This document shows positions 1-64,000 of a DNA stretch of 64,000 bases, piece by piece (position 1 is the first letter of the stretch; each line of letters starts with the position of its first letter). The notes beneath the pieces were generated by a model. The model was not told the origin of the DNA. It was given only the letters and a program-made list of their open reading frames with translations, and searched no databases. This stretch comes from Onchidella celtica (lineage: Eukaryota; Mollusca; Gastropoda; Systellommatophora; Onchidiidae). Both the position numbers and the translations under genes were made by a program. The stretch spans positions 20,821,482-20,885,481 of the forward strand of contig OZ007569.1 of NCBI GenBank assembly GCA_963931925.1, read 5' to 3'.

Positions 1-81
1 TCGCATTATAATAATAACTTAATAAGCAGTATTTATTTTCGTGTTCTCTCTCTCCCTCCCTCACTTTCAATATGTGTGTCT

Positions 82-138
82 TTCTGTGTCTGTCTCTGTC
101 TCTCTCTGTCTCTCTCTCTGTCTCTGTCTCTCTCTCTG

Positions 139-192
<54 letters not shown>
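82..192. repeat. (CT)n / CTGT-rich microsatellite
   Basis: Long CT/GTCT tract that opens artificial reading frames in several phases (for example 41-286 and 76-408). Those frames are composition artefacts. Confidence 0.95.
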
Positions 193-195
<3 letters not shown>

Positions 196-3100
196 CACGG
201 CCGCCTCTCCTCTCACCACCCATCTTGGCTCATTTACCGGTATAAATCGGCTTGTAAACTCCTCCATAAAAACCTGTGCCATCTGAAGTTACCAACCTGG
301 ACTGGCCAACCACGGTCAGCACTACAGAACACGCAGTTTCATATCCCGCTTACACATCTACTACATAGTATGTACGTTCGTAAGTCCAAGCCCATCACAA
401 CAATGTGAGATAAACGAATGCGAAAGGTGAGCACTTCCCTGACCCACACTGCCATCTTTCTTATTTCCCCTCCCTCCTGGGCCCTTCCTCCTGACCCTCC
501 CTCACCTTCCCTCTGCCTGGGTCACTCCTGATTGGAAGAGTGACGTGGAATGAGGAGCAAGCTGACGTGACGTATGTCGACATAATGATTCATTTCCGTC
601 AGATCTTAGTGACCCTCATCCCTTTTTTTTTATTGGGGGGGGGGTGGAGGCGGGGAAAGGACGATGAGACCTCCAGAACAGAGCAAGAATTCTAATTCGC
701 CATCAGGTAGTTGTTTCTCTTCACTGCAAGCCAGGTCGTCGTAGATCCCGGGAGAAATTGTAGTGATGTTTATGGTTATAGGATAATTTTGATCGTTGGC
801 CATATACACAAGTAGCAGGCTGTAAAAAGATAAATAAATGCCAACCCAAATCAGCCTCTTTATGGACTAAACAAACAGCCTGTTCTCAAGGAGGAATCGC
901 CCTTTTGAGGGCCCTCGAAGACAACCAAAAGTGGACGAAAAGGGCAGATAGAAGAAAGAAACAGAAAAGACAACAATTATAAGAAAACAAAACCAGTAAA
1001 CGAGTTGAAATAGCCTCTGGCTGGGAACCTGGTATAACAAAGGCCCCCGACAAACAAAAGGTATATGAAATATATCTTACTGTGGGACAGCAGCCTGGTT
1101 TGTAAGAGTTCTAGTTGTGGCTGTCGTTGCTATGGTACTAATTATAGTAATAGCAGCTGCAGTTGTGGTATAACGCTGGCAGTTGTGAAAATGGTAGTTG
1201 CGACGTTTGCGGTCACCATACATTAAAATAATGGTACTTCTTAAAGCAGTAGCCGCAGTAGACGTGATATGACGCTGGTGTTAAATAATAGTGTGGTTGC
1301 AGCGATTGTGATTACTACTCATTAAAATACTAGAGGCAATACTGATGTACATTCCATAGAAAAAAATATAATATACTATTGATAACAGAAATGATGCACA
1401 ATGAGTTTTAAGCGAGTGTCCTGCATGCTTCATTAACAAGAAGTCTTATCATTAGAACATGAAAGGTACGAAACAAGCTACACTATGCAATATGGGGCTC
1501 TCTGCCAAAATTAAACATGTACATGCATGTGTACACAACGTGAATCGGTGTAACGCCAGTTTGTTATTGGTGAAATGAACAAAGTAAAAGAATAATACAA
1601 CGTTAAAAGTCCATGGTACAACTGGCTAAACATCTATGCCTAAGTTACTAAGTGTTAGTTAAAGTGAAACACACAGTCAAGCCGAAAATTAAAGCAAAGG
1701 TTCCTCTCGATCCTCCGACCACGAGAACCTCGTGTGACAGGGTCCACCTCGTGTACTGGTACATTGTGAGAACCGTCCTACTACAAAGTCCTACCTGCTC
1801 GTAACGGCACACGGCCTGTAGCCAATACGCATACTTAGCACAAGGGCGTGAAATTTCGTATCGTCTCCAATTTAGCCATCATTTGTCCATTATCCTCACT
1901 TAGTGGCGCGGGCATTCGCGTCATATTTACGCGCCTGCAGCGGTGACGGGCTTGGAATAAGAGGCTGAGCCACTTTGGCAAGCGCGAACCAAATTCCATC
2001 CAGCTGGGACGGACTCGGGGCATACTGGATAAAAATCATATTACGCTAGAAAACTATCCATCATTGCAGAGTCCGCTGACATCAAAGGAGTTGCACACTG
2101 TTTCCCATTTATTGATGTCCAGTGGCATCTACAAAATAATGTAAATGTATCTGCACTGACTGCACAAATAAACGTTTTGCCGTCTTTGAGACCCAAGAAT
2201 TATGTCTAGTGGACAAAATTTGTATGGATTTCATGTGGCTGGTTCAGTTAGTGCCGCCATCTCCCCTCTTTTCTTAAGGTGTTTCTAAGCTATTTGGGCT
2301 GTGTAGCCAAAATATTCCCCAGTGGATTTCTTTTATTACCAACGTGCGGCAATTTCGGAAATAAAGACAAAGGATCTTATTATGGTCATGTCGCCCTTGA
2401 AAAACTTGTTCTGGGCAATTAGTTAACCCTAATCCTAACTTTAACCCAAGCCATAACCCTGAAACTCTCTAAAACAAAATAAAAATCAACAACACAAAAA
2501 TTACTTAGCAAACAAAATTCAAGTGGGCCACATTTTTAATCCGTCAGCCAATGTTTCCTCTTTTCCTGTCAGTGAGAACCAAATAAAGGAAGAGAAAGGA
2601 AAAGGAAAAACAACAAATTGTGTGGCGAATAATGACGCAAATCTGAATGAAAATTCCTCTGTGCCCGAAACACAAAGGTAATTAAAAATAAAACAAGTAT
2701 TTAAAATATTATAAACAGAATCTGTACAGATCACAGACTCTGTAATAAAATACAGGTTTACAATGAAAGGCAGAAGAATTTAACAGTACAAGTTATTAGT
2801 GTTCAATCTCCTCTTCATTTATGGCAGGTTGTGGGGAGGAAACAAGAGATTTCTCAAGGCATACATCAACGTGGCAAATGAAAAAGAAATGGCAGGTCTG
2901 TGTCTACGACTGTGTGTATTCCACTGTGTTAAAAGGAGCTAAAGACTTGCTTTTTCTATTGGAACTCTCCTTGTCGATGTAATACCTCTATCTTCTGTCA
3001 TACTCAGACATGCTTTGTGAAAGCACTCCAGAACCAGGGTGTACTCCGAGCCATTCCACGATGCAAAAGGATGAATTATAGATGAATAAGTATTGCAAAT

Positions 3101-4611
3101 GGGCACGGTGTGGAACCAATTCCGGGCATGGACAAATTCCCTCATGATTCGCCTCGTCGTGTGCGATTTTGAGCACGTCCGAGGGAGTCGTGCGTGCATG
3201 TGCGTTCATTACGACGAGGGAGGTCGGTGAGTGCGCATTTACACCGTGCGTAAATTGCCAGTGTGTCTTGCAAGAGACGTAAATCACGGCACTATCAGCG
3301 GAGAAATCTGCGAGGGCAGCCACATAGATCTTTGGTTATGGGGGCCAAACTGCCCAGATGTAAAATATTGGGCTTGAAGAGAAAAGGCTGGGGAATATTT
3401 TGTCTGCTACCTTGGGTTTGTAGATGTTTCTCTTTCAAACAAAAAAGATGGCGCTCACTCAACATAAGTCTGCTATGTCAGAAATATCTCAGAAAGGAAG
3501 AATATGGCCTGGTCAATCGAAAATGGGGATGGGATTGTCCTTGGTCAGAGATTTGTCTTTGCACATGTCAAGGAGGGGAGGGAGAGGGGGATTTGGTCAG
3601 AGATGTGTGCGTGTGTATATACAATATGTGTGTGTGTTTCAGATGAGAGAGAAGTGGTTTAGCCTCCTCAGTCACAGACTTACATAAATGTCAGTCATTC
3701 GAATACACAAATACAGATGAACCGAGTTAACAGTGGGAATCTTTTTCTAATGTTATAATACTCATGGTACTGGTCTCACTCAAATTATGCAGTTCAAACA
3801 GCATTTTCGTTTCCTTTTTTGTTGGTAATAAATCTGAAATATATTAAGAACATAGAGTGTTACTGGGTGTTTTATGTTCATCCTCAATCTGCGAGGGTGT
3901 AAGCATGGGACCGGACAGCTCGGAACTGATTCTGAAATGGTGATTTCCGAATATTACGACTGAATTCGGAATCTGCGTTATTAATGCATCTTCGCTATGA
4001 ATCAACAGGTTTAAAAGATGAGACTTATAGAGAGGTCAATAGTATTACTTCCAGCCTCATCACCATCATCATCAGCTGCTCTTGAAAGTATAATCACTGC
4101 TTCCTGTACTCCATACAGAGGGCTCAGCTTGCAGGTGAACTAGTCGCCAATCACCGGGGAAAATCTTGTTTATGGGAGCAGTTTTTCTTGGCCAATCTGC
4201 CAGTCATTCCTGTAGTAGACATGGAATGCTGAGACCGTGGCCAGGTTTTCATAACCTGGTCATCCAAGCAGCAGTTTTCACCGTAACTCATCCGATATTC
4301 GCTCACTTCTGTGTCACTGGCCAGGTGCAAAGATGAACTATGCAATGGCGATACTATAACTGAGTGTGCATGAGTGTTTGAATTAGTTTGTGATTTGCAT
4401 TGTATTTGTGTGTCCAGCGTAACGTGCACCAGATATTTGGTATAATTTAGCACTATATTGAGTCAGACTGCTATTTATACAACAACAGTTTGCAAAGTTT
4501 TGTAAACCAACGCGACACAATACTTGTAGTTTGGCGCATGCAGGTATTTGTGTATGTGCATGCATGTCTTCGGTGTCGTGCAGCAGATGTTTAATTGTGT
4601 AGCAGTGGAGG
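193..4611. other. Non-coding stretch, no gene recognised
   Basis: No supported ORF or RNA gene. It includes a G-run near 636-645 and short ATT/AGT clusters near 1130-1330. A diverged dispersed repeat at about 2291-2480 (TAGCCAAAATATTC, then short CCTAA-type runs) has a relative at about 28750-28920. The latter holds a few telomere-like CCTAA units but no array. Confidence 0.5.
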
Positions 4612-4715
4612 TATCATACTAAGCCAGGTTAGACACAGTCAGATGCTGCCAGCAAAATGTACACCAAAGAAATAATGGCAGAATCTGACCGTGTCTGACT
4701 GGGACTAGTATGATA
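4612..4715. repeat. 104-nt hairpin (39-nt arms, 26-nt loop)
   Basis: Arms 4612-4650 and 4677-4715 are near-perfect inverted repeats: TATCATACTA pairs with TAGTATGATA, and GACACAGTCAGAT pairs with ATCTGACCGTGTC. A third, weaker inverted match lies at about 4788-4817 (AGCATCTGAATGCGTCTGG, then TGATACCTCCC). This may be a foldback MITE of about 213 bp (4605-4817). Its size also resembles a microRNA precursor, but there is no expression evidence. Confidence 0.5.
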
Positions 4716-4817
4716 GAGCTTTCCCGGATTCACTAAGACAATATAGGAAATTATGGTGTGCATTTCTTGCCTCTTAGCATCTGAATGCGTCTGGCCAGAT
4801 TTTGTTTGATACCTCCC

Positions 4818-7800
4818 TACGTCAGACTGTCATTATTCTACGATTTGGTGCCAAAAAAAAAATAAACGTGAAGAATTCAAGCATCGATACAACAAGATTG
4901 TATTGATCCCACCGTTGCTAAAAGATCAGTGATGTCACAGAGTTGTTTTAAAGTTATACGTATTTACAAGAGTAAAAAAAAGGTATCTTCTTCACAAATT
5001 TCATGGAGCAAACTAAAAGGGTTATACTGAATATTTAATGTCTTCAATGTCATTTCAAGATTGTTGTTCGTCGTTTGGTAATTACCTTAAGAAGCTTTCC
5101 TTTTCCATGCTGTGTTCAAGAGTTGATGGAACTACTTGGTGTAGTGGAAAGTGTATTTACGTGTTAAACTATCATCACCGCTACAACCGGGACGATGTTG
5201 AACAAGAACCTGAACCATTCCAAAGATTTCTTGTGTCCTGCCAAGCTGACTAGTAACACCATGTAAGCCTACAACAGGTTAATAAGGACCATTCTCCACT
5301 ACATAATTCCATGTTCATTTTTCCATGACTAACTTAACTTTTCAAACCACTATGGGGCACACAATTACAAAGTTCAGAACAGATGAAATGTTATAAATTT
5401 TGCTCGCGGCACATTTTTGGAGTGCCCTTCACATGAATTGAGCAATATTTTCATTCTTACATTTATAACCAGGTTGGCATAAAAACAAAATAAAAGTGGT
5501 TTCAATTTTATATGGCAGTATAAAAGAGTCCGATCTGAAGTTTGTTCAGTGACTCTACAAGCCAACGTTGATGAAGCGGTCAGGTCTTTGATGCTCCGCG
5601 GTCAAAGAAAGTGTACTCTCTTTTCCAATTTTCCTGTCTCTCAAGTTTATTTTCCCTGTATACTTCCAATCAGATTATTTTATTTTCCACATCCCATACT
5701 CGGGCTTTCTTCCTTTCTTTCCTTCGACCGAGTCTACTTCTCATATCCTGGTGATAATGCGTCCACCAGCTGCCATACTGCCGACACAACTTCCTTTCTG
5801 CTCCAGCCTGCACCCTGTGTGAAGCCGGTCCTCACACTCAGCGCTCCGCCAACAAAAAAAGAAACGGTTTTATGATGACTTTTCCAGTGCTGCGATACTC
5901 CTTGATGATTCCCAGAACCATGCAAGGCCAGTTTGGCTTTAAACTTTTGTTTCTCTACTCAGTGAGCCATGGGAGAAACTGGGACTGAATCTCAAATCTG
6001 ACGCTGAAGCGACAGGCTCTTAAGTCCATTCTACGCTATTTGATACGTAGAAAAGTCACGAAGATCCATTTCCTGCATGCAGCGTCTTCAGCCACTTAAG
6101 TCATAAAAAATATTCTAATTAAGTGAGAAGAAGTGTTAAGTTATGTGCACTGAACAGGATCCTGACAATCAATAATAACATCCACTACAATGTTAATTTC
6201 GGGTGTGTTTTTTTAAACTATGAATTGCGAATTGTACAAAAGACACTCAACTTCCTGTATGCCTCAACAGATTTAGTTGTCTGGTGGTGTAGACACCGCG
6301 CAGCATGACTTTCAACTTCTTAGTCTTTTTTTGTTTTTAAACAGGATCCATAAGCTATTCGATATGGATTACACTCAGCACCAATGTAGTTCTTAAAGGC
6401 TTTATAAGAGAATTAGATATCCAGACGTCTTCATAACGCCACCTCTTTCTTTAATCTGTAATGACAATTCTTTTAAAATGGCTTTCCTAAATTTGCCGCG
6501 AAATTTCATGATTCGGCTTGCCATCAGCTTTTTGGCTGTCCATGCTGCCAAAATCTGGCCAACGATATGCTGTCAAGCACACAGTAAAAACTTTACGGCG
6601 TGCTAACACATGAAACGATCCCGTCACTCCACAGCGATTTTCCGCATCGTAGCTCTAAACTTTATTAGTTCATTAAGTTTGAACAACTTTGAAATCTTGT
6701 TAGTTCCGAACGATGTGGCTTTTATCGCAGACCTGCAATATAAAAACACATTCCCGTCCCAGTGCATTTCCCCGAAACGAGACTTCGGCGGGTTTAGTGG
6801 GGGATATGTTTTTCCTGTTGCTGCTTCTGAAAAAAGAGAGACTTTGAATAAAATTATGCCGACTGGCGGGTTGTTAGCGACATTTCACCGCCTCCACCAG
6901 GTTTTCTCGAATATGAAAGCGATTATGGTTTTAAACGAACCGATGTTAAAATGATATGTGTTATGCCATACCTCATTGGTGAAGCACTGATAATTTTACG
7001 CGTTTAGCGCTTCTCGAATAATCGGAGCAAGTCGACTGTAGCATTCCAGCTATTTCTCCCACACTTGTTTTCTACTTTTTCCTATATTTTGAATCTAAGC
7101 ACGCCACACTCATTCATAATCCACTTGTTTGTTTGTTTGTTTGCTTATTTTTCTACATTCATTGGTATTTCACATTGCATTGGTTGTGACTGGATTCACT
7201 CAAGCAGTCACTATCGCTTGCCAGTTCTGCAAATAACCCGTTGCTGGTACACTAACATTTCTTTTCTGCCCTTTCAATTTCATTTACATTGAATTAGTCA
7301 CTACTATAAGCCGCTTTAAGTGGTTTCATCCGAAAAAAAACCACATACATTTCAAATAGTATTATGAAAATTACACTGAGAAATATTCTTTGTTAAATTA
7401 TCAGTAATCTGGCATTTTGCCACATTTTTTAAAGCTCCTATGCAGCAACAATCTCAGTCTTTCAAAGAGGGCAATATGAGAACTTGTTCTCTGAAAATGG
7501 CGAGCTGAAATGAATCAATTAACTTCACAAAAGATCATGAGCATTTCACTGTGAAATTTGATCAGATGCCCTCTCTTATCAATGTGACACAACTGTGTGA
7601 CCGGTTGAATTTGGTAACTGACTGTACCAAAGAAAAGGGCACAAGTCTTAATTAAAACTGTTGCCGTTCAAATTCTATGAGTTACAAATCTGACCTATTT
7701 CTCTCCTCTTAAATGGTATGATTTCATATCTTCGGTCCGTACACATTTATTACGCCGTAAAGGTGAGGTATGTATGGTACAAAGAGAGTAGTTTCAGGTC

Positions 7801-7843
7801 TCCTTACTCTAAAGGGTATCCTACAGAACAATGATCATTCTTC
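4818..7843. other. Non-coding stretch, no gene recognised
   Basis: A-rich and T-rich sequence. The longest frame (6610-6954, plus) shows no recognisable domain, no flanking splice pattern and no biased composition. Nothing else is supported. Confidence 0.5.
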
Positions 7844-7846
7844 TTA

Positions 7847-8575
7847 GGGACCGTTCACAAATGATGTCAGCTAAAATTTGGCCAAAAATGACCCCCCCCC
7901 CCTCCCCCCTTGTCATCTTCTGTCATCTTTCTCATGCCCCCCCCCCCCACCAAGTTGACGTCAACCAAAATGTACATGTACATCTAGATAGAACCCGTAC
8001 AGGATGCATTTAATATATATATTCACCTTTGATCTTTATTTTAAATCAAAATAAAAACTATTGTTTATAAAAAAAATACCTCAAAGAAATACCTGAACTG
8101 TCAAATCCAAATTTAACCAAGCAAAATAATTAAAACAAATAGATTCGATAGCAAGCATGGATTGGATATCAAGCATAAACAAAGCAAAAAGATTGGAGTA
8201 TCAGTATCATCTCAGCTTGGAAAAATTAAATATCAAATAAATCACAGAAAAAAAAAAGAATTTAATTATGCATGGCACATGAAAATATCCTGGAACTGTA
8301 AACAAGTGGGGAGGACTTCCATACATGTATATATATACTGACTGGTGTACGATTATGGGGAGATAACTGTTAATACTGTTCATTTTAGGCCAAGAAAATG
8401 TGGTCTATATTTTTCTTCTTGATTTGAAGATTTGACTTTTCTTTTTACCAACCTTTTAGAGCATCATGGTTGATGTCAACTTTGTAAGGACCCCCCTCCC
8501 CCCATGTCAACTTTTGTCAACTTTTCACTGACCCCCCCTCCCCCCTCCGAGCTGACGTCATTTGTGAACGGTCCC
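7847..8575. mobile_element. Tourist-like (PIF/Harbinger) MITE
   Basis: The 729-bp element has 26-bp terminal inverted repeats: GGGACCGTTCACAAAT at 7847 and its complement ending at 8575, with about one mismatch over the 26. It is flanked by the 3-bp direct repeat TTA (7844-7846 and 8576-8578). TTA duplication and GGG-starting ends are typical of PIF/Harbinger. The interior has subterminal C-runs with TGTCATCTT/TGTCAACTTTT motifs and no coding capacity, so it is non-autonomous. Confidence 0.8.
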
Positions 8576-8578
8576 TTA

Positions 8579-10671
8579 TGTTTCTAAGGGAAAAAAATGA
8601 CACTACAATGAAAATGCTCTGGACCAGCTCAAATGGTTTTCGTGAGCCTCGAGCACTGATGAAGAACGCAAGAATTATTCTAACAACTGTGACAGCATGT
8701 CGTGTGGCACAACAATCGGGACATACTGGTCTGTAAACGTCTGTATTTTGTCATATTATTATGAATAGGAGAAAAAAACAAAATTAATGTGACACATTTC
8801 AAGACCCATTTCCTTTTCAAAACTCAGACAAATGGAGAGGCCATCAAAGACAATAAATCAATCTGACTTAGAGATAGATGAAATAAAAACAGTTTTGTGG
8901 AATTTTGTCCAGAACATCATTTCTATTCTTGAACGACGCCGAAACCTGTCTGTAACTTTGTTTAAAGACAGAAATAAAATACTTCTATTCCAGGCTTACT
9001 GGTGGTCTAGACAAGGTTTATTCTTCTCTTCATTTTCGTTTTCTCTTTCCATCCGTTCCACCAAGTCTCTCTTACTTCGAAACAAACATTTCTGTCAATC
9101 AGCCACTCATTTAGAATTGCGACACCAGCAAATGAGGCGCGTCCAGGGCAGAGAGGTGAGCACCTCTTGAGGCTCACAAATCTCTCCAGAGTCATTCGGA
9201 TGACAGCACGATGAAACCAACCGTGTTACTCTCCAACAAAAAATAAAGGATTTATACAATTGTAAAATGACGTGTGTCAAAGAATGCCAGTTGTCAGCTT
9301 GACACGGGGCATTAAATACCCCGTGCAGAAATGAAGAAATGCATTGGATTTCTCTCATACTTTGTTTTTACAAAATATGAATTCGGTTGTTTGTTCAGTT
9401 AATGTGCCGACAAATATTTTTGTTTTCACGGCCATAAAGTTTAGCAAAAAGAAGAAATTGCTGCATCTGTTACATAAATTTTTGACATCTCTGGCTCAAA
9501 AACAAGCAAAATGACCTCGAAAGGCATTTAAAAAGCCCAGCGTCCGCAGAAACTTTATTTTTTTGCTAGTCATTTTATATCTCTAAACACCTCGTTACAA
9601 AAATGGGCGTCTTCGTACAAACAAAAGCGTAAACACACATAGTACGTTGGGAAAATGACGCATTCTGATGTTCCATAAGAAAACGGGTTCCTTTGGCGGC
9701 ACTGTAATTTTAAAACATTTATTGTGAATCTAAATTAATGTGAATTTAAATGTGTATTTATTTATACATTAGTAGAACCCAATACATTCTTCATGTTTTT
9801 GGGTTTGCACCGTCAAGCAAAGAGAAATGCCAATTAATGAGGTTTAAATAAAAACTGAAATGATTTCTGAAGTAGATTTGCTTGATACTGATGTTGAATT
9901 TTTGTTCCTCCTCAGTACCGATAATTTTCTAAAATAACAGTTCAAAAACAAATGGTTTATTCTCCCAGTTGTGTGTCTGCATTTTTCACTTTAAATGACG
10001 AGGCTTGCAAAGCCCAGTATAGTTATGATTATCCAGCTGTCGTCTCATAAAACCTAAATTCGGTATTTCTTACTTTCCCTTCTCTTCTTTCCACACAGAT
10101 CCGGGGCTTTTTTTTTTCATCAGTTCTCAATTTTCTTTAATCTTCTTTCAGTTCAAATCATTTTTGTACCTGCACTTTCTAATTCATAATAATTACTTTC
10201 AAGTCATAATATCTCTAAAGAGTCATTTCCTTACGGTGAGGGCATTCAGAAACAATGCAATGGTTTAGAGAAAAAAAAAAAAATACACACACCCACGCAC
10301 ACACAAAACATAGGGCAGTCAATTTCAATAGTCCATGAAAATTTACATTTTTTTTCCTGGACGAATTACCTTTTTTCGGAAATGATATTTTACAATTATA
10401 CTATGAAATTATTCAGTAACTTTTTTTTAAGGATATCATCATTCTCCCAGCTGTGCAAAATCATATCCTTGTGTGGAAAAGAATTTACTTCTAACATGTA
10501 ACTAAAGAGCAGCCCGTGCTGATTTTCTGTGATTCATTGTGTCTTGTGAGGATCATGAAGGAAAAAGCTCGTCCACAGAGAGAGAGAGAGTGACATTTAG
10601 TCTAGATATGATATAAATGTGAAGTGCTAAGATCCTGATTGTTAGAGGGGTGGAGCTTTGTGTAAAAGCTA
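8579..10671. other. Non-coding stretch, no gene recognised
   Basis: Low-complexity A/T runs and scattered short frames only. The overlapping frames at 8832-9358 on both strands lack any recognisable motif. Confidence 0.5.
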
Positions 10672-10795
10672 TGTTATTATTATTATTATTGTTATTATTA
10701 ATAATAGTAGTAGTGGTAGTAGTAGTAGTAGTAGTGGTTTTAGGAGTAGTAATAGTAGTAGTAGTAGTAATAGTAGTAGTAGTAGTAGTAGTAGT
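10672..10795. repeat. (TTA)n / (AGT)n microsatellite, left half
   Basis: TTATTA tract grading into AGTAGT units. It continues in the same phase and orientation on the far side of the solo LTR (12036 onward), so it was one microsatellite before insertion. Confidence 0.9.
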
Positions 10796-12035
10796 TGTCA
10801 CGAGCAGAGTTAGGGTCTTGGGGAGCATTCGACTGCACGAGAGGCAGCTAACTCACACTCGGACACAACCACACAAGAAAAGTATTAAACAACCAGAGGA
10901 TCTATATATGTCAGGCCGGTCAGGCCATGTTTTACATAAATATTAATAAACAAAACAAAAGACAATAGAGGTATATTCAAAGCAATAAATTCTAATTACT
11001 AACTTAATCTATGATATTCATGTAATTATGGTTCCTTATTGGATGTACTGCAATCAATAGCAAATAGGTATATTATACGAAACTAGATATCAATTTAAAG
11101 TGACAGTTGAGTCGCCACTGGCCAGTCGCAAGGCCAACTCTCCCTAAATCATATGGGCCTGAATGTTAGGAGAGCCCAGTACGTTCCAAGCCTACAGAAG
11201 CACACTTCGGCTTGTAGGTAATTACGCAGTTGCAAAAAAACTATTTATATATATGCACAATCATTATTCAATCCATCAACAATGTGCCATATTACTTCAA
11301 TCATACTATGGAAATAATGCTATAACACAGGCCACTCGTCGTCGAGTGCCAGCTGGGGTTTCCTTAGACTTCCTATGAGGCTGTGGTTCTCTCTCTATCT
11401 CTGATCTTCTATTATGCTTGAACAATTAAGATATATTACCATTGGTCACGCCTACTGGTAGGCGCGAACATCAAAATAGCGCAGCGTGGGCTTTCAAAGG
11501 TCAGCCCACTCAGACCTTTCTTTCTAGAGCCCAATCAGTCCGTTAGCAAGGACTTCTAGTCTTCAAACCACACAGTTCAGGTACTGGCCAACCGGAGATA
11601 CTTCACGACACGATGCTTCTGCTCGTCTGTATTCACCAAATCTGAACGTTACACGATGTTATATACTATCTGGCTACCCAGCAGTGCTAGTCCGCTGGCC
11701 CAATTAGTTCAGCTATCTCATAGGTCGAAACCTCCCACCATTTTAATTGTAGTAATACGTCTGCACCATTCTACCAGCCAGTTAACGTGCAAAAACTTGT
11801 CTAGTCATACTTAACAATGTCAACTATCCCCACCTTGTTTCACCCCTACTCCATTACTTATTAATCACGAACATAAAACCGACAAGCGTGACTCTAAGTT
11901 TAACTTTACATTTATTTACTCACCAACTATAATTCGCGAGGGCCGTTCAAGGCCACCAGCCAATTTCTCATGGCCCTGTTAAAACAACAACAACTCACTC
12001 TCTGCGTGAGTTTTAACAACATCTGAATCATGACA
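10796..12035. mobile_element. Solo LTR, Ty3/Gypsy-like, inserted into AGT microsatellite
   Basis: The 1240-bp block begins TGTCACGAG and ends ATGACA. It is bounded by a 5-bp direct repeat GTAGT (10791-10795 and 12036-12040) formed from the AGT microsatellite. The termini closely match those of the complete LTR element at 49468-57773 (TGTCACGAG...GTGACA, 1186-bp LTR, 5-bp duplication), suggesting a related family. No internal coding region is present, so it is a solo LTR left by recombination. The orientation follows the terminal similarity (plus) and is tentative. Confidence 0.65.
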
Positions 12036-12059
12036 GTAGTAGTAGTAGTAGTGTAGTGA

Positions 12060-12098
<39 letters not shown>

Positions 12099-12147
12099 TA
12101 GTGTAGTGATAGTAGTAGTAGTAGTAGTAGTGGTAGTAGTGTAGTGA

Positions 12148-12186
<39 letters not shown>

Positions 12187-12270
12187 TAGTGTAGTGATAG
12201 TAGAAGTAGTAATAGTAGTAGTAGTAGTAGTAGTAGTGGTAGCAGTAGTAGTAGAATTAGTAGTAGTAGC
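12036..12270. repeat. (AGT)n microsatellite, right half
   Basis: Long AGT tract interrupted by regularly spaced GTGTAGTGAT units, that is, a higher-order repeat of about 50-70 bp. The serine/tyrosine/leucine-rich frames across it are artefacts. Confidence 0.9.
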
Positions 12271-13718
12271 ACAAACACTACAGTACATGTTTGGTGTTGT
12301 CTATAGACGCATAGTAATTCCAATACCTCGACCACCAAGCCAATCCTGGCAGTAGAGACTGAAGGGAGGTATGCATTCGCATTTTGGATCAATGGAACAG
12401 TCTCAGCAGAAGTAGCTGCAACATCTTGGTTTGTCATGAGAGCACACAACGTTTGCCATACCTAGACAACCGAGCAGTGCTCAGCTGCACAGGACAGGAA
12501 TTGTCGTGCAGCTGATCTGTTGCTGACCATTAATTCCAAGGACATCCAGAGTGGATGTATTCGATAGAAACTCCGTTTTAAAGACAGCAGCATAATGTGG
12601 AATCTTCCTTGTCTTCTCCTCGTTTCTTGCACAACTTTTCTCAAACTTCGGTCTCGGAGTGTTATTCAGCGGCGCAAATTCTGGTTTAATCAGTATATTT
12701 CGCGTGTAATTGTGAGGGCCGTGGTCCATCGACACAGCTGGATATAAGTTGCATTATGCTCTCTATATTAAAGTAATAATAGATATTTACAAAACACTGT
12801 ATAGAAGGTAATCGTTTATGTCAGCGTTTAAGAAAAAAAAACATTGTCTTACAGCGAGCGTAGTTCTTGTTTGTCCAACTCCACTTTTTGCACGACTGAG
12901 AAATTTTACATTAAACATTTGCAGTTTTAGTTATTATGATAAGGAGTTAGAATCAATCTGAACTCTGCACCAGCCTGATTAGTGCCACATAGCATTTTAA
13001 ACAACTTCTACTTACTAAAAGATCTCCACTTTTTCAGAAAATGGAGATAGAACAAACAAGAAGTAAGGTCACGTTATAAATATGAAAACTCGGTAGATGC
13101 CAGTCATACAGAAATTGTGGGGATCCCGCTTAGCTCAAAGTAAATTCTAACCATTCCCTTGCACATGCAGTGTCTGCAATAGTGAGTAGAGGCAACTAGT
13201 TTTAGGCTGTTTCTTTGCAAGTAATGAATCGAATGAAAATTGCAAAGCTGACTTTTTTTTTTTTTCAATCCTTGAAAAACACATTCTCATCCCATAGAAA
13301 TCTTGGTTCTCCAATATTTTGTTTGGCACTTGAATGACAAGAGCGCCAATGAAAGAGAATGATGACATCCAGGTGTAAAAAATAGAATAAACTTGGTTAT
13401 TTCCCTTAGATCATCCTTTATAGACATTGCATTGCGACTGAATTTTCATGCCCTTTCCTTGCTTCTAATTTCTAGAATTTCTTTTCGAGTTCTAGACTGC
13501 TCAGCGCTGCAATGTATCCACAAACAGATTTTGTAGCTAACTCTTTCCAACCTTAAAGTTTAATAAAACCAACCCTTCCCGCGGAGTTAGTGTATGTTTT
13601 GGATGTCTCGCCCTGATGAACGTATCTTAGCAGTGCTTCCAGTGTACAGAAAATAAATAAATAAATAAATAAATAACTAGATAAATAAATAAATAAATAA
13701 ATGAATTAGTAAATATAC
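12271..13718. other. Non-coding stretch with (AAAT)n at 13652-13702
   Basis: No gene is supported. The minus frames at 12462-12735 and 13147-13368 have no recognisable features. An AAAT/AAATA microsatellite ends just before the mariner-type element. Confidence 0.5.
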
Positions 13719-13720
13719 TA

Positions 13721-14107
13721 AGCCCCATAAGTCTTGCAACAAACCTTCAAAGGCTGTAACTTATGAACAAATTAGGCCAATTCAATTTTTTTTTTTTTTT
13801 AATGAAATAAACCATGATTGCTCCCGTGAAACAAAAATCTTCCATTTAATATGTAAGGACTTGATGTCCTCTCTTGACAACCAAACAACAAGGTTCAGAA
13901 CCGGACAGTATTCAAATGAAGTTTCAGCCCGTTGGGTCACGTGTTTTGACCGTTTTTATCTTGCCTGAAATACTCATTAATTTATATCTAGTTCATTTAG
14001 GGAATCGACAGAACTTGAAGATAACAAGGCTTTTTCTTTCATTCAATTATCTCCAGCGGTCCAAAAGTTACAGCCGTTAAAAAGTTTCTTGCAAGACTTA
14101 TGCGGCC
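13721..14107. mobile_element. Mariner/Tc1-type MITE
   Basis: The 387-bp element has imperfect inverted termini of roughly 50 bp: AGCCCCATAAGTCTTGCAA at 13721, and CTTGCAAGACTTATGCGGCC ending at 14107. Inner matching blocks GGCTGTAACTT lie on both sides. It is flanked by TA on each side, the Tc1/mariner target. There is no transposase; the 68-residue frame inside is unrecognised. Confidence 0.7.
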
Positions 14108-14587
14108 TAGATATAAAATTTTGCGCTACCGGTACATTCCCTCTCAACCATAGCCCGCAACCTGTCGCTCCCTATTATTAAGGCGCACATTCCCTAATAT
14201 TAGTTGAAATTGTCATATTCACACTTTTGATTTTTACACGAAACAAATTTGCACCATGAACTCTGGCGCGGCGGCGTCTATGATCCATCTTTCTGTCTGG
14301 TCTGTGCACTCACTTCCGCCTGAGCCTGTCGTTTCTCGGCGTGCTCGTTCTTCGTCTGTTCTGTACAAGGTTAATTGTTTTGTCTATTTTTTCTTTTTCA
14401 AGGATGAGTTTAGAAGGTGAGATGCCATCATCTGCTGTTATTTTAATCGATTCCATAAGGGTCCCTGGCATTTAAGGGGGAAAAAATACAAAAAAATCTC
14501 TCTCCCTCTCTTATTCTTTCTTTCTTTTCTCTCTCTCTCTCTCTTTCTCTTACCTAGTTTCTGTTACTCTCTCTCCCCCTTTCTTAT

Positions 14588-14636
<49 letters not shown>

Positions 14637-14705
14637 AACACACACACACACACATGTTCACTCTCTTTCTTTTACTTAGTCTGTTACTCTCTCTCCACCT
14701 TATTT

Positions 14706-14747
<42 letters not shown>

Positions 14748-15983
14748 TCTCTCCCTCCTCCTCCCTCCCTCTCTCCCTCCCTCCCTCCCTCCCTATCTAT
14801 TTCTCTTAAAATTCATCTGCCCAAGCGATAAGAAAATAATTAAAGAAGAATCATCGCCACATGGATTTGAATTTCAACTTTCTTTCTTTGAAAAGATTTC
14901 CAGTTAGTCTTACTGAAGGGCTTTGAGATGATTTAACTGCAGCAAGCGGCTATCACGTAAATCAGTGGAGAAAATTTTTCACAGATAACCAATTTTAAAG
15001 CGGCCGTTACTTTCTTCAAGTACCGCAAGGGAAATCTTAAGATGAAAATTCAAGTCTTAGGAAATCAGATAAAAGCTAAGGCCTGTCTGACACAGAAACT
15101 GGTCAGTTATCCGGAAGCACCGATTAAACAATCGATCGACGTAAATGGAATGGGCTGGTGTGGGTGTATTAATATATTTAATGGCTATGAAATAAAAAAC
15201 AGTTGAGTACAAGACTTGTAGAACGGTACTGTGACGCCAAATAAGCTGTTATCTGGTGCATGAAAACAAAGGAGAAAACACATTGCATTTATGCAAATGC
15301 ATTATACACGATCTATTAATTTGTAAGTTATAGTACAACAAATTTCCCATTTCTACATAGTATGTTTTCACTGCATGCAACACAAAGGAATCATACGATG
15401 TCAGGGCGAAAAAATGCTGCTCCGGGTTCTTAAGTTCGAGTTCCCGTTTAAAAAACATTTCGTTTACACGGCTTGAACCTTTTTTTTCTCCACATGTCTT
15501 AACAGATAATAATCATAAGCAAAGACATAAATTATCGGTTTCTTTTTTTCTGTCACATTTGACTTTTCAACTGGTAAAGTTACGGATTATGCTTGCTGCC
15601 AATTTATGGCAAAGTGTCGGGTGGCTTCAAAGTGAAGGAAACAGTGAAAATGACGCCAATGTCTGAAATATGTTTCTATAAGAAAATGAGTTGGCGATAC
15701 AGCGTGGAATAAGAATGTCTTCAAATTTCAGAAACGTGGACGAGAAAGAAAAGAAGAAACTTCCAGGTCGTAGATCTTCATTTACGTCAGCATAAATTTG
15801 CATTCGTGATCTGCACTCGTCTGCGTCTCGGCATTTTTCATTTCATGCAGAATGTGCCGTAGATAATACCCGGCGATGATAATGATGATGATGATGATGG
15901 CTGCCGCTATAATTTCGAAAAGGAATAACAATTATTGGCAGTATGAATGACATAATCATCATTAGCAAAGGTTAAAATAATTC
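14108..15983. other. Non-coding stretch with CT/AC microsatellites
   Basis: Contains a 300-bp CT-rich tract with a short AC tract (about 14498-14806) and a GAT tract near 15872-15900. A 54-codon frame at 14256-14420 has a good start context (CACCATG) but no recognisable product. Nothing else is supported. Confidence 0.5.
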
Positions 15984-15991
15984 TCTTAAAG

Positions 15992-16417
15992 CAGTGGTCC
16001 TCAATGTGGGCGATATGACCCCGTCGGGGGCGATTTTGATTATCAGAGGGAGGGGGCGATTTTAATTTCCAAGGAGGGGGTGCGAAAACGAAGAAAAGGT
16101 GAATACGGGGCTGAAAACGATGACGGGGCGAAAACATGAACGGGAGGCGATTTGGGGGCAATTACATGACAGTCTCTGTCTAGTTGAATGGCATTATGTA
16201 GATGGGTTTTATGAACAGAACAAGCTTTTTAATTTTTATGCATTTGATAAATCATCAACACCGTTATTGTCATTAATAAGACCTTAAAAAACGTAACATC
16301 ATAACTTGTGTATGTATCTACGCTCAGGTGAAATGTATCCATGGGGAGGGAGGGGGGCGATGAAAGCAAATTTGGAGCCCAGGGGGATGATTGCCTGAAA
16401 AAGGTTGAGAACCACCG
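15992..16417. mobile_element. hAT-type non-autonomous element, copy 1
   Basis: The 426-bp element has hAT-like ends: CAGTGGTCCTCAA at the left, and TTGAGAACCACCG at the right. It is flanked by an 8-bp duplication with one mismatch (TCTTAAAG at 15984-15991, TCTTAAAA at 16418-16425). It shares interior blocks (GGGGGCGAT runs; GATGGGTT-TGAACAGAA; GCATTTGATAAA) with copies at 26440-26789 and 46992-47386. It has no coding capacity. Confidence 0.8.
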
Positions 16418-16425
16418 TCTTAAAA

Positions 16426-19400
16426 CGTCTTTTATATCAGCCACGTTCACAAAAGCCAACGAAAGACACAAAAAGCAAATAAAGTGGCATTCCCCACTTT
16501 TCCCTGCGCCTGTTGTTCCTTTAGAATTATTTAGAAAGTAATGCAAAATGATTTATCATGGCCGGGCATAGCAAATTGTTTACCAAATTCTGGCAAGTTT
16601 GTTTGCTTTTTGGCCAAGATGGAGACATGTGGAAGTAGTTCTTGTATAGATGATCAATGATTGAAGTATCTTTAGGGCTTTAGGGCTACATATTATTAGA
16701 GTTAGCATTAACTCATAGGTCAACAACACTGAAAACTTCTGTGTAGTGATTAAATTCAATAAAAAGAGCTCTCTCGCTCTCGATCTCCTGTTCGTGAATT
16801 TGAATTTGAGTTGACATTGGGTTTTACAGGGCGTCGGCGTGATAACGGCTACTTTACTCCTGTCACGGTCTATTCTCACGGTCTATTCGGGTGCTTTATT
16901 CATGTTTCGTATTCAGGGCTTCTAGATTTCACAAACAGAACCAAATATTTCCGTATCAATTTTATTACATAGGTAAAGTCCCCAAAAAATTGTTTTATAT
17001 CTTCTTACTATAATGGAGCTGGCGAGTGAATGATTGTGTAATCACCTAAAACTTCGTGTCTACGAGACCAAAAATGAGTAAACTTTGTGTACTGCCTCGC
17101 CTTTTGACGACAAGTTACGAGGACACATTCATTTTGGACAAAAATCAGTCTTTTATATTATTTGTTTAAGACTAGGTGAAGTTCCCGGCATTATCCGGGA
17201 TACACCCGTGAACCCACGGTTCCATCTCTCTCTCTCTCTTTTTTGGTCTAGAAAGCTTCCCATATATTCTACATTCGTACTACAGATTTTGTGCGCACCA
17301 GAGCACTATGCACTCATTACTGGTAGGGAAATTGCGCACACCGAACTGAACGTGATTTAATACATCGTTTCCGATGCGGTGGGCTTACTACAGGGCGCCA
17401 AAACAAAGATCATGGTATTTTACATTTTTACAACTTTTATCTAAAATACCTGAAACTTGAATCAACAAAATCGATCGATACAAAAGCGATTGGGCTGGAT
17501 TAGTTGACACCTAAGAAAATTAATTTTACAATTTTTGAAACTGTCATTTAGGCTGTAGCGTCGAGCAAACAAAGGGTCAAAATTGCACCACAATGAATTA
17601 CTCCTGCCACTATTTTTTTTTTATAATAAGATTCTTTTGCGCAGCAAAAATTGAGGGGCAATTTCGGGGAGTAGAATCAAAAAGCATGATTAGGAAATTT
17701 CGTTCTTGACCTCTCTTTTCACGTTGGTGGTAAATCAATGTAATCACATCTGTGTATTTCTACGTAAGTTCTATTAGTCATCGCATCAAATCAGAATGCT
17801 GCTTTTAATGTAGCCTAGATCTCGATATCCGGTTGGGCTTCCTACAAAGAATCTGCAAGGGTTATTTTGCGCGGGCCGGCTGGTATGAAGAAAAGAGTTT
17901 CGTAAATGTGTGTAAAAGTCTTTAAGGAAAATGAATTATTTCTGAGTCTATGGTGACTATACGATCCAAATATCTTAAAATAATACAAGTATTATCCGGG
18001 ATTTCTTCCGAAGGGAAAAACTGTGTCCATTGGCTTTGAGATTCACGATGGAGTAAGACTAGGGGAATAATAAAAAGCACTACCTGGTCTATGATCTACA
18101 ACTTGATTTAAATACATGTATTCTTACACACAGTTACAAAATTCCTTCCAGATCTATACAAAACAATGTTTGAGAACTTCACCAGTGTAATCAATTTTAT
18201 ACGAAACTTCAAAATTGTGTACGTGGAATTTTAACTGATGAAGTTCTGAATATCAAATCTAGGTGGAACAAGCCGAAAACCGTAAGGGGCTCGAGTGGCC
18301 GTTATCATGCCAGCGCGCCTTAAAACTGATACCCAAACTCAAATTCAAAATCTACATGTAACCCTCAATCGTTCTTTTAAAATGGCAAGTTTCTAACTAT
18401 CTTCCATCAGCATTTGAGAAATTGATGATTGAAGTTAGGCTACATGTGCTCATAGCTTTTAAAGAAATGACTTTTTTCCTTTTTAATAAAACGTACAAAT
18501 TACATACCGAATCCGCTGGATACTTTTTGACACAAAATAGAGAAGGCCTGAAGAGGTCGTGTGTAGTGTGGAACTCAGTGCAGCGAAAACGTGGAGGTAG
18601 ACGCTTGTCATTTGCAAGGGGACGCAGCGCAACCCCAAAAGATTAACGAAACATTCAAACTTGAGAATCTGCAGTACATGATTTTCCTCTCATGGGTCAA
18701 TGTGACCCACGACCTCAGGCAGGCTAAAATTTGCTTGAAAAGAATGGGGATGAATGAGGTGAACAAAAACGTCATCAATTTCTCGTGTCATCACGGTATG
18801 TGACGCAAAGACGAATGCCTTGATTTCTATGACGACGGCAGAATGACCCAAGCTATCATAGACCGGGGGCAAAACTTGGGGTTTAGGCGGTTTCCCAGTG
18901 ACAAACATAAATGTATTCGGTGTGCAATGAGTCTTGTAGCCCGGGACTCGTGGACTCACGGGACATTTGTTGCACGCGCGTTCCCGCGGCTTCTCACGGT
19001 ATGCCTCTGTCACCCATGCACATCGGAATCTCAAGAGTTGTGGAAATCAACACTGGCTTGAATTTCAGATTTGTCTGGAATGTTCAGCGTAGTCACATGC
19101 AAGAATGTATGAGTATATATATTGATATATTATGTATTAACCTTCATCAGAATAACCAGCATAGTGTATATTAAGTTTCTAGGGATCTGAGATAGACCAG
19201 TTAGGGGAACTCGTTCGTGCCACAAAAATTTAGAACTAAACATATAATAATTATCAATTCTTTACTGCTTCAGAATTGCGCCTATGGAAATTCCTAATGC
19301 TGACTACATGCTGACTACTTTTTATAAAAGTTAATACAACAATAATAAGGTGTATTCTCTGACCCCTGTTCCGGTCATCGGCTGGAATTGGAAGGACCTT

Positions 19401-20813
19401 TAAAGATGTTAAGAACGGCCACCCGGCCGCATTACCCATTTCCTAATGATAATTATATAATAAATCTTGCACACGATGGAAACCAGATGCAGTTTTTGAA
19501 AAAAAAATGTGGGGTCTGCAATAAATCACTTGTTTTCGTTGTTATACTGTTTTTCTATTTTGGAACGCCTGAGTATCTGTCGTCCACCGAGGTATCTCAG
19601 TAGTTCCGCTGAGAATACCAAACGCAGTAGTTTTCAAAACGATCGTCGAGCGACAACGGACAGGCGGCCTATACGAGAGTAATCCAGCGGATGTTGGGGA
19701 AGACTCAGCCCTGAGTGATGGCCTAAACCCATTCATTTTTGTCTCTGCGCTTTTCAAGTAACAAATTAGAATTTCAGACGGCACTCAGCGATTCATTCGT
19801 CAAGCGTCTTGTACACAAACCGACTTCAAGAAAGCTTGGGCGAACAGGTGTTGAAACTAAGAAGGGGAGGGAGGGGGGGGGCGAGACTGAGAAACGACCA
19901 GGGATCTGATGTTGGGAAGAGAAATACTGGCTAAAAAAAAATAGAAAAGGGGAAGTAACTGAACAAACTATGTGTTTTGTCAAAGGGGAATAATTCTGAT
20001 TTTTTTCCCCCTCTCGTTTAGAGGTATCAATGACAAGAAAAGACACAATCTGTCTCAGCTTATCCTTCAAGACGGGTAAAGATTAATTAAAACATCTGGG
20101 GGTCCTTACTTTTCTCGTGCGGTCTCAATTTTTCAAAGCAGGAATTTGAAAATTGCAAAACTGTTAGTTTTAACGGCAGTTTTTTCTTTAGACGTGAGAT
20201 AGCCCACGATTGATGGCTTGACACCGCTGTTCGGATCCTCTCCGGCTTTGCTGCAGTTTAACTACCGTATTTCTTTCTCCTACATTGCCCTTTATTTTAC
20301 TTTAATTTTCAGAGCTCTTTCTAGTTTCTAATCATGTGTTTTGAATGCGATTTATGGGCTGTGGGTTCAGCTTTCAAAAGTTAATATAAACAGAACTTCA
20401 AAAAAATCCTCGCCTGTCAGGAATGAGGGAAATTGACCAGGATCATCATCGCTTCTTTGTTGCCAGTCAGGATCTTCACGTTCAAGCCATTTCTTTTATT
20501 CTTCTTTGAAAATAATTATAATAGGGTTTTTGTTTCTCTTTTTTAATGGGGGGAATAAAGGGAAGACAGAACAAAATGGAGACATGGCAGGCCTTTTCAG
20601 CACCGTAACTAATAACGTATTTTTATGAACTGCTCCACTCCCAGAGTGGGAAATTTATTCGTTTGCTGGTTGCTCGGTTGTTGTTGTTGTTGTTGTTTTC
20701 TGGAGACTATTCATTTTTGTCCTTTTTTGTTTAATATGAAAATCTTATATATAATATATATATATATATAATGAAAAAAAAAAAGCATGAAACGTACAGT
20801 AGTGTACTGTCAG
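16426..20813. other. Non-coding stretch with one dispersed repeat
   Basis: A dispersed repeat at about 16806-17000 (GGGTTTTAC, CACGGTCTATT, GGGTGCTTTATTCATGTTTC) has a relative in intron 7 of the decarboxylase gene at about 31203-31370. The frames at 18422-19174 are not recognisable as genes. A GTT7 tract lies at about 20676-20696 and a TA tract near 20752-20770. Confidence 0.5.
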
Positions 20814-20817
20814 TTAA

Positions 20818-21057
20818 TCCTTTTGCTGCCAAACCAAAGATTCTTCCTCCCTTTAGACTACCAGAATAACGGATTCTCGTGTGAAAGACAGTAGGAAATG
20901 GTAAAATTAGGAGTGCAAAACATGCCGGAACAATGCGGGCCGATATTAAATTTTGAGCAGTTTTTGCATGAAACGGTGCGGCTGATATATCGGCCGTCCA
21001 GCAGTCTTCTGCAATATATGATGGGCCGGTAGATCGGTCTTGGGGCAGCAAAGCGGG
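20818..21057. mobile_element. Short piggyBac-like (TTAA) MITE
   Basis: The 240-bp element is flanked by TTAA (20814-20817 and 21058-21061). Its inverted ends are TCCTTTTGCTGCC and GGCAGCAAAGCGGG, that is, a TTAAyCC...TTTGCTGCC terminus. TTAA duplication is the piggyBac signature. It has no coding capacity. Confidence 0.65.
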
Positions 21058-21061
21058 TTAA

Positions 21062-24000
21062 GCCATGAGCATAGGCGCATGTTTGCAAAGAACTATGCAC
21101 ACACATAGAACGACGTGCTTGCAAAAACACAGTTATGCGGAGAGATAGGGACATGACAGTACATGTATACATACGCGCACAGCAGGCAATCTAACACATG
21201 CTTGCACATGTATATATAAACAACAACCCAGTCAGCAACCCCAAGGAAATCCGAAGCGTAGGACTGGCGCCAAGTTTGCATATAGGAACTGTCCCTACGT
21301 AGATCTGCTGGTTACGACGTCGGGCCAACGTCAGTTTGATGTAGGGAAATAGTTCTTGGGAGAATCTTACTAGTCCTACGGAAATCAACGTCAGATTGGC
21401 ATAGGGGCTTCTGGTTGAGAATATGTCCTTCTCCCACAGTTTCTTTTTACCCGTTCAACCAAGAAAGAGATAGGATTGTTTTTTAATTTATTATGACATG
21501 TACACAAAGTGCATGTAGGTATATGTACATGTATATCAGAACGGAGATGTGGTGTAAATTGTAATGTTTACATCAATGACTCTCACTCAACATACCGGCG
21601 TCTTTGCGATGATCTCATTTTGCCTCAGAATTGTTGGTGTTTCGTGTCCGACCTGAAGTAAGTGTGATAATAGTACATGTAGTAATGAAAGCTGGAGACA
21701 AGAAGGACTGCTGTGTTAGTTATAAGGCAGTTTAATTGCAACTTTGTCTAGGATTAGTAGGAAATGTGCCTGTTTGTGTGTGAGAGAGAGAGAAGAGGGG
21801 AGAGGAAGAGTGACAGAGAGTGAGAAAGAACAAGAGAGAGAGAGGTTGGCGCGAATCCTCGAGTTAAGCGAAAGATGTTTGCATGCAAATGACACTTGTA
21901 TACATACATGTACATGTACAAAGAGGAATTTTGGGTCTGAGTTTGGAGAAAGCATGTCGATAACGGACAAATTGTTTTAGGAAGAAGCAACACAACAGAA
22001 CAATATGCACCATATAGCAGAATGACATGACAGAAGAACACCTTACCAGAAGCGCCCACCAACCACCCCTAGCTACTAAGAAAAGATGACTTTGGGGAGG
22101 GGGGGGGGGACAAATTTCCGATGACTACTGAAAATAATTATCTCTTTCATAACTTTCTGAAACAGCCAGAACTAATAATTATTACTGATACCAAATAGAC
22201 ACTGTGCAAACAATACAGTGTCATATTGTATCGTTGTGTGATCGTGCCACAATATTTCATTTTCAAGTTCCTGTTCCTTCCGATTCCCATCCAGGTATGC
22301 ATGGGGAGGGTGGCATGTCGATCCGACAAAATTGAAAAAAAAACAAACAAACGATTCGTTACATATACATGTACAATATGCCTCTACAGAAAGAGGGATT
22401 GCATTACTTAAATATGTTATTATAAGTAAGTGTTTGATAAAATGGTCGTAAGAATGATCATGACTACCCTTACATGTACCACTGGAAGCCCTCCTTTTCG
22501 ACCACGCAACTATATGTACGACCTAACATTTCTAAGCTCGTGCTGGGCGACTCTCCAGTTCAGTGTTAAAATCTGCTCTGACAGAATTATCAGAATTTAA
22601 GGGATAAGATTTTTGCCTTCCTTTGTCTGGACCTACCTGTGTTAAATTAATTTAACTGTACTTCAATTTCACACTATCCACGTTTACAATATCAAAAAGT
22701 ATTTTCTAAAATGGGTGACAAAATTCTTTGCAGGAGAATATGTAATGTTTGTCCAGAGTCTCGGTCAAACGAGCCAGTTTCATTCATGGCTGCTTTAATC
22801 TCATTTTACATACATGTACTACAGTGTATTTCAGTCTTCGTTTTCTCCACCCCTGCCGATTTCGACAGAATCTTGTCTTTGTGTAATGTTCGAAGGGGAA
22901 TAACTGTAAAAAGTAATAAAAGAGGCTGTTCCATTTGAGTATTTTCCCTTTCCTACACCTTTTTTCCTTCTTATTTCTTTACCATAAAATAATAAGAAAG
23001 ATTTTACTTCAGAAATTTTCTATAGAAATTCTAAATCAAACTCTGCCACATAATATTAATATACAGTATGACTCATCAGCACGACCAGTTTTGCTGATGG
23101 GTGACAGTGTTGCACAGTCTCAATGCCATTTCACTTCCACCAAAGTTATGCTGATAATTTTTTTTTAAATTCATGCATTCCTCAAATTCTCAAATCCCAG
23201 AAAGATAGACTACAAATACTGGCATACGTCAGCTGAGTATGATAAATGTGTATATATGTTTAATGTCTGTGAATGTTCATAAGCATTCAGCAATGACTCA
23301 ACATGTAAACAAACAGTAGATAAAATTATTCAACAATGATGATTTCACCGGGAGACTGTTAGTAATTCTACAAATTCAGGATAAAACCCTGATTATAATG
23401 TTGAGCAAGGAAATTACTCAAATACATCTGACGGACAGTAAGTTCCAGGCAAATAACAGACCCACCCAATATGTGACCACTTCAAAATGGGATATCCCAA
23501 GGGGTACATGTTAATGTTATAATACCAAACCCTATAAAAGCAAACTGAAAACTGTCACTTAATTATGATTTCTGTAGAAAAAAATATGAAACACCGTGTT
23601 CACAGATCACAAAGTACTCTACGTATGATATCATAAAGTACATACTGCAATCACTTTCTTTAACTTTACAGGACTGGCTTTCATCTGCCAATATGGCACG
23701 AATTTCTTTTTCATAGAAAAACTTATTCCTGCCATCACTCTAAACATAGAGTATAGAATATTTACGGTCCTGTAAAATCAGGGACCCTTAGCGGGTCTGG
23801 AATAAATGCAAGACATTGCATGCGGCGGCAGACCTACATTTCTGGGACCCTGAAGCTTGAACTGTTATGGGTCCCTTCACAACCAGCAACAATAGGGCAA
23901 CATCCCAATTCACTCAATAAAAAGAAGTTTCTTCAGGCCCTTCAAGCTTCATTAGTTTCATAGTAGGTCTGCCACCAATTATAGGATACAACTGGATATT

Positions 24001-25187
24001 TCATAAGTCATAAATGTTTTTCGCATGAATTCCAAAAGGGGAAGACACTGAATGAATCACTGACATGCAAGTAATCAAATTTGTCACAGTAAAACAATGT
24101 TTTTTTTCTGGACCAAATCAAAAGATGATATAAATCCATTAATATGTAAGAAAAATGGTTTATGTACAATTTCAGATTAACCCATGAATGATATTCACAC
24201 TGGTGGCCTTCAAAGACATATTTGGAAATCCACTACCATGTCGGATATGTGCTTCAAGTGTAAATTCTGACTAATCCATGAATGGTATATAACCTTTTCA
24301 CATCAGGTGCGGGCTTTGTACAACCCATTGATACACCGGTCGCCCGCGAGGTGTGGCCACTCACACACTGAGTCTCTTCCGCGGCACCCCGCCAGGTAGC
24401 ACATACTGTTTTAATTTTTTGTGTTTGTAAATCTACAATTGTCATTATTTTTCTCAGAAGAAGGTTTCCAATGATACCAAATATAAATCTAGCTTTTACA
24501 TGAATTTTCAAAAACACCCCCAAAATAGTGCGTACACAGGTAATAGCCACTGCAAAGAAGGATCGTACAGTAGCCATGTGACAGCCGTGATCTCTGCATT
24601 GTGAAAAAGTTAATTCCCCCCCCCCCCCCTTCTCCTGACCTTAAAAATTAATTGTGAAAAAAGTTCATATATTCAAAGAAGATGTGAAGACAAAATTCAA
24701 GGGGCTCACTGACATATTTATGCAGTACTGGAGATAACTGATCTGCTGACATTCACTAGGGTTTTCATGTATTCACTTTAAATATGTTGCAAGAAGCCCA
24801 TGCCATTAACAAATGTGAAAACATTAAAAAGCTTCACTAATGATAATTGATTTTGGGATTCACTGATTTCCTAATATTCACTTCAGTTCTGACATGAAAC
24901 TAATTAGTGTTGCAAGAAGTTCCTAATGAATAGGACAAAGCTTATTCTGTTACATAAAACGCAACAGGTAAATATGCAAACCACAGTTTTGTGCATTCTG
25001 TAATCTACTGTCTAGATGACTTGAATTCAGCAGTTTCTGAGATCTATGGACATCTGTTGAAATAAATGAAATTGAATGGGTCTGTCTGTAATATGATTTT
25101 GAAATGGTGATGCAAAATTTCAAGGGAGATGACAAAACTGGTAATCTGGTAATATTCTGTCCCCATTAAAATCAATGGACCTGCAGC
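21062..25187. other. Non-coding stretch, downstream side of the lysA-like gene
   Basis: Contains an internally repetitive block at about 21260-21415 (CCTACG...AACGTCAG...ATAGGG motifs), a GA-rich tract at 21778-21845, many ACATGTA motifs and a C-run near 24619. The part next to 25188 must hold the 3' untranslated region of the decarboxylase gene; I could not place its polyadenylation signal with confidence. Confidence 0.45.
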
Positions 25188-28100
25188 TCACTCCAGATTT
25201 CTGTAAGGAGCCATAAAATCATCATATGAATCTTGACGGCGAATGAGTTGCCATGTGTTTCCATCCACCAAAATCTCTGCTGCTTTCATCTGCAAATGTT
25301 AGAGAATAGACTAGTTTCAAAAAACATTTGAGAAATTTCATGTAGACTTGAAGCAAAATATTTCCAGGTTTCCAGCCTGTGAGAATGGATGTAATATAAA
25401 CAAACTATAGGTGCAGGGCACTGGCATGAGCAGTGATACTACATACATGCAGTTGCTCTATGGCTGCATTTTTTCTTAGACGTAATAAAATAATTGGAAA
25501 AGCTAAGTTAGAGAGGGGATACAACCGACAATAAGGCCAGTTGTTTAAAGAACTAACCAGTAGTTGCCCCTGTAACTGTCATCAACAAAGTGCTCCCTTC
25601 CCCTTCTCTTGATCATCTGCCATTTGAGACACCTTCCAACAATGCAGACAGTGGCAAGACAAGAAATAAAGCAATAACAAATCAAGAACAGAAGGCCTGC
25701 AGTCTCAAGCAAAGACCCTCAAGAAACAAAGAACTTTCATGAGTATTACACTGTATGACATTTCATCTTTGCTCTTTCTTGATACATCATGCCATGTATT
25801 TTTATGACACTCTAAAGTTCATCAAACATTGTAATAAAAGATGACATGGCAGGGAGTACACAGAGAACATTATCTTACCCGAACATTGTAGTTGGATGAC
25901 ATACTGTGGCAATAAGCACCAACATCGTGTATGGCCAACAGCCCATCTGGCGTATCAGGCAGAAGACGATCCTGAACATACACAGATATTAAATTTAAAT
26001 CAATTCCAGCAAAATTTGGTTCCTAGCTACTTCATGAACTCCGTTCACTAAGATTATAATTGGTTTGACCCCGCTGAACAAAAGAAAATGAGATTTGCAA
26101 AGTTCACACAATGAATTTTGGAAAACTGTGATTTAGCTATTATCTTCACGGAAACATATTTTCTCATGAACTTATGTCCGCTTTAGGAATATGGCCTGAA
26201 CATCGCCAGAAAGGGCAAGTTCGAGTCCAGGCTACAGCTAATAAAAGTTACAGTGAATGTGAAATAGGTGAATATTTTCACTCATTCAACCACAGCGACC
26301 ACTGACAGTGGCCATTGAGTGTCACAGAAATGCCCAGCAGGGTCTGATAATGGCCAGTGTAATAGAACTGGTTCCGTGTCATATTTTGATGTTTTGTAAT
26401 GACAAAATATGAAAGATTTTGGTTTATACATGGCAAAAATGAAGAAAGAGGCCATAAGGGGGCAAAAACAATGAAAAGTGGGTGGGGAACATGAATTGCG
26501 GATGACTTGGAGACAAATACAGGGCAGCCACTGACTTGTTCAACAGCAGGCGTAGATGGGTTTGATGAACAGAAAAGGCCTATTTTTATTTTCAGTGCAT
26601 TTGATAAAGGGTGTTTCCTGTTTTATGATGAATAATCAACATGCCTAGGGCTTTGAAAAACTTCGTATCATAATTTGTGTGAAGGATGCCTTCTAGTGAA
26701 ATGTACACGCTGGGTTTGATTTTGGTTTGGGGGTGGGGGTATCACCTGAAAATCTGGAGTTTAAGGGGGCAATTACCTGAAAAGGGTTGCTTTAAAAATT
26801 TGAAGAGAATCTCCAGCGTTTTGCACACTACTGTTTAATCTTCTTTTTACCTTGGCAAGGAAGTCTGTGCATTCACAAACAGGCCCCACAATGTCATACA
26901 GCTTTTTGGGGCAAACATCCAGTTTTGAGGCTGCCATAGTTGAGACTGCTGAGATGTGATGATAGGAGCCATAGAGACTTGGCCGAAGCACTTCTGCCAT
27001 AGAGGCATCAACTACTGCAAACCTGCAGATCAAATGAAGTACACAGATCATGCAATTTGCACTTATTTTGTTTCTGGTTACCACAACCACTTGAAAATGA
27101 AAATAAAGCAATAAAAACCATTTCAGAGCCTCCTCTGACGAAGTTATTACTAATAATGCTTGGCTGCAGTGATGCCAAGCACAGAATAACACACTATCAA
27201 TAGTGTTATCACCAAATTCACAAACTCAGGAAAAATTTTTATAGACTTTAAAAGAAGCCACTCAACACAGTGCCACTACAAACATCAAACCCCACCCCCA
27301 GTGTCCAACCCGAGTGAGATCAGTGGCTGTATATGCATTTTAATGATGTTTTATGCAGATTGCTCAGGGATGAGAGGAAAGAATGAAAAGAGCATCAAAT
27401 AATAATCAAATACAGGAAAAAAACGGTGCATCATTTACTGTTATACTGGTTTGCTATTACACTGTACAACGGGTCCGCAAGATAAATAACACGTGGCAAT
27501 GAGCTCATCTGAATTTTCGAGATCGGCGATACCAGCAGAATAAAATTTGTAAAATTTTACGCTCATGTACAATGCGACCCACTTACCCCATTAGCAAATT
27601 GGCCTTACAGTTGAAGTACAATATTTCTCACATGTATACATGAATATTTATAGTAATGAAATAAAATGGGCAGTTTTCAGAGGAACACTTGGAGGGCAAG
27701 GTTATATCATAAAAACAGGGAGACATGGGAGCTCTGTTAACATTTGCAAGCCAATATTTAATAATTTTTTGTGCCCCCTGTAGAAAATTCAAAATCAGAA
27801 TTAGATGAATAAAAACATACAGTAACGATATGTGAAACAAAGAGATTATTCCACACCTTTTGTTCAATGTTTGCTTCACTCCCAATGTCCGGGTCAGTAA
27901 GACACCAGTGTTTGCCACCAGTGATCGACCAGGCTCCAACATCAAGGTCACACCTTTATCTTTCAGCAGACTACTCACAGAAGAGATCAGTTCCCCAGGA
28001 CTGGCATGGCTGCCCTGAAGGTTCAGGTAGTGGAAATCATGAATGATATGCTTTCAACGTGCAATATTGTTTCAAATAGTTGTTTAAACGTCAGTCTTCA

Positions 28101-31100
28101 CTTCTAGTTGTAGCTGTTTTTAAATATTTTAAAGGTTTTTTTATGTTGTTTTTTTTAATCACAATTTTTTTTTTTCTTTTCTGTAGGTCATCAAGGTGCG
28201 GATCAAACCTATCCAGTGACTTCATGCACCATGAGATGCTGAGTTAGCTTCTTAATTAGTAACTGATCTGTCCATGTAACTTCCCCAACAGAGTGCAGAT
28301 CAAAACCGACAGACTTTCTTCCTTCTCAAGGAACTCGCAGCGGATCAGTGGACACAGATTTTTAAAAATAATTAAATTGTCTGGAAGTTTTTTAATTTGT
28401 TTCAATCTTACTACATTTTCACCTGATGAAAGTTTATTGGGACTGAAACCCCATTATTTTTTCCTTTCTAATTCTTTTCTGATTTATTTTTTGCATGTTT
28501 GTATTTTGTATACTTCTTTAATCCCATCAGGGACAGTAAACTTTTGTAAACTTTCTACATTGTTTCTAACATGGCACTTTAACACATCCGACATAAGACA
28601 AACCCAGTAACTTGTGACACTCTGTGTCATTATTCACAAATAATTATGGTATTTTCTCTGCGTTCATATCTTCAGTTTGTCTGCTGCTGAAATCATGCAT
28701 GCACCAACCTCTACTGCTCATAAAAAAGCACAAAATAACCTTTTACAGGTGGTGGCTATATGTAGTTGGGTCATGTAGCCAAAATATTCACAACAAATTA
28801 TGGCCAATTTTGAAATTTTATTTTTTTATGTTATCATAGCTAAAGCGCTGGTGAAAATGTTACTATACTCAACTTGCCAAACTTAATCCTAGTCCTAACA
28901 CTGTCTGAAACCCAGAAACCTTCCCGGACATGTCTATTTAATGTGAAAACAAAACCCACTTTGGCCTCATATTGCAAACTGTCATTCCATTCAAAGAATA
29001 TTTTTTTCATTGCATGAAATGGTAAAAACCTGAACTTCTCAACAAACATCACACTTCAATTGTATAAAATTTGGAACAACTGGTACTGAAACAGCCTGCA
29101 TTACCTAATGATATTCACTTCTACTATAAGGTCTGTTCAGCAAAATTTGTAAATGAACAGAAATGAAAAAATAAATATAAAAGTATCAAAATTTTCTATA
29201 TTTTGCATAATATCCTACCCTGATTTTGGTTACACCTGGGCACATTCTATCCAGATGTGGCTTCAGCGATGGATAACTCAACAGCAAAGCACTAAATTCA
29301 TCTTTTAAATCACTGAAGCTGATGCTGGTATGAAGAGAAGAGAATCATATTGTTAAACACATGAGCCATTAAGGGGGGGGACGGGTCCTGAAATCGAGTT
29401 TTGGGCTCAAAATGTCGATTCTTCCTTTTGTCAATTTTCGGAAGGTTCAACCATTTCTATTTACGTTTTTGATACTCATTTGACCTAGCTAAGCGTTTTT
29501 CCATAAAAAAACAAGACTTTCATGGGAGAGGGTCGAGTAAAATATTCGCTTCCAATCGAAGAAAATACGCTATAATTGCCAGTTCAAGGCACAATGAAAC
29601 GCCATTTCTGGTTGATTTGTGGTATAGGGACCCTTATATTGGAATCTCCCACTTGTATGAATGATCCAGAAAGGCCAGGAATGTATTGAGACATTTGGTA
29701 AACATCCAGACACTTTTTTCAGCCAAAAAACCTTTGCAAATTTTCAAACGCGTTTTTCTCAAAACTTACTTTTTTTACGTTAATTTCCTAACTCCTTTTT
29801 TATATTTAGTTGGATTTCGATGAAAATTGCACTATAGCATCTTTATGTTGTATACTAAAACAATTATTATCCACGTTTGAGTATCTTTTATAGTTTACGA
29901 GAAATCTATCATTTTTGTGGTGAAAAATCAAGAAAAATGCATACGCGCTATATACAATTTTCAGAAATTCTTGGAAAAACATCTATCAAAGATATCCAAA
30001 TAAAAATACTAAAATATCTTTATTATGTATTGAAATATAAGCATACAAAATTTCAAGATCATTTGTTGAAAAATGACGGAGCCTTTAGGTTTTAAAAATA
30101 GCTGTTTACATGGAGCCGAAATTCAAGATGGTGGAATAGCTGTTTACATGGAGGCGAAATTCAAGATGGTGGCGTTACCATGGTAACCAATAAGTCCAAG
30201 TACTTTTTTATACTTTTCTCCCCTAATTTGGACATGCTGAATTCAAATATGGAAGTTAAAATTGCCTACTCTGTGTTGTTTAGAATATCACTCTCAGGAC
30301 CCGTCTCCCCCCCCTTAAAGAAGGTGGGACAATTACAAAGGGAATGACTTGCTGGGCAAACAAACAGTGCTGGAGGACAAAAATAAACTGACAAACTAAA
30401 TCGTGGAAAGAATGAAAAGAGGAGGGTATGTGTGAATATGATGGCTAAAAGTATGATATGAATTTTTTTTTTTAAAAAGGAAAGCACCGCGGGTGGGGGG
30501 CACGAAAGAAAAAAAAATTCAGTTAGCAATGGGGCAAAATTTGTAACATTTATGGTATTTATTTTCCTTTTATGAATGACAGATATTTAAGTACATCTAC
30601 ACACGTTTCATCCTTGTAAAGCGTGATTGATGCTGCCATTTGTTTCAAAGCTTTCTGGACAGTTGGTGCATCCACTGTGGGGTACAAGAGAAAATCACTC
30701 GGGTCTGGTGGTGGCAAATCTGGGGGAATTAATAAAGTAGTCTTGCACAAACTTTTCAAAGAAAAGAATCTCATCATCTGATCTGCCTCACTGATTCATA
30801 TAAACACATGATCCCCCCTTTCCTTTTCCTGAATTCAGCCAAACCAAAAAAGAATATTTCACATACAGTTTCCACACCAGCCCTTCAATTTTGTATGCTG
30901 GATCACCAGTCATCATATCCTTTCACACACACACAGACTCAGTCCTTCATATAGAAATGTAAATGTCACCTTGCACAAATTGCCATTAACTCATCATCAG
31001 AGTGGATGAGGAGCAGCAGCAATGACAGTAAAGTAACCGTTCCTTAATCCATTTTCAGAAATCGTTATACCAGTTACCATTTTTTTGAGTGTAAGATCTG

Positions 31101-34100
31101 AAAGCTTGTTTTTTTTTTCTTTTCATTTCTAACTCTATTGAAATTTATTTTACATTTTCTTTACTATGTTTTTGTAAAGCAACGCTTTTTGTTTGTTTTC
31201 TTGTTTGAGTTTGGGTTTTACGGCGCATTGGCACAATAATGGCCACTTTACGGTTATCACGGTCTATTTGGGTGCTTTATTCATGTTTCATATTCAGAGA
31301 TTCACAAACACAATTAAATAGTTGCGTATAAATTTTATCACCTGGGCAAAATTCTCAAAAGTTGTTTTGTAGGGACCCAGAAAGAATTTTGTAAATGAGT
31401 ACGGTAAAAAAGTTTTTAAATCAAGGCTTGTGAAACAATTTTTTTCCCCCATATTCTAACTTTGTTCCAAGCCTCGCTGTTGACCTCATATGATTTTCTG
31501 TGGAATTTTACATTTATATACAACACCAAATAATGCACAGCAAACAGCAGCCACAAACATAAAGCAAGATTTACAACCTTTCATTTCTGCACCTATCGGT
31601 AATCTCTCAGCTTCCGTCAACAAGAACTGTCTCAGCACCAAAAGGTCATTTTGATTATTATCTGTGTCACTACGCCATGGACGAGTCTCCATCTCCTGAG
31701 GAATAGACGGCAGACAAAATCTTTTCATTACCAGTTTCTACCCTGTAATTTGTCTTTAGAGGTTAAGATTATTATTTCTTAAGTCTGTAGAATGTAAGCA
31801 GAGCAGAGTACAGTACAGCACAGCACAGCACAGCACAGTAGATGAAATATTATATTAAACGTTATAGGGGTGTTCAAACTGTGAGCAAAGCAGTACAAAA
31901 TCAGTCAAGTTTTATTTCTTCTCATTCTGCTTGACCTTGACAGATTGCTTTGGCCTATTCATTAAGTGACAAGAGTTAAGTCACTTCAGTGTGCATTGAT
32001 GTAGACCTACTTGAGTACTCTGCTACGTCTGCAGTGTGAACATGTACAAGCTCGGTATTCTGTTCTGCTCTCCTTCACTGACAGCTTTTAAGGGCCTTTA
32101 GACTCTTAAACTTCAGTTCTTGCCTAGTTTGTCTTTTTTCTTATTTGATTTCTGTCTTCAGCATTCCAGCTCTGTCTGTCTGGTTTAGCATTATGTAATA
32201 AGTGCCAAGGAAGAAAAGCAAGAAACTGTGGTGTCTTCTCATTTTCTCTTTTTTTAAAGGGCAGCAACTGGCTCCTTCCTAATGCTTCTGTCCTTCCCAG
32301 GTGTTTTAGACCTTCATTAAAAAAAAGACACACCATTATGTTTACATTTTAACCCTAGTCCTGTGTGAAGGGGATTAAAATTAAACTTTATCAAAGGTAT
32401 TATTCTGTGAATGTGTCACGAGTTACCTTTGTCCGTGCACTAAACTGTATCATATACTTGCGTTCTACACTGACCTTCTCTAGATAGTCGATACCCAGAC
32501 CGCCACCAACATTCAGAATATGGACATTAGCAAAGCCTTGTTGGATGAGGTTCTCTCTGATCGCCAGCAGCCTCTCCACACTCAGCCTGAGGTAGAGAAT
32601 CACAATTTTGGAATTGATGATAATATAGAAAAATCATGACTGTAGCAAAAAATAATGCTTTCATGTACATGTATTCTCAGTTCACCACCCATCTTTTTTT
32701 CTTGTCTGAAAGTTTCAGTTCAAATAAATAATTATAAATTGTTCAAAATAGTAATTTTGTAGCCATTATACCAAAGCCGCAGATCATGTTGTCACAAAAG
32801 TGACCATTTTCTCAGTTGTTCAGATTATTTCACCTACAATGAACAGCTCTTTAGTATTTGGCATAGTTTAGCACTGTTGTTTTTTTTTTGGTTGTTGTTT
32901 TTTATAAACTTTGATCTTATCATTATTTTATGCAAAGAAGCAAACTCAAAATCAGGCTGCAGTCTAACAAAGAAAAAAGAAACAGTTCCATAAGGTTAAG
33001 TATCAAATATGAGCCTATGATATTTGAAATATGTCCAGCAGATAGTTTTCAAGAAAACTAATATTGATTCTGCTCATTCAGAAAAAAACACACTGAAGCC
33101 CCTTCACTTATGTTCTTACTTTGATGGCAAATCGAGCTGGTATTTCACCAAAAAACTGACCCCTCAAAAGTTCTTGACGCAGAGTTTTGTGCGATTTTGT
33201 AGGCCTCTTATCTCCTTAATTTCAACTACTTTGTCATAAGGTTTTTCAGAAACATGCATTACTTTTTTTACAGAATTTTTCTTTCCACCGCGACTGCATA
33301 CGCTTAATCCTTTTTGTTGTTTTTTTCAGAATAATATACATTTTTGAAACATCTATATAAAATACACAATGCACTGAAAACAGATCTAAGAATATATGTG
33401 TTTAAGTAAATACTTAATTACATTTGAACAATGGGAGGGTATAGAAAAATATATTTCAAAAATGTAAATAAAAATCCAATCTGGTGAATGAGATAATTGG
33501 TTACCATGGCAACAGTTGGAGTTATAGACAAAGTGAACCCTCAGGATGTTTCTCTTTCTTCACTGACATAATAATAAGGCACAAAATGCATTGCTAATAG
33601 TGGCATGTGGATATTAGTTTTCACTGCAGCATATCCTCCTATCCAAAGTGGGTATCTATTATAAGGCGCTGGTGATGATTGATGTAATTTGCTAAAGCCC
33701 AACTTCTTGAGCAGTGTTTTCAGCTTGCACCTGAAGACATCTGTCTTGTAAATAGTGGAGCCCAGATGAGAATGCAGACCAACAAGCTCTACAGGGCAGC
33801 CAGGTTCCTCAAGCAGTTGAAGACATTTCTCTACCCCTCCTTCTGACAAACCAAATTTGCAATCTGACAGTCCAGTGTTGATGAACTTGTGTACATTCTA
33901 AGGGAAGAAATTGTTGGATTCTGATCACACAGCATTCTTGTGCTATTTAACCCTTTATGCATAAGATAAAAGAATTCATTATTTTGAGCCCTAACCATCA
34001 CTGTCTTTGATTTTTTTTTCAACTTGTGTCATTGCAACATATTACTGATTTTGGGAAAGTTTAACTGTGTTAAGAGACATAACCATTACCAATTGGCCCG

Positions 34101-37100
34101 CTTCCTAGGGAAAACACAACTGTGATTTTTAGAGTTGAGTTTCTATCACCAATGCATAAATTGAGGCACAGAATGAAATTTCCTGTCATACTTTTTAATT
34201 CTGCGTAAAGAAAATGTGCCTTTTTTTCTGGCTCAAAACGTCGGAACACTTTCTTCTGTTCAACTTAGCTGTGGCTCAAAATCAACGAAAGTATTAAAAA
34301 TGTACGAACTTCGAGACCTTTCCAAATATGCGCAATTACACTTTTACGTCTTACTATCCATAACTATCCATTTTTTGTACAATATAAGGCTCAGTGGTTA
34401 AAAGCCTTTCATTGGAGGTCTTACTTTCTGTAAAATATGATTTCGAGAAAAAGTAAAAGTTTTGACACCTCTTTAATCACTTCTAGTTCCAATATTTTTC
34501 ACTGAAGCAATCAGTTCTCATGCTAAATGCACAGCTGACAATGTAGTACAGTAAAAATCCAAGACTCACAAAATTGCATTGACTACCCCCCCCCCCCCCC
34601 CCATAGCATTTAACCTTTGCCGAACATCTCTAAAACTATGCATGGTGTATGTCATGGTGTCTAATCGACACCACACTCCTAAACAACAATTTATTAGGAT
34701 ACTTCTTTAAAAGTATGGTGTCTGTCAGATCCAAAAACGTACTAGTGAGGATATAACAATAAAATCGAGTGTGGTGTATCTGAGACCCCAGGACATACAA
34801 CTAAGGATATGATGATAAAATCCAACAATAAAATCCTTTGAGACCCCAGGACGTATGGGTAGGAATAGTAAAAAATGCATGTCCATTGGTGAGCACACAT
34901 GTACATATTTTTAACATTTTGAAACTGTGGGAAAATGGGCAAGGACATCACTGACAAATACCTGGCATTTCAAGAAAAAATTCCCCAGAAATAAGACAAT
35001 TAAAAACATTTTTAAATTCCTTCTGGGCCCATTATACCCGCGATATATGGCAAAAATTAAGTTGATACGGCTTTCAAGGGGCAAGATGCAGCTGGCATAT
35101 GCATCATAGCATGACCATCCTTACAAACAATGGATAAATTTGCGTACGAACTCACAGGATCAATGTTCAAGTTGAGTCTCAGCATAACTTTGGCTTGCTT
35201 GAGCGCTGAGAATTCATTCTGGCAAATCTCAATGGTCTGCCTGAGATCCCACTCACTGTCCACATTGATCAGTACACCTTTCTGTGAAAAGTTGACATTG
35301 GTCAGCCAAGCAGCATCAGAGCAAAAGATAAAACATTTTGCTTGCACCTTTCATGAAACCACACAAGTGCAGATAGAAAAAACTGTTTCACTTGTGAATC
35401 TAATACATTTTAGTAATACAAATAAATATTTGAAACATTGTACTCCTTATTGACCCCTTGAACCCATAACCCCAAAGTATGGAGGTGGAGGTTACTTGCT
35501 CCTGCCCTGTAATCCCGTATATTGGGATTTCAACACTTTACTAATTTACTCAATATATACAGGAAAATAAAAGCACCAACCAAAAATCTTTTTACATCAC
35601 AGATCCGCAAGCACAGATTGCAAATGGTGGCACCCAATTAGTGCATAGTTTTCAATATTTTAAACAATTTTATTCTACTACAGTCACGATGAGTTTTCTA
35701 CCCAGGAGCCCAGGGTTCAAAGAGTTAATCAAAGTAGAAGTAAAATTCCCTCAAGAAGTTCACAGTACATTCAGCAAAAAAAAGAGTTGTCATCTGCAGT
35801 TGTGCAAACACAATTGTGCTGTTTCATGATACAGCCAGTGATTTGGTACCCGAAAAATCTACATTGATAAATCTTGCTTCTTTACAAATACTTTCACTGT
35901 TCATTACATCATGATAAAGGAACACATTTGGCAAGCTGATTCCAGTCCGCCGGGCCCCTTTTTACTTTTGATATGTGAACTGGGTTTCCCTGAATTTAAG
36001 TCTAGCTAGAGTCACTGATGTTGTTCAGTTCAAGTTCACACGATAATATCGCCGTATTTTCATCATCACCCTTTTTTTAAATCTATGTACAAACCTGCAA
36101 CAAATCTAACACTTGTTCACAGGCTTAAGTATGGGCTTGGTTGGGTCATGTCCATGGTTTTCATAGTGCACATGTATTGTTTCCCAAACTTTGCCAAATG
36201 CATTGGAGTAAAATGAATGTCACCTGTCACCTGTCGGCTTCATCGTCATCGATGTTAGCTGCTACAGTGGATGTCACGACAAAATCTCCTCCACCCAATC
36301 CTGTCCTTAGCTTTCCTAGTTAGTTCACTTATTTCCAGCTGGCTGACTTTCTTGATGTTATCGTGATATGTAAAAATGAATGTACCTATTATATTATAAT
36401 CTGTAAATCTCTCAAATCTTCTAGCCTGTAACCAGTGAAAATTCCTGATTCTTGTGATGTAATTTTCATAAACATGAAGTGCATGTAATACTTACTTCCA
36501 GAATTTTTTTTTTATATATATGTTATTGAGATCAACAGGGTGTGCAGCTTGTGCAGATGCTCAGTAACAAAATCAGTGCACTGAATGTAGTTTGGGGTTT
36601 GAATGAGTTAACTGAAGTTGCCATTTTTAGTTAGGCTGAAGTTGTCCACACTGGTTGTCTGTACATTACTGAAGGTAGAAGATCCATATTATGTAATATG
36701 TCGAGTTCTTTGGCTGAAACTGTAATTCATATCAGTTGGATCTCATCATTCAAATATCTGAAATAGAAATATCTCCTAATGTATGAAAGTTTGTGACCTG
36801 GACAAGACAGCTGAGGTAAAAAATATGCACGCCCAAGAACAAGGGCATTTCTACAGAAAATGGCAACTATGGCAAGCACTCAAACTGCACTCTTGTCTAA
36901 ACATCTGACACATATCCTGCCGTGCAATGGCAGAGCGATGTTTATGTTCATTTCATAGTTTTGATAAAAACACAAAAAACTTGTGCAGCATGACCTTATA
37001 AATGCTTTTATTTATGAGTTTGCCATACTAGAAACCGCTGTTTCAGTAGCAGATACGTCTGTGTGCCTTTGACATAAAAGAATTATGCGTGAGACAAGTT

Positions 37101-40100
37101 CTCAGAGACAATAAAGTTGAAAAAGGCTACGCTATCAGGTACATCACTCTGCCTAGGGCATATCCATTACTTGACTTTTTCATAACATTGGCCCCATAAT
37201 ACAATTCAAACTCATTAACCTATTAATTATCAAACTGTGGTACTGCATGAAAATCGTAGGTTCACCTCGTTTATATCTGAAGAATTTTTTTCTTTTTCAA
37301 AATCCTGAGATGGCCTGTGTGACTTAAACAGAAAATGCTTTGGCAAACTCCCCTTCAAGTGGCACCCAGGGTACATGCTTTGCCTGCCATAATCTTAGTT
37401 AGATATGCCACTGCACGAGAGTTGATTGTCATGATCTTGTCATGCTGATAAATGGCTTTCTGTCCAATCAGCACATACCATGTTCAGCCATGGCAACCTA
37501 AATTTCCTATTGCAAAATGAAAGGCCAAAGGGAAGACTGTGCTGATCTTCAGACAGTGGTATTTAGTCAGCTTAAGCTTTATGGAAACAGAGCACTTGGT
37601 AAATTAATTCCTGATAAAAGTGAAGAGTATTTGAAGTGTATTCCCAGTCAGAGCTCAGAAAAGTGGGAGTAAGAAAAAGAAGTTCCACAAGTGACCCGGG
37701 CAAGGCCCGAACCCTCCATCTCTGCCAACCGCCCGACCACCTTGATAGGAAACAAGGAAACCAACCCTCTTAACCATTCAGCTACTTGTCTTTCCAAAAA
37801 CTTGAGGCAACTGCAGCTAACTTATGGAGTATTCCTTCTTCCTGATGAGTATTGATGCACGGGCTACACCCTGCCTATGTCCTGACAAGGTGGTTGTTGC
37901 CATGGCAGAGGCCCTGGGTTTGGGCACCGTTTGAGTCACTTGTCTTCCTTGAATTTCTTCTTTCTTTCACTCACATTTTTCCAAAGCCATGACAAGGCAT
38001 TCACATCCAGAATGCCTCACCTTTAGCTTGAAGTTGAAGTGATTATCAGATGGGTCGGTTGTTAAAAATGCAGGCATGGATTTTGGATAGGTAGATATAC
38101 AGAAGAGTAAACTAGTGAATAGATGATGAGCAGAAAGCTAGATTGTGACATGCAAGGAGAAATGACATTCTAAGCTATTAACCTTTTCCATACATCACTA
38201 AAAACTAAGCACAGGTATGTGATGGTGTCTAATAATTCATTAGAATACTCTCTTTCAAATATGGTTTCAGTCAGACCCCAGAATGTCTGAGTTGGGATAT
38301 AACAATAAAAACCTCTTTTGGAGTGTGGTGAATCTGAAACCCTAGGATGTATGACTCAGGGTATGACAATAAAATCCTAGAATAAAAATCCTCTTTAAAA
38401 GTATGGCATCTGTGAGACCGTATGATGTACAGGCAGGGACAGTAAAAATGCATGTGTATTGGTGAGCAAGCATGTGCATATAATACAATTTTAAAACTAT
38501 GGGAAGATGGGCAATGATGTCACTGCACTGAGGAATACCTGGAATTTCAAGGAAAAAGTTCCCAGAAACGTTTTTAATTGCTTCTAATTCTGGGTCCATT
38601 AGACTCATGATGTACAGCAAAGGTTAATAATAACTGACCGTTAATGGAGCTGCTCGGATTCCCCCAGTGGTCATATGACAGGTGGCTATAATGGTACGAA
38701 AATTTGACAAAAACTATTGAAGAGACCAGTACTCCCAGCCTTTCTGATAACTGTTCACAAAAGGACAGTTCATGCAAGAATATGAAAAGCTTTCTAACCC
38801 CTATCATGTGACAAGTTTGAGTTTGGAGAAAGCATATCAACACAATAATGGTCACCTTGTGCTGGAAAAAAAAACAAGACAAAAGAATAGAACAGAACGA
38901 TAGGACAGGAGGAGACCCTACAAAAAGTGCCCATAAAGTGACAAGGAGGTGAAGATTCCTAGCAACTCCATTAAATCCAGCCTATATTCACTGACAAAAA
39001 TTCATAAGAAGAATCGGATAATGCCCACCTCAATAGCCAAGCGGGTTTCCCAGTAGCACTTTCCTCCACCATTGAACATTAAGGACGAAGGTTCAAATCC
39101 AGCCTCTAATGCCAGACGCAGTTCATTCCCACTGACCAAAGTTGCTGACAATCCCAGGGACTGGAACTCCTTCAGTAAAGACAGATTCTGATTCGCCTGG
39201 AAAAAAACAATGACAGTGATGGTTATGGGCAATGAAAAATGGTCTATTTTGATATGGTTTGTTTTAGATATTGAAAAATGTTATTTTCACAAACAGCCAT
39301 CTATCTATTCATATCTCTATGTTTCTCATTCTGTGTGTTTATCTGCATCTGTCCAGCCACCTATATATTCATTCTCCTATAATCAATCCACCTATTTATC
39401 TACACATCCATCCATTAGTCCAACCACTGAGCAAGCAAAATATACTGTCGACAATATATTAAATTGGTTTGAACTAAAAATTTTAATTTGAACTCTGACC
39501 TTGAACTTGCAGAAGGGCCCAGGGCTCTAACAAGTCCCGTTAATAGTTTTCATTGGTACTTAATGAAGTCAACACTAAAATGGTTTACTTTTCAGATTGT
39601 GGCTCTGTCTACTTTTTTTCTGATCCATATACATCAAAACACTACCCACATTCCTCATTTTATGTACCCCATGCCTTTGATAAAAAACAACAGTTATTTC
39701 TATTTGCCTTTGCCCATCTCCTTTTCTCCACGACACACCCAGAGAATGAAATGTAAAGAAGCCACATGACAGAAAAAAGTGCAAACAACTAGACAAAATT
39801 AAATACACCCTTGCAATGCAAATAGCTGATAGAAAGATTCAAGGCCGTACTGGGCACTACCCTCTCTAAACAAACCAAAACTCTGAATGTGCAGTTTTTT
39901 ATAATACTTGGTGCAACTGCTGCAGCACTGAACAGTTTATTTTCCGCCCTACATTATTATTATCACTGGTAACAAAATGATTGTGCTGATTACAGTATTT
40001 GGGAGGTGCATGTGATACTGTAGTGGGTCAAGTGAACCACCACCTTTACTTTATTTCATTTACATCAGTATTGACTTAGGACTGGATGGCAGAATGTGAC

Positions 40101-41316
40101 TTTTAGGAGCCCAAATCTATAAACTGAAACACTAACAGGTGTGTTTACCTTGAACAGGAAAATACTTAGCAAACAAATATTCCTGGCACTACGGTATGCA
40201 TATGCTGAACATTTCTAGTGCTTGGACCTGTTTTTTTTTTTTCTAAACCATGACCTTAATATTATTTTGTACATGGAAGCAACTCAAAACTAGGCTACAA
40301 TCTAAAAAAATTTTTTTAAAAACCAGTTCTCTAAGTATGAAATACCTATGCAACCTGTGCAAAATTTGAAAGTTATCCAACTCAAATTTTTGTAGAAAAC
40401 TAATGTTGATTCCATTCTTTCTGAAAAAAAAGGGGGGACTAGAGTAACTAGAGCCCCTTAATTATTGTTCTTACTTTGATGGCAAAATTGAGCTGGTAAG
40501 GACATCCACAAACTCTCAAGGCATCCATGTATGCTGCAACATTTTCATGTAGCTGTTTCTTGCTGTACACAAACAATGGTGTCTGAGGACCCCTGTGCCT
40601 GTCCTCACACTGTGCCAACAGCTGCGACAGCGGCATCTGATGGAAAAAGCTGCATCAGTGCAACAAAGACAACAAACAAAACAAAACAACCATGGATTTA
40701 CCCTCAATGCAATATTTGCATTTCATTATAGAATTTTTTTGTATTTTACCATGTAGTAAGTTCTTTATGGCCGTTTACTGTACTCTGAAAGAAAAACAAA
40801 AATGAAGGACAGAGATTAAGACCTTGTTCATAAATGCAGACTCTAAACTGAACAATTTGCTATCCATATGGAAGAGAAAGAAAAGTACCTTCACAGTTAA
40901 AGAACAAGCTGTACATTTATAGATGTAAGGTCACATGGAGTTGCCAAGCCTAGCTAGAGCCTGCTTTATGTGTTAGCAGCTTGCTAGGCTTTGCAATGCT
41001 TTTTGTCATGACCCATGCCTTTTTATAAGCATTAAGTAAAAGCTTAAAGAATGCTTTCAGTTCTAATCCTATACTGCCTGTTCCCTCCAGAAGGATGTAA
41101 AGGTGGGTTGGGGGGGGGGGGGGCGCTTCATAGGAATGCATAAGTCCTAACTTCTCTCATAATAATGTGTGCAGAGATGCTTATACATAAACATCACAAA
41201 TTTGTCCTTTGCCACACATGTTCACACAATACCCCATTGATTTGCCTGGATACATTAATTCTTACCTGCTCGCAGCACATCTGCCCATCAATATGCTTGA
41301 ATGACCGTGACACCAT
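25188..41316 (-). CDS. lysA: Diaminopimelate decarboxylase-like protein, 13 exons
   Basis: PLP-dependent fold-type III decarboxylase; family reaction is meso-diaminopimelate to L-lysine plus CO2. Exons, high to low: 41266-41316, 40475-40636, 39029-39196, 35156-35281, 33731-33897, 32475-32586, 31578-31695, 30605-30719, 29219-29318, 27857-28014, 26851-27022, 25879-25971, 25188-25289 (TGA 25188-25190). Every intron is GT-AG and phases agree, giving 547 residues. Visible motifs: PLP lysine in FAIKANQN (K71), LVSGNELRLAL (about 91-101), HSHLGS (His211/213), GGGLGID (252-258), EPGRSLV (400-406), RPSLYGSYHH (439-448), VCECTD (474-479) and DVGAY (499-503). The N-terminal wording before TPLFVYSK and the NELRLAL block resemble plant-type LysA. 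No transit peptide is seen. The start is the first ATG of exon 1; an acceptor-like CTCCTCAG just upstream means a 5' exon may be missing. The usual length is about 420-480; the excess is the exon 7-9 block. No stop or frameshift was seen. The exon 9 acceptor could lie 6 bases further upstream. Confidence 0.9.
26440..26789. mobile_element. hAT-type element fragment, copy 2 (intron 11)
   Basis: Diverged relative of the element at 15992-16417. It shares GATGGGTTTGATGAACAGAA, CAGTGCATTTGATAAAG, TGAAATGTACACGC and a GGGGGCAATTACCTGAAAA right end in the same order. Its terminal repeats are lost. It lies inside intron 11 of the decarboxylase gene, about 60 bp from exon 11. Confidence 0.65.
28740..29060. 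repeat. Dispersed repeat in intron 9, related to 2291-2480
   Basis: Shares TAGCCAAAATATTC, a CTTAATCCTAGTCCTAAC-like run and TCTGAAACCC in the same order with about 2291-2480. The family is not recognised. Confidence 0.35.
29219..31695 (-). CDS. Exons 7-9 of the lysA-like gene: 111-residue in-frame insert
   Basis: Three consecutive exons (31578-31695, 30605-30719, 29219-29318) total 333 bases. Exon 6 ends in phase 0 after GGGLGIDYLEK and exon 10 starts in phase 0 with GSHASPGEL, so the three exons form a phase-neutral block coding residues 263-373. Known family members run directly from GGGLGID through a short linker to the PxPxDL-like helix, which here is SPGELISSV, so the block is extra. 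It is hydrophilic with short helical stretches (LRQFLLTEAERL, APTVQKALKQMA, DEFSALLLSYPSL) and a PPPDPSD turn. I do not recognise a domain. Exon 7's donor (GTTGTA) and exon 8's donor (GTGTGT) are weaker than most others in the gene, which would fit alternative inclusion. That reading is inference. Confidence 0.75.
29373..30314. mobile_element. TTAA-flanked element (piggyBac-like), intron 8
   Basis: The 942-bp element is bounded by TTAA (29369-29372, 30315-30318). Its inverted ends are GGGGGGGGACGGGTCCTGA at the left and, read from the right, GGGGGGGGAGACGGGTCCTG, so they differ by a 2-bp indel. It carries a 38-bp direct repeat near its right side (AATAGCTGTTTACATGGAG twice, about 30099-30172) and a perfect GTTACCATGGTAAC palindrome at 30174-30187. 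It has no transposase. It makes up most of intron 8 and ends 54 bp from exon 9. Confidence 0.7.
31203..31370. repeat. Dispersed repeat in intron 7, related to 16806-17000
   Basis: GGGTTTTACGGCGC, then CACGGTCTATTTGGGTGC, then TTCACAAACA, in the same order as at 16806-17000. The family is not recognised; it is possibly a SINE or MITE of this genome. Confidence 0.45.
31800..31842. repeat. (GCACA)n short tandem repeat, intron 6
   Basis: Runs of CAGCACAGCACA within intron 6 of the decarboxylase gene. Confidence 0.7.
32870..33140 (-). pseudogene. Partial copy of lysA-like exon 2 end plus its intron, inside intron 5
   Basis: Read on the minus strand, the segment around 33110-33140 repeats the last 25 or so bases of exon 2 (the part coding QLNFAIK with the PLP lysine) together with the following donor and intron. 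It matches 40190-40500 in order: an AGCTGGTA edge, TTTGATGGCAAA, the GTAAGAAC donor, GAAGCCCC, a run of A, then GCAAAACTCAAA-like intron sequence. It is diverged, with many small indels. The exon part is too short to code anything. It is best read as an old local duplication within the gene. Confidence 0.6.
34614..35056. mobile_element. TTAA MITE family A, copy 1 (intron 4)
   Basis: The 443-bp element is flanked by TTAA (34610-34613, 35057-35060) and begins CCTTTGCCGAACATC. The interior shares long blocks with the 442-bp copy at 38182-38623 (GGATATAACAATAAAA, CCAGGACATAC, GTAAAAATGCATG). The right terminus is eroded but still holds TGGCAAAAA. It is non-coding. Confidence 0.65.
35454..35724. 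mobile_element. Short TTAA-type MITE, diverged (intron 3)
   Basis: Inverted ends: CCCCTTGAACCCATAACCCC at the left, and GGGTTCAAAGAG (preceded by CAGGAGCCCA) at the right. The flanks are TTGA at the left and TTAA at the right, the former presumably a mutated TTAA. It is non-coding. Confidence 0.45.
37688..37791 (-). repeat. tRNA-derived SINE head, minus strand (intron 3)
   Basis: On the minus strand it reads AGCTGAATGGTTAAGAGGG (box A-like), an intervening segment with a GGTGGTCGGGCGGTTGG stretch, then GGGTTCGGGCC (box B-like). The layout resembles a tRNA-Leu/Ser-type promoter. The sequence then runs into a non-tRNA tail, so it is a SINE rather than a tRNA gene. Confidence 0.5.
37880..37945 (+). 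repeat. Second SINE head, inverted relative to the first
   Basis: Plus-strand TCCTGACAAGGTGGTTG, GCAGAGGCCCTGGGTTTGGG and GAGTCACTT match, in order, the minus-strand reading of 37681-37750. The two copies face each other about 90 bp apart, forming an imperfect palindrome in intron 3. Confidence 0.5.
38182..38623. mobile_element. TTAA MITE family A, copy 2 (intron 3)
   Basis: The 442-bp element is flanked by perfect TTAA (38178-38181, 38624-38627). Its inverted ends are CCTTTTCCATACATCA and TGATGTACAGCAAAGG. It is the sister of 34614-35056 and almost the same length. piggyBac-like by its target; it is non-coding. Confidence 0.7.
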
Positions 41317-41324
41317 TGTGGAAA
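41266..41324 (-). CDS. First coding exon of the lysA-like gene
   Basis: The exon encodes MVSRSFKHIDGQMCCEQ and ends at a strong donor (GTAAGA). It joins in phase 0 to MPLSQLLAQ in exon 2, whose acceptor is TTTTTCCATCAG immediately before its own ATG. The short F-x-I-D-G-Q-x-x-C-E pattern matches the piece that precedes the barrel in plant-type DAP decarboxylases, which is why I include it rather than starting at the exon 2 ATG. A CTCTCCTCAG acceptor lies eight bases before the ATG, so an upstream untranslated or coding exon is possible. Confidence 0.65.
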
Positions 41325-42540
41325 CTGAGGAGAGATCAATAGATGACAGGTTGTCTGGCTCGATGGATGGATGGGTTTCAGTTTGAGTTTGGAGAAAGCA
41401 CGTGACACGACAACGGCCACACTGTGCAGGAAAGAAGCAAGATGAAAGACAGAATAATTTTATAAGAGAACAATAGTACAGGCAGAGACACTACCACAAG
41501 TATCCACCAATCCCCTGCCGGATGGATGGATGGATGGATGGGTTAGTGGATGGATGAATGGATCGGATGTGTGGGTAGATGGATGGATGGATGGATGGAT
41601 AGGTGGGTGGATACATGGATGGATGGATAGAGGGGTGGGTGGCCTAGAATCTAAGCCTGCAGTCAGAGCCAAAGGTGAAGATTTTCAAAAATCCTAAGAA
41701 TCCTATATATATCTAGAAAACCCTAAGATGAGGTTAAAAGTTTTTTCCAACCCAAACATTGCATTTTCAAAATTTACAATTTTCTTATAATTGTTTATTA
41801 GATTTAAACTACGCAATGTCTAATCTCGCCAAAGAGCCTCTCATAATGACAGTCTCAAAACAGCCCCTTTGTCTATTTGGCTCTATTCACCTTGTAAGTC
41901 ACATAAATGGTATTGTGAGTGGATGGGCAATTTTGTGATTATTTTTTTTTTTTCACAAAAAAATAACATGTTTAACAGCAAACAGACAAAGATCTTAAAA
42001 TAAAAAAAGGGGCCAAGATCCCAAAGTAAGACACCCCCTTCCCAGCATTTTAAGGGGACCGTTTGCTAGTCAACCTAATTGTTATTGGCACATACCTATG
42101 GACGGTCAATAAATAAAATGCAATGGGAAAAAAGACAAAAACAAAGAACTCGCTACTGTATTCAGATGACTTTATTGTCTACCTTGTTATGAAAAAAAAA
42201 AATGGTACGTACGTCAGATCATAGAACTACATGTATATCAAATCCACCCTTTAACATCATTTCATTATAAAATTAAATCTACTGTTTCTGGGTTTTACTT
42301 TGCACGATTAATAGTTGGATTTGGTTATCACAAAATGGAAACTGATTAAAGGATTTACAAAGCGAGACAATGCTCGAAATAGTTTTCCTGTCTCCCTGCA
42401 AAAGTCTGTTTTAGTCACGGTGCCCCGTCAGCAACTGAAGTAGACCTACTTTTGTAATTGGTTTCCATAATCTTAGTATGATTACCGTAGGGGCAGTTCC
42501 CTACATGAAACAAATGGCGGCACGATGTCATAACCAGCGG
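41325..42540. other. 5' flank of the lysA-like gene; GGAT microsatellite
   Basis: A (GGAT)n minisatellite lies at about 41518-41641, with shorter GGAT units near 41361-41375. The rest is A/T-rich. No promoter element or upstream exon could be identified. Confidence 0.5.
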
Positions 42541-42544
42541 ATCT

Positions 42545-42625
42545 GCGTAGTATGGCCTGGGAGCAAGGTGCTCGCCTCTCATGCCGAAGGTATCGGGTTC
42601 GAATCCCGGTCGGTGCAGGCATGTT
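42545..42625 (+). repeat. tRNA-like SINE head
   Basis: Contains a box A-like TGGCCTGGGAGC, a D-arm GAGC/GCTC stem, and a perfect T-arm GGGTTCGAATCCC (box B). The acceptor and anticodon stems do not pair properly, and the homology runs on into a non-tRNA body. It is therefore a tRNA-derived SINE or tRNA pseudogene, not a working tRNA. Confidence 0.55.
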
Positions 42626-43500
42626 CGAAGTTTGGGATTTTCTCAACAGCTGCAAGGACTGGCTGCCCAAGTTCGAAGATCTAATTAATTGGCTCAGCGT
42701 CCCCAGTCTTCTTTGTTATCAATCCTCTAATGTATGTTGCAAGTAGTCTGTCACCAAAGCCTGGCAAATGGCAGCATCAACAGGAAGAGTCTATTTCTAG
42801 TTTACATGAGAAATAGTCATCAAAACCTACAGACTGTCCTGTTTTCGGGTATCATGGACAAAACTTCCTAATCAGGGGCGCAATGCTAAGAATGGATTCA
42901 ATCAACCTTCAAAGACAATGCAGATTCGAGACAGTCGGGAAAAAAAATCCAGATTCTTGGACCATTCGAGGTGAAGATTTGTTAAGTGACAAGCAGCCCA
43001 TCCCATTCAAGTGTACCCAGATAGATCTAGTCCCAAATTTTTTTGCCTTCCAGATCCAACACTTTTTACAGACTTAGCGTGTTCTGAGTAAGAGATCCGT
43101 TAAAAAAGTTATTATGGATTACAGGGAATTGCATCCCGGTTTTAATCCTTAAAAATTTTCCATCTTTCAGCCTCATCTGAGACTACCTTTCCTTTCTACG
43201 GGTCACACCACCTTTTTTCCCTCCTTGGAAGTCTAGCGTTCCATTATGTAATGATAGCATAAAACTCTTTCTCCTTATCACCCCCGCCTCATTTCCTGGA
43301 AGTACTTCTGTCAAGGCAGCAGGACACAATCAGCAAATGTGAAAGGGGGTGCTGAATTAATATACCTTTAGTCCACGCCGCAACAAGTGTTTTTCCCTAC
43401 TATGTTACAATGCACATACTGCATTTTGTCAGCCTTCACTTATGGGATAGGCAGTGTGACTTACTGACCTCGAATGTCTGCAACCCCGCCAGTGGTGTCA
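42626..43500. other. SINE body and non-coding flank
   Basis: The first 100 bp may be the SINE's tail. The remainder up to the P-type element has no recognisable gene. Confidence 0.4.
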
Positions 43501-43507
43501 GTAAAAC

Positions 43508-46500
43508 CAGAGACCTTATATAGCGAGACAGGTAACTGTGGCTGGATCCGCGTATCTGGGTCAGGCATCCGTGTTGGCATTAACGGCGGTAACTGAAGAC
43601 AAGTCTTTATTCTCGGCAAGAAGCTTACATTGTTATACCGTATAATGGTGTAAGCTCCTCGATTCTCGGTAGTTGTAACAATGGCGAGCACTAAGAACAC
43701 ACACTGTAAATGGTGTTCCGCTATGTACTGTACTAATTCAAACAACAAACGACCGGATTTATCATTTTTCTCCTTTCCATTAGACCCAGTCAGGTAATAA
43801 ACTTTTACATGGCTTTTATTTTTATTTTTTTAAAGCATCGGGTCATCAGCATACATTTATTGTCCAATTTGTTACAAAATTATTGTCAAATGCATTGGCA
43901 TTGACTTAAAGTTAAGGTATCCTTGATAGTTTGAATGTACTTTAAAAAATTAAAACTATTTTATTCTCGTAAATTATGACGCTTTGGTTGTTTCAAGATT
44001 ATTGTTAGATTGAAAGATTAATTGTAATTGACAGATTTTTTTAACGTATGCATGACTGTGATTAACATTCTGGAGTGTAGTGGATGTCTATGCAATGAAA
44101 GAAAAGAAAATATTATCCATTAGATTGAGCGTGACATCTTTGTGGCAAGGCATATTGTCATTCCTTCTCCAGATGCAAGAAGTGGGTAGTGAATACACGA
44201 AGGGCTGATCTAGAGAAGAAGTCGGCTGAAGCACTGCACAAGAGCAATGTTCTGTGTTCAGAGCACTTTGAGCCATGCTGTTTCAGCACAACAGCAACAA
44301 CGAGAAAACGATTGGTGAAAGGCGCCGTCTCAACAATTTTCAAAGTGCCAAATCCACCCCCCAAACTCACTGGAAATCGACCATTGCCTACACGCATCAT
44401 TCAACCTTCTCCTCCCCCCGTATCCTCATCACAACAAAATGAACCTGGATCCCCAAATACAGGCGATGCCGACAAAAGGCTAGAAACAATTAAAAACTTT
44501 TTGCGAAAAAAGCTTACAGCGCAGAGAACAAAGATCTGGCGCCTTAAGAAAAAGCTTCAGAAGTCTCGGGAAGAATCTGCACCAAGTGAAACAATTACAG
44601 AAGATGGCAGGTCTTTGGAAGAAATACTCAAACCGCATTTGTCAAAAGATGCCCTCCGCTTTGTCTTAACCCAGATCAGGGTTTCTAAATTATCCAAAGG
44701 AGCACGCCGCTGGACTTTTGCCGATAAAAGCTTTGCGTTGTCCATATACCATGCGAGTAGAAAAGCTTACAGTTTACTGCAAAAGGTTTCCACTTTCCGT
44801 CACCCAGAACTCTGTCTTTGTCCATGAAAAATGTTCACATACAACCTGGACTATGTCAGAATATTCTGAATATGTTCAAAATTAAAGTAAAGGCCATGGC
44901 AGAGAAGGAAAGATTATGTGCCATTATATTTGATGAGATGGCCATCAAGTATGGTATTCGTTACGACCCAACTCATGACAAAGTTGAGGGTTTTGAAGAC
45001 TACGGTATTTGGGGTCGGTCTCAGAAGCAAGCTAACCAGGCGCTCGTTGTGATGGTCAGAGGAATTTACACCAAATGGAAACAGCCTTTCACCTATGTCC
45101 TATCACATAATTCAGTAAGATGGAACATACTGGAGCTGATACTGCTGGATGCCGTGGAGCAACTGTTACAGCTGGGACTGATTCCTAAGGTGATGATTTG
45201 TGACCAAGGGACCAACAATAGAGCTGTTGTGAAAAAGTTGGGAGTTACAAATGACAAGCCTTTCTTTTGTGTGCAGGAGCACAAGATTTTTGTCATGTAC
45301 GACCCTCCACACTTGATGAAAAATATTCGAAACAACCTGAAGAAGAGTGGCTTTTTCATGCAAGGACGGAGTGTATCGTGGGAGCACATCGTTAAATTTT
45401 TTGAAATGGACTCTTCGATGCCTATCAGGATGGCCCCAAAATTGACGAAGAGACATATAGAAGTACCTGCTTTTGCGCACCTTCGTGTCAGCCTTGCTGT
45501 GCAGGTCTTAAGCCATACAGTAGCTGCTGGCATATCAACTATGGTTACCCTCAAGGCCTTACCTTTCGAAGCACTGGCAACAGCAGAGTTCGTGGAACAG
45601 TGGGATAGACTGTTCAATTGCTTCAACAGCAGGAGCCTTCACAGCAAAGCCAATATGAATCATGCCGTGACACCCAAGTCTGGCCATTCAAAGTATTTAG
45701 AAGATTGTCTAAAATGGCTTGATGGCATCACGTGTAAAGGGTCTACACTTCCTTCCCTGGAGGGATGGAAGTTATCTATCAGCTGCCTCTTGCAGTTGTG
45801 GGAAGATCTTAAAACCAACTTCTCTTTCAGTTTCCTCCTTACACATCGCCTCAACCAGGATTGTCTGGAGAATTTATTCTCTGTCATTCGAGGAAAGGGT
45901 GGGCATCGATTTAATCCGGATGTCACAGAATTCAGATCATCACTTCGACAGACAATGGTAGATTCACTGCTTGTGACAGGGGAGAGGAAGAACTGTAAAG
46001 ATGACATTGATGCCTTTTTGTTCAGTCTGGAGAACGTCGAACCAACAGGTGGCACCAAAGCGATTAGGTCAAGACTGCAGCAAGATGTACCCAGAGTGCT
46101 CCAGGCTGTCATGAAAAAAGTGCCAGACGTTCCATTACTTTCAGACAAGGAAGAAAATATTCTTGCCTACATTGCAGGCTACATCATTTCAAAAATTGAC
46201 ACTGTCATCTGCGATAACTGTAGAGGTCAGCTATCTGTAGACAAAGACATCACCAATCCAAGCCATCAGTTCATATGGTCCAAGAATTTTGACCAATGTC
46301 AGGGGGGTGGCTTGCGATTCCCTTCATCCAATTTCCAGGAATTTTTAAGATGTGCAGAAAAGGTATTCCGAACCGTTGCACCAGTCAGCCTTCACACTTC
46401 AGGATTGCGGTGCTCAATCGTTCGAAAGATTACAGAAGCAACATACGGAAACGAAACAGAAGAGGCTCTCCAATGTGACTCTTGTGATAAAACATTCCTG

Positions 46501-46977
46501 ATTATTAATCTTTTTGTCAACATTCGTCTGCATCATCTGATCAAATGTAAGAACCTGAACAAATTCAGCCTAAGGTCAGGACAACGTGTGCAAAGAGGAA
46601 GGCAACAATCTTTGATAACAAGTAACAACTGAAAGAGGACATTCATTTATCGTTAGGATAACACACTTTTACTGAGTAAGTCAATCAATTAATGTCAGTT
46701 CTTTTATAGCTGCTACCCTCTCCTTCTCCAGTCCTATCCATAGACTTTCCTCCTTTTATCACACTCATAAAACTATTTATCATCTTTATCTAAACGTCAG
46801 TAAATTGAAAGAAATAGTGCCCATCATCGCCTCTTATTCCACTATTGTCAGCCTCCCAGCTGACTGTGCGACCGCCGTTATCTGTATCTGGGTCGCGCTG
46901 GGCCTGTCACACTGCACTGCAGTGCAAACGTATGGAGCGGCCCCGGCAGTTACCTGTCTCGCTATATAAGGTCTCTG
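43508..46977 (+). mobile_element. P-superfamily DNA transposon, full-length copy
   Basis: The 3470-bp element has about 30-bp inverted termini (CAGAGACCTTATATAGCGAG; the complement ends at 46977). It is flanked by the 7-bp direct repeat GTAAAAC (43501-43507, 46978-46984). It encodes a THAP-domain transposase. The second copy at 47418-49204 shows the same ends and also a 7-bp duplication, so the boundary is consistent. Known P and THAP9-type elements usually make 8-bp duplications, so the 7 is notable. Confidence 0.88.
43681..46632 (+). pseudogene. THAP-domain P-element transposase, one frameshift
   Basis: Exon 1 (43681-43793) begins ATGGCGAGC and codes the first THAP zinc ligands and the SFFSFPLD block. 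A GT-AG intron (43794-44172) leads to exon 2, which carries CKKWVVNTRR and LCSEHF, completing the THAP DNA-binding domain. A basic coiled-coil-like stretch follows (about 44480-44580). The transposase core includes IIFDEMAIKYG (catalytic Asp), MICDQGTNNR (Asp), DPPHLMKNIRNN and CLENLFSVIRGKGG (terminal acidic region). It ends at 46632. The frame changes near 44787: the deleted sister copy reads GGTTTTCCAC where this one has GGTTTCCAC, so this copy lost one T. Otherwise the second part (44818-46632) is open. The copy appears recently inactivated. Confidence 0.85.
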
Positions 46978-46991
46978 GTAAAACTTTAGAA

Positions 46992-47386
46992 CAGTGATTC
47001 TCAGAGTGGGCGATATCAGCCCCCTGGTGACCTGATTCTCATTTCCAGGGGGAAGGGGAGGGGAGGAAACAAAGAAAAGGGCGACAAGTGGGCGAAAAAG
47101 AGGAATGGGGGCGATATGGAAGTTTAGGGGAACCAGCAATGAAGAGAAATTTGGGGGCAAATACATAACAGTCATTGACCTCTTCTACATCATGCTTAGA
47201 TGGGTTGGATGAACAGAAAAGAGTTGTTTTTTTGTTTAGTGCATTTGACAAAGAATGGTTTCTGCTTTATATTGTATCATCAACATGTTTGTTGTTTTTT
47301 CTCCAGGGAAATAGGGGGAAAAGTGGGCGCTGAAAGAAAATTTGGAGTCTGTGGGCCAATTGCCTGAAAAGCATTAAGAACCACTG
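46992..47386. mobile_element. hAT-type non-autonomous element, copy 3
   Basis: The 395-bp relative of 15992-16417 has ends CAGTGATTCTCAGAGTGGG and TTAAGAACCACTG. It is flanked by similar 8-mers CTTTAGAA (46984-46991) and CTAAAGAA (47387-47394). It fills nearly all of the short gap between the two P-type elements. Confidence 0.7.
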
Positions 47387-47417
47387 CTAAAGAAGGTGAA
47401 ATCGAGCTGGGGGATAC

Positions 47418-49204
47418 CAGAGACCTTATATAGCGAGACAGGTAACTGTGGCTGGATCCGCGTATCTGGGTCAGGCATCCGTGTAACGGCGGTAACAGAA
47501 GACAAGTCTTTATTATCGGCAAGAAGCTTAAATTGTTATACCGTATAATGGTGTAAGCTCCTCGATTCTCGGTAGTTGTAACAATGACGAGCACTAAGAA
47601 CACACACTGTAAATGGTGTTCTGCTATGTACTGTACTAATTCAAAGAACAAACGACCGGATTTATCATTTTTCTCCTTTCCATTAGACCCAGTCAAGTAA
47701 TAAACTTTTACATGGCTTTTTTTTTTTTTTAAAGCATCGAGTCAGCATACATTTATTGTCCAATTTGTTACAAAATTATTGTCAAATGTTGGTCAGGGAT
47801 GGTAATGCATTGGCATTGACTTAAAGTTAAGGTATCCTTGATTACTTTGAATCTACTTTAAAAAATTAAAACTATTTTATTCTCGTAAATTATGGCGCTT
47901 TGGTTGTTTTAAGATTATTGTTAGATTGAAAGATTAATTGTAATTGACAGGTTTTTTTAACGTATGCATGACTGTGATTAACATTCTGGAGTGTCTTTCG
48001 GATCTAATATGTAAGTTGGTCTGAAAAGGAAGCAAAGTGGATGTCTATGCAATGAAAGAAAAGAAAATATTATCCATTAGATTGAGCGTGACATCTTTGT
48101 GGCAAGGCATATTGTCATTCCTTCTCCAGATGCAAGAAGTGGGTAGTGAATACACGAAGGGCTGATCTAGAGAAGAAGTCGGCTGAAGCACTGCACAAGA
48201 GCAATGTTCTGTGTTCAGAGCACTTTGAGCCATGCTGTTTCAGCGCAACAGCAACAACGAGAAAACGATTGGTGAAAGGCGCCGTCCCAACAATTTTCAA
48301 AGTGCCAAATCCGCTCCCCCAAACTCACTGGAAATCGACCATTGCCTACACGCATCATTCAACCTTCTCCTCCCCCCGTATCCTCATCACAACAAAATGA
48401 ACCTATGGATACCCAAATACAGGCGATGCCGACAAAAGGGTAGAAACAATTAAAAACTCTTTGCGAAAAAAGTTTACAGCGCAGAGAACGAAGATCTGGC
48501 GCCTTAAGAAAAAGCTTCAGAAGTCTCGGGAAGAATCTGCACCAAGTGAAACAATTACAGAAGATGGCAGGTCTTTGGAAGAAATACTCAAACCGCATTT
48601 GTCAAAAGATGCCCTCCGCTTTGTCTTAACCCAGATCAGGGTTTCTAAATTATCCAAAGGAGCACGCCGCTGGACTTTTGCCGATAAAAGCTTTGCGTTG
48701 TCCGTATACCATGCGAGTAGAAAAGCTTACAGCTTACTGCAAAAGGTTTTCCACCTTCCGTCACCCAGAACTCTGTCTTTGTCCATGAAAAATGTTCACA
48801 TACAACCGGGTCTATGTCAGAATATTCTGAATATGTTCAAAATTAAAGTAAAGGCCATGGCAGAGAAGGAAAGATTATGTGCCATTATATTTGATGAGAT
48901 GGCCATCAAGTATGGTATTCGTTACGACCCAACTCATGACAAAGTTGAGGTTTTTGAAGACTACAATAGTCTTTCCTCCTTTTATCACACTCATAAAACT
49001 ATTTATCATCTTTATCTAAACGTCAGTAAATTGAAAGAAATAGTGCCCATCATCGCCTCTTATTCCACTATTGTCAGCCTCCCAGCTGACTGTGCGACCG
49101 CCGTTATCTGTATCTGGGTCACGCTGGGCCTGTCACACTGCACTGCAGTGCAAACGTATGGAGCGGCCCCGGCAGTTACCTGTCTCGCTATTGTAAGGTC
49201 TCTG
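47418..49204 (+). mobile_element. P-superfamily transposon, internally deleted copy
   Basis: The 1787-bp element has the same inverted ends as the full-length copy and a perfect 7-bp duplication GGGATAC (47411-47417, 49205-49211). It keeps the 5' 1.5 kb (THAP exons and start of the core) and the 3' terminus. About 1.7 kb corresponding to roughly 45005-46740 of the long copy is missing, with the junction near 48964. This matches the internal-deletion derivatives well known for Drosophila P elements. Confidence 0.85.
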
Positions 49205-49216
49205 GGGATACTTTAG
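47585..49216 (+). pseudogene. Truncated THAP transposase of the deleted P-type copy
   Basis: THAP exon 1 (47585-47697) and exon 2 (from about 48132) are present. Small indels near 48316 and 48405 disrupt the frame relative to the long copy. From 48461 the frame reopens through LKKKLQKSREES, KGARRWTFADKSF and KVFHLPSPRTLSLSMKN to FDEMAIKYG, then enters the deletion and terminates in the 3' end. It retains the T that the long copy lost. It cannot encode a catalytic transposase; whether it could act as a truncated repressor is speculation. Confidence 0.75.
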
Positions 49217-49462
49217 AATAGAGGGGGATGTTCTAGGTCAGGATATCCTACATTATCAGGGGGGTTAAAATAGGATGGGGGATATTCCAGGATGTCACAC
49301 CGGCCTACTTGGTTGGCTTGTAATGTTGTATTCCTTTTTGTAGATTCTCTATCGAGAGCAGACCGAGACTGAATTGTAAGCGGGACGCTCTTTGTTAGAA
49401 ATGCGCCCACCGTTCAGAAGTGTATATCTATGGCGTCCACACTTCACACTACACTATTATTG
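49212..49462. other. Short unannotated spacer
   Basis: GGGGGATATTCCAGGA-like repeats at the left end; otherwise no recognisable feature. It ends in the CACAT target site of the LTR element. Confidence 0.4.
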
Positions 49463-49467
49463 CACAT

Positions 49468-50653
49468 TGTCACGAGTGGAGTGAGCGATAGTTAATAATT
49501 ACGGGGGGAAAGGAGGAGAGTAAAATTAACGCACGGAGACAGGGAAGAAAAGTCGTGCATGTCATGAGTGGGGGGTCTGAAGGAGGCGAAAGCGCTGTAT
49601 AACTATCACTGCAAGTTAGAAGGTCCTAGGGAGCGGATCTATGAATAATAGCCCATCGGGCAGAGATAAAAAGAAGCAGTCGAGAAGACTAGTGAGAGTC
49701 TTTCCAGTTATGACTGGTATGTAGAATGTTGATTGATTATTATGATTGATGTATTATATTATATTCGTCTATTACCATGATGTGAATAAGTATATGTGAG
49801 GAATGTGGAAGTCCTTGATATTGGATATAGCAATGTGCGCCATGAGCGATAGATGAAAGTGAGTTCATGGATTTGTAGCGCGAGTGAGTAGTGTGTACTC
49901 CGATGGAGGTGTGTTACCGTAAGATGTGTGGTGAGTGAAAGGTGAACTAGTGTGTGTACGCTTCATGGATTGTAAGGAGAGGTGGAGTGAATAGAAATGG
50001 TAGGGTATTATACCAATGTAATGTTATTCTTGTAGGTGTCGGGGACGGGCCGCAGAGCCACCTCGATGAGCACAGGGGATAGGCCAGCATAGGGCCGGAG
50101 GCCACACATAGGCCAGAAGTGAGGCTGTCAGTGCAGGACAGTAGAGGCACATAAAGTCGTGGCAGTCAGGCCACGGACAGGGACGTAGATATGAGAGTGA
50201 ATGAGATACTATATTGTTGCCATGTTGATAGGCTAGTGAACTGATATTATGTTGTTGCCATGTTGATGGCTATGGAAATAATAATGTGTTATTGCCCTGC
50301 TGAGGTGCTAGGGGAGTGCTAAGGTGTATGACAATAGGAAGGTGATATTGAGAGACTGCGGTGCCAGTGAATCATTAATGTACTATTAAGACCCTGAGGG
50401 GAGAGGCTGAGGCCGAAGTGCCTTTAGGAGTAACTACCGGATTGTGGATCCGAGGGAGAGTGTGTGTGAGAATAAGGCCGTTGTACGGCAGTGCATTTCA
50501 ATAATATAATGTATGTAATTGCGCTATTATCTGTACAATTATGTTTAATAAATGTGTGAGTCTGATGGGCTGTTTTGTTAAGTGTTAAACTTGTTGTTCG
50601 TGATTGTCGTCCTGTCATAAACTATTACATCTCCCAGTCTGGGATTTGTGACA
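49468..50653 (+). repeat. 5' LTR
   Basis: Begins TGTCACGAG and ends GTGACA (short inverted ends). It holds an AATAAA signal at 50547-50552. Almost identical to 56591-57773. Confidence 0.93.
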
Positions 50654-50654
50654 C

Positions 50655-50700
50655 TGGGGGCTCGTCCGTTGTGACACTGGGGGCTCGTCCTGTTTACCTG
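50655..50700 (+). promoter_or_regulatory. Primer-binding site, tRNA-Pro type, present twice
   Basis: TGGGGGCTCGTCC directly follows the LTR and recurs about 31 bases later within a duplicated GTGACACTGGGGGCTCG segment. The sequence matches the proline-tRNA binding site familiar from gammaretroviruses. The first copy, next to the LTR, is in the standard position. Confidence 0.75.
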
Positions 50701-51624
50701 TGGTCATTTTGACATTGTGTATTCGTTATATCTAGTTGTTTTTCTGTTGTGCTAGGAATTCGTGCTGTTGTCTTTGTTCGTGGGATGAATGGAAATTTCA
50801 TGATGATATGATTTATGTATGTTTATGAATAATAATATGTATTGATGCATGTATTTTGATGAATATGTATTAATGTGTACTTAAATTTCTGCAGAGTGTG
50901 TGTGCCAGCCTGTAGAGGTCAAGCAGCCAGAGCTCCGAGGAAAGGGAGAAATTTAGATCAAGGGTGAAAGTTAAGTGAAAATTTTGTGCCCTGGATTGAG
51001 GGCTGTCTTTTCATCTGTCTGTTTCCCTGTTTTTGCTGTTTTCGTTGTAATTGATTATACGGGCGGTGGCGCGGGTTTGCTGTGTTGAACTTAGTTTATC
51101 CTTTTAAAAAGGTGTGGTAAACTTTGGAACTTCGTTCATCACAGTGACCAGTTCTGTAGGGACCTGTATTTTTGTTTAGATTGTAGCGTTCTATCTTCCT
51201 CGTTGTTTTAGGAAGACGTTTCTCTTGTCCCTCTCTTCCCTATTTGTAGATACGTTCTTTTTTTTCAGACTCTGTTCTTGTTTGTACCGTGTAGTGTAAT
51301 CGGCGTAGTTAGGTTGCATTCTTTTTTCCATTATATTTTCTTTTTTAGGTCTTTGTCCTAGTCTGGTTCGTTGTCCTTGACGTACTTGTGGTCCTTCTAC
51401 TGTATTTCTTCATTCTTGTCGTCTCTATTTTCTTTTATAATTAATAGTGCATGCATTTTGTAGATATAGAATTAGTGTGCTGTAAAGGTAAATTTCTGAA
51501 TTGTATTCTGAACTGGGTATTGTTATATCTGGTATTATCTCAGGTCTCTGGTCGTGTTGTTAGTGATCATACCGACAGGGTAGCCGTTTTCATAGTATAC
51601 ATACCATAACCATAAATCTGTGAA

Positions 51625-54600
51625 ATGGCGGAACTCCAACAACTAATGAAGTTGGGTAAGGAACTTGGCCTGGAGGGAGAGGAGCTACGCGGCTGGATTA
51701 AAGAACAGCAGGCGGATTTGCGCGATGAGCGTGCTAAGGATAGAGAGCGAGAAAAAGAGGCTAAGGCTCAGGAGCAGGAGAGGGAGTTTAAGTTAAAGGA
51801 GTTAGAAGATAAGCAGCAGGAGAGAGAGGCGCGAATAAGAATCGCCGAGTTAGAACTCAAAAAGAATGCGCCAACAGAAACAGTTGAGCGGCAGGTACAC
51901 AATAAAGCTGGCGTTAGGATTAAGCTCCCTACGTTCGACGACCGGAAGGACGACATAGACGCCTTCCTTTACAGGTTCGAGCTGAACGCACAATTGCAAT
52001 GGGGGGAAAATAAGGAATTATGGGCCACGTACCTGGCATCGCTATTGCAGGGGCGAGCGTTAACCTACTTTAAAGAGCTACAGCGCGAAGACGTGCAAGA
52101 CTACGATAAGCTGAAGGCTTTGCTGCTTCGCCGATTTGCGCGTACCGAGGAATATTTCCGGGAGCAGTTTAGGCGAGCACGTGCAGACACCAGGGAGGAC
52201 TTTGCTGCCTTCGTCGCGAGACTAACGGAGTATTTCGCGAACTGGGTAGACCTGGCGCATGTGGGCACGGATTTTGCTAAACTGAAAGACTTAATGATCC
52301 GTGACCAGCTGTACGCGTCGTGCCACAAAGATCTGGTGGCTTTCCTGAAAGAGAACGAACCCGCGACGGTGCAGGAGGCGTCTAGGTTGGCGGAGGCATA
52401 CCGTACGGCACATCCGTCCAAACCGGTCGCCAGGGCGTACGTCCAAGATGCTGGGTACGTCGCCGTTGTCGAGGGGTCGCCGGCAGGACTTAGGGACAGG
52501 TCGCGTCAGCGTGGTGCCTATAGCGGGCAAGCCCAGGGGCAGCGTAGGGGCTATCACCAATCACCGGCATATGGATCCGGTAAGTTTGACCGAGCAGGAG
52601 GGCTAGGTCGCGGTAATGGCCGGGGGCGAGTTGTGACCTTTGCCGATGACCGACGGCATAGGGACTCTAGTTCCGGTCGCGAGGGGTCACGGGGACCCAG
52701 GCCTAGGGCAGCACAGGGAGCGGAGTGTTGGACTTGCGGACGCGTGGGTCACTTTTCGCGCGAGTGTAGGGCCGCGAAGTGTTGGAACTGCGGAAGAGCA
52801 GATCACATCAGCGTGAACTGCCCTGCAGGTAGGATAGCGGCGAACGTGGACAGTAGCTCCAGTCCATGTTCCCCAAATAAATTTCATCATGCGGCTGCGT
52901 GTGTTACATCGGACAACGGAGGCGGACAGTATTCTAAGTGTCCCAGTTGTGAGAAGTTATCTTCCGGTGTTTTACCTTGTGGGAGAAAGATCCCCGTCAT
53001 AAATTCATGTCATACAGGAGGTGGTCTTAGGGTTTATCCGGGGTTTGTTGGGGACGAACCGGTCTCGGTTTTACGAGATACAGGATCTACCGTTGTGGGA
53101 GTGCATAGGGACTGCATTCGGGATTCACAGCTTACAGGTGAGACTGTCCCGTGCATCCAATTTTCGGGGGCCATTGAGAAATTACCCATGGCAAAAATAA
53201 TGATAGATACACCTTTCCTTAGCGGGGAAGTCGAAGCAGTCGTTGGTTGCTTCCCAGGCGCCCAGCTCATCATTGGGAATGTATCACGGGTAGTTTCCCC
53301 TTCCGATGAGAACGTGCAGGCATGGTCGCAATCAAAAGGTATTGACTTTTGCGCCGCGGTCGAAACACGCCGACGGTTAGCCGATAAAGACAAGATTAGA
53401 CCTTTGGCTACGCCAGCGGTCAACCTAGACATCACGCCGGAGCGCTTGGCGAGATTACAAAGGGAGGACCCATCATTAAACCCATGTTTTGGGGAAGCGC
53501 GAACCGAGAAAACGAGGAGATATAAGAACGGGTCGTCCTCCTTTATTGTTCAGGCGGGCATTCTGTTCCGTAAATATGTAACGGTGTCCTCCATTTTAAA
53601 GCAGGTCGTGGTGCCAGCGTTGCTGATCGCAACAGTGTTGCATTTGGCACATGATGTCCCATTAGCGGGTCATATGGGGATAGCTAGAACCAAAGAAAGG
53701 GTTCTTAAAAATTTTTACTGGCCATCGATCCACAGAGATGTGCAGGTCTATTGTAAGACGTGCAGTGCGTGCCAAAAGACGACGCATAAGGGTCGTACAC
53801 CCCAGGCCCCTCTTCAGAAGATCCCCACGGTCTCAGAACCGTTTAAAAAGGTCTCGATAGACCTTGTTGGCCCCATTCACCCAGCGACCGATAGGGGGAA
53901 TCGATTTTTCTTAACGGTCATATGTAATGCTACGAGATGGCCAGAGGCGGTTCCTCTGCGGACCATAACGTCGGAGGCAGTCGCGGAAGCGTTGTTTGCA
54001 ATTTTCGCTAGGGTAGGAATACCAGAGCAAATTCTGTCTGATAGGGGCGCGCAATTTACGTCGCAGATGATGAAGGAATTGTTCCGCTTATTCAGCATAC
54101 AACCCATCACTACCACCCCTTATCATCCGCAGGCTAATGGCATGTGCGAGAGATTGAACTCGACGTTAAAGTCGATGCTGCGTAAGGTAGCTGCAGATCG
54201 CCCTAAAGATTGGGATAGATATATCCCTGCGGTGTTATTCGCGTACAGAGAGGTACGGCAGGAGTCAACGGGATTCTCGCCGTTCGAAATGATGTACGGT
54301 CGTAGTCCCAGGGGCCCAACTGATGTTCTTCGGGACATGATGACGTCGCCATCATCGGGAGACGATGAGCAGATTTCGGTGTTTCAGTACCTTGTTGATT
54401 TAAGAGAAAGACTATCTTCAGCGCGCACTATAGCGGAAGAAGCTTCTGGTATCGCTTCGAAAAGAGCAAAAGACTATAAAGATAGAGGTTCCAAACTGAG
54501 AATTTTTGAGCCAGGAGACAAGGTTCTGTTGTTGTTACCTACGGACCATAATAAGTTATTGATGACATGGAAAGGTCCTTATGTTATTGAGCGAGTTGTT

Positions 54601-56233
54601 TCAAAGGTAGATTACGCTATCCACATTGATGGAGCGAGTAAGGTTTTCCATGTTAATATGCTACAGAGATTTTATGAGAGACCACAGTATCTGTGTGCAC
54701 AGACAAGACCAGAGGAGACTGTCTTCTCTACCGCTTGTACGGGGGTCGTAGACCAGTTGGACTGTGACGTAAGCGACACCGAGGCGCAGGAGGAGTTACA
54801 AATTCAATTGCCGGAGTTAACTCCGACACAAGGTTACAGGGACGTAAAAATTAACCCTGACCTTACGAGTTCAAGGAGTAGGGAACTTGAGACCCTGTTA
54901 GCGTCATTTCCGGATGTTGTTACGGATTTGCCGGGTCGCACTACGGTGATCCAGCACCGAATAAAGTTGACTTCGGATAAGCCAGTATTTCTTAGACCGT
55001 ATCCGCTGCCTTTTTCTTCGAGAGATAGAGTCATAAAGGAAGTTGAGTCAATGTTGAAGTTAGATGTGATAGAACCATCAACATCGCCGTATTCATCACC
55101 CATCGTCCTCGTGAAAAAAACTTGATGGATCGGTGCGGTTCTGTATTGATTTTCGAAGATTGAACACTATTACGGTAGGCGATAGGGAGCCTATTCCGTT
55201 CCAGGAGGAATTAATAGCTTCATTGGCCGGGTCCACGTGGTTTTCCAAGATAGATTTAACGAAAGGTTATTGGGAAATCCCGCTCACTGAGGAGTCTAAA
55301 CAATACACGGCGTTCCAAACGCCCATTGGATTATTCCAGTTTAAGGTCATGCCATTTGGGTTGGTAAACGCGCCAGCGACGTTTGCACGATTAATGAGAT
55401 TAGTGTTGAAGGACATACCTAATGTCGTGTCATTCTTTGACGATATAGCATGCCATACGTCGACATGGTCTGATCATATTCAGACACTAACAGTAATTTT
55501 TCAACGATTACGTCATTTTGGGTTAACTGCTAAACCCGCAAAGATGGATTTGGCATGTCCAGAGATAGTATTCTTAGGACATATTGTGGGTAGAGGCGTT
55601 CAGAGACCTGAAGTAACAAAAATTGACAAGTTAGTAGGGTTGCAAATCCCAAAAACAAAGAAACAAGTCAGAAGCTTAGTGGGAATTTTAAATTATTACA
55701 GAAAGTTCATTCCAAATTTTTCCTCCTTGTCATCTTCTCTTACTGACCTTACTAAGAAGGGACAACCCGATAAGGTCCAGTGGACGTCTGAATGTCAGAC
55801 AGCATTTGATAATTTGGTGACAGCATTATCATCGTCACCCATTCTGATATTACCCGATTTTCGATCTAATTTTATCCTCAGAACGGATGCGTCGGACTCT
55901 GGTGTCGGCGCTTGTCTTCTACAGGAGAAGAACGAATGTCTCCATCCTGTATGTTATGTCAGTAGGAAGTTATTGCAGAGAGAACGAAAGTATTCTGTGA
56001 TAGAGCGTGAGTGTCTTGCCATTGTCTGGTCCGTCCAGAAACTAGGACGTTATCTCATGGGACGAGAATTTTGTATCCAGACGGACCACAAGCCACTGAC
56101 ATTTTTGTCGAAGAATCGTTCGTCCAGCCCACGCTTGTCTAGATGGGCATTGGCTTTGCAGCCGTATACCTTCGTTATTCAACCAATTCCAGGAACCAGC
56201 AATCATATCGCCGACTACCTTAGTCGAGCCTAG
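51625..56233 (+). mobile_element. gag-pol coding region of the LTR element
   Basis: The gag start (51625) is a charged coiled-coil-like stretch followed by a capsid-type segment. The part at about 52120-52425 has the helical pattern of the SCAN domain, which is known to descend from Gmr1-like gag. Two CCHC knuckles lie at about 52727-52830 and a DTGS protease motif near 53080. Integrase follows: an HHCC finger (about 53640-53775), a D-D-E core (about 53850-54160) and a GPY/F-type module (about 54510-54680). Reverse transcriptase lies at about 54960-55600 with an FFDD active site, and RNase H at about 55860-56230. It is one continuous region in the same orientation with about one apparent break. 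Confidence 0.88.
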
Positions 56234-56576
56234 GGCAAGATTTCAGGAGCTTATACATCAGAGGACAGGAACATTGACAGGATCTGTGTGAATAAGTCGA
56301 CTTTAAAATATTGACATTATAAATATGATATGAAGAATGGTTGATAGGTTGAATGGGTTTTGATTCTGTATTAGATATTGTGTTTAGTTAGCTATTCATG
56401 ATGTGACACATATATGCATATTGCAGGCCATATTGATCCCCATGTTTTCCCCTGATTTCGGTATTTTATATACTAGGGGAACGGCTAGGTCAGTTTTTTT
56501 TAATGTAGGTATTGCTCAGGCTCACTCGTTGACAGTCATCTTGATGCGATTTGAAATTAATTGCATTAATTTTTTT

Positions 56577-56590
56577 GGGGTGGGGGATGA
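56577..56590 (+). promoter_or_regulatory. Polypurine tract
   Basis: GGGGTGGGGGATGA immediately before the 3' LTR, in the standard place for plus-strand priming. Confidence 0.7.
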
Positions 56591-57773
56591 TGTCACGAGT
56601 GGAGTGAGCGATAGTTAATAATTACGGGGGGAAAGGAGGAGAGTAAAATTAACGCACGGAGACAGGGAAGAAAAGTCGTGCATGTCATGAGTGGGGGGTC
56701 TGAAGGAGGCGAAAGCGCTGTATAACTATCACTGCAAGTTAGAAGGTCCTAGGGAGCGGATCTATGAATAATAGCCCATCGGGCAGAGATAAAAAGAAGC
56801 AGTCGAGAAGACTAGTGAGAGTCTTTCCAGTTATGACTGGTATGTAGAATGTTGATTGATTATTATGATTGATGTATTATATTATATTCGTCTATTACCA
56901 TGATGTGAATAAGTATATGTGAGGAATGTGGAAGTCCTTGATATTGGATATAGCAATGTGCGCCATGAGCGATAGATGAAAGTGAGTTCATGGATTTGTA
57001 GCGCGAGTGAGTAGTGTGTACTCCGATGGAGGTGTGTTACCGTAAGATGTGTGGTGAGTGAAAGGTGAACTAGTGTGTGTACGCTTCATGGATTGTAAGG
57101 AGAGGTGGAGTGAATAGAAATGGTAGGGTATTATACCAATGTAATGTTATTCTTGTAGGTGTCGGGGACGGGCCGCAGAGCCACCTCGATGAGCACAGGG
57201 GATAGGCCAGCATAGGGCCGGAGGCCACACATAGGCCAGAAGTGAGGCTGTCAGTGCAGGACAGTAGAGGCACATAAAGTCGTGGCAGTCAGGCCACGGA
57301 CAGGGACGTAGATATGAGAGTGAATGAGATACTATATTGTTGCCATGTTGATAGGCTAGTGAACTGATATTATGTTGTTGCCATGTTGATGGCTATGGAA
57401 ATAATGTGTTATTGCCCTGCTGAGGTGCTAGGGGAGTGCTAAGGTGTATGACAATAGGAAGGTGATATTGAGAGACTGCGGTGCCAGTGAATCATTAATG
57501 TACTATTAAGACCCTGAGGGGAGAGGCTGAGGCCGAAGTGCCTTTAGGAGTAACTACCGGATTGTGGATCCGAGGGAGAGTGTGTGTGAGAATAAGGCCG
57601 TTGTACGGCAGTGCATTTCAATAATATAATGTATGTAATTGCGCTATTATCTGTACAATTATGTTTAATAAATGTGTGAGTCTGATGGGCTGTTTTGTTA
57701 AGTGTTAAACTTGTTGTTCGTGATTGTCGTCCTGTCATAAACTATTACATCTCCCAGTCTGGGATTTGTGACA
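56591..57773 (+). repeat. 3' LTR
   Basis: Near-identical partner of 49468-50653, with the same TGTCAC/GTGACA ends; AATAAA at 57667-57672. Confidence 0.93.
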
Positions 57774-57778
57774 CACAT

Positions 57779-58428
57779 GATTTGGGGGGGGGGGGGGGGG
57801 GGGGGACTTTGCCATTGCATCAGACCAAAGCCAGCAGAGAAGACATCTCTGAAAGCAAGAGGCAAGCCTAGCCAGGGCGAGGGGGCAATTTCGGGTTACA
57901 CTATTTTCGATTCGCGTACAACTCGATATCAGCACATGACCCCGGTCAACTCGTCGTACGATAACCGAGGAAACGGGAGTGTCTCTTATTTTTTCAATAT
58001 CGCCGCCACATGCACAGCGCCTCCGTCCCACTTACAATTCAGTCTCGGCCTGCTCTCGATCGGCCTGCTCTCGATACATTTTTGTATCGGAAGCATGATC
58101 TAGCGCAGCTGCACACTAAACAAACAGTGGAAGGAAATTGGAAATGAGCTGAGCATTGATGGTGAGTTTATTTTATTTATTTTTTAGTGTTTTCATTATT
58201 TTCGGAGTAACTATTGCGGCCATATGAGACAAGGACAGCTCTACTGATTAGACCTGGGGGGAGGGGAGGGGGGCAGTTAGGATCCTGGTTGATGCATAAG
58301 ATGACAGACGAGACAGTGAAAGAGCCATAGGGTTAGGTATGATTTACTGATAGACGTAATACACGTGGCCGTAATATTCTATTACGGTCACATGGCCCCA
58401 ATAGCCTCTATCTTTTCATTTTCCCTCC

Positions 58429-58509
<81 letters not shown>

Positions 58510-58700
58510 CACACTCACACTCCTTTAAACTATCCATCTTTCCATCCAACAGTCCGTTCCTGCTTCCATCTGTCTGTGTCTCTATCTGTCAGTCTGCCTG
58601 GATTCTTTTAACTTTCAGTTGTTTTGTTTATATTCTTGTTATTTATGAATAATTGTTTTGCCAGGACACTGCTCCTGCTGTGGTTAAATAGTTCATTAGT
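57779..58700. other. Flank with G-run and (CT)n tract; possible MADF exon remnant
   Basis: A G-run lies at about 57783-57804 and a long CT tract at 58432-58505. On the plus strand at about 58110-58156, NKQWKEIGNELSID followed by a GTGAG donor resembles the start of a MADF domain and may be the first exon of the Harbinger accessory gene downstream. An in-frame stop just upstream suggests decay or another exon boundary. Confidence 0.4.
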
Positions 58701-58829
58701 TTTTCTCGAACCTGCAGGGCGTTCTTTGTGGATCTGTGGATCTTTGGTCTTGAACGTTTTGGTAAGTGAAAGATCCTCTAGGCATGGGTAATTGTACAGC
58801 AGGTGTTTCGTTCGCACCCACAGTGGGCC

Positions 58830-59560
58830 TTTGAGGTTCGTGAATGACAATAATTATAGTTGTGTAGGACAGTAATAGCTTTTACAATATTAAAATTTGT
58901 TTGCAGCTGCAGGTTGTTCCTCGATCTAGCGCAAAAGAATCCTCCACATTTAGGCCAATTTACCAAATGAGCACTCAACAGTGTTTCTTGCATGAGACAG
59001 TCTGTAGTTAAAGGTTTCTTTTTCAGCTGAAAGCTCACGATGTGGAAAAGGTTTCATGATGTTTTCTCTTAAAGGGAAAAGCAAAGTCTGCTACAAACAT
59101 GTAAGGAAGCTCAATGTCTGTGCCTGGTATAAGGTCCTTTTGAGGGATGGACAAAGTCTTTTTCCTAGACGTGCATGACTAACTACTCCGCCATCACTGT
59201 TTCCTCCACATGAACCTACATCCATCACAACAAACTTTCCATTTGCATCTGTAACGGCAAGGAGCACATTGGAAAAAAAAATGTTTGTAGTTGTAATATT
59301 TTAAGCCTGGCTTGTTTGGTTTCTTTGTGCGGATTATATGCTTTCCGTCTATAGCACCCAATCACCAAGGAAACTGAAATCTGGTGTCAAATTCAGATGC
59401 AATCTTCAGCCAGTGTTCTTCATCAGGTTTTGGCATCACGTGTGGTTGCAGAATGTTCCAAATGACCGAACAGGTTTCGATTGTGATAGCTCTTATTGTT
59501 GAGACGCCTGCCCGAAAATGAAAGGATAGACTAGAGGTGGATGATGTTCTCCTGAAGCCA
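58830..59560 (-). pseudogene. PIF/Harbinger transposase core, decayed
   Basis: On the minus strand, pieces in order read LSFHFRAGVSTIRAI, HVMPKPDEEHW, then GAIDGKHI (first catalytic Asp at 59347-59349), KYYNYKHFF, NVLLAVTDANGKFVVMDVG, GNSDGG (second catalytic region), VADFAFPFK, ETFNYRLSHARNTVE and NIVKAITVLHNY. This is the standard Harbinger DDE order. A stop sits just before GAIDG, an indel lies in a poly-T run near 59275, and further shifts follow. The N-terminal part lies at 61020-61271. Confidence 0.8.
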
Positions 59561-59712
59561 GGTACATGTATATATGAAAAAATTGTGGGGGGGGGGGGGG
59601 GAGGGGTATGAATTACTGGGTTACTACATACTGGCATTTCATACTTTTTGTGTTGTTGTTTTTTTTTTTTTTGGGTTGTTACAGATAACACTGCAAGAAA
59701 AAATGGACGACA

Positions 59713-60303
59713 CTGCGGGATTATTTTCAAAGGTCACATAAGCAGCTAACGACAACAAGGTCAGGGTCAGGAGCAGCGAAAAAAAGAAAATGGTATCTCT
59801 ATGAAGCAATGCAGTTTCTTCTGCCTCACATTGCGGACAGGAAAACGTGTACCAATCTTTCAGATAATTCTGAAAACGATGGCGATGGCTTCTCGCAGAT
59901 CTCTGAAACCAGTTTCCATTCTTCTGAAAGAAGCTTCCCGTTGTTGCCTGAACCCGATGTCTCTGCATGTGAAATCGATGCGAGTCCATCGCAGGCCAGT
60001 GCTAGCGGAGTAGCCACAGCCACGTACTCCAGGAAGAAGAAAGTGAAATACCCCCAGGAACGTGCACAGATAGCTTCACTAGATGGTGACATTCTAGAGG
60101 CTATCAAATCCATTAAACCCGCAGAACAAAAGAAAGATGAGGATGAACTTTGTCTACAAAGCCTTGTGCCAAAGATGAGAATGTTAGATCCACTGTCAAA
60201 AATCGAGTGTCAGGCAGAGATGCAGATGTTGCTGCTTAGATACATGCGTCGTGCTTTGAATTCAGTCCACACCCACAATGGAGGGACATCACACACGAAA
60301 TGA
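59713..60303 (+). pseudogene. MADF/BESS protein of a PIF/Harbinger element
   Basis: From about 59713 the frame reads KKWTTLRDYFQRSHKQL, GSGAAKKRKWYLYEAMQFLL (second half of a MADF DNA-binding domain), an acidic/serine linker, then DELCLQSLVPKMRMLDPLSK with following helix (BESS motif), ending at 60303. MADF/BESS or Myb-like proteins are the usual second gene of Harbinger elements. It is convergent with, and lies between, the two transposase pieces on the other strand. The upstream join is unclear because of a stop before KKW, so the 5' end may be an exon boundary or broken. Confidence 0.65.
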
Positions 60304-60324
60304 GCAGTATTCAGTTCATCTATC

Positions 60325-60630
60325 GATACATCAACGGTATGGTGACAACACTGCTCCATATGACCAGTACCATGCCTACAGAGCATAATGAACATTGTTT
60401 TCAATGGGGTTCACTTGTTCAGCAAATCGACTTCAACTGTATGATGACAACACTGCTCCATTATGACAGTATCATAACTCCAGAGCATAATGAACATTGT
60501 TTTCAATGGTGTTCACTTGTTCAGCAAATCGATTTCAACTGTATGATGACAACACTGCTCTATATATGACAGTATCATAGCTTCATAGCATAATGAACAT
60601 TTTTTCTATGACACGGACTTGTTCGTCAAA
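60325..60630. repeat. 102-bp tandem repeat, three copies
   Basis: ATGRTGACAACACTGCTC starts copies at 60339, 60441 and 60543. Each also contains GAGCATAATGAACATTG (the third is degraded) and TTCACTTGTTCAGCAAATCG. The unit is a multiple of three, so a frame stays open through it, but the array follows the MADF/BESS stop and is probably 3' untranslated. Confidence 0.75.
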
Positions 60631-61019
60631 AACGATTGTGTGTTATGATAAAAATAAAAATTATAAATTGTTTTATCACAAATGTGTCGCCAGTTATATC
60701 TACCTACTAGATCTACACATACTGTATCAAATGTGATGGCACACACCCAAATGAGGAATAGGTTGATTTTTGGGGATTATAGAGTTATGAACATCGTGAG
60801 AAAACTATTTATGGGCTTTTTTTAATGATCTTTGCATCATTGCTCTATCCTGAAGGGGTGAAGAGGTAGATATTATATGCAAAAGAGTACACACCTTTAG
60901 CGGCTAATCTTTGTCAAAATGTCCTACAAGGACTAGTTATTATCGCTGTTTAACTGTACACTGTATCACGAAACTATGCAAGTACAAAATAAAAAATTCA
61001 ACCTATCTTAAGGTGATGA
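60631..61019. other. Non-coding part of the Harbinger region
   Basis: AT-rich, with no ORF recognised. Confidence 0.4.
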
Positions 61020-61271
61020 TCAGGCATTCCTTCGCTGACAGCGGCTTTCGAAAATGTATGGTCCTTTTTTTTGTATGTGTGGTGCGATAATGTCTAGAAG
61101 GGTTTGAAATGTAACTGGCTTCATTCGGATATATGCCAAACACTTTTCTTCATTGCTGAGAATTTGACCCATTAGGTGATGATATTCATAAAAAGTGTCT
61201 CTGTAAAAAAAAAAAAATGGATGCACCCTATAGCGTCTTTTAGAAGAACGTCTTCTTTTTAACCATAACAT
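61020..61271 (-). pseudogene. PIF/Harbinger transposase N-terminal piece
   Basis: KRRYRVHPF, FYEYHHLMGQIL and YIRMKPVTFQTLLDIIAPHI match the usual start of Harbinger transposases (RRxWVHP, then FRM.x.TFDxLL). The frame ends near 61020. An unusual FFFFY stretch comes from a poly-A run. Confidence 0.75.
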
Positions 61272-62365
61272 CTACATAATTATGCTGCAATGCCTCCATT
61301 GTCTCAATCTGTTGTGTCTTTTCCCCGCCAAATTTGCAAGTATCGAGAGGTAAAGGAATTGAATGTAAAACGTGTTACATTCGTTTCGCTTTCCTCTCTC
61401 TTACCTCTCGTCACCCGATGCTGAGAGGTGCGCGAACTGAAACTGGTTGCACTGTGTGGGAAGTCCCCAAGGCGTCTATAAAAACTAGCCGAGAATCCAC
61501 AAACCCGCCCGTGAAAGAAAACGAAAAAACAAAACAAAACTCCTGTCTGTCACGAAAATATCAAACAACCAATTAGCGGGTTCTGGGCTTCTGGCCCAAT
61601 CTGGAAACGCCGCTGTATTTCTAAAAGTAAAACTGGAGGAACAAAAATCTGGATATCACGTATGAAATGGCATCTTTAATTTGGCGTAAAAAAAAATTAT
61701 TGCAATGCTCCTTTTCATCGCAAAATTCCCCCGATCAAAACGGAAGCAAACTTCCGAGAAAATCGCCATTAAAGATGGAGAAGCAATTTTCGCTCTCGGC
61801 GAGATGGGTCTGCTCTCTCCTTAGCATTGGGTACTTGTAATTAACCTAGGGCTTTGAAATGTTGCATGTCTAAGCCAATATAAATGATACGTGCCGTGTA
61901 AAAAATTTGTGACAATCGGTTTATTAATTGTGAAGTTATCAAGAGTTCAGTGAACCCCATTACGGAAGTGATATTCGGTGTCAAAGGCAAAATTAAAGGC
62001 ATTTAAAAGCAATATTTTGAGGCTGATTTGAGACATCATGTTTTCGAATGCAGAAAAATATTTGAACTTCAAGTATCGACCAAAATATAAAAATCGTCAA
62101 AAAATCGGATATTTGTGTTTAATCGCGATTTTCTCCCTTTGGCCCAGTACGACTTCCGTTGAGGTTAGCGGGGCCCGCTCATGAACTGGGCGTAACAAAA
62201 GGCATTCTCGGTGCGCAACAGCGCAAGTCATGTTCTATTGATGCAACCAAAGTAATGCAACAAAGCGCTAGATCTATACCAAAGAGGTTATAAAATTTAT
62301 GTAGCTAGAGGTCAGACTAGTGCTACGCAAGTCTCCGCGTGGCGTCGTTGGTAGGTGAAGTAAAG
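61272..62365. other. Non-coding stretch upstream of the 50-bp array
   Basis: No gene recognised. A GGCGTAACAAAAGG...TCGGTGCGCAA segment near 62189-62215 is a diverged copy of the unit repeated at 63570 and 63728. If the exon at 62366 is real, its promoter would lie here. Confidence 0.4.
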
Positions 62366-62416
62366 ATGGCGGCCAACTTACGGCAAGCCTGCCTCGACCT
62401 AGACAGTGCGGCTAAA
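62366..62416 (+). CDS. Candidate first coding exon of an unidentified gene
   Basis: AAAGATGGCGGCC gives a start codon inside a YY1-like AAGATGGCGGC motif, often found at animal promoters. The frame MAANLRQACLDLDSAAK then meets a strong donor (AAA/GTAAGG at 62416/62417). No downstream exon was recognised before the window ends and the product is unknown. The case rests only on start context and donor. Confidence 0.3.
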
Positions 62417-62870
62417 GTAAGGCCAACTTACAGCAAGCCTGCTTCGACCTAGACAGTACGGCTAAAGTAAAGCCAACTTACGGCAAGCCTGCCTCGACCT
62501 AGACAGTGCGGCTAAAGTAAAGCCAACTTACGGCAAGCCTGCCTCGACCTAGACAGTGCGGCTAAAGTAAAGCCAACTTACAGCAAGCCTGCCTCGACCT
62601 AGACAGTGCGGCTAAAGTAAAGCCAACTTACAGCAAGCCTGCCTCGACCTAGACAGTACGGCTTAAGTAAAGCCAACTTACGGCAAGCCTGCCTCGACCT
62701 AGACAGTGCGGCTAAAGTAAAGCCAACTTACAGCAAACCTGCTTCGACCTAGACAGTGCGGCTAAAGTAAAGCCAACTTACGGCAAGCCTGCCTCGACCT
62801 AGACAGTGCGGCTAAAGTAAAGCCAACTTACAGCAAACCTGCTTCGACCTAGACAGTACGACTAAAGTAA
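62371..62870. repeat. 50-bp tandem repeat, 10 copies
   Basis: Ten head-to-tail 50-bp units (CCAACTTAC at 62373, 62423 and so on to 62823). They vary between CGGCAAGCCTGCC and CAGCAAACCTGCT forms. The unit corresponds to the candidate exon plus the first bases of its intron. Only the first unit has the ATG, but all except the last keep a GCTAAAGTAA or GCTTAAGTAA donor-like sequence. Confidence 0.95.
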
Positions 62871-63569
62871 ACAAATCCAAGCCTAAAGTACATGTAATAC
62901 GGTCTTTCAGATTGTTTGAACGGGGATTATAGTAGTATTGAGCAGACTTAATTTATGGATTGGGTGAACCACGAAAATGTAAAAAAATGCAATCCCACCA
63001 AAAGAAAAAAAAAAAAAACATTATGAATTATGACAAAATACAAAATGTACGGATGAATTTGAACTTCCATCTCTAAAGAGGAATGAACAAGAATAAAATA
63101 CTGAGGCCTTCCCACAAAAACTACTTTCGTTAGCACTGGCCTGACACCGTGTTTGCAATCGCTTGCCGTAAGCAAAGATGGCTGCCGGGCTTTCTATTTG
63201 CTGCTATGTGTCGTGACCGAGTCTTACCTCTAGGTTTATTATAAACTCTTTGATCTATACAAAATTGTTATTGAATGTTGTTACAAGTAAGTACGTCCCC
63301 CAAGTTTATTTGTTTGTTGTTGTTGTTTGCGAGGAAGTACGTAGCCTACTTTAAAGTCTTTTGTGACTAGAGAGCTTCTCCCGAAATAGGTAGAATGCGC
63401 ATATCCGCCATCTTGTCTGTCCGAACCCACGCTTCGCCATGGCTATGGTGGCATTGATTTTGATTCGTTCGCTGATTTGCACCCTGAGCGCTTAAGGCGT
63501 CGGGAACCAATCGGCGGCGAGTTTAAAAAAAAAGTTCACTATTGTAGACAATGACATGTGTGTATACTA
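62871..63569. other. Non-coding stretch
   Basis: Another AAAGATGGCTGCC (YY1-like) at about 63173 and an inverted CCGCCATCTTG near 63408 hint at promoter-type sequence. The associated frames are very short. No gene is supported. Confidence 0.35.
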
Positions 63570-63917
63570 GGCGTAACAAGTTATTTTCGGTGCGCAAGTC
63601 GCGCCTGTTGATGCAGCGTACTTTTTTTTCACCTGCAATACGTAGGCTCGGGGGCCAGGGGGTGGGGTGGGTGGGGGGGGGGGGGAGAATTACCTCCAGC
63701 TTGCTAAAAGTGCATGTGGAAGGAGGGGCGTAACAAAAGTTATTTTCGGTGCGCAAGTCGCGCCCTGTTGATGCAGCGTACTTTTTTTTCACCTGCAATA
63801 CAAAATACCCCCCTCCCCTTTAATCTCACAGGTGTGGGGTCACCCGTAAAGTAGGCTCAGGGGCCAGGAGGTGGGAATTACCTCCAGCGTACTAAAAGTG
63901 CATGTGGAAGGAGGGGG
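63570..63917. repeat. Direct duplication, two units
   Basis: Unit 1 (63570-63727) and unit 2 (63728-63917) both contain GCGTAACAA, TTATTTTCGGTGCGCAAGTC, TGATGCAGCGTAC, CACCTGCAATAC, GGCCAGG, ATTACCTCCAGC and GTGCATGTGGAAGGAGGG. Unit 2 carries an extra block of about 50 bp; unit 1 has a long G-run. Confidence 0.85.
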
Positions 63918-64000
63918 GTCGGAGGTTCTGGGGAGTGTACAGTATGCGCTTACAAATAATTAGATAAAAGGAGGAGAGGAGGGGAGACACGGTGGTCCAG

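Follow-up and report, generated by a model that had tools for sequence, protein, structure and literature searches.

By conventional teaching, lysine is beyond what animals can synthesise for themselves. The diaminopimelate (DAP) decarboxylases of Arabidopsis, DAPDC1 and DAPDC2 (PDB 6n2a and 6n2f), are chloroplast enzymes; the snail gene model described here, by comparison, begins at the family start and carries no transit-like extension, its ATG being putative because the reading frame stays open upstream of it. In whiteflies and mealybugs, as in the snail, the animal encodes the final two reactions leading from DAP to lysine (lysA and dapF), the whitefly lysA grouping with Planctomycetes and the whitefly dapF with Enterobacteriales in what are reported to be separate, symbiont-tied transfers (PMC4607527). 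DAP enzymes also occur in choanoflagellates, a close relative of animals, and their DAP-pathway genes are reported as bacterial or algal acquisitions (PMC7971027, PMC4046809), the first of these sources naming dapF and lysAC, together with amino-acid genes that have sponge and cnidarian orthologs (PMC7971027). For a coral, a further report counts a DAPDC among horizontally acquired genes and gives chlorophyll-c algae as its source (PMC4878875). The tree presented below was built without the insect and choanoflagellate genes. In the open PMC literature, covered by titles and abstract openings (most subscription papers and bioRxiv fall outside it), no listed paper was found to describe DAPDC in molluscs, in amphioxus or as a gene of bilaterians. 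Some relatives are nevertheless entered in databases as DAPDC, so that the family is on record, although it is, as far as could be seen, unstudied. The nearest relatives listed are a Biomphalaria protein entered as 'diaminopimelate decarboxylase, chloroplastic' and Bradybaena BsWGS_10984, entered as hypothetical (both being database names), and both carry the insert discussed below.

The window, by which we mean the whole 64-kb stretch of DNA analysed, contains on its minus strand a gene of 13 exons (41316-25188) that was rebuilt as an earlier note on this DNA had proposed, with GT..AG boundaries at 12/12 introns, introns of 589 to 3747 bases and agreement of phase at each junction. The product is open throughout, its sole stop being the last codon, but it comes to 549 residues rather than the 547 given before, some exon boundary probably having been placed slightly differently by the earlier reader. 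Exon 1 (41266..41316) holds the putative ATG start (MVSRSFKHIDGQMCCEQ) and aligns with relatives, and exon 2 (40475..40636) ends in ..LNFAIK, residue 71 being the lysine expected to carry PLP. Exons 3 (39029..39196) and 4 (35156..35281) are drawn from the splice model, the former also being matched by the lysA profile in the snail's own genome (39014-39202). HSHLGS lies in exon 5 (33731..33897; profile match 33700-33897) and GGGLGID in exon 6 (32475..32586), which ends in phase 0; exons 7 (31578..31695), 8 (30605..30719) and 9 (29219..29324, again ending in phase 0) form the three successive parts of the insert and all align with relatives. Exon 10 (27857..28014) encodes EPGRS, exon 11 (26851..27022; profile match 26788-27024, E 1.6e-12) both RPSLY and CEC, exon 12 (25879..25971; profile match 25861-25980) DVGAY, and exon 13 (25188..25289) the C-terminus and the TGA stop. 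All of the motifs listed in the earlier note were thereby recovered in the family order, including FAIKAN, which is absent from a plain six-frame scan because it is split over the exon 2/3 junction (FAIK|AN). A 10-exon model of 436 residues that leaves out exons 7-9 is likewise in frame; the 13-exon model is preferred because the nearest relatives carry the insert.

By sequence, the product is a DAP decarboxylase, as had been claimed, on the strength of both its PDB matches and its lysA equivalog score. Among PDB sequences, Arabidopsis DAPDC1 is the best match of the 436-residue core encoded by exons 1-6 and 10-13, at 2.5e-99, a value that excludes chance similarity, with other DAPDCs next in order. 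Ornithine decarboxylase (ODC) and antizyme inhibitor, which share the fold class, are far weaker at best (2.9e-11 and 2.1e-07, respectively), and an origin from either is ruled out on these scores, the tree having been built without ODC rows. The full protein reaches 345.1 bits against the NCBI lysA equivalog (TIGR01048, EC 4.1.1.20; cut-off 297.9), and the Pfam families PF02784 and PF00278 are both present in it; the corresponding alanine-racemase-like barrel and C-terminal sheet domain were found in the fold of the Bradybaena ortholog, on which the structure was examined. In the alignment, the window protein keeps 12/12 of the catalytic positions checked, whose roles we take to be those of the PLP lysine, the HSHLGS-type His, GGG, EPGR, RPxxY, CE and GAY; a thirteenth position, after the catalytic Cys-Glu, is Cys and not Ser in the window protein and 8 others (9/37 animal rows). 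To judge from these features, the snail protein would decarboxylate meso-DAP to L-lysine. A repurposed PLP decarboxylase, keeping the DAPDC fold while acting on another substrate, such as a D-amino acid or a different diamino acid, with the insert, which could have changed substrate or activity, as part of the change, seems unlikely to us: all of the checked catalytic positions are kept, the lysA cut-off is passed whereas the DokD ornithine/lysine decarboxylase model gives 134 bits against a cut-off of 700, and the DapF-like genes of the same genome point to DAP.

That the gene belongs to the animal genome, as the earlier note had argued, is borne out by its surroundings. The assembly totals 1,140,862,475 bases in 43 contigs, of which C3 carries the window; introns 7 and 11 contain diverged copies of repeats that are also present in the flanks, and other diverged repeats are common to introns 3 and 4 and, likewise, to introns 2 and 5. 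The lysA profile gave 6 matches in the snail's genome, of which 4 are exons of the window gene and 2 are weak matches on contig C5 that adjoin PF02784 exons read as ODC; no second DAPDC locus was found in the 1.14-Gb assembly with this profile, the best candidates having been scored. Contamination is ruled out by the placement on contig C3, the introns and the repeats common to introns and flanks, and we regard a decaying or contaminant gene as scarcely credible, given 549 open codons, 12 clean junctions and relatives in four other snails, whose identity to the window protein over the whole alignment is 64% in Bradybaena, 57% in Lymnaea, 52% in Biomphalaria and 57% in Physella.

The distribution of the family was drawn from three protein searches, in each of which about 8000 candidates were scored and the best 120 listed. 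Among the matches listed, gastropods come first, led by the stylommatophoran Bradybaena similaris, and further relatives occur in bivalves, the chiton Liolophura, the brachiopod Lingula and the annelid Owenia, as well as, on the deuterostome side, in Branchiostoma, the acorn worms Glandiceps, Ptychodera and Saccoglossus, and the sturgeon Huso. The tree comprises 95 rows (61 proteins, 33 bacterial loci and the window); several of its eukaryote rows are known by source labels only, and 5 of those entered as bacterial are environmental proteins, two of these sitting among red algae. The window protein nests with other animal copies, in a clade (support 100/96) that comprises, besides it, 27 rows of named animals and 8 unnamed rows. 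The sister of this clade unites plants, algae, Poribacteria, Chloroflexi, a few other bacteria and a sponge (100/98), and a long branch (100/100, 0.76) separates these two clades together from the ordinary lysA of bacteria. In contrast to the whitefly and mealybug genes, the snail lysA is of a plant-type subfamily that is common to spiralians and deuterostomes. The old horizontal acquisition proposed in the earlier note does not hold as an event confined to the snail lineage: spiralian and deuterostome relatives fall in one clade, so that a horizontal step, if there was one, would most simply predate the divergence of bilaterians, and the later gain of introns put forward in the same note is conjectural. 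The simplest reading of the sequences would be one gene in the bilaterian ancestor followed by many losses; repeated early transfers into animals from a similar source are possible. A recent acquisition by snails, or by molluscs, from an algal or bacterial source, to which the 41-46% identity of the best non-animal matches listed (plants, algae and Poribacteria) might lend weight, is highly improbable in view of the amphioxus, acorn worms, brachiopod, annelid and sturgeon in the same clade and of a lengthened stretch before EPGR common to the spiralian rows. The interpretation in the earlier note is partly supported and is better widened, from a local transfer to an ancient gene of bilaterians that has a lineage-specific insert and DapF-like partners.

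Several placements within this tree call for separate comment. A single clade of all eukaryotes is rejected (p-AU 0.0142), these topology-test p values being loose because the groups were named after the tree had been seen. The sponge relative (P0017, EukProt label Em0021g403a, read as Ephydatia muelleri) is drawn with red algae, and its grouping with animals is not rejected (p-AU 0.16); it could represent a transfer of its own, a symbiont gene or a true sponge gene. The sturgeon is drawn weakly among spiralians (88/80), its grouping with deuterostomes is not rejected either (p-AU 0.307), and deep animal splits lack resolution in a focused tree of 57 rows. This sturgeon copy (P0125, Huso huso, on a 41-Mb contig) is a vertebrate DAPDC without the insert in which the 12 checked catalytic positions are kept. 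In one acorn-worm pair, Glandiceps P0205 and Ptychodera P0247 (100/100), the PLP lysine is replaced by Gln, a GGG glycine by Glu, the EPGR arginine by Ile or Met and the catalytic Cys by Gly or Arg, and the pair is, from these replacements, an apparent dead paralogue, that is a pseudoenzyme. Both of its members exceed the lysA cut-off (363.8 and 340.4 bits), so that passing this cut-off is by itself no proof of activity. A scan of viral contigs returned no relative.

One feature that sets the snail protein apart from Arabidopsis DAPDC is the product of exons 7-9, which adds 113 residues between GGGLGIDYLEK and EPGRS, lies where the two segments matching the plant enzyme leave a gap, and aligns with the Bradybaena, Lymnaea, Biomphalaria and Physella proteins. 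Measured as the number of residues from the GGG-loop tyrosine to EPGR, this region spans 30 residues in 15/15 rows of plants and algae, 28-31 in 39/43 rows filed as bacteria (35-42 in the other 4/43), 30-34 in 7 deuterostome rows and 31 in the sponge. Among spiralians, including the window, it spans 85-142 residues in 16/21 rows and 44-48 in 5/21 (Dreissena, Ruditapes, Mactra, Mya and Owenia), and among the 8 unnamed rows it spans 98-124 in 7 and 48 in 1, the longest stretch of all being that of the window protein (142 residues). On these alignments, the lengthened stretch is general among spiralian rows, with the five short ones approaching the longest bacterial ones. An AlphaFold2 model of the Bradybaena ortholog, built from a 50-row alignment (mean pLDDT 91.5, pTM 0.90), predicts a helical insert, with helices at 273-291, 295-299, 310-325, 331-342, 346-355 and 357-360; the insert was modelled on the Bradybaena protein alone, and the comparison with PDB folds used the whole chain. 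The phase-0 junctions on both flanks make exons 7-9 skippable in frame, and their skipping as an alternative splice form is possible. Our guess for the role of the insert is regulation or docking. Two bivalve copies, P0089 (Dreissena) and P0184 (Mya), have another long insertion, between RPALYGAYHHI and VVGPVCES.

The rest of the DAP pathway was sought in the same genome. The DapF profile met 3 ORFs (L090, L091 and L092; 425-447 residues) within about 117 kb of contig C11 (17.73-17.85 Mb), all of them free of stops through the match. Two pass the cut-off of the DapF equivalog TIGR00652 (114.65 bits) with 144.0 and 145.7, whereas the third, at 108.3 bits, falls below it; this ORF has no ATG where the other two start and, being read from a GTG start, lacks its first residues. 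LCGN and ACGTG motifs occur in 3/3 of these ORFs, 226-248 residues apart, a spacing greater than in the aligned solved DapFs, and the snail proteins may, on this sequence difference, depart from DapF in function. Repeats of the window recur in the flanks of 2/3 DapF ORFs (L094 and L095), in one stretch with 98% identity over 199 bases; the third flank (L093) gave no repeat match to the window. In contrast to the plant setting, six-frame searches of the genome, exon by exon, found no DapB candidate (DapB_C profile), no DapL, the plant DapL profile having met one frame at 36 bits against a cut-off of 364.7, and no true DapA, the profile having met a single exon. The DapL candidate frame proved to be an alanine aminotransferase, and the DapA candidate exon is nearest to HOGA1, 4-hydroxy-2-oxoglutarate aldolase (5.8e-17; the best dihydrodipicolinate synthase reached 9.2e-12). 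The upstream search covered DapA, DapB and DapL, and the three absences are suggestive but weak because an exon-wise search can miss split genes: in a control, the PF02784 six-frame search gave 5 matches, all on C5, and missed the window's own gene. The background statement of the earlier note that animals classically lack the lysine pathway is too simple, the snail genome having DapF-like genes as well.

The DapF-like proteins and the DAPDC, with no DAP-making route found, make salvage the most likely function. The alternative that the gene serves the last step of a complete lysine pathway, whose upstream enzymes escaped the search or come from gut bacteria on the pattern of whiteflies and mealybugs, draws on the same blind spot of the genome search and on the insect precedent, where the whitefly host dapF and lysA are reported to complement missing symbiont genes and the mealybug transfers to be independent (PMC4607527). 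We consider it quite improbable, since DapB, DapL and true DapA did not appear in the exon-wise search. It would also call for a partner of which we have no knowledge, an obligate lysine symbiont of snails. The reading that we favour, and hold to be somewhat more probable than its rivals taken together, is a working animal DAPDC that belongs to the plant-type subfamily of lysA, has been passed down vertically among bilaterians, and salvages DAP from bacterial walls to lysine with the help of DapF. On this proposal, PLP would be bound on Lys71, and the enzyme would decarboxylate meso-DAP at its D centre to yield L-lysine; the snail, unable to make DAP, would take up DAP released from the peptidoglycan of bacteria that it eats or carries in its gut. 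LL-DAP is the form in Streptomyces walls, and where needed the DapF-type epimerase of the same genome would convert LL-DAP to meso-DAP, so that DapF and DAPDC would together constitute a salvage branch leading from bacterial walls to lysine, with the helical insert as a putative lineage-specific regulatory or docking piece. Enzyme activity, cell location, the source of DAP and the role of the insert are in each case what we infer.

With a DAPDC in several animal groups and DapF-like genes in the snail, the conversion of DAP to lysine by animals becomes directly testable, and, if true, it would revise views of the nutrition of bacteria- and detritus-eaters and of the losses at the origin of animals. 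A broader reading, which we put forward tentatively and rate at somewhat below even chances, joins an ancient bilaterian recycling of peptidoglycan from DAP to lysine with a spiralian helical exon cassette and a regulatory dead paralogue in acorn worms. In it, the DAPDC/DapF branch is conjectured to survive in feeders on sediment, films, plankton and detritus and to have been lost elsewhere; the spiralian cassette, exons 7-9, would be regulatory and would have shrunk once more in certain clams and in Owenia; and the dead acorn-worm paralogue may, by analogy, regulate the live enzyme. Antizyme inhibitor, which arose from ODC, offers the parallel, and the insert together with the apparently dead paralogue would amount to a second natural reshaping of a PLP decarboxylase inside animals.

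Elsewhere in the window, no tRNA was found over its 64 kb, no RNA family reached its gathering threshold, and ten other ORFs (76-24577) matched no Pfam family. A P-element-like transposon (43506-46994 and 47416-49221) has TNP-like RNase H and GTP-binding domains and a weak THAP match just below the cut-off, its second, shorter copy being 93-97% identical. Next to it lies a young LTR retrotransposon (49468-57773), with LTRs of about 1.19 kb at 99.7% identity and a 5-base duplication, CACAT, read from its ends. Its ORF at 51625-55125 (SCAN-like, zinc knuckle and integrase) precedes that at 55133-56233 (RT and RNase H), so that the integrase comes before the RT despite the Gypsy-type look of the RT/RNase H models, an order that, we presume, recalls Gmr1-like elements. 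Finally, a tandem array with a 50-base period occupies 62372-62871, its self-matches being 90-97% alike.
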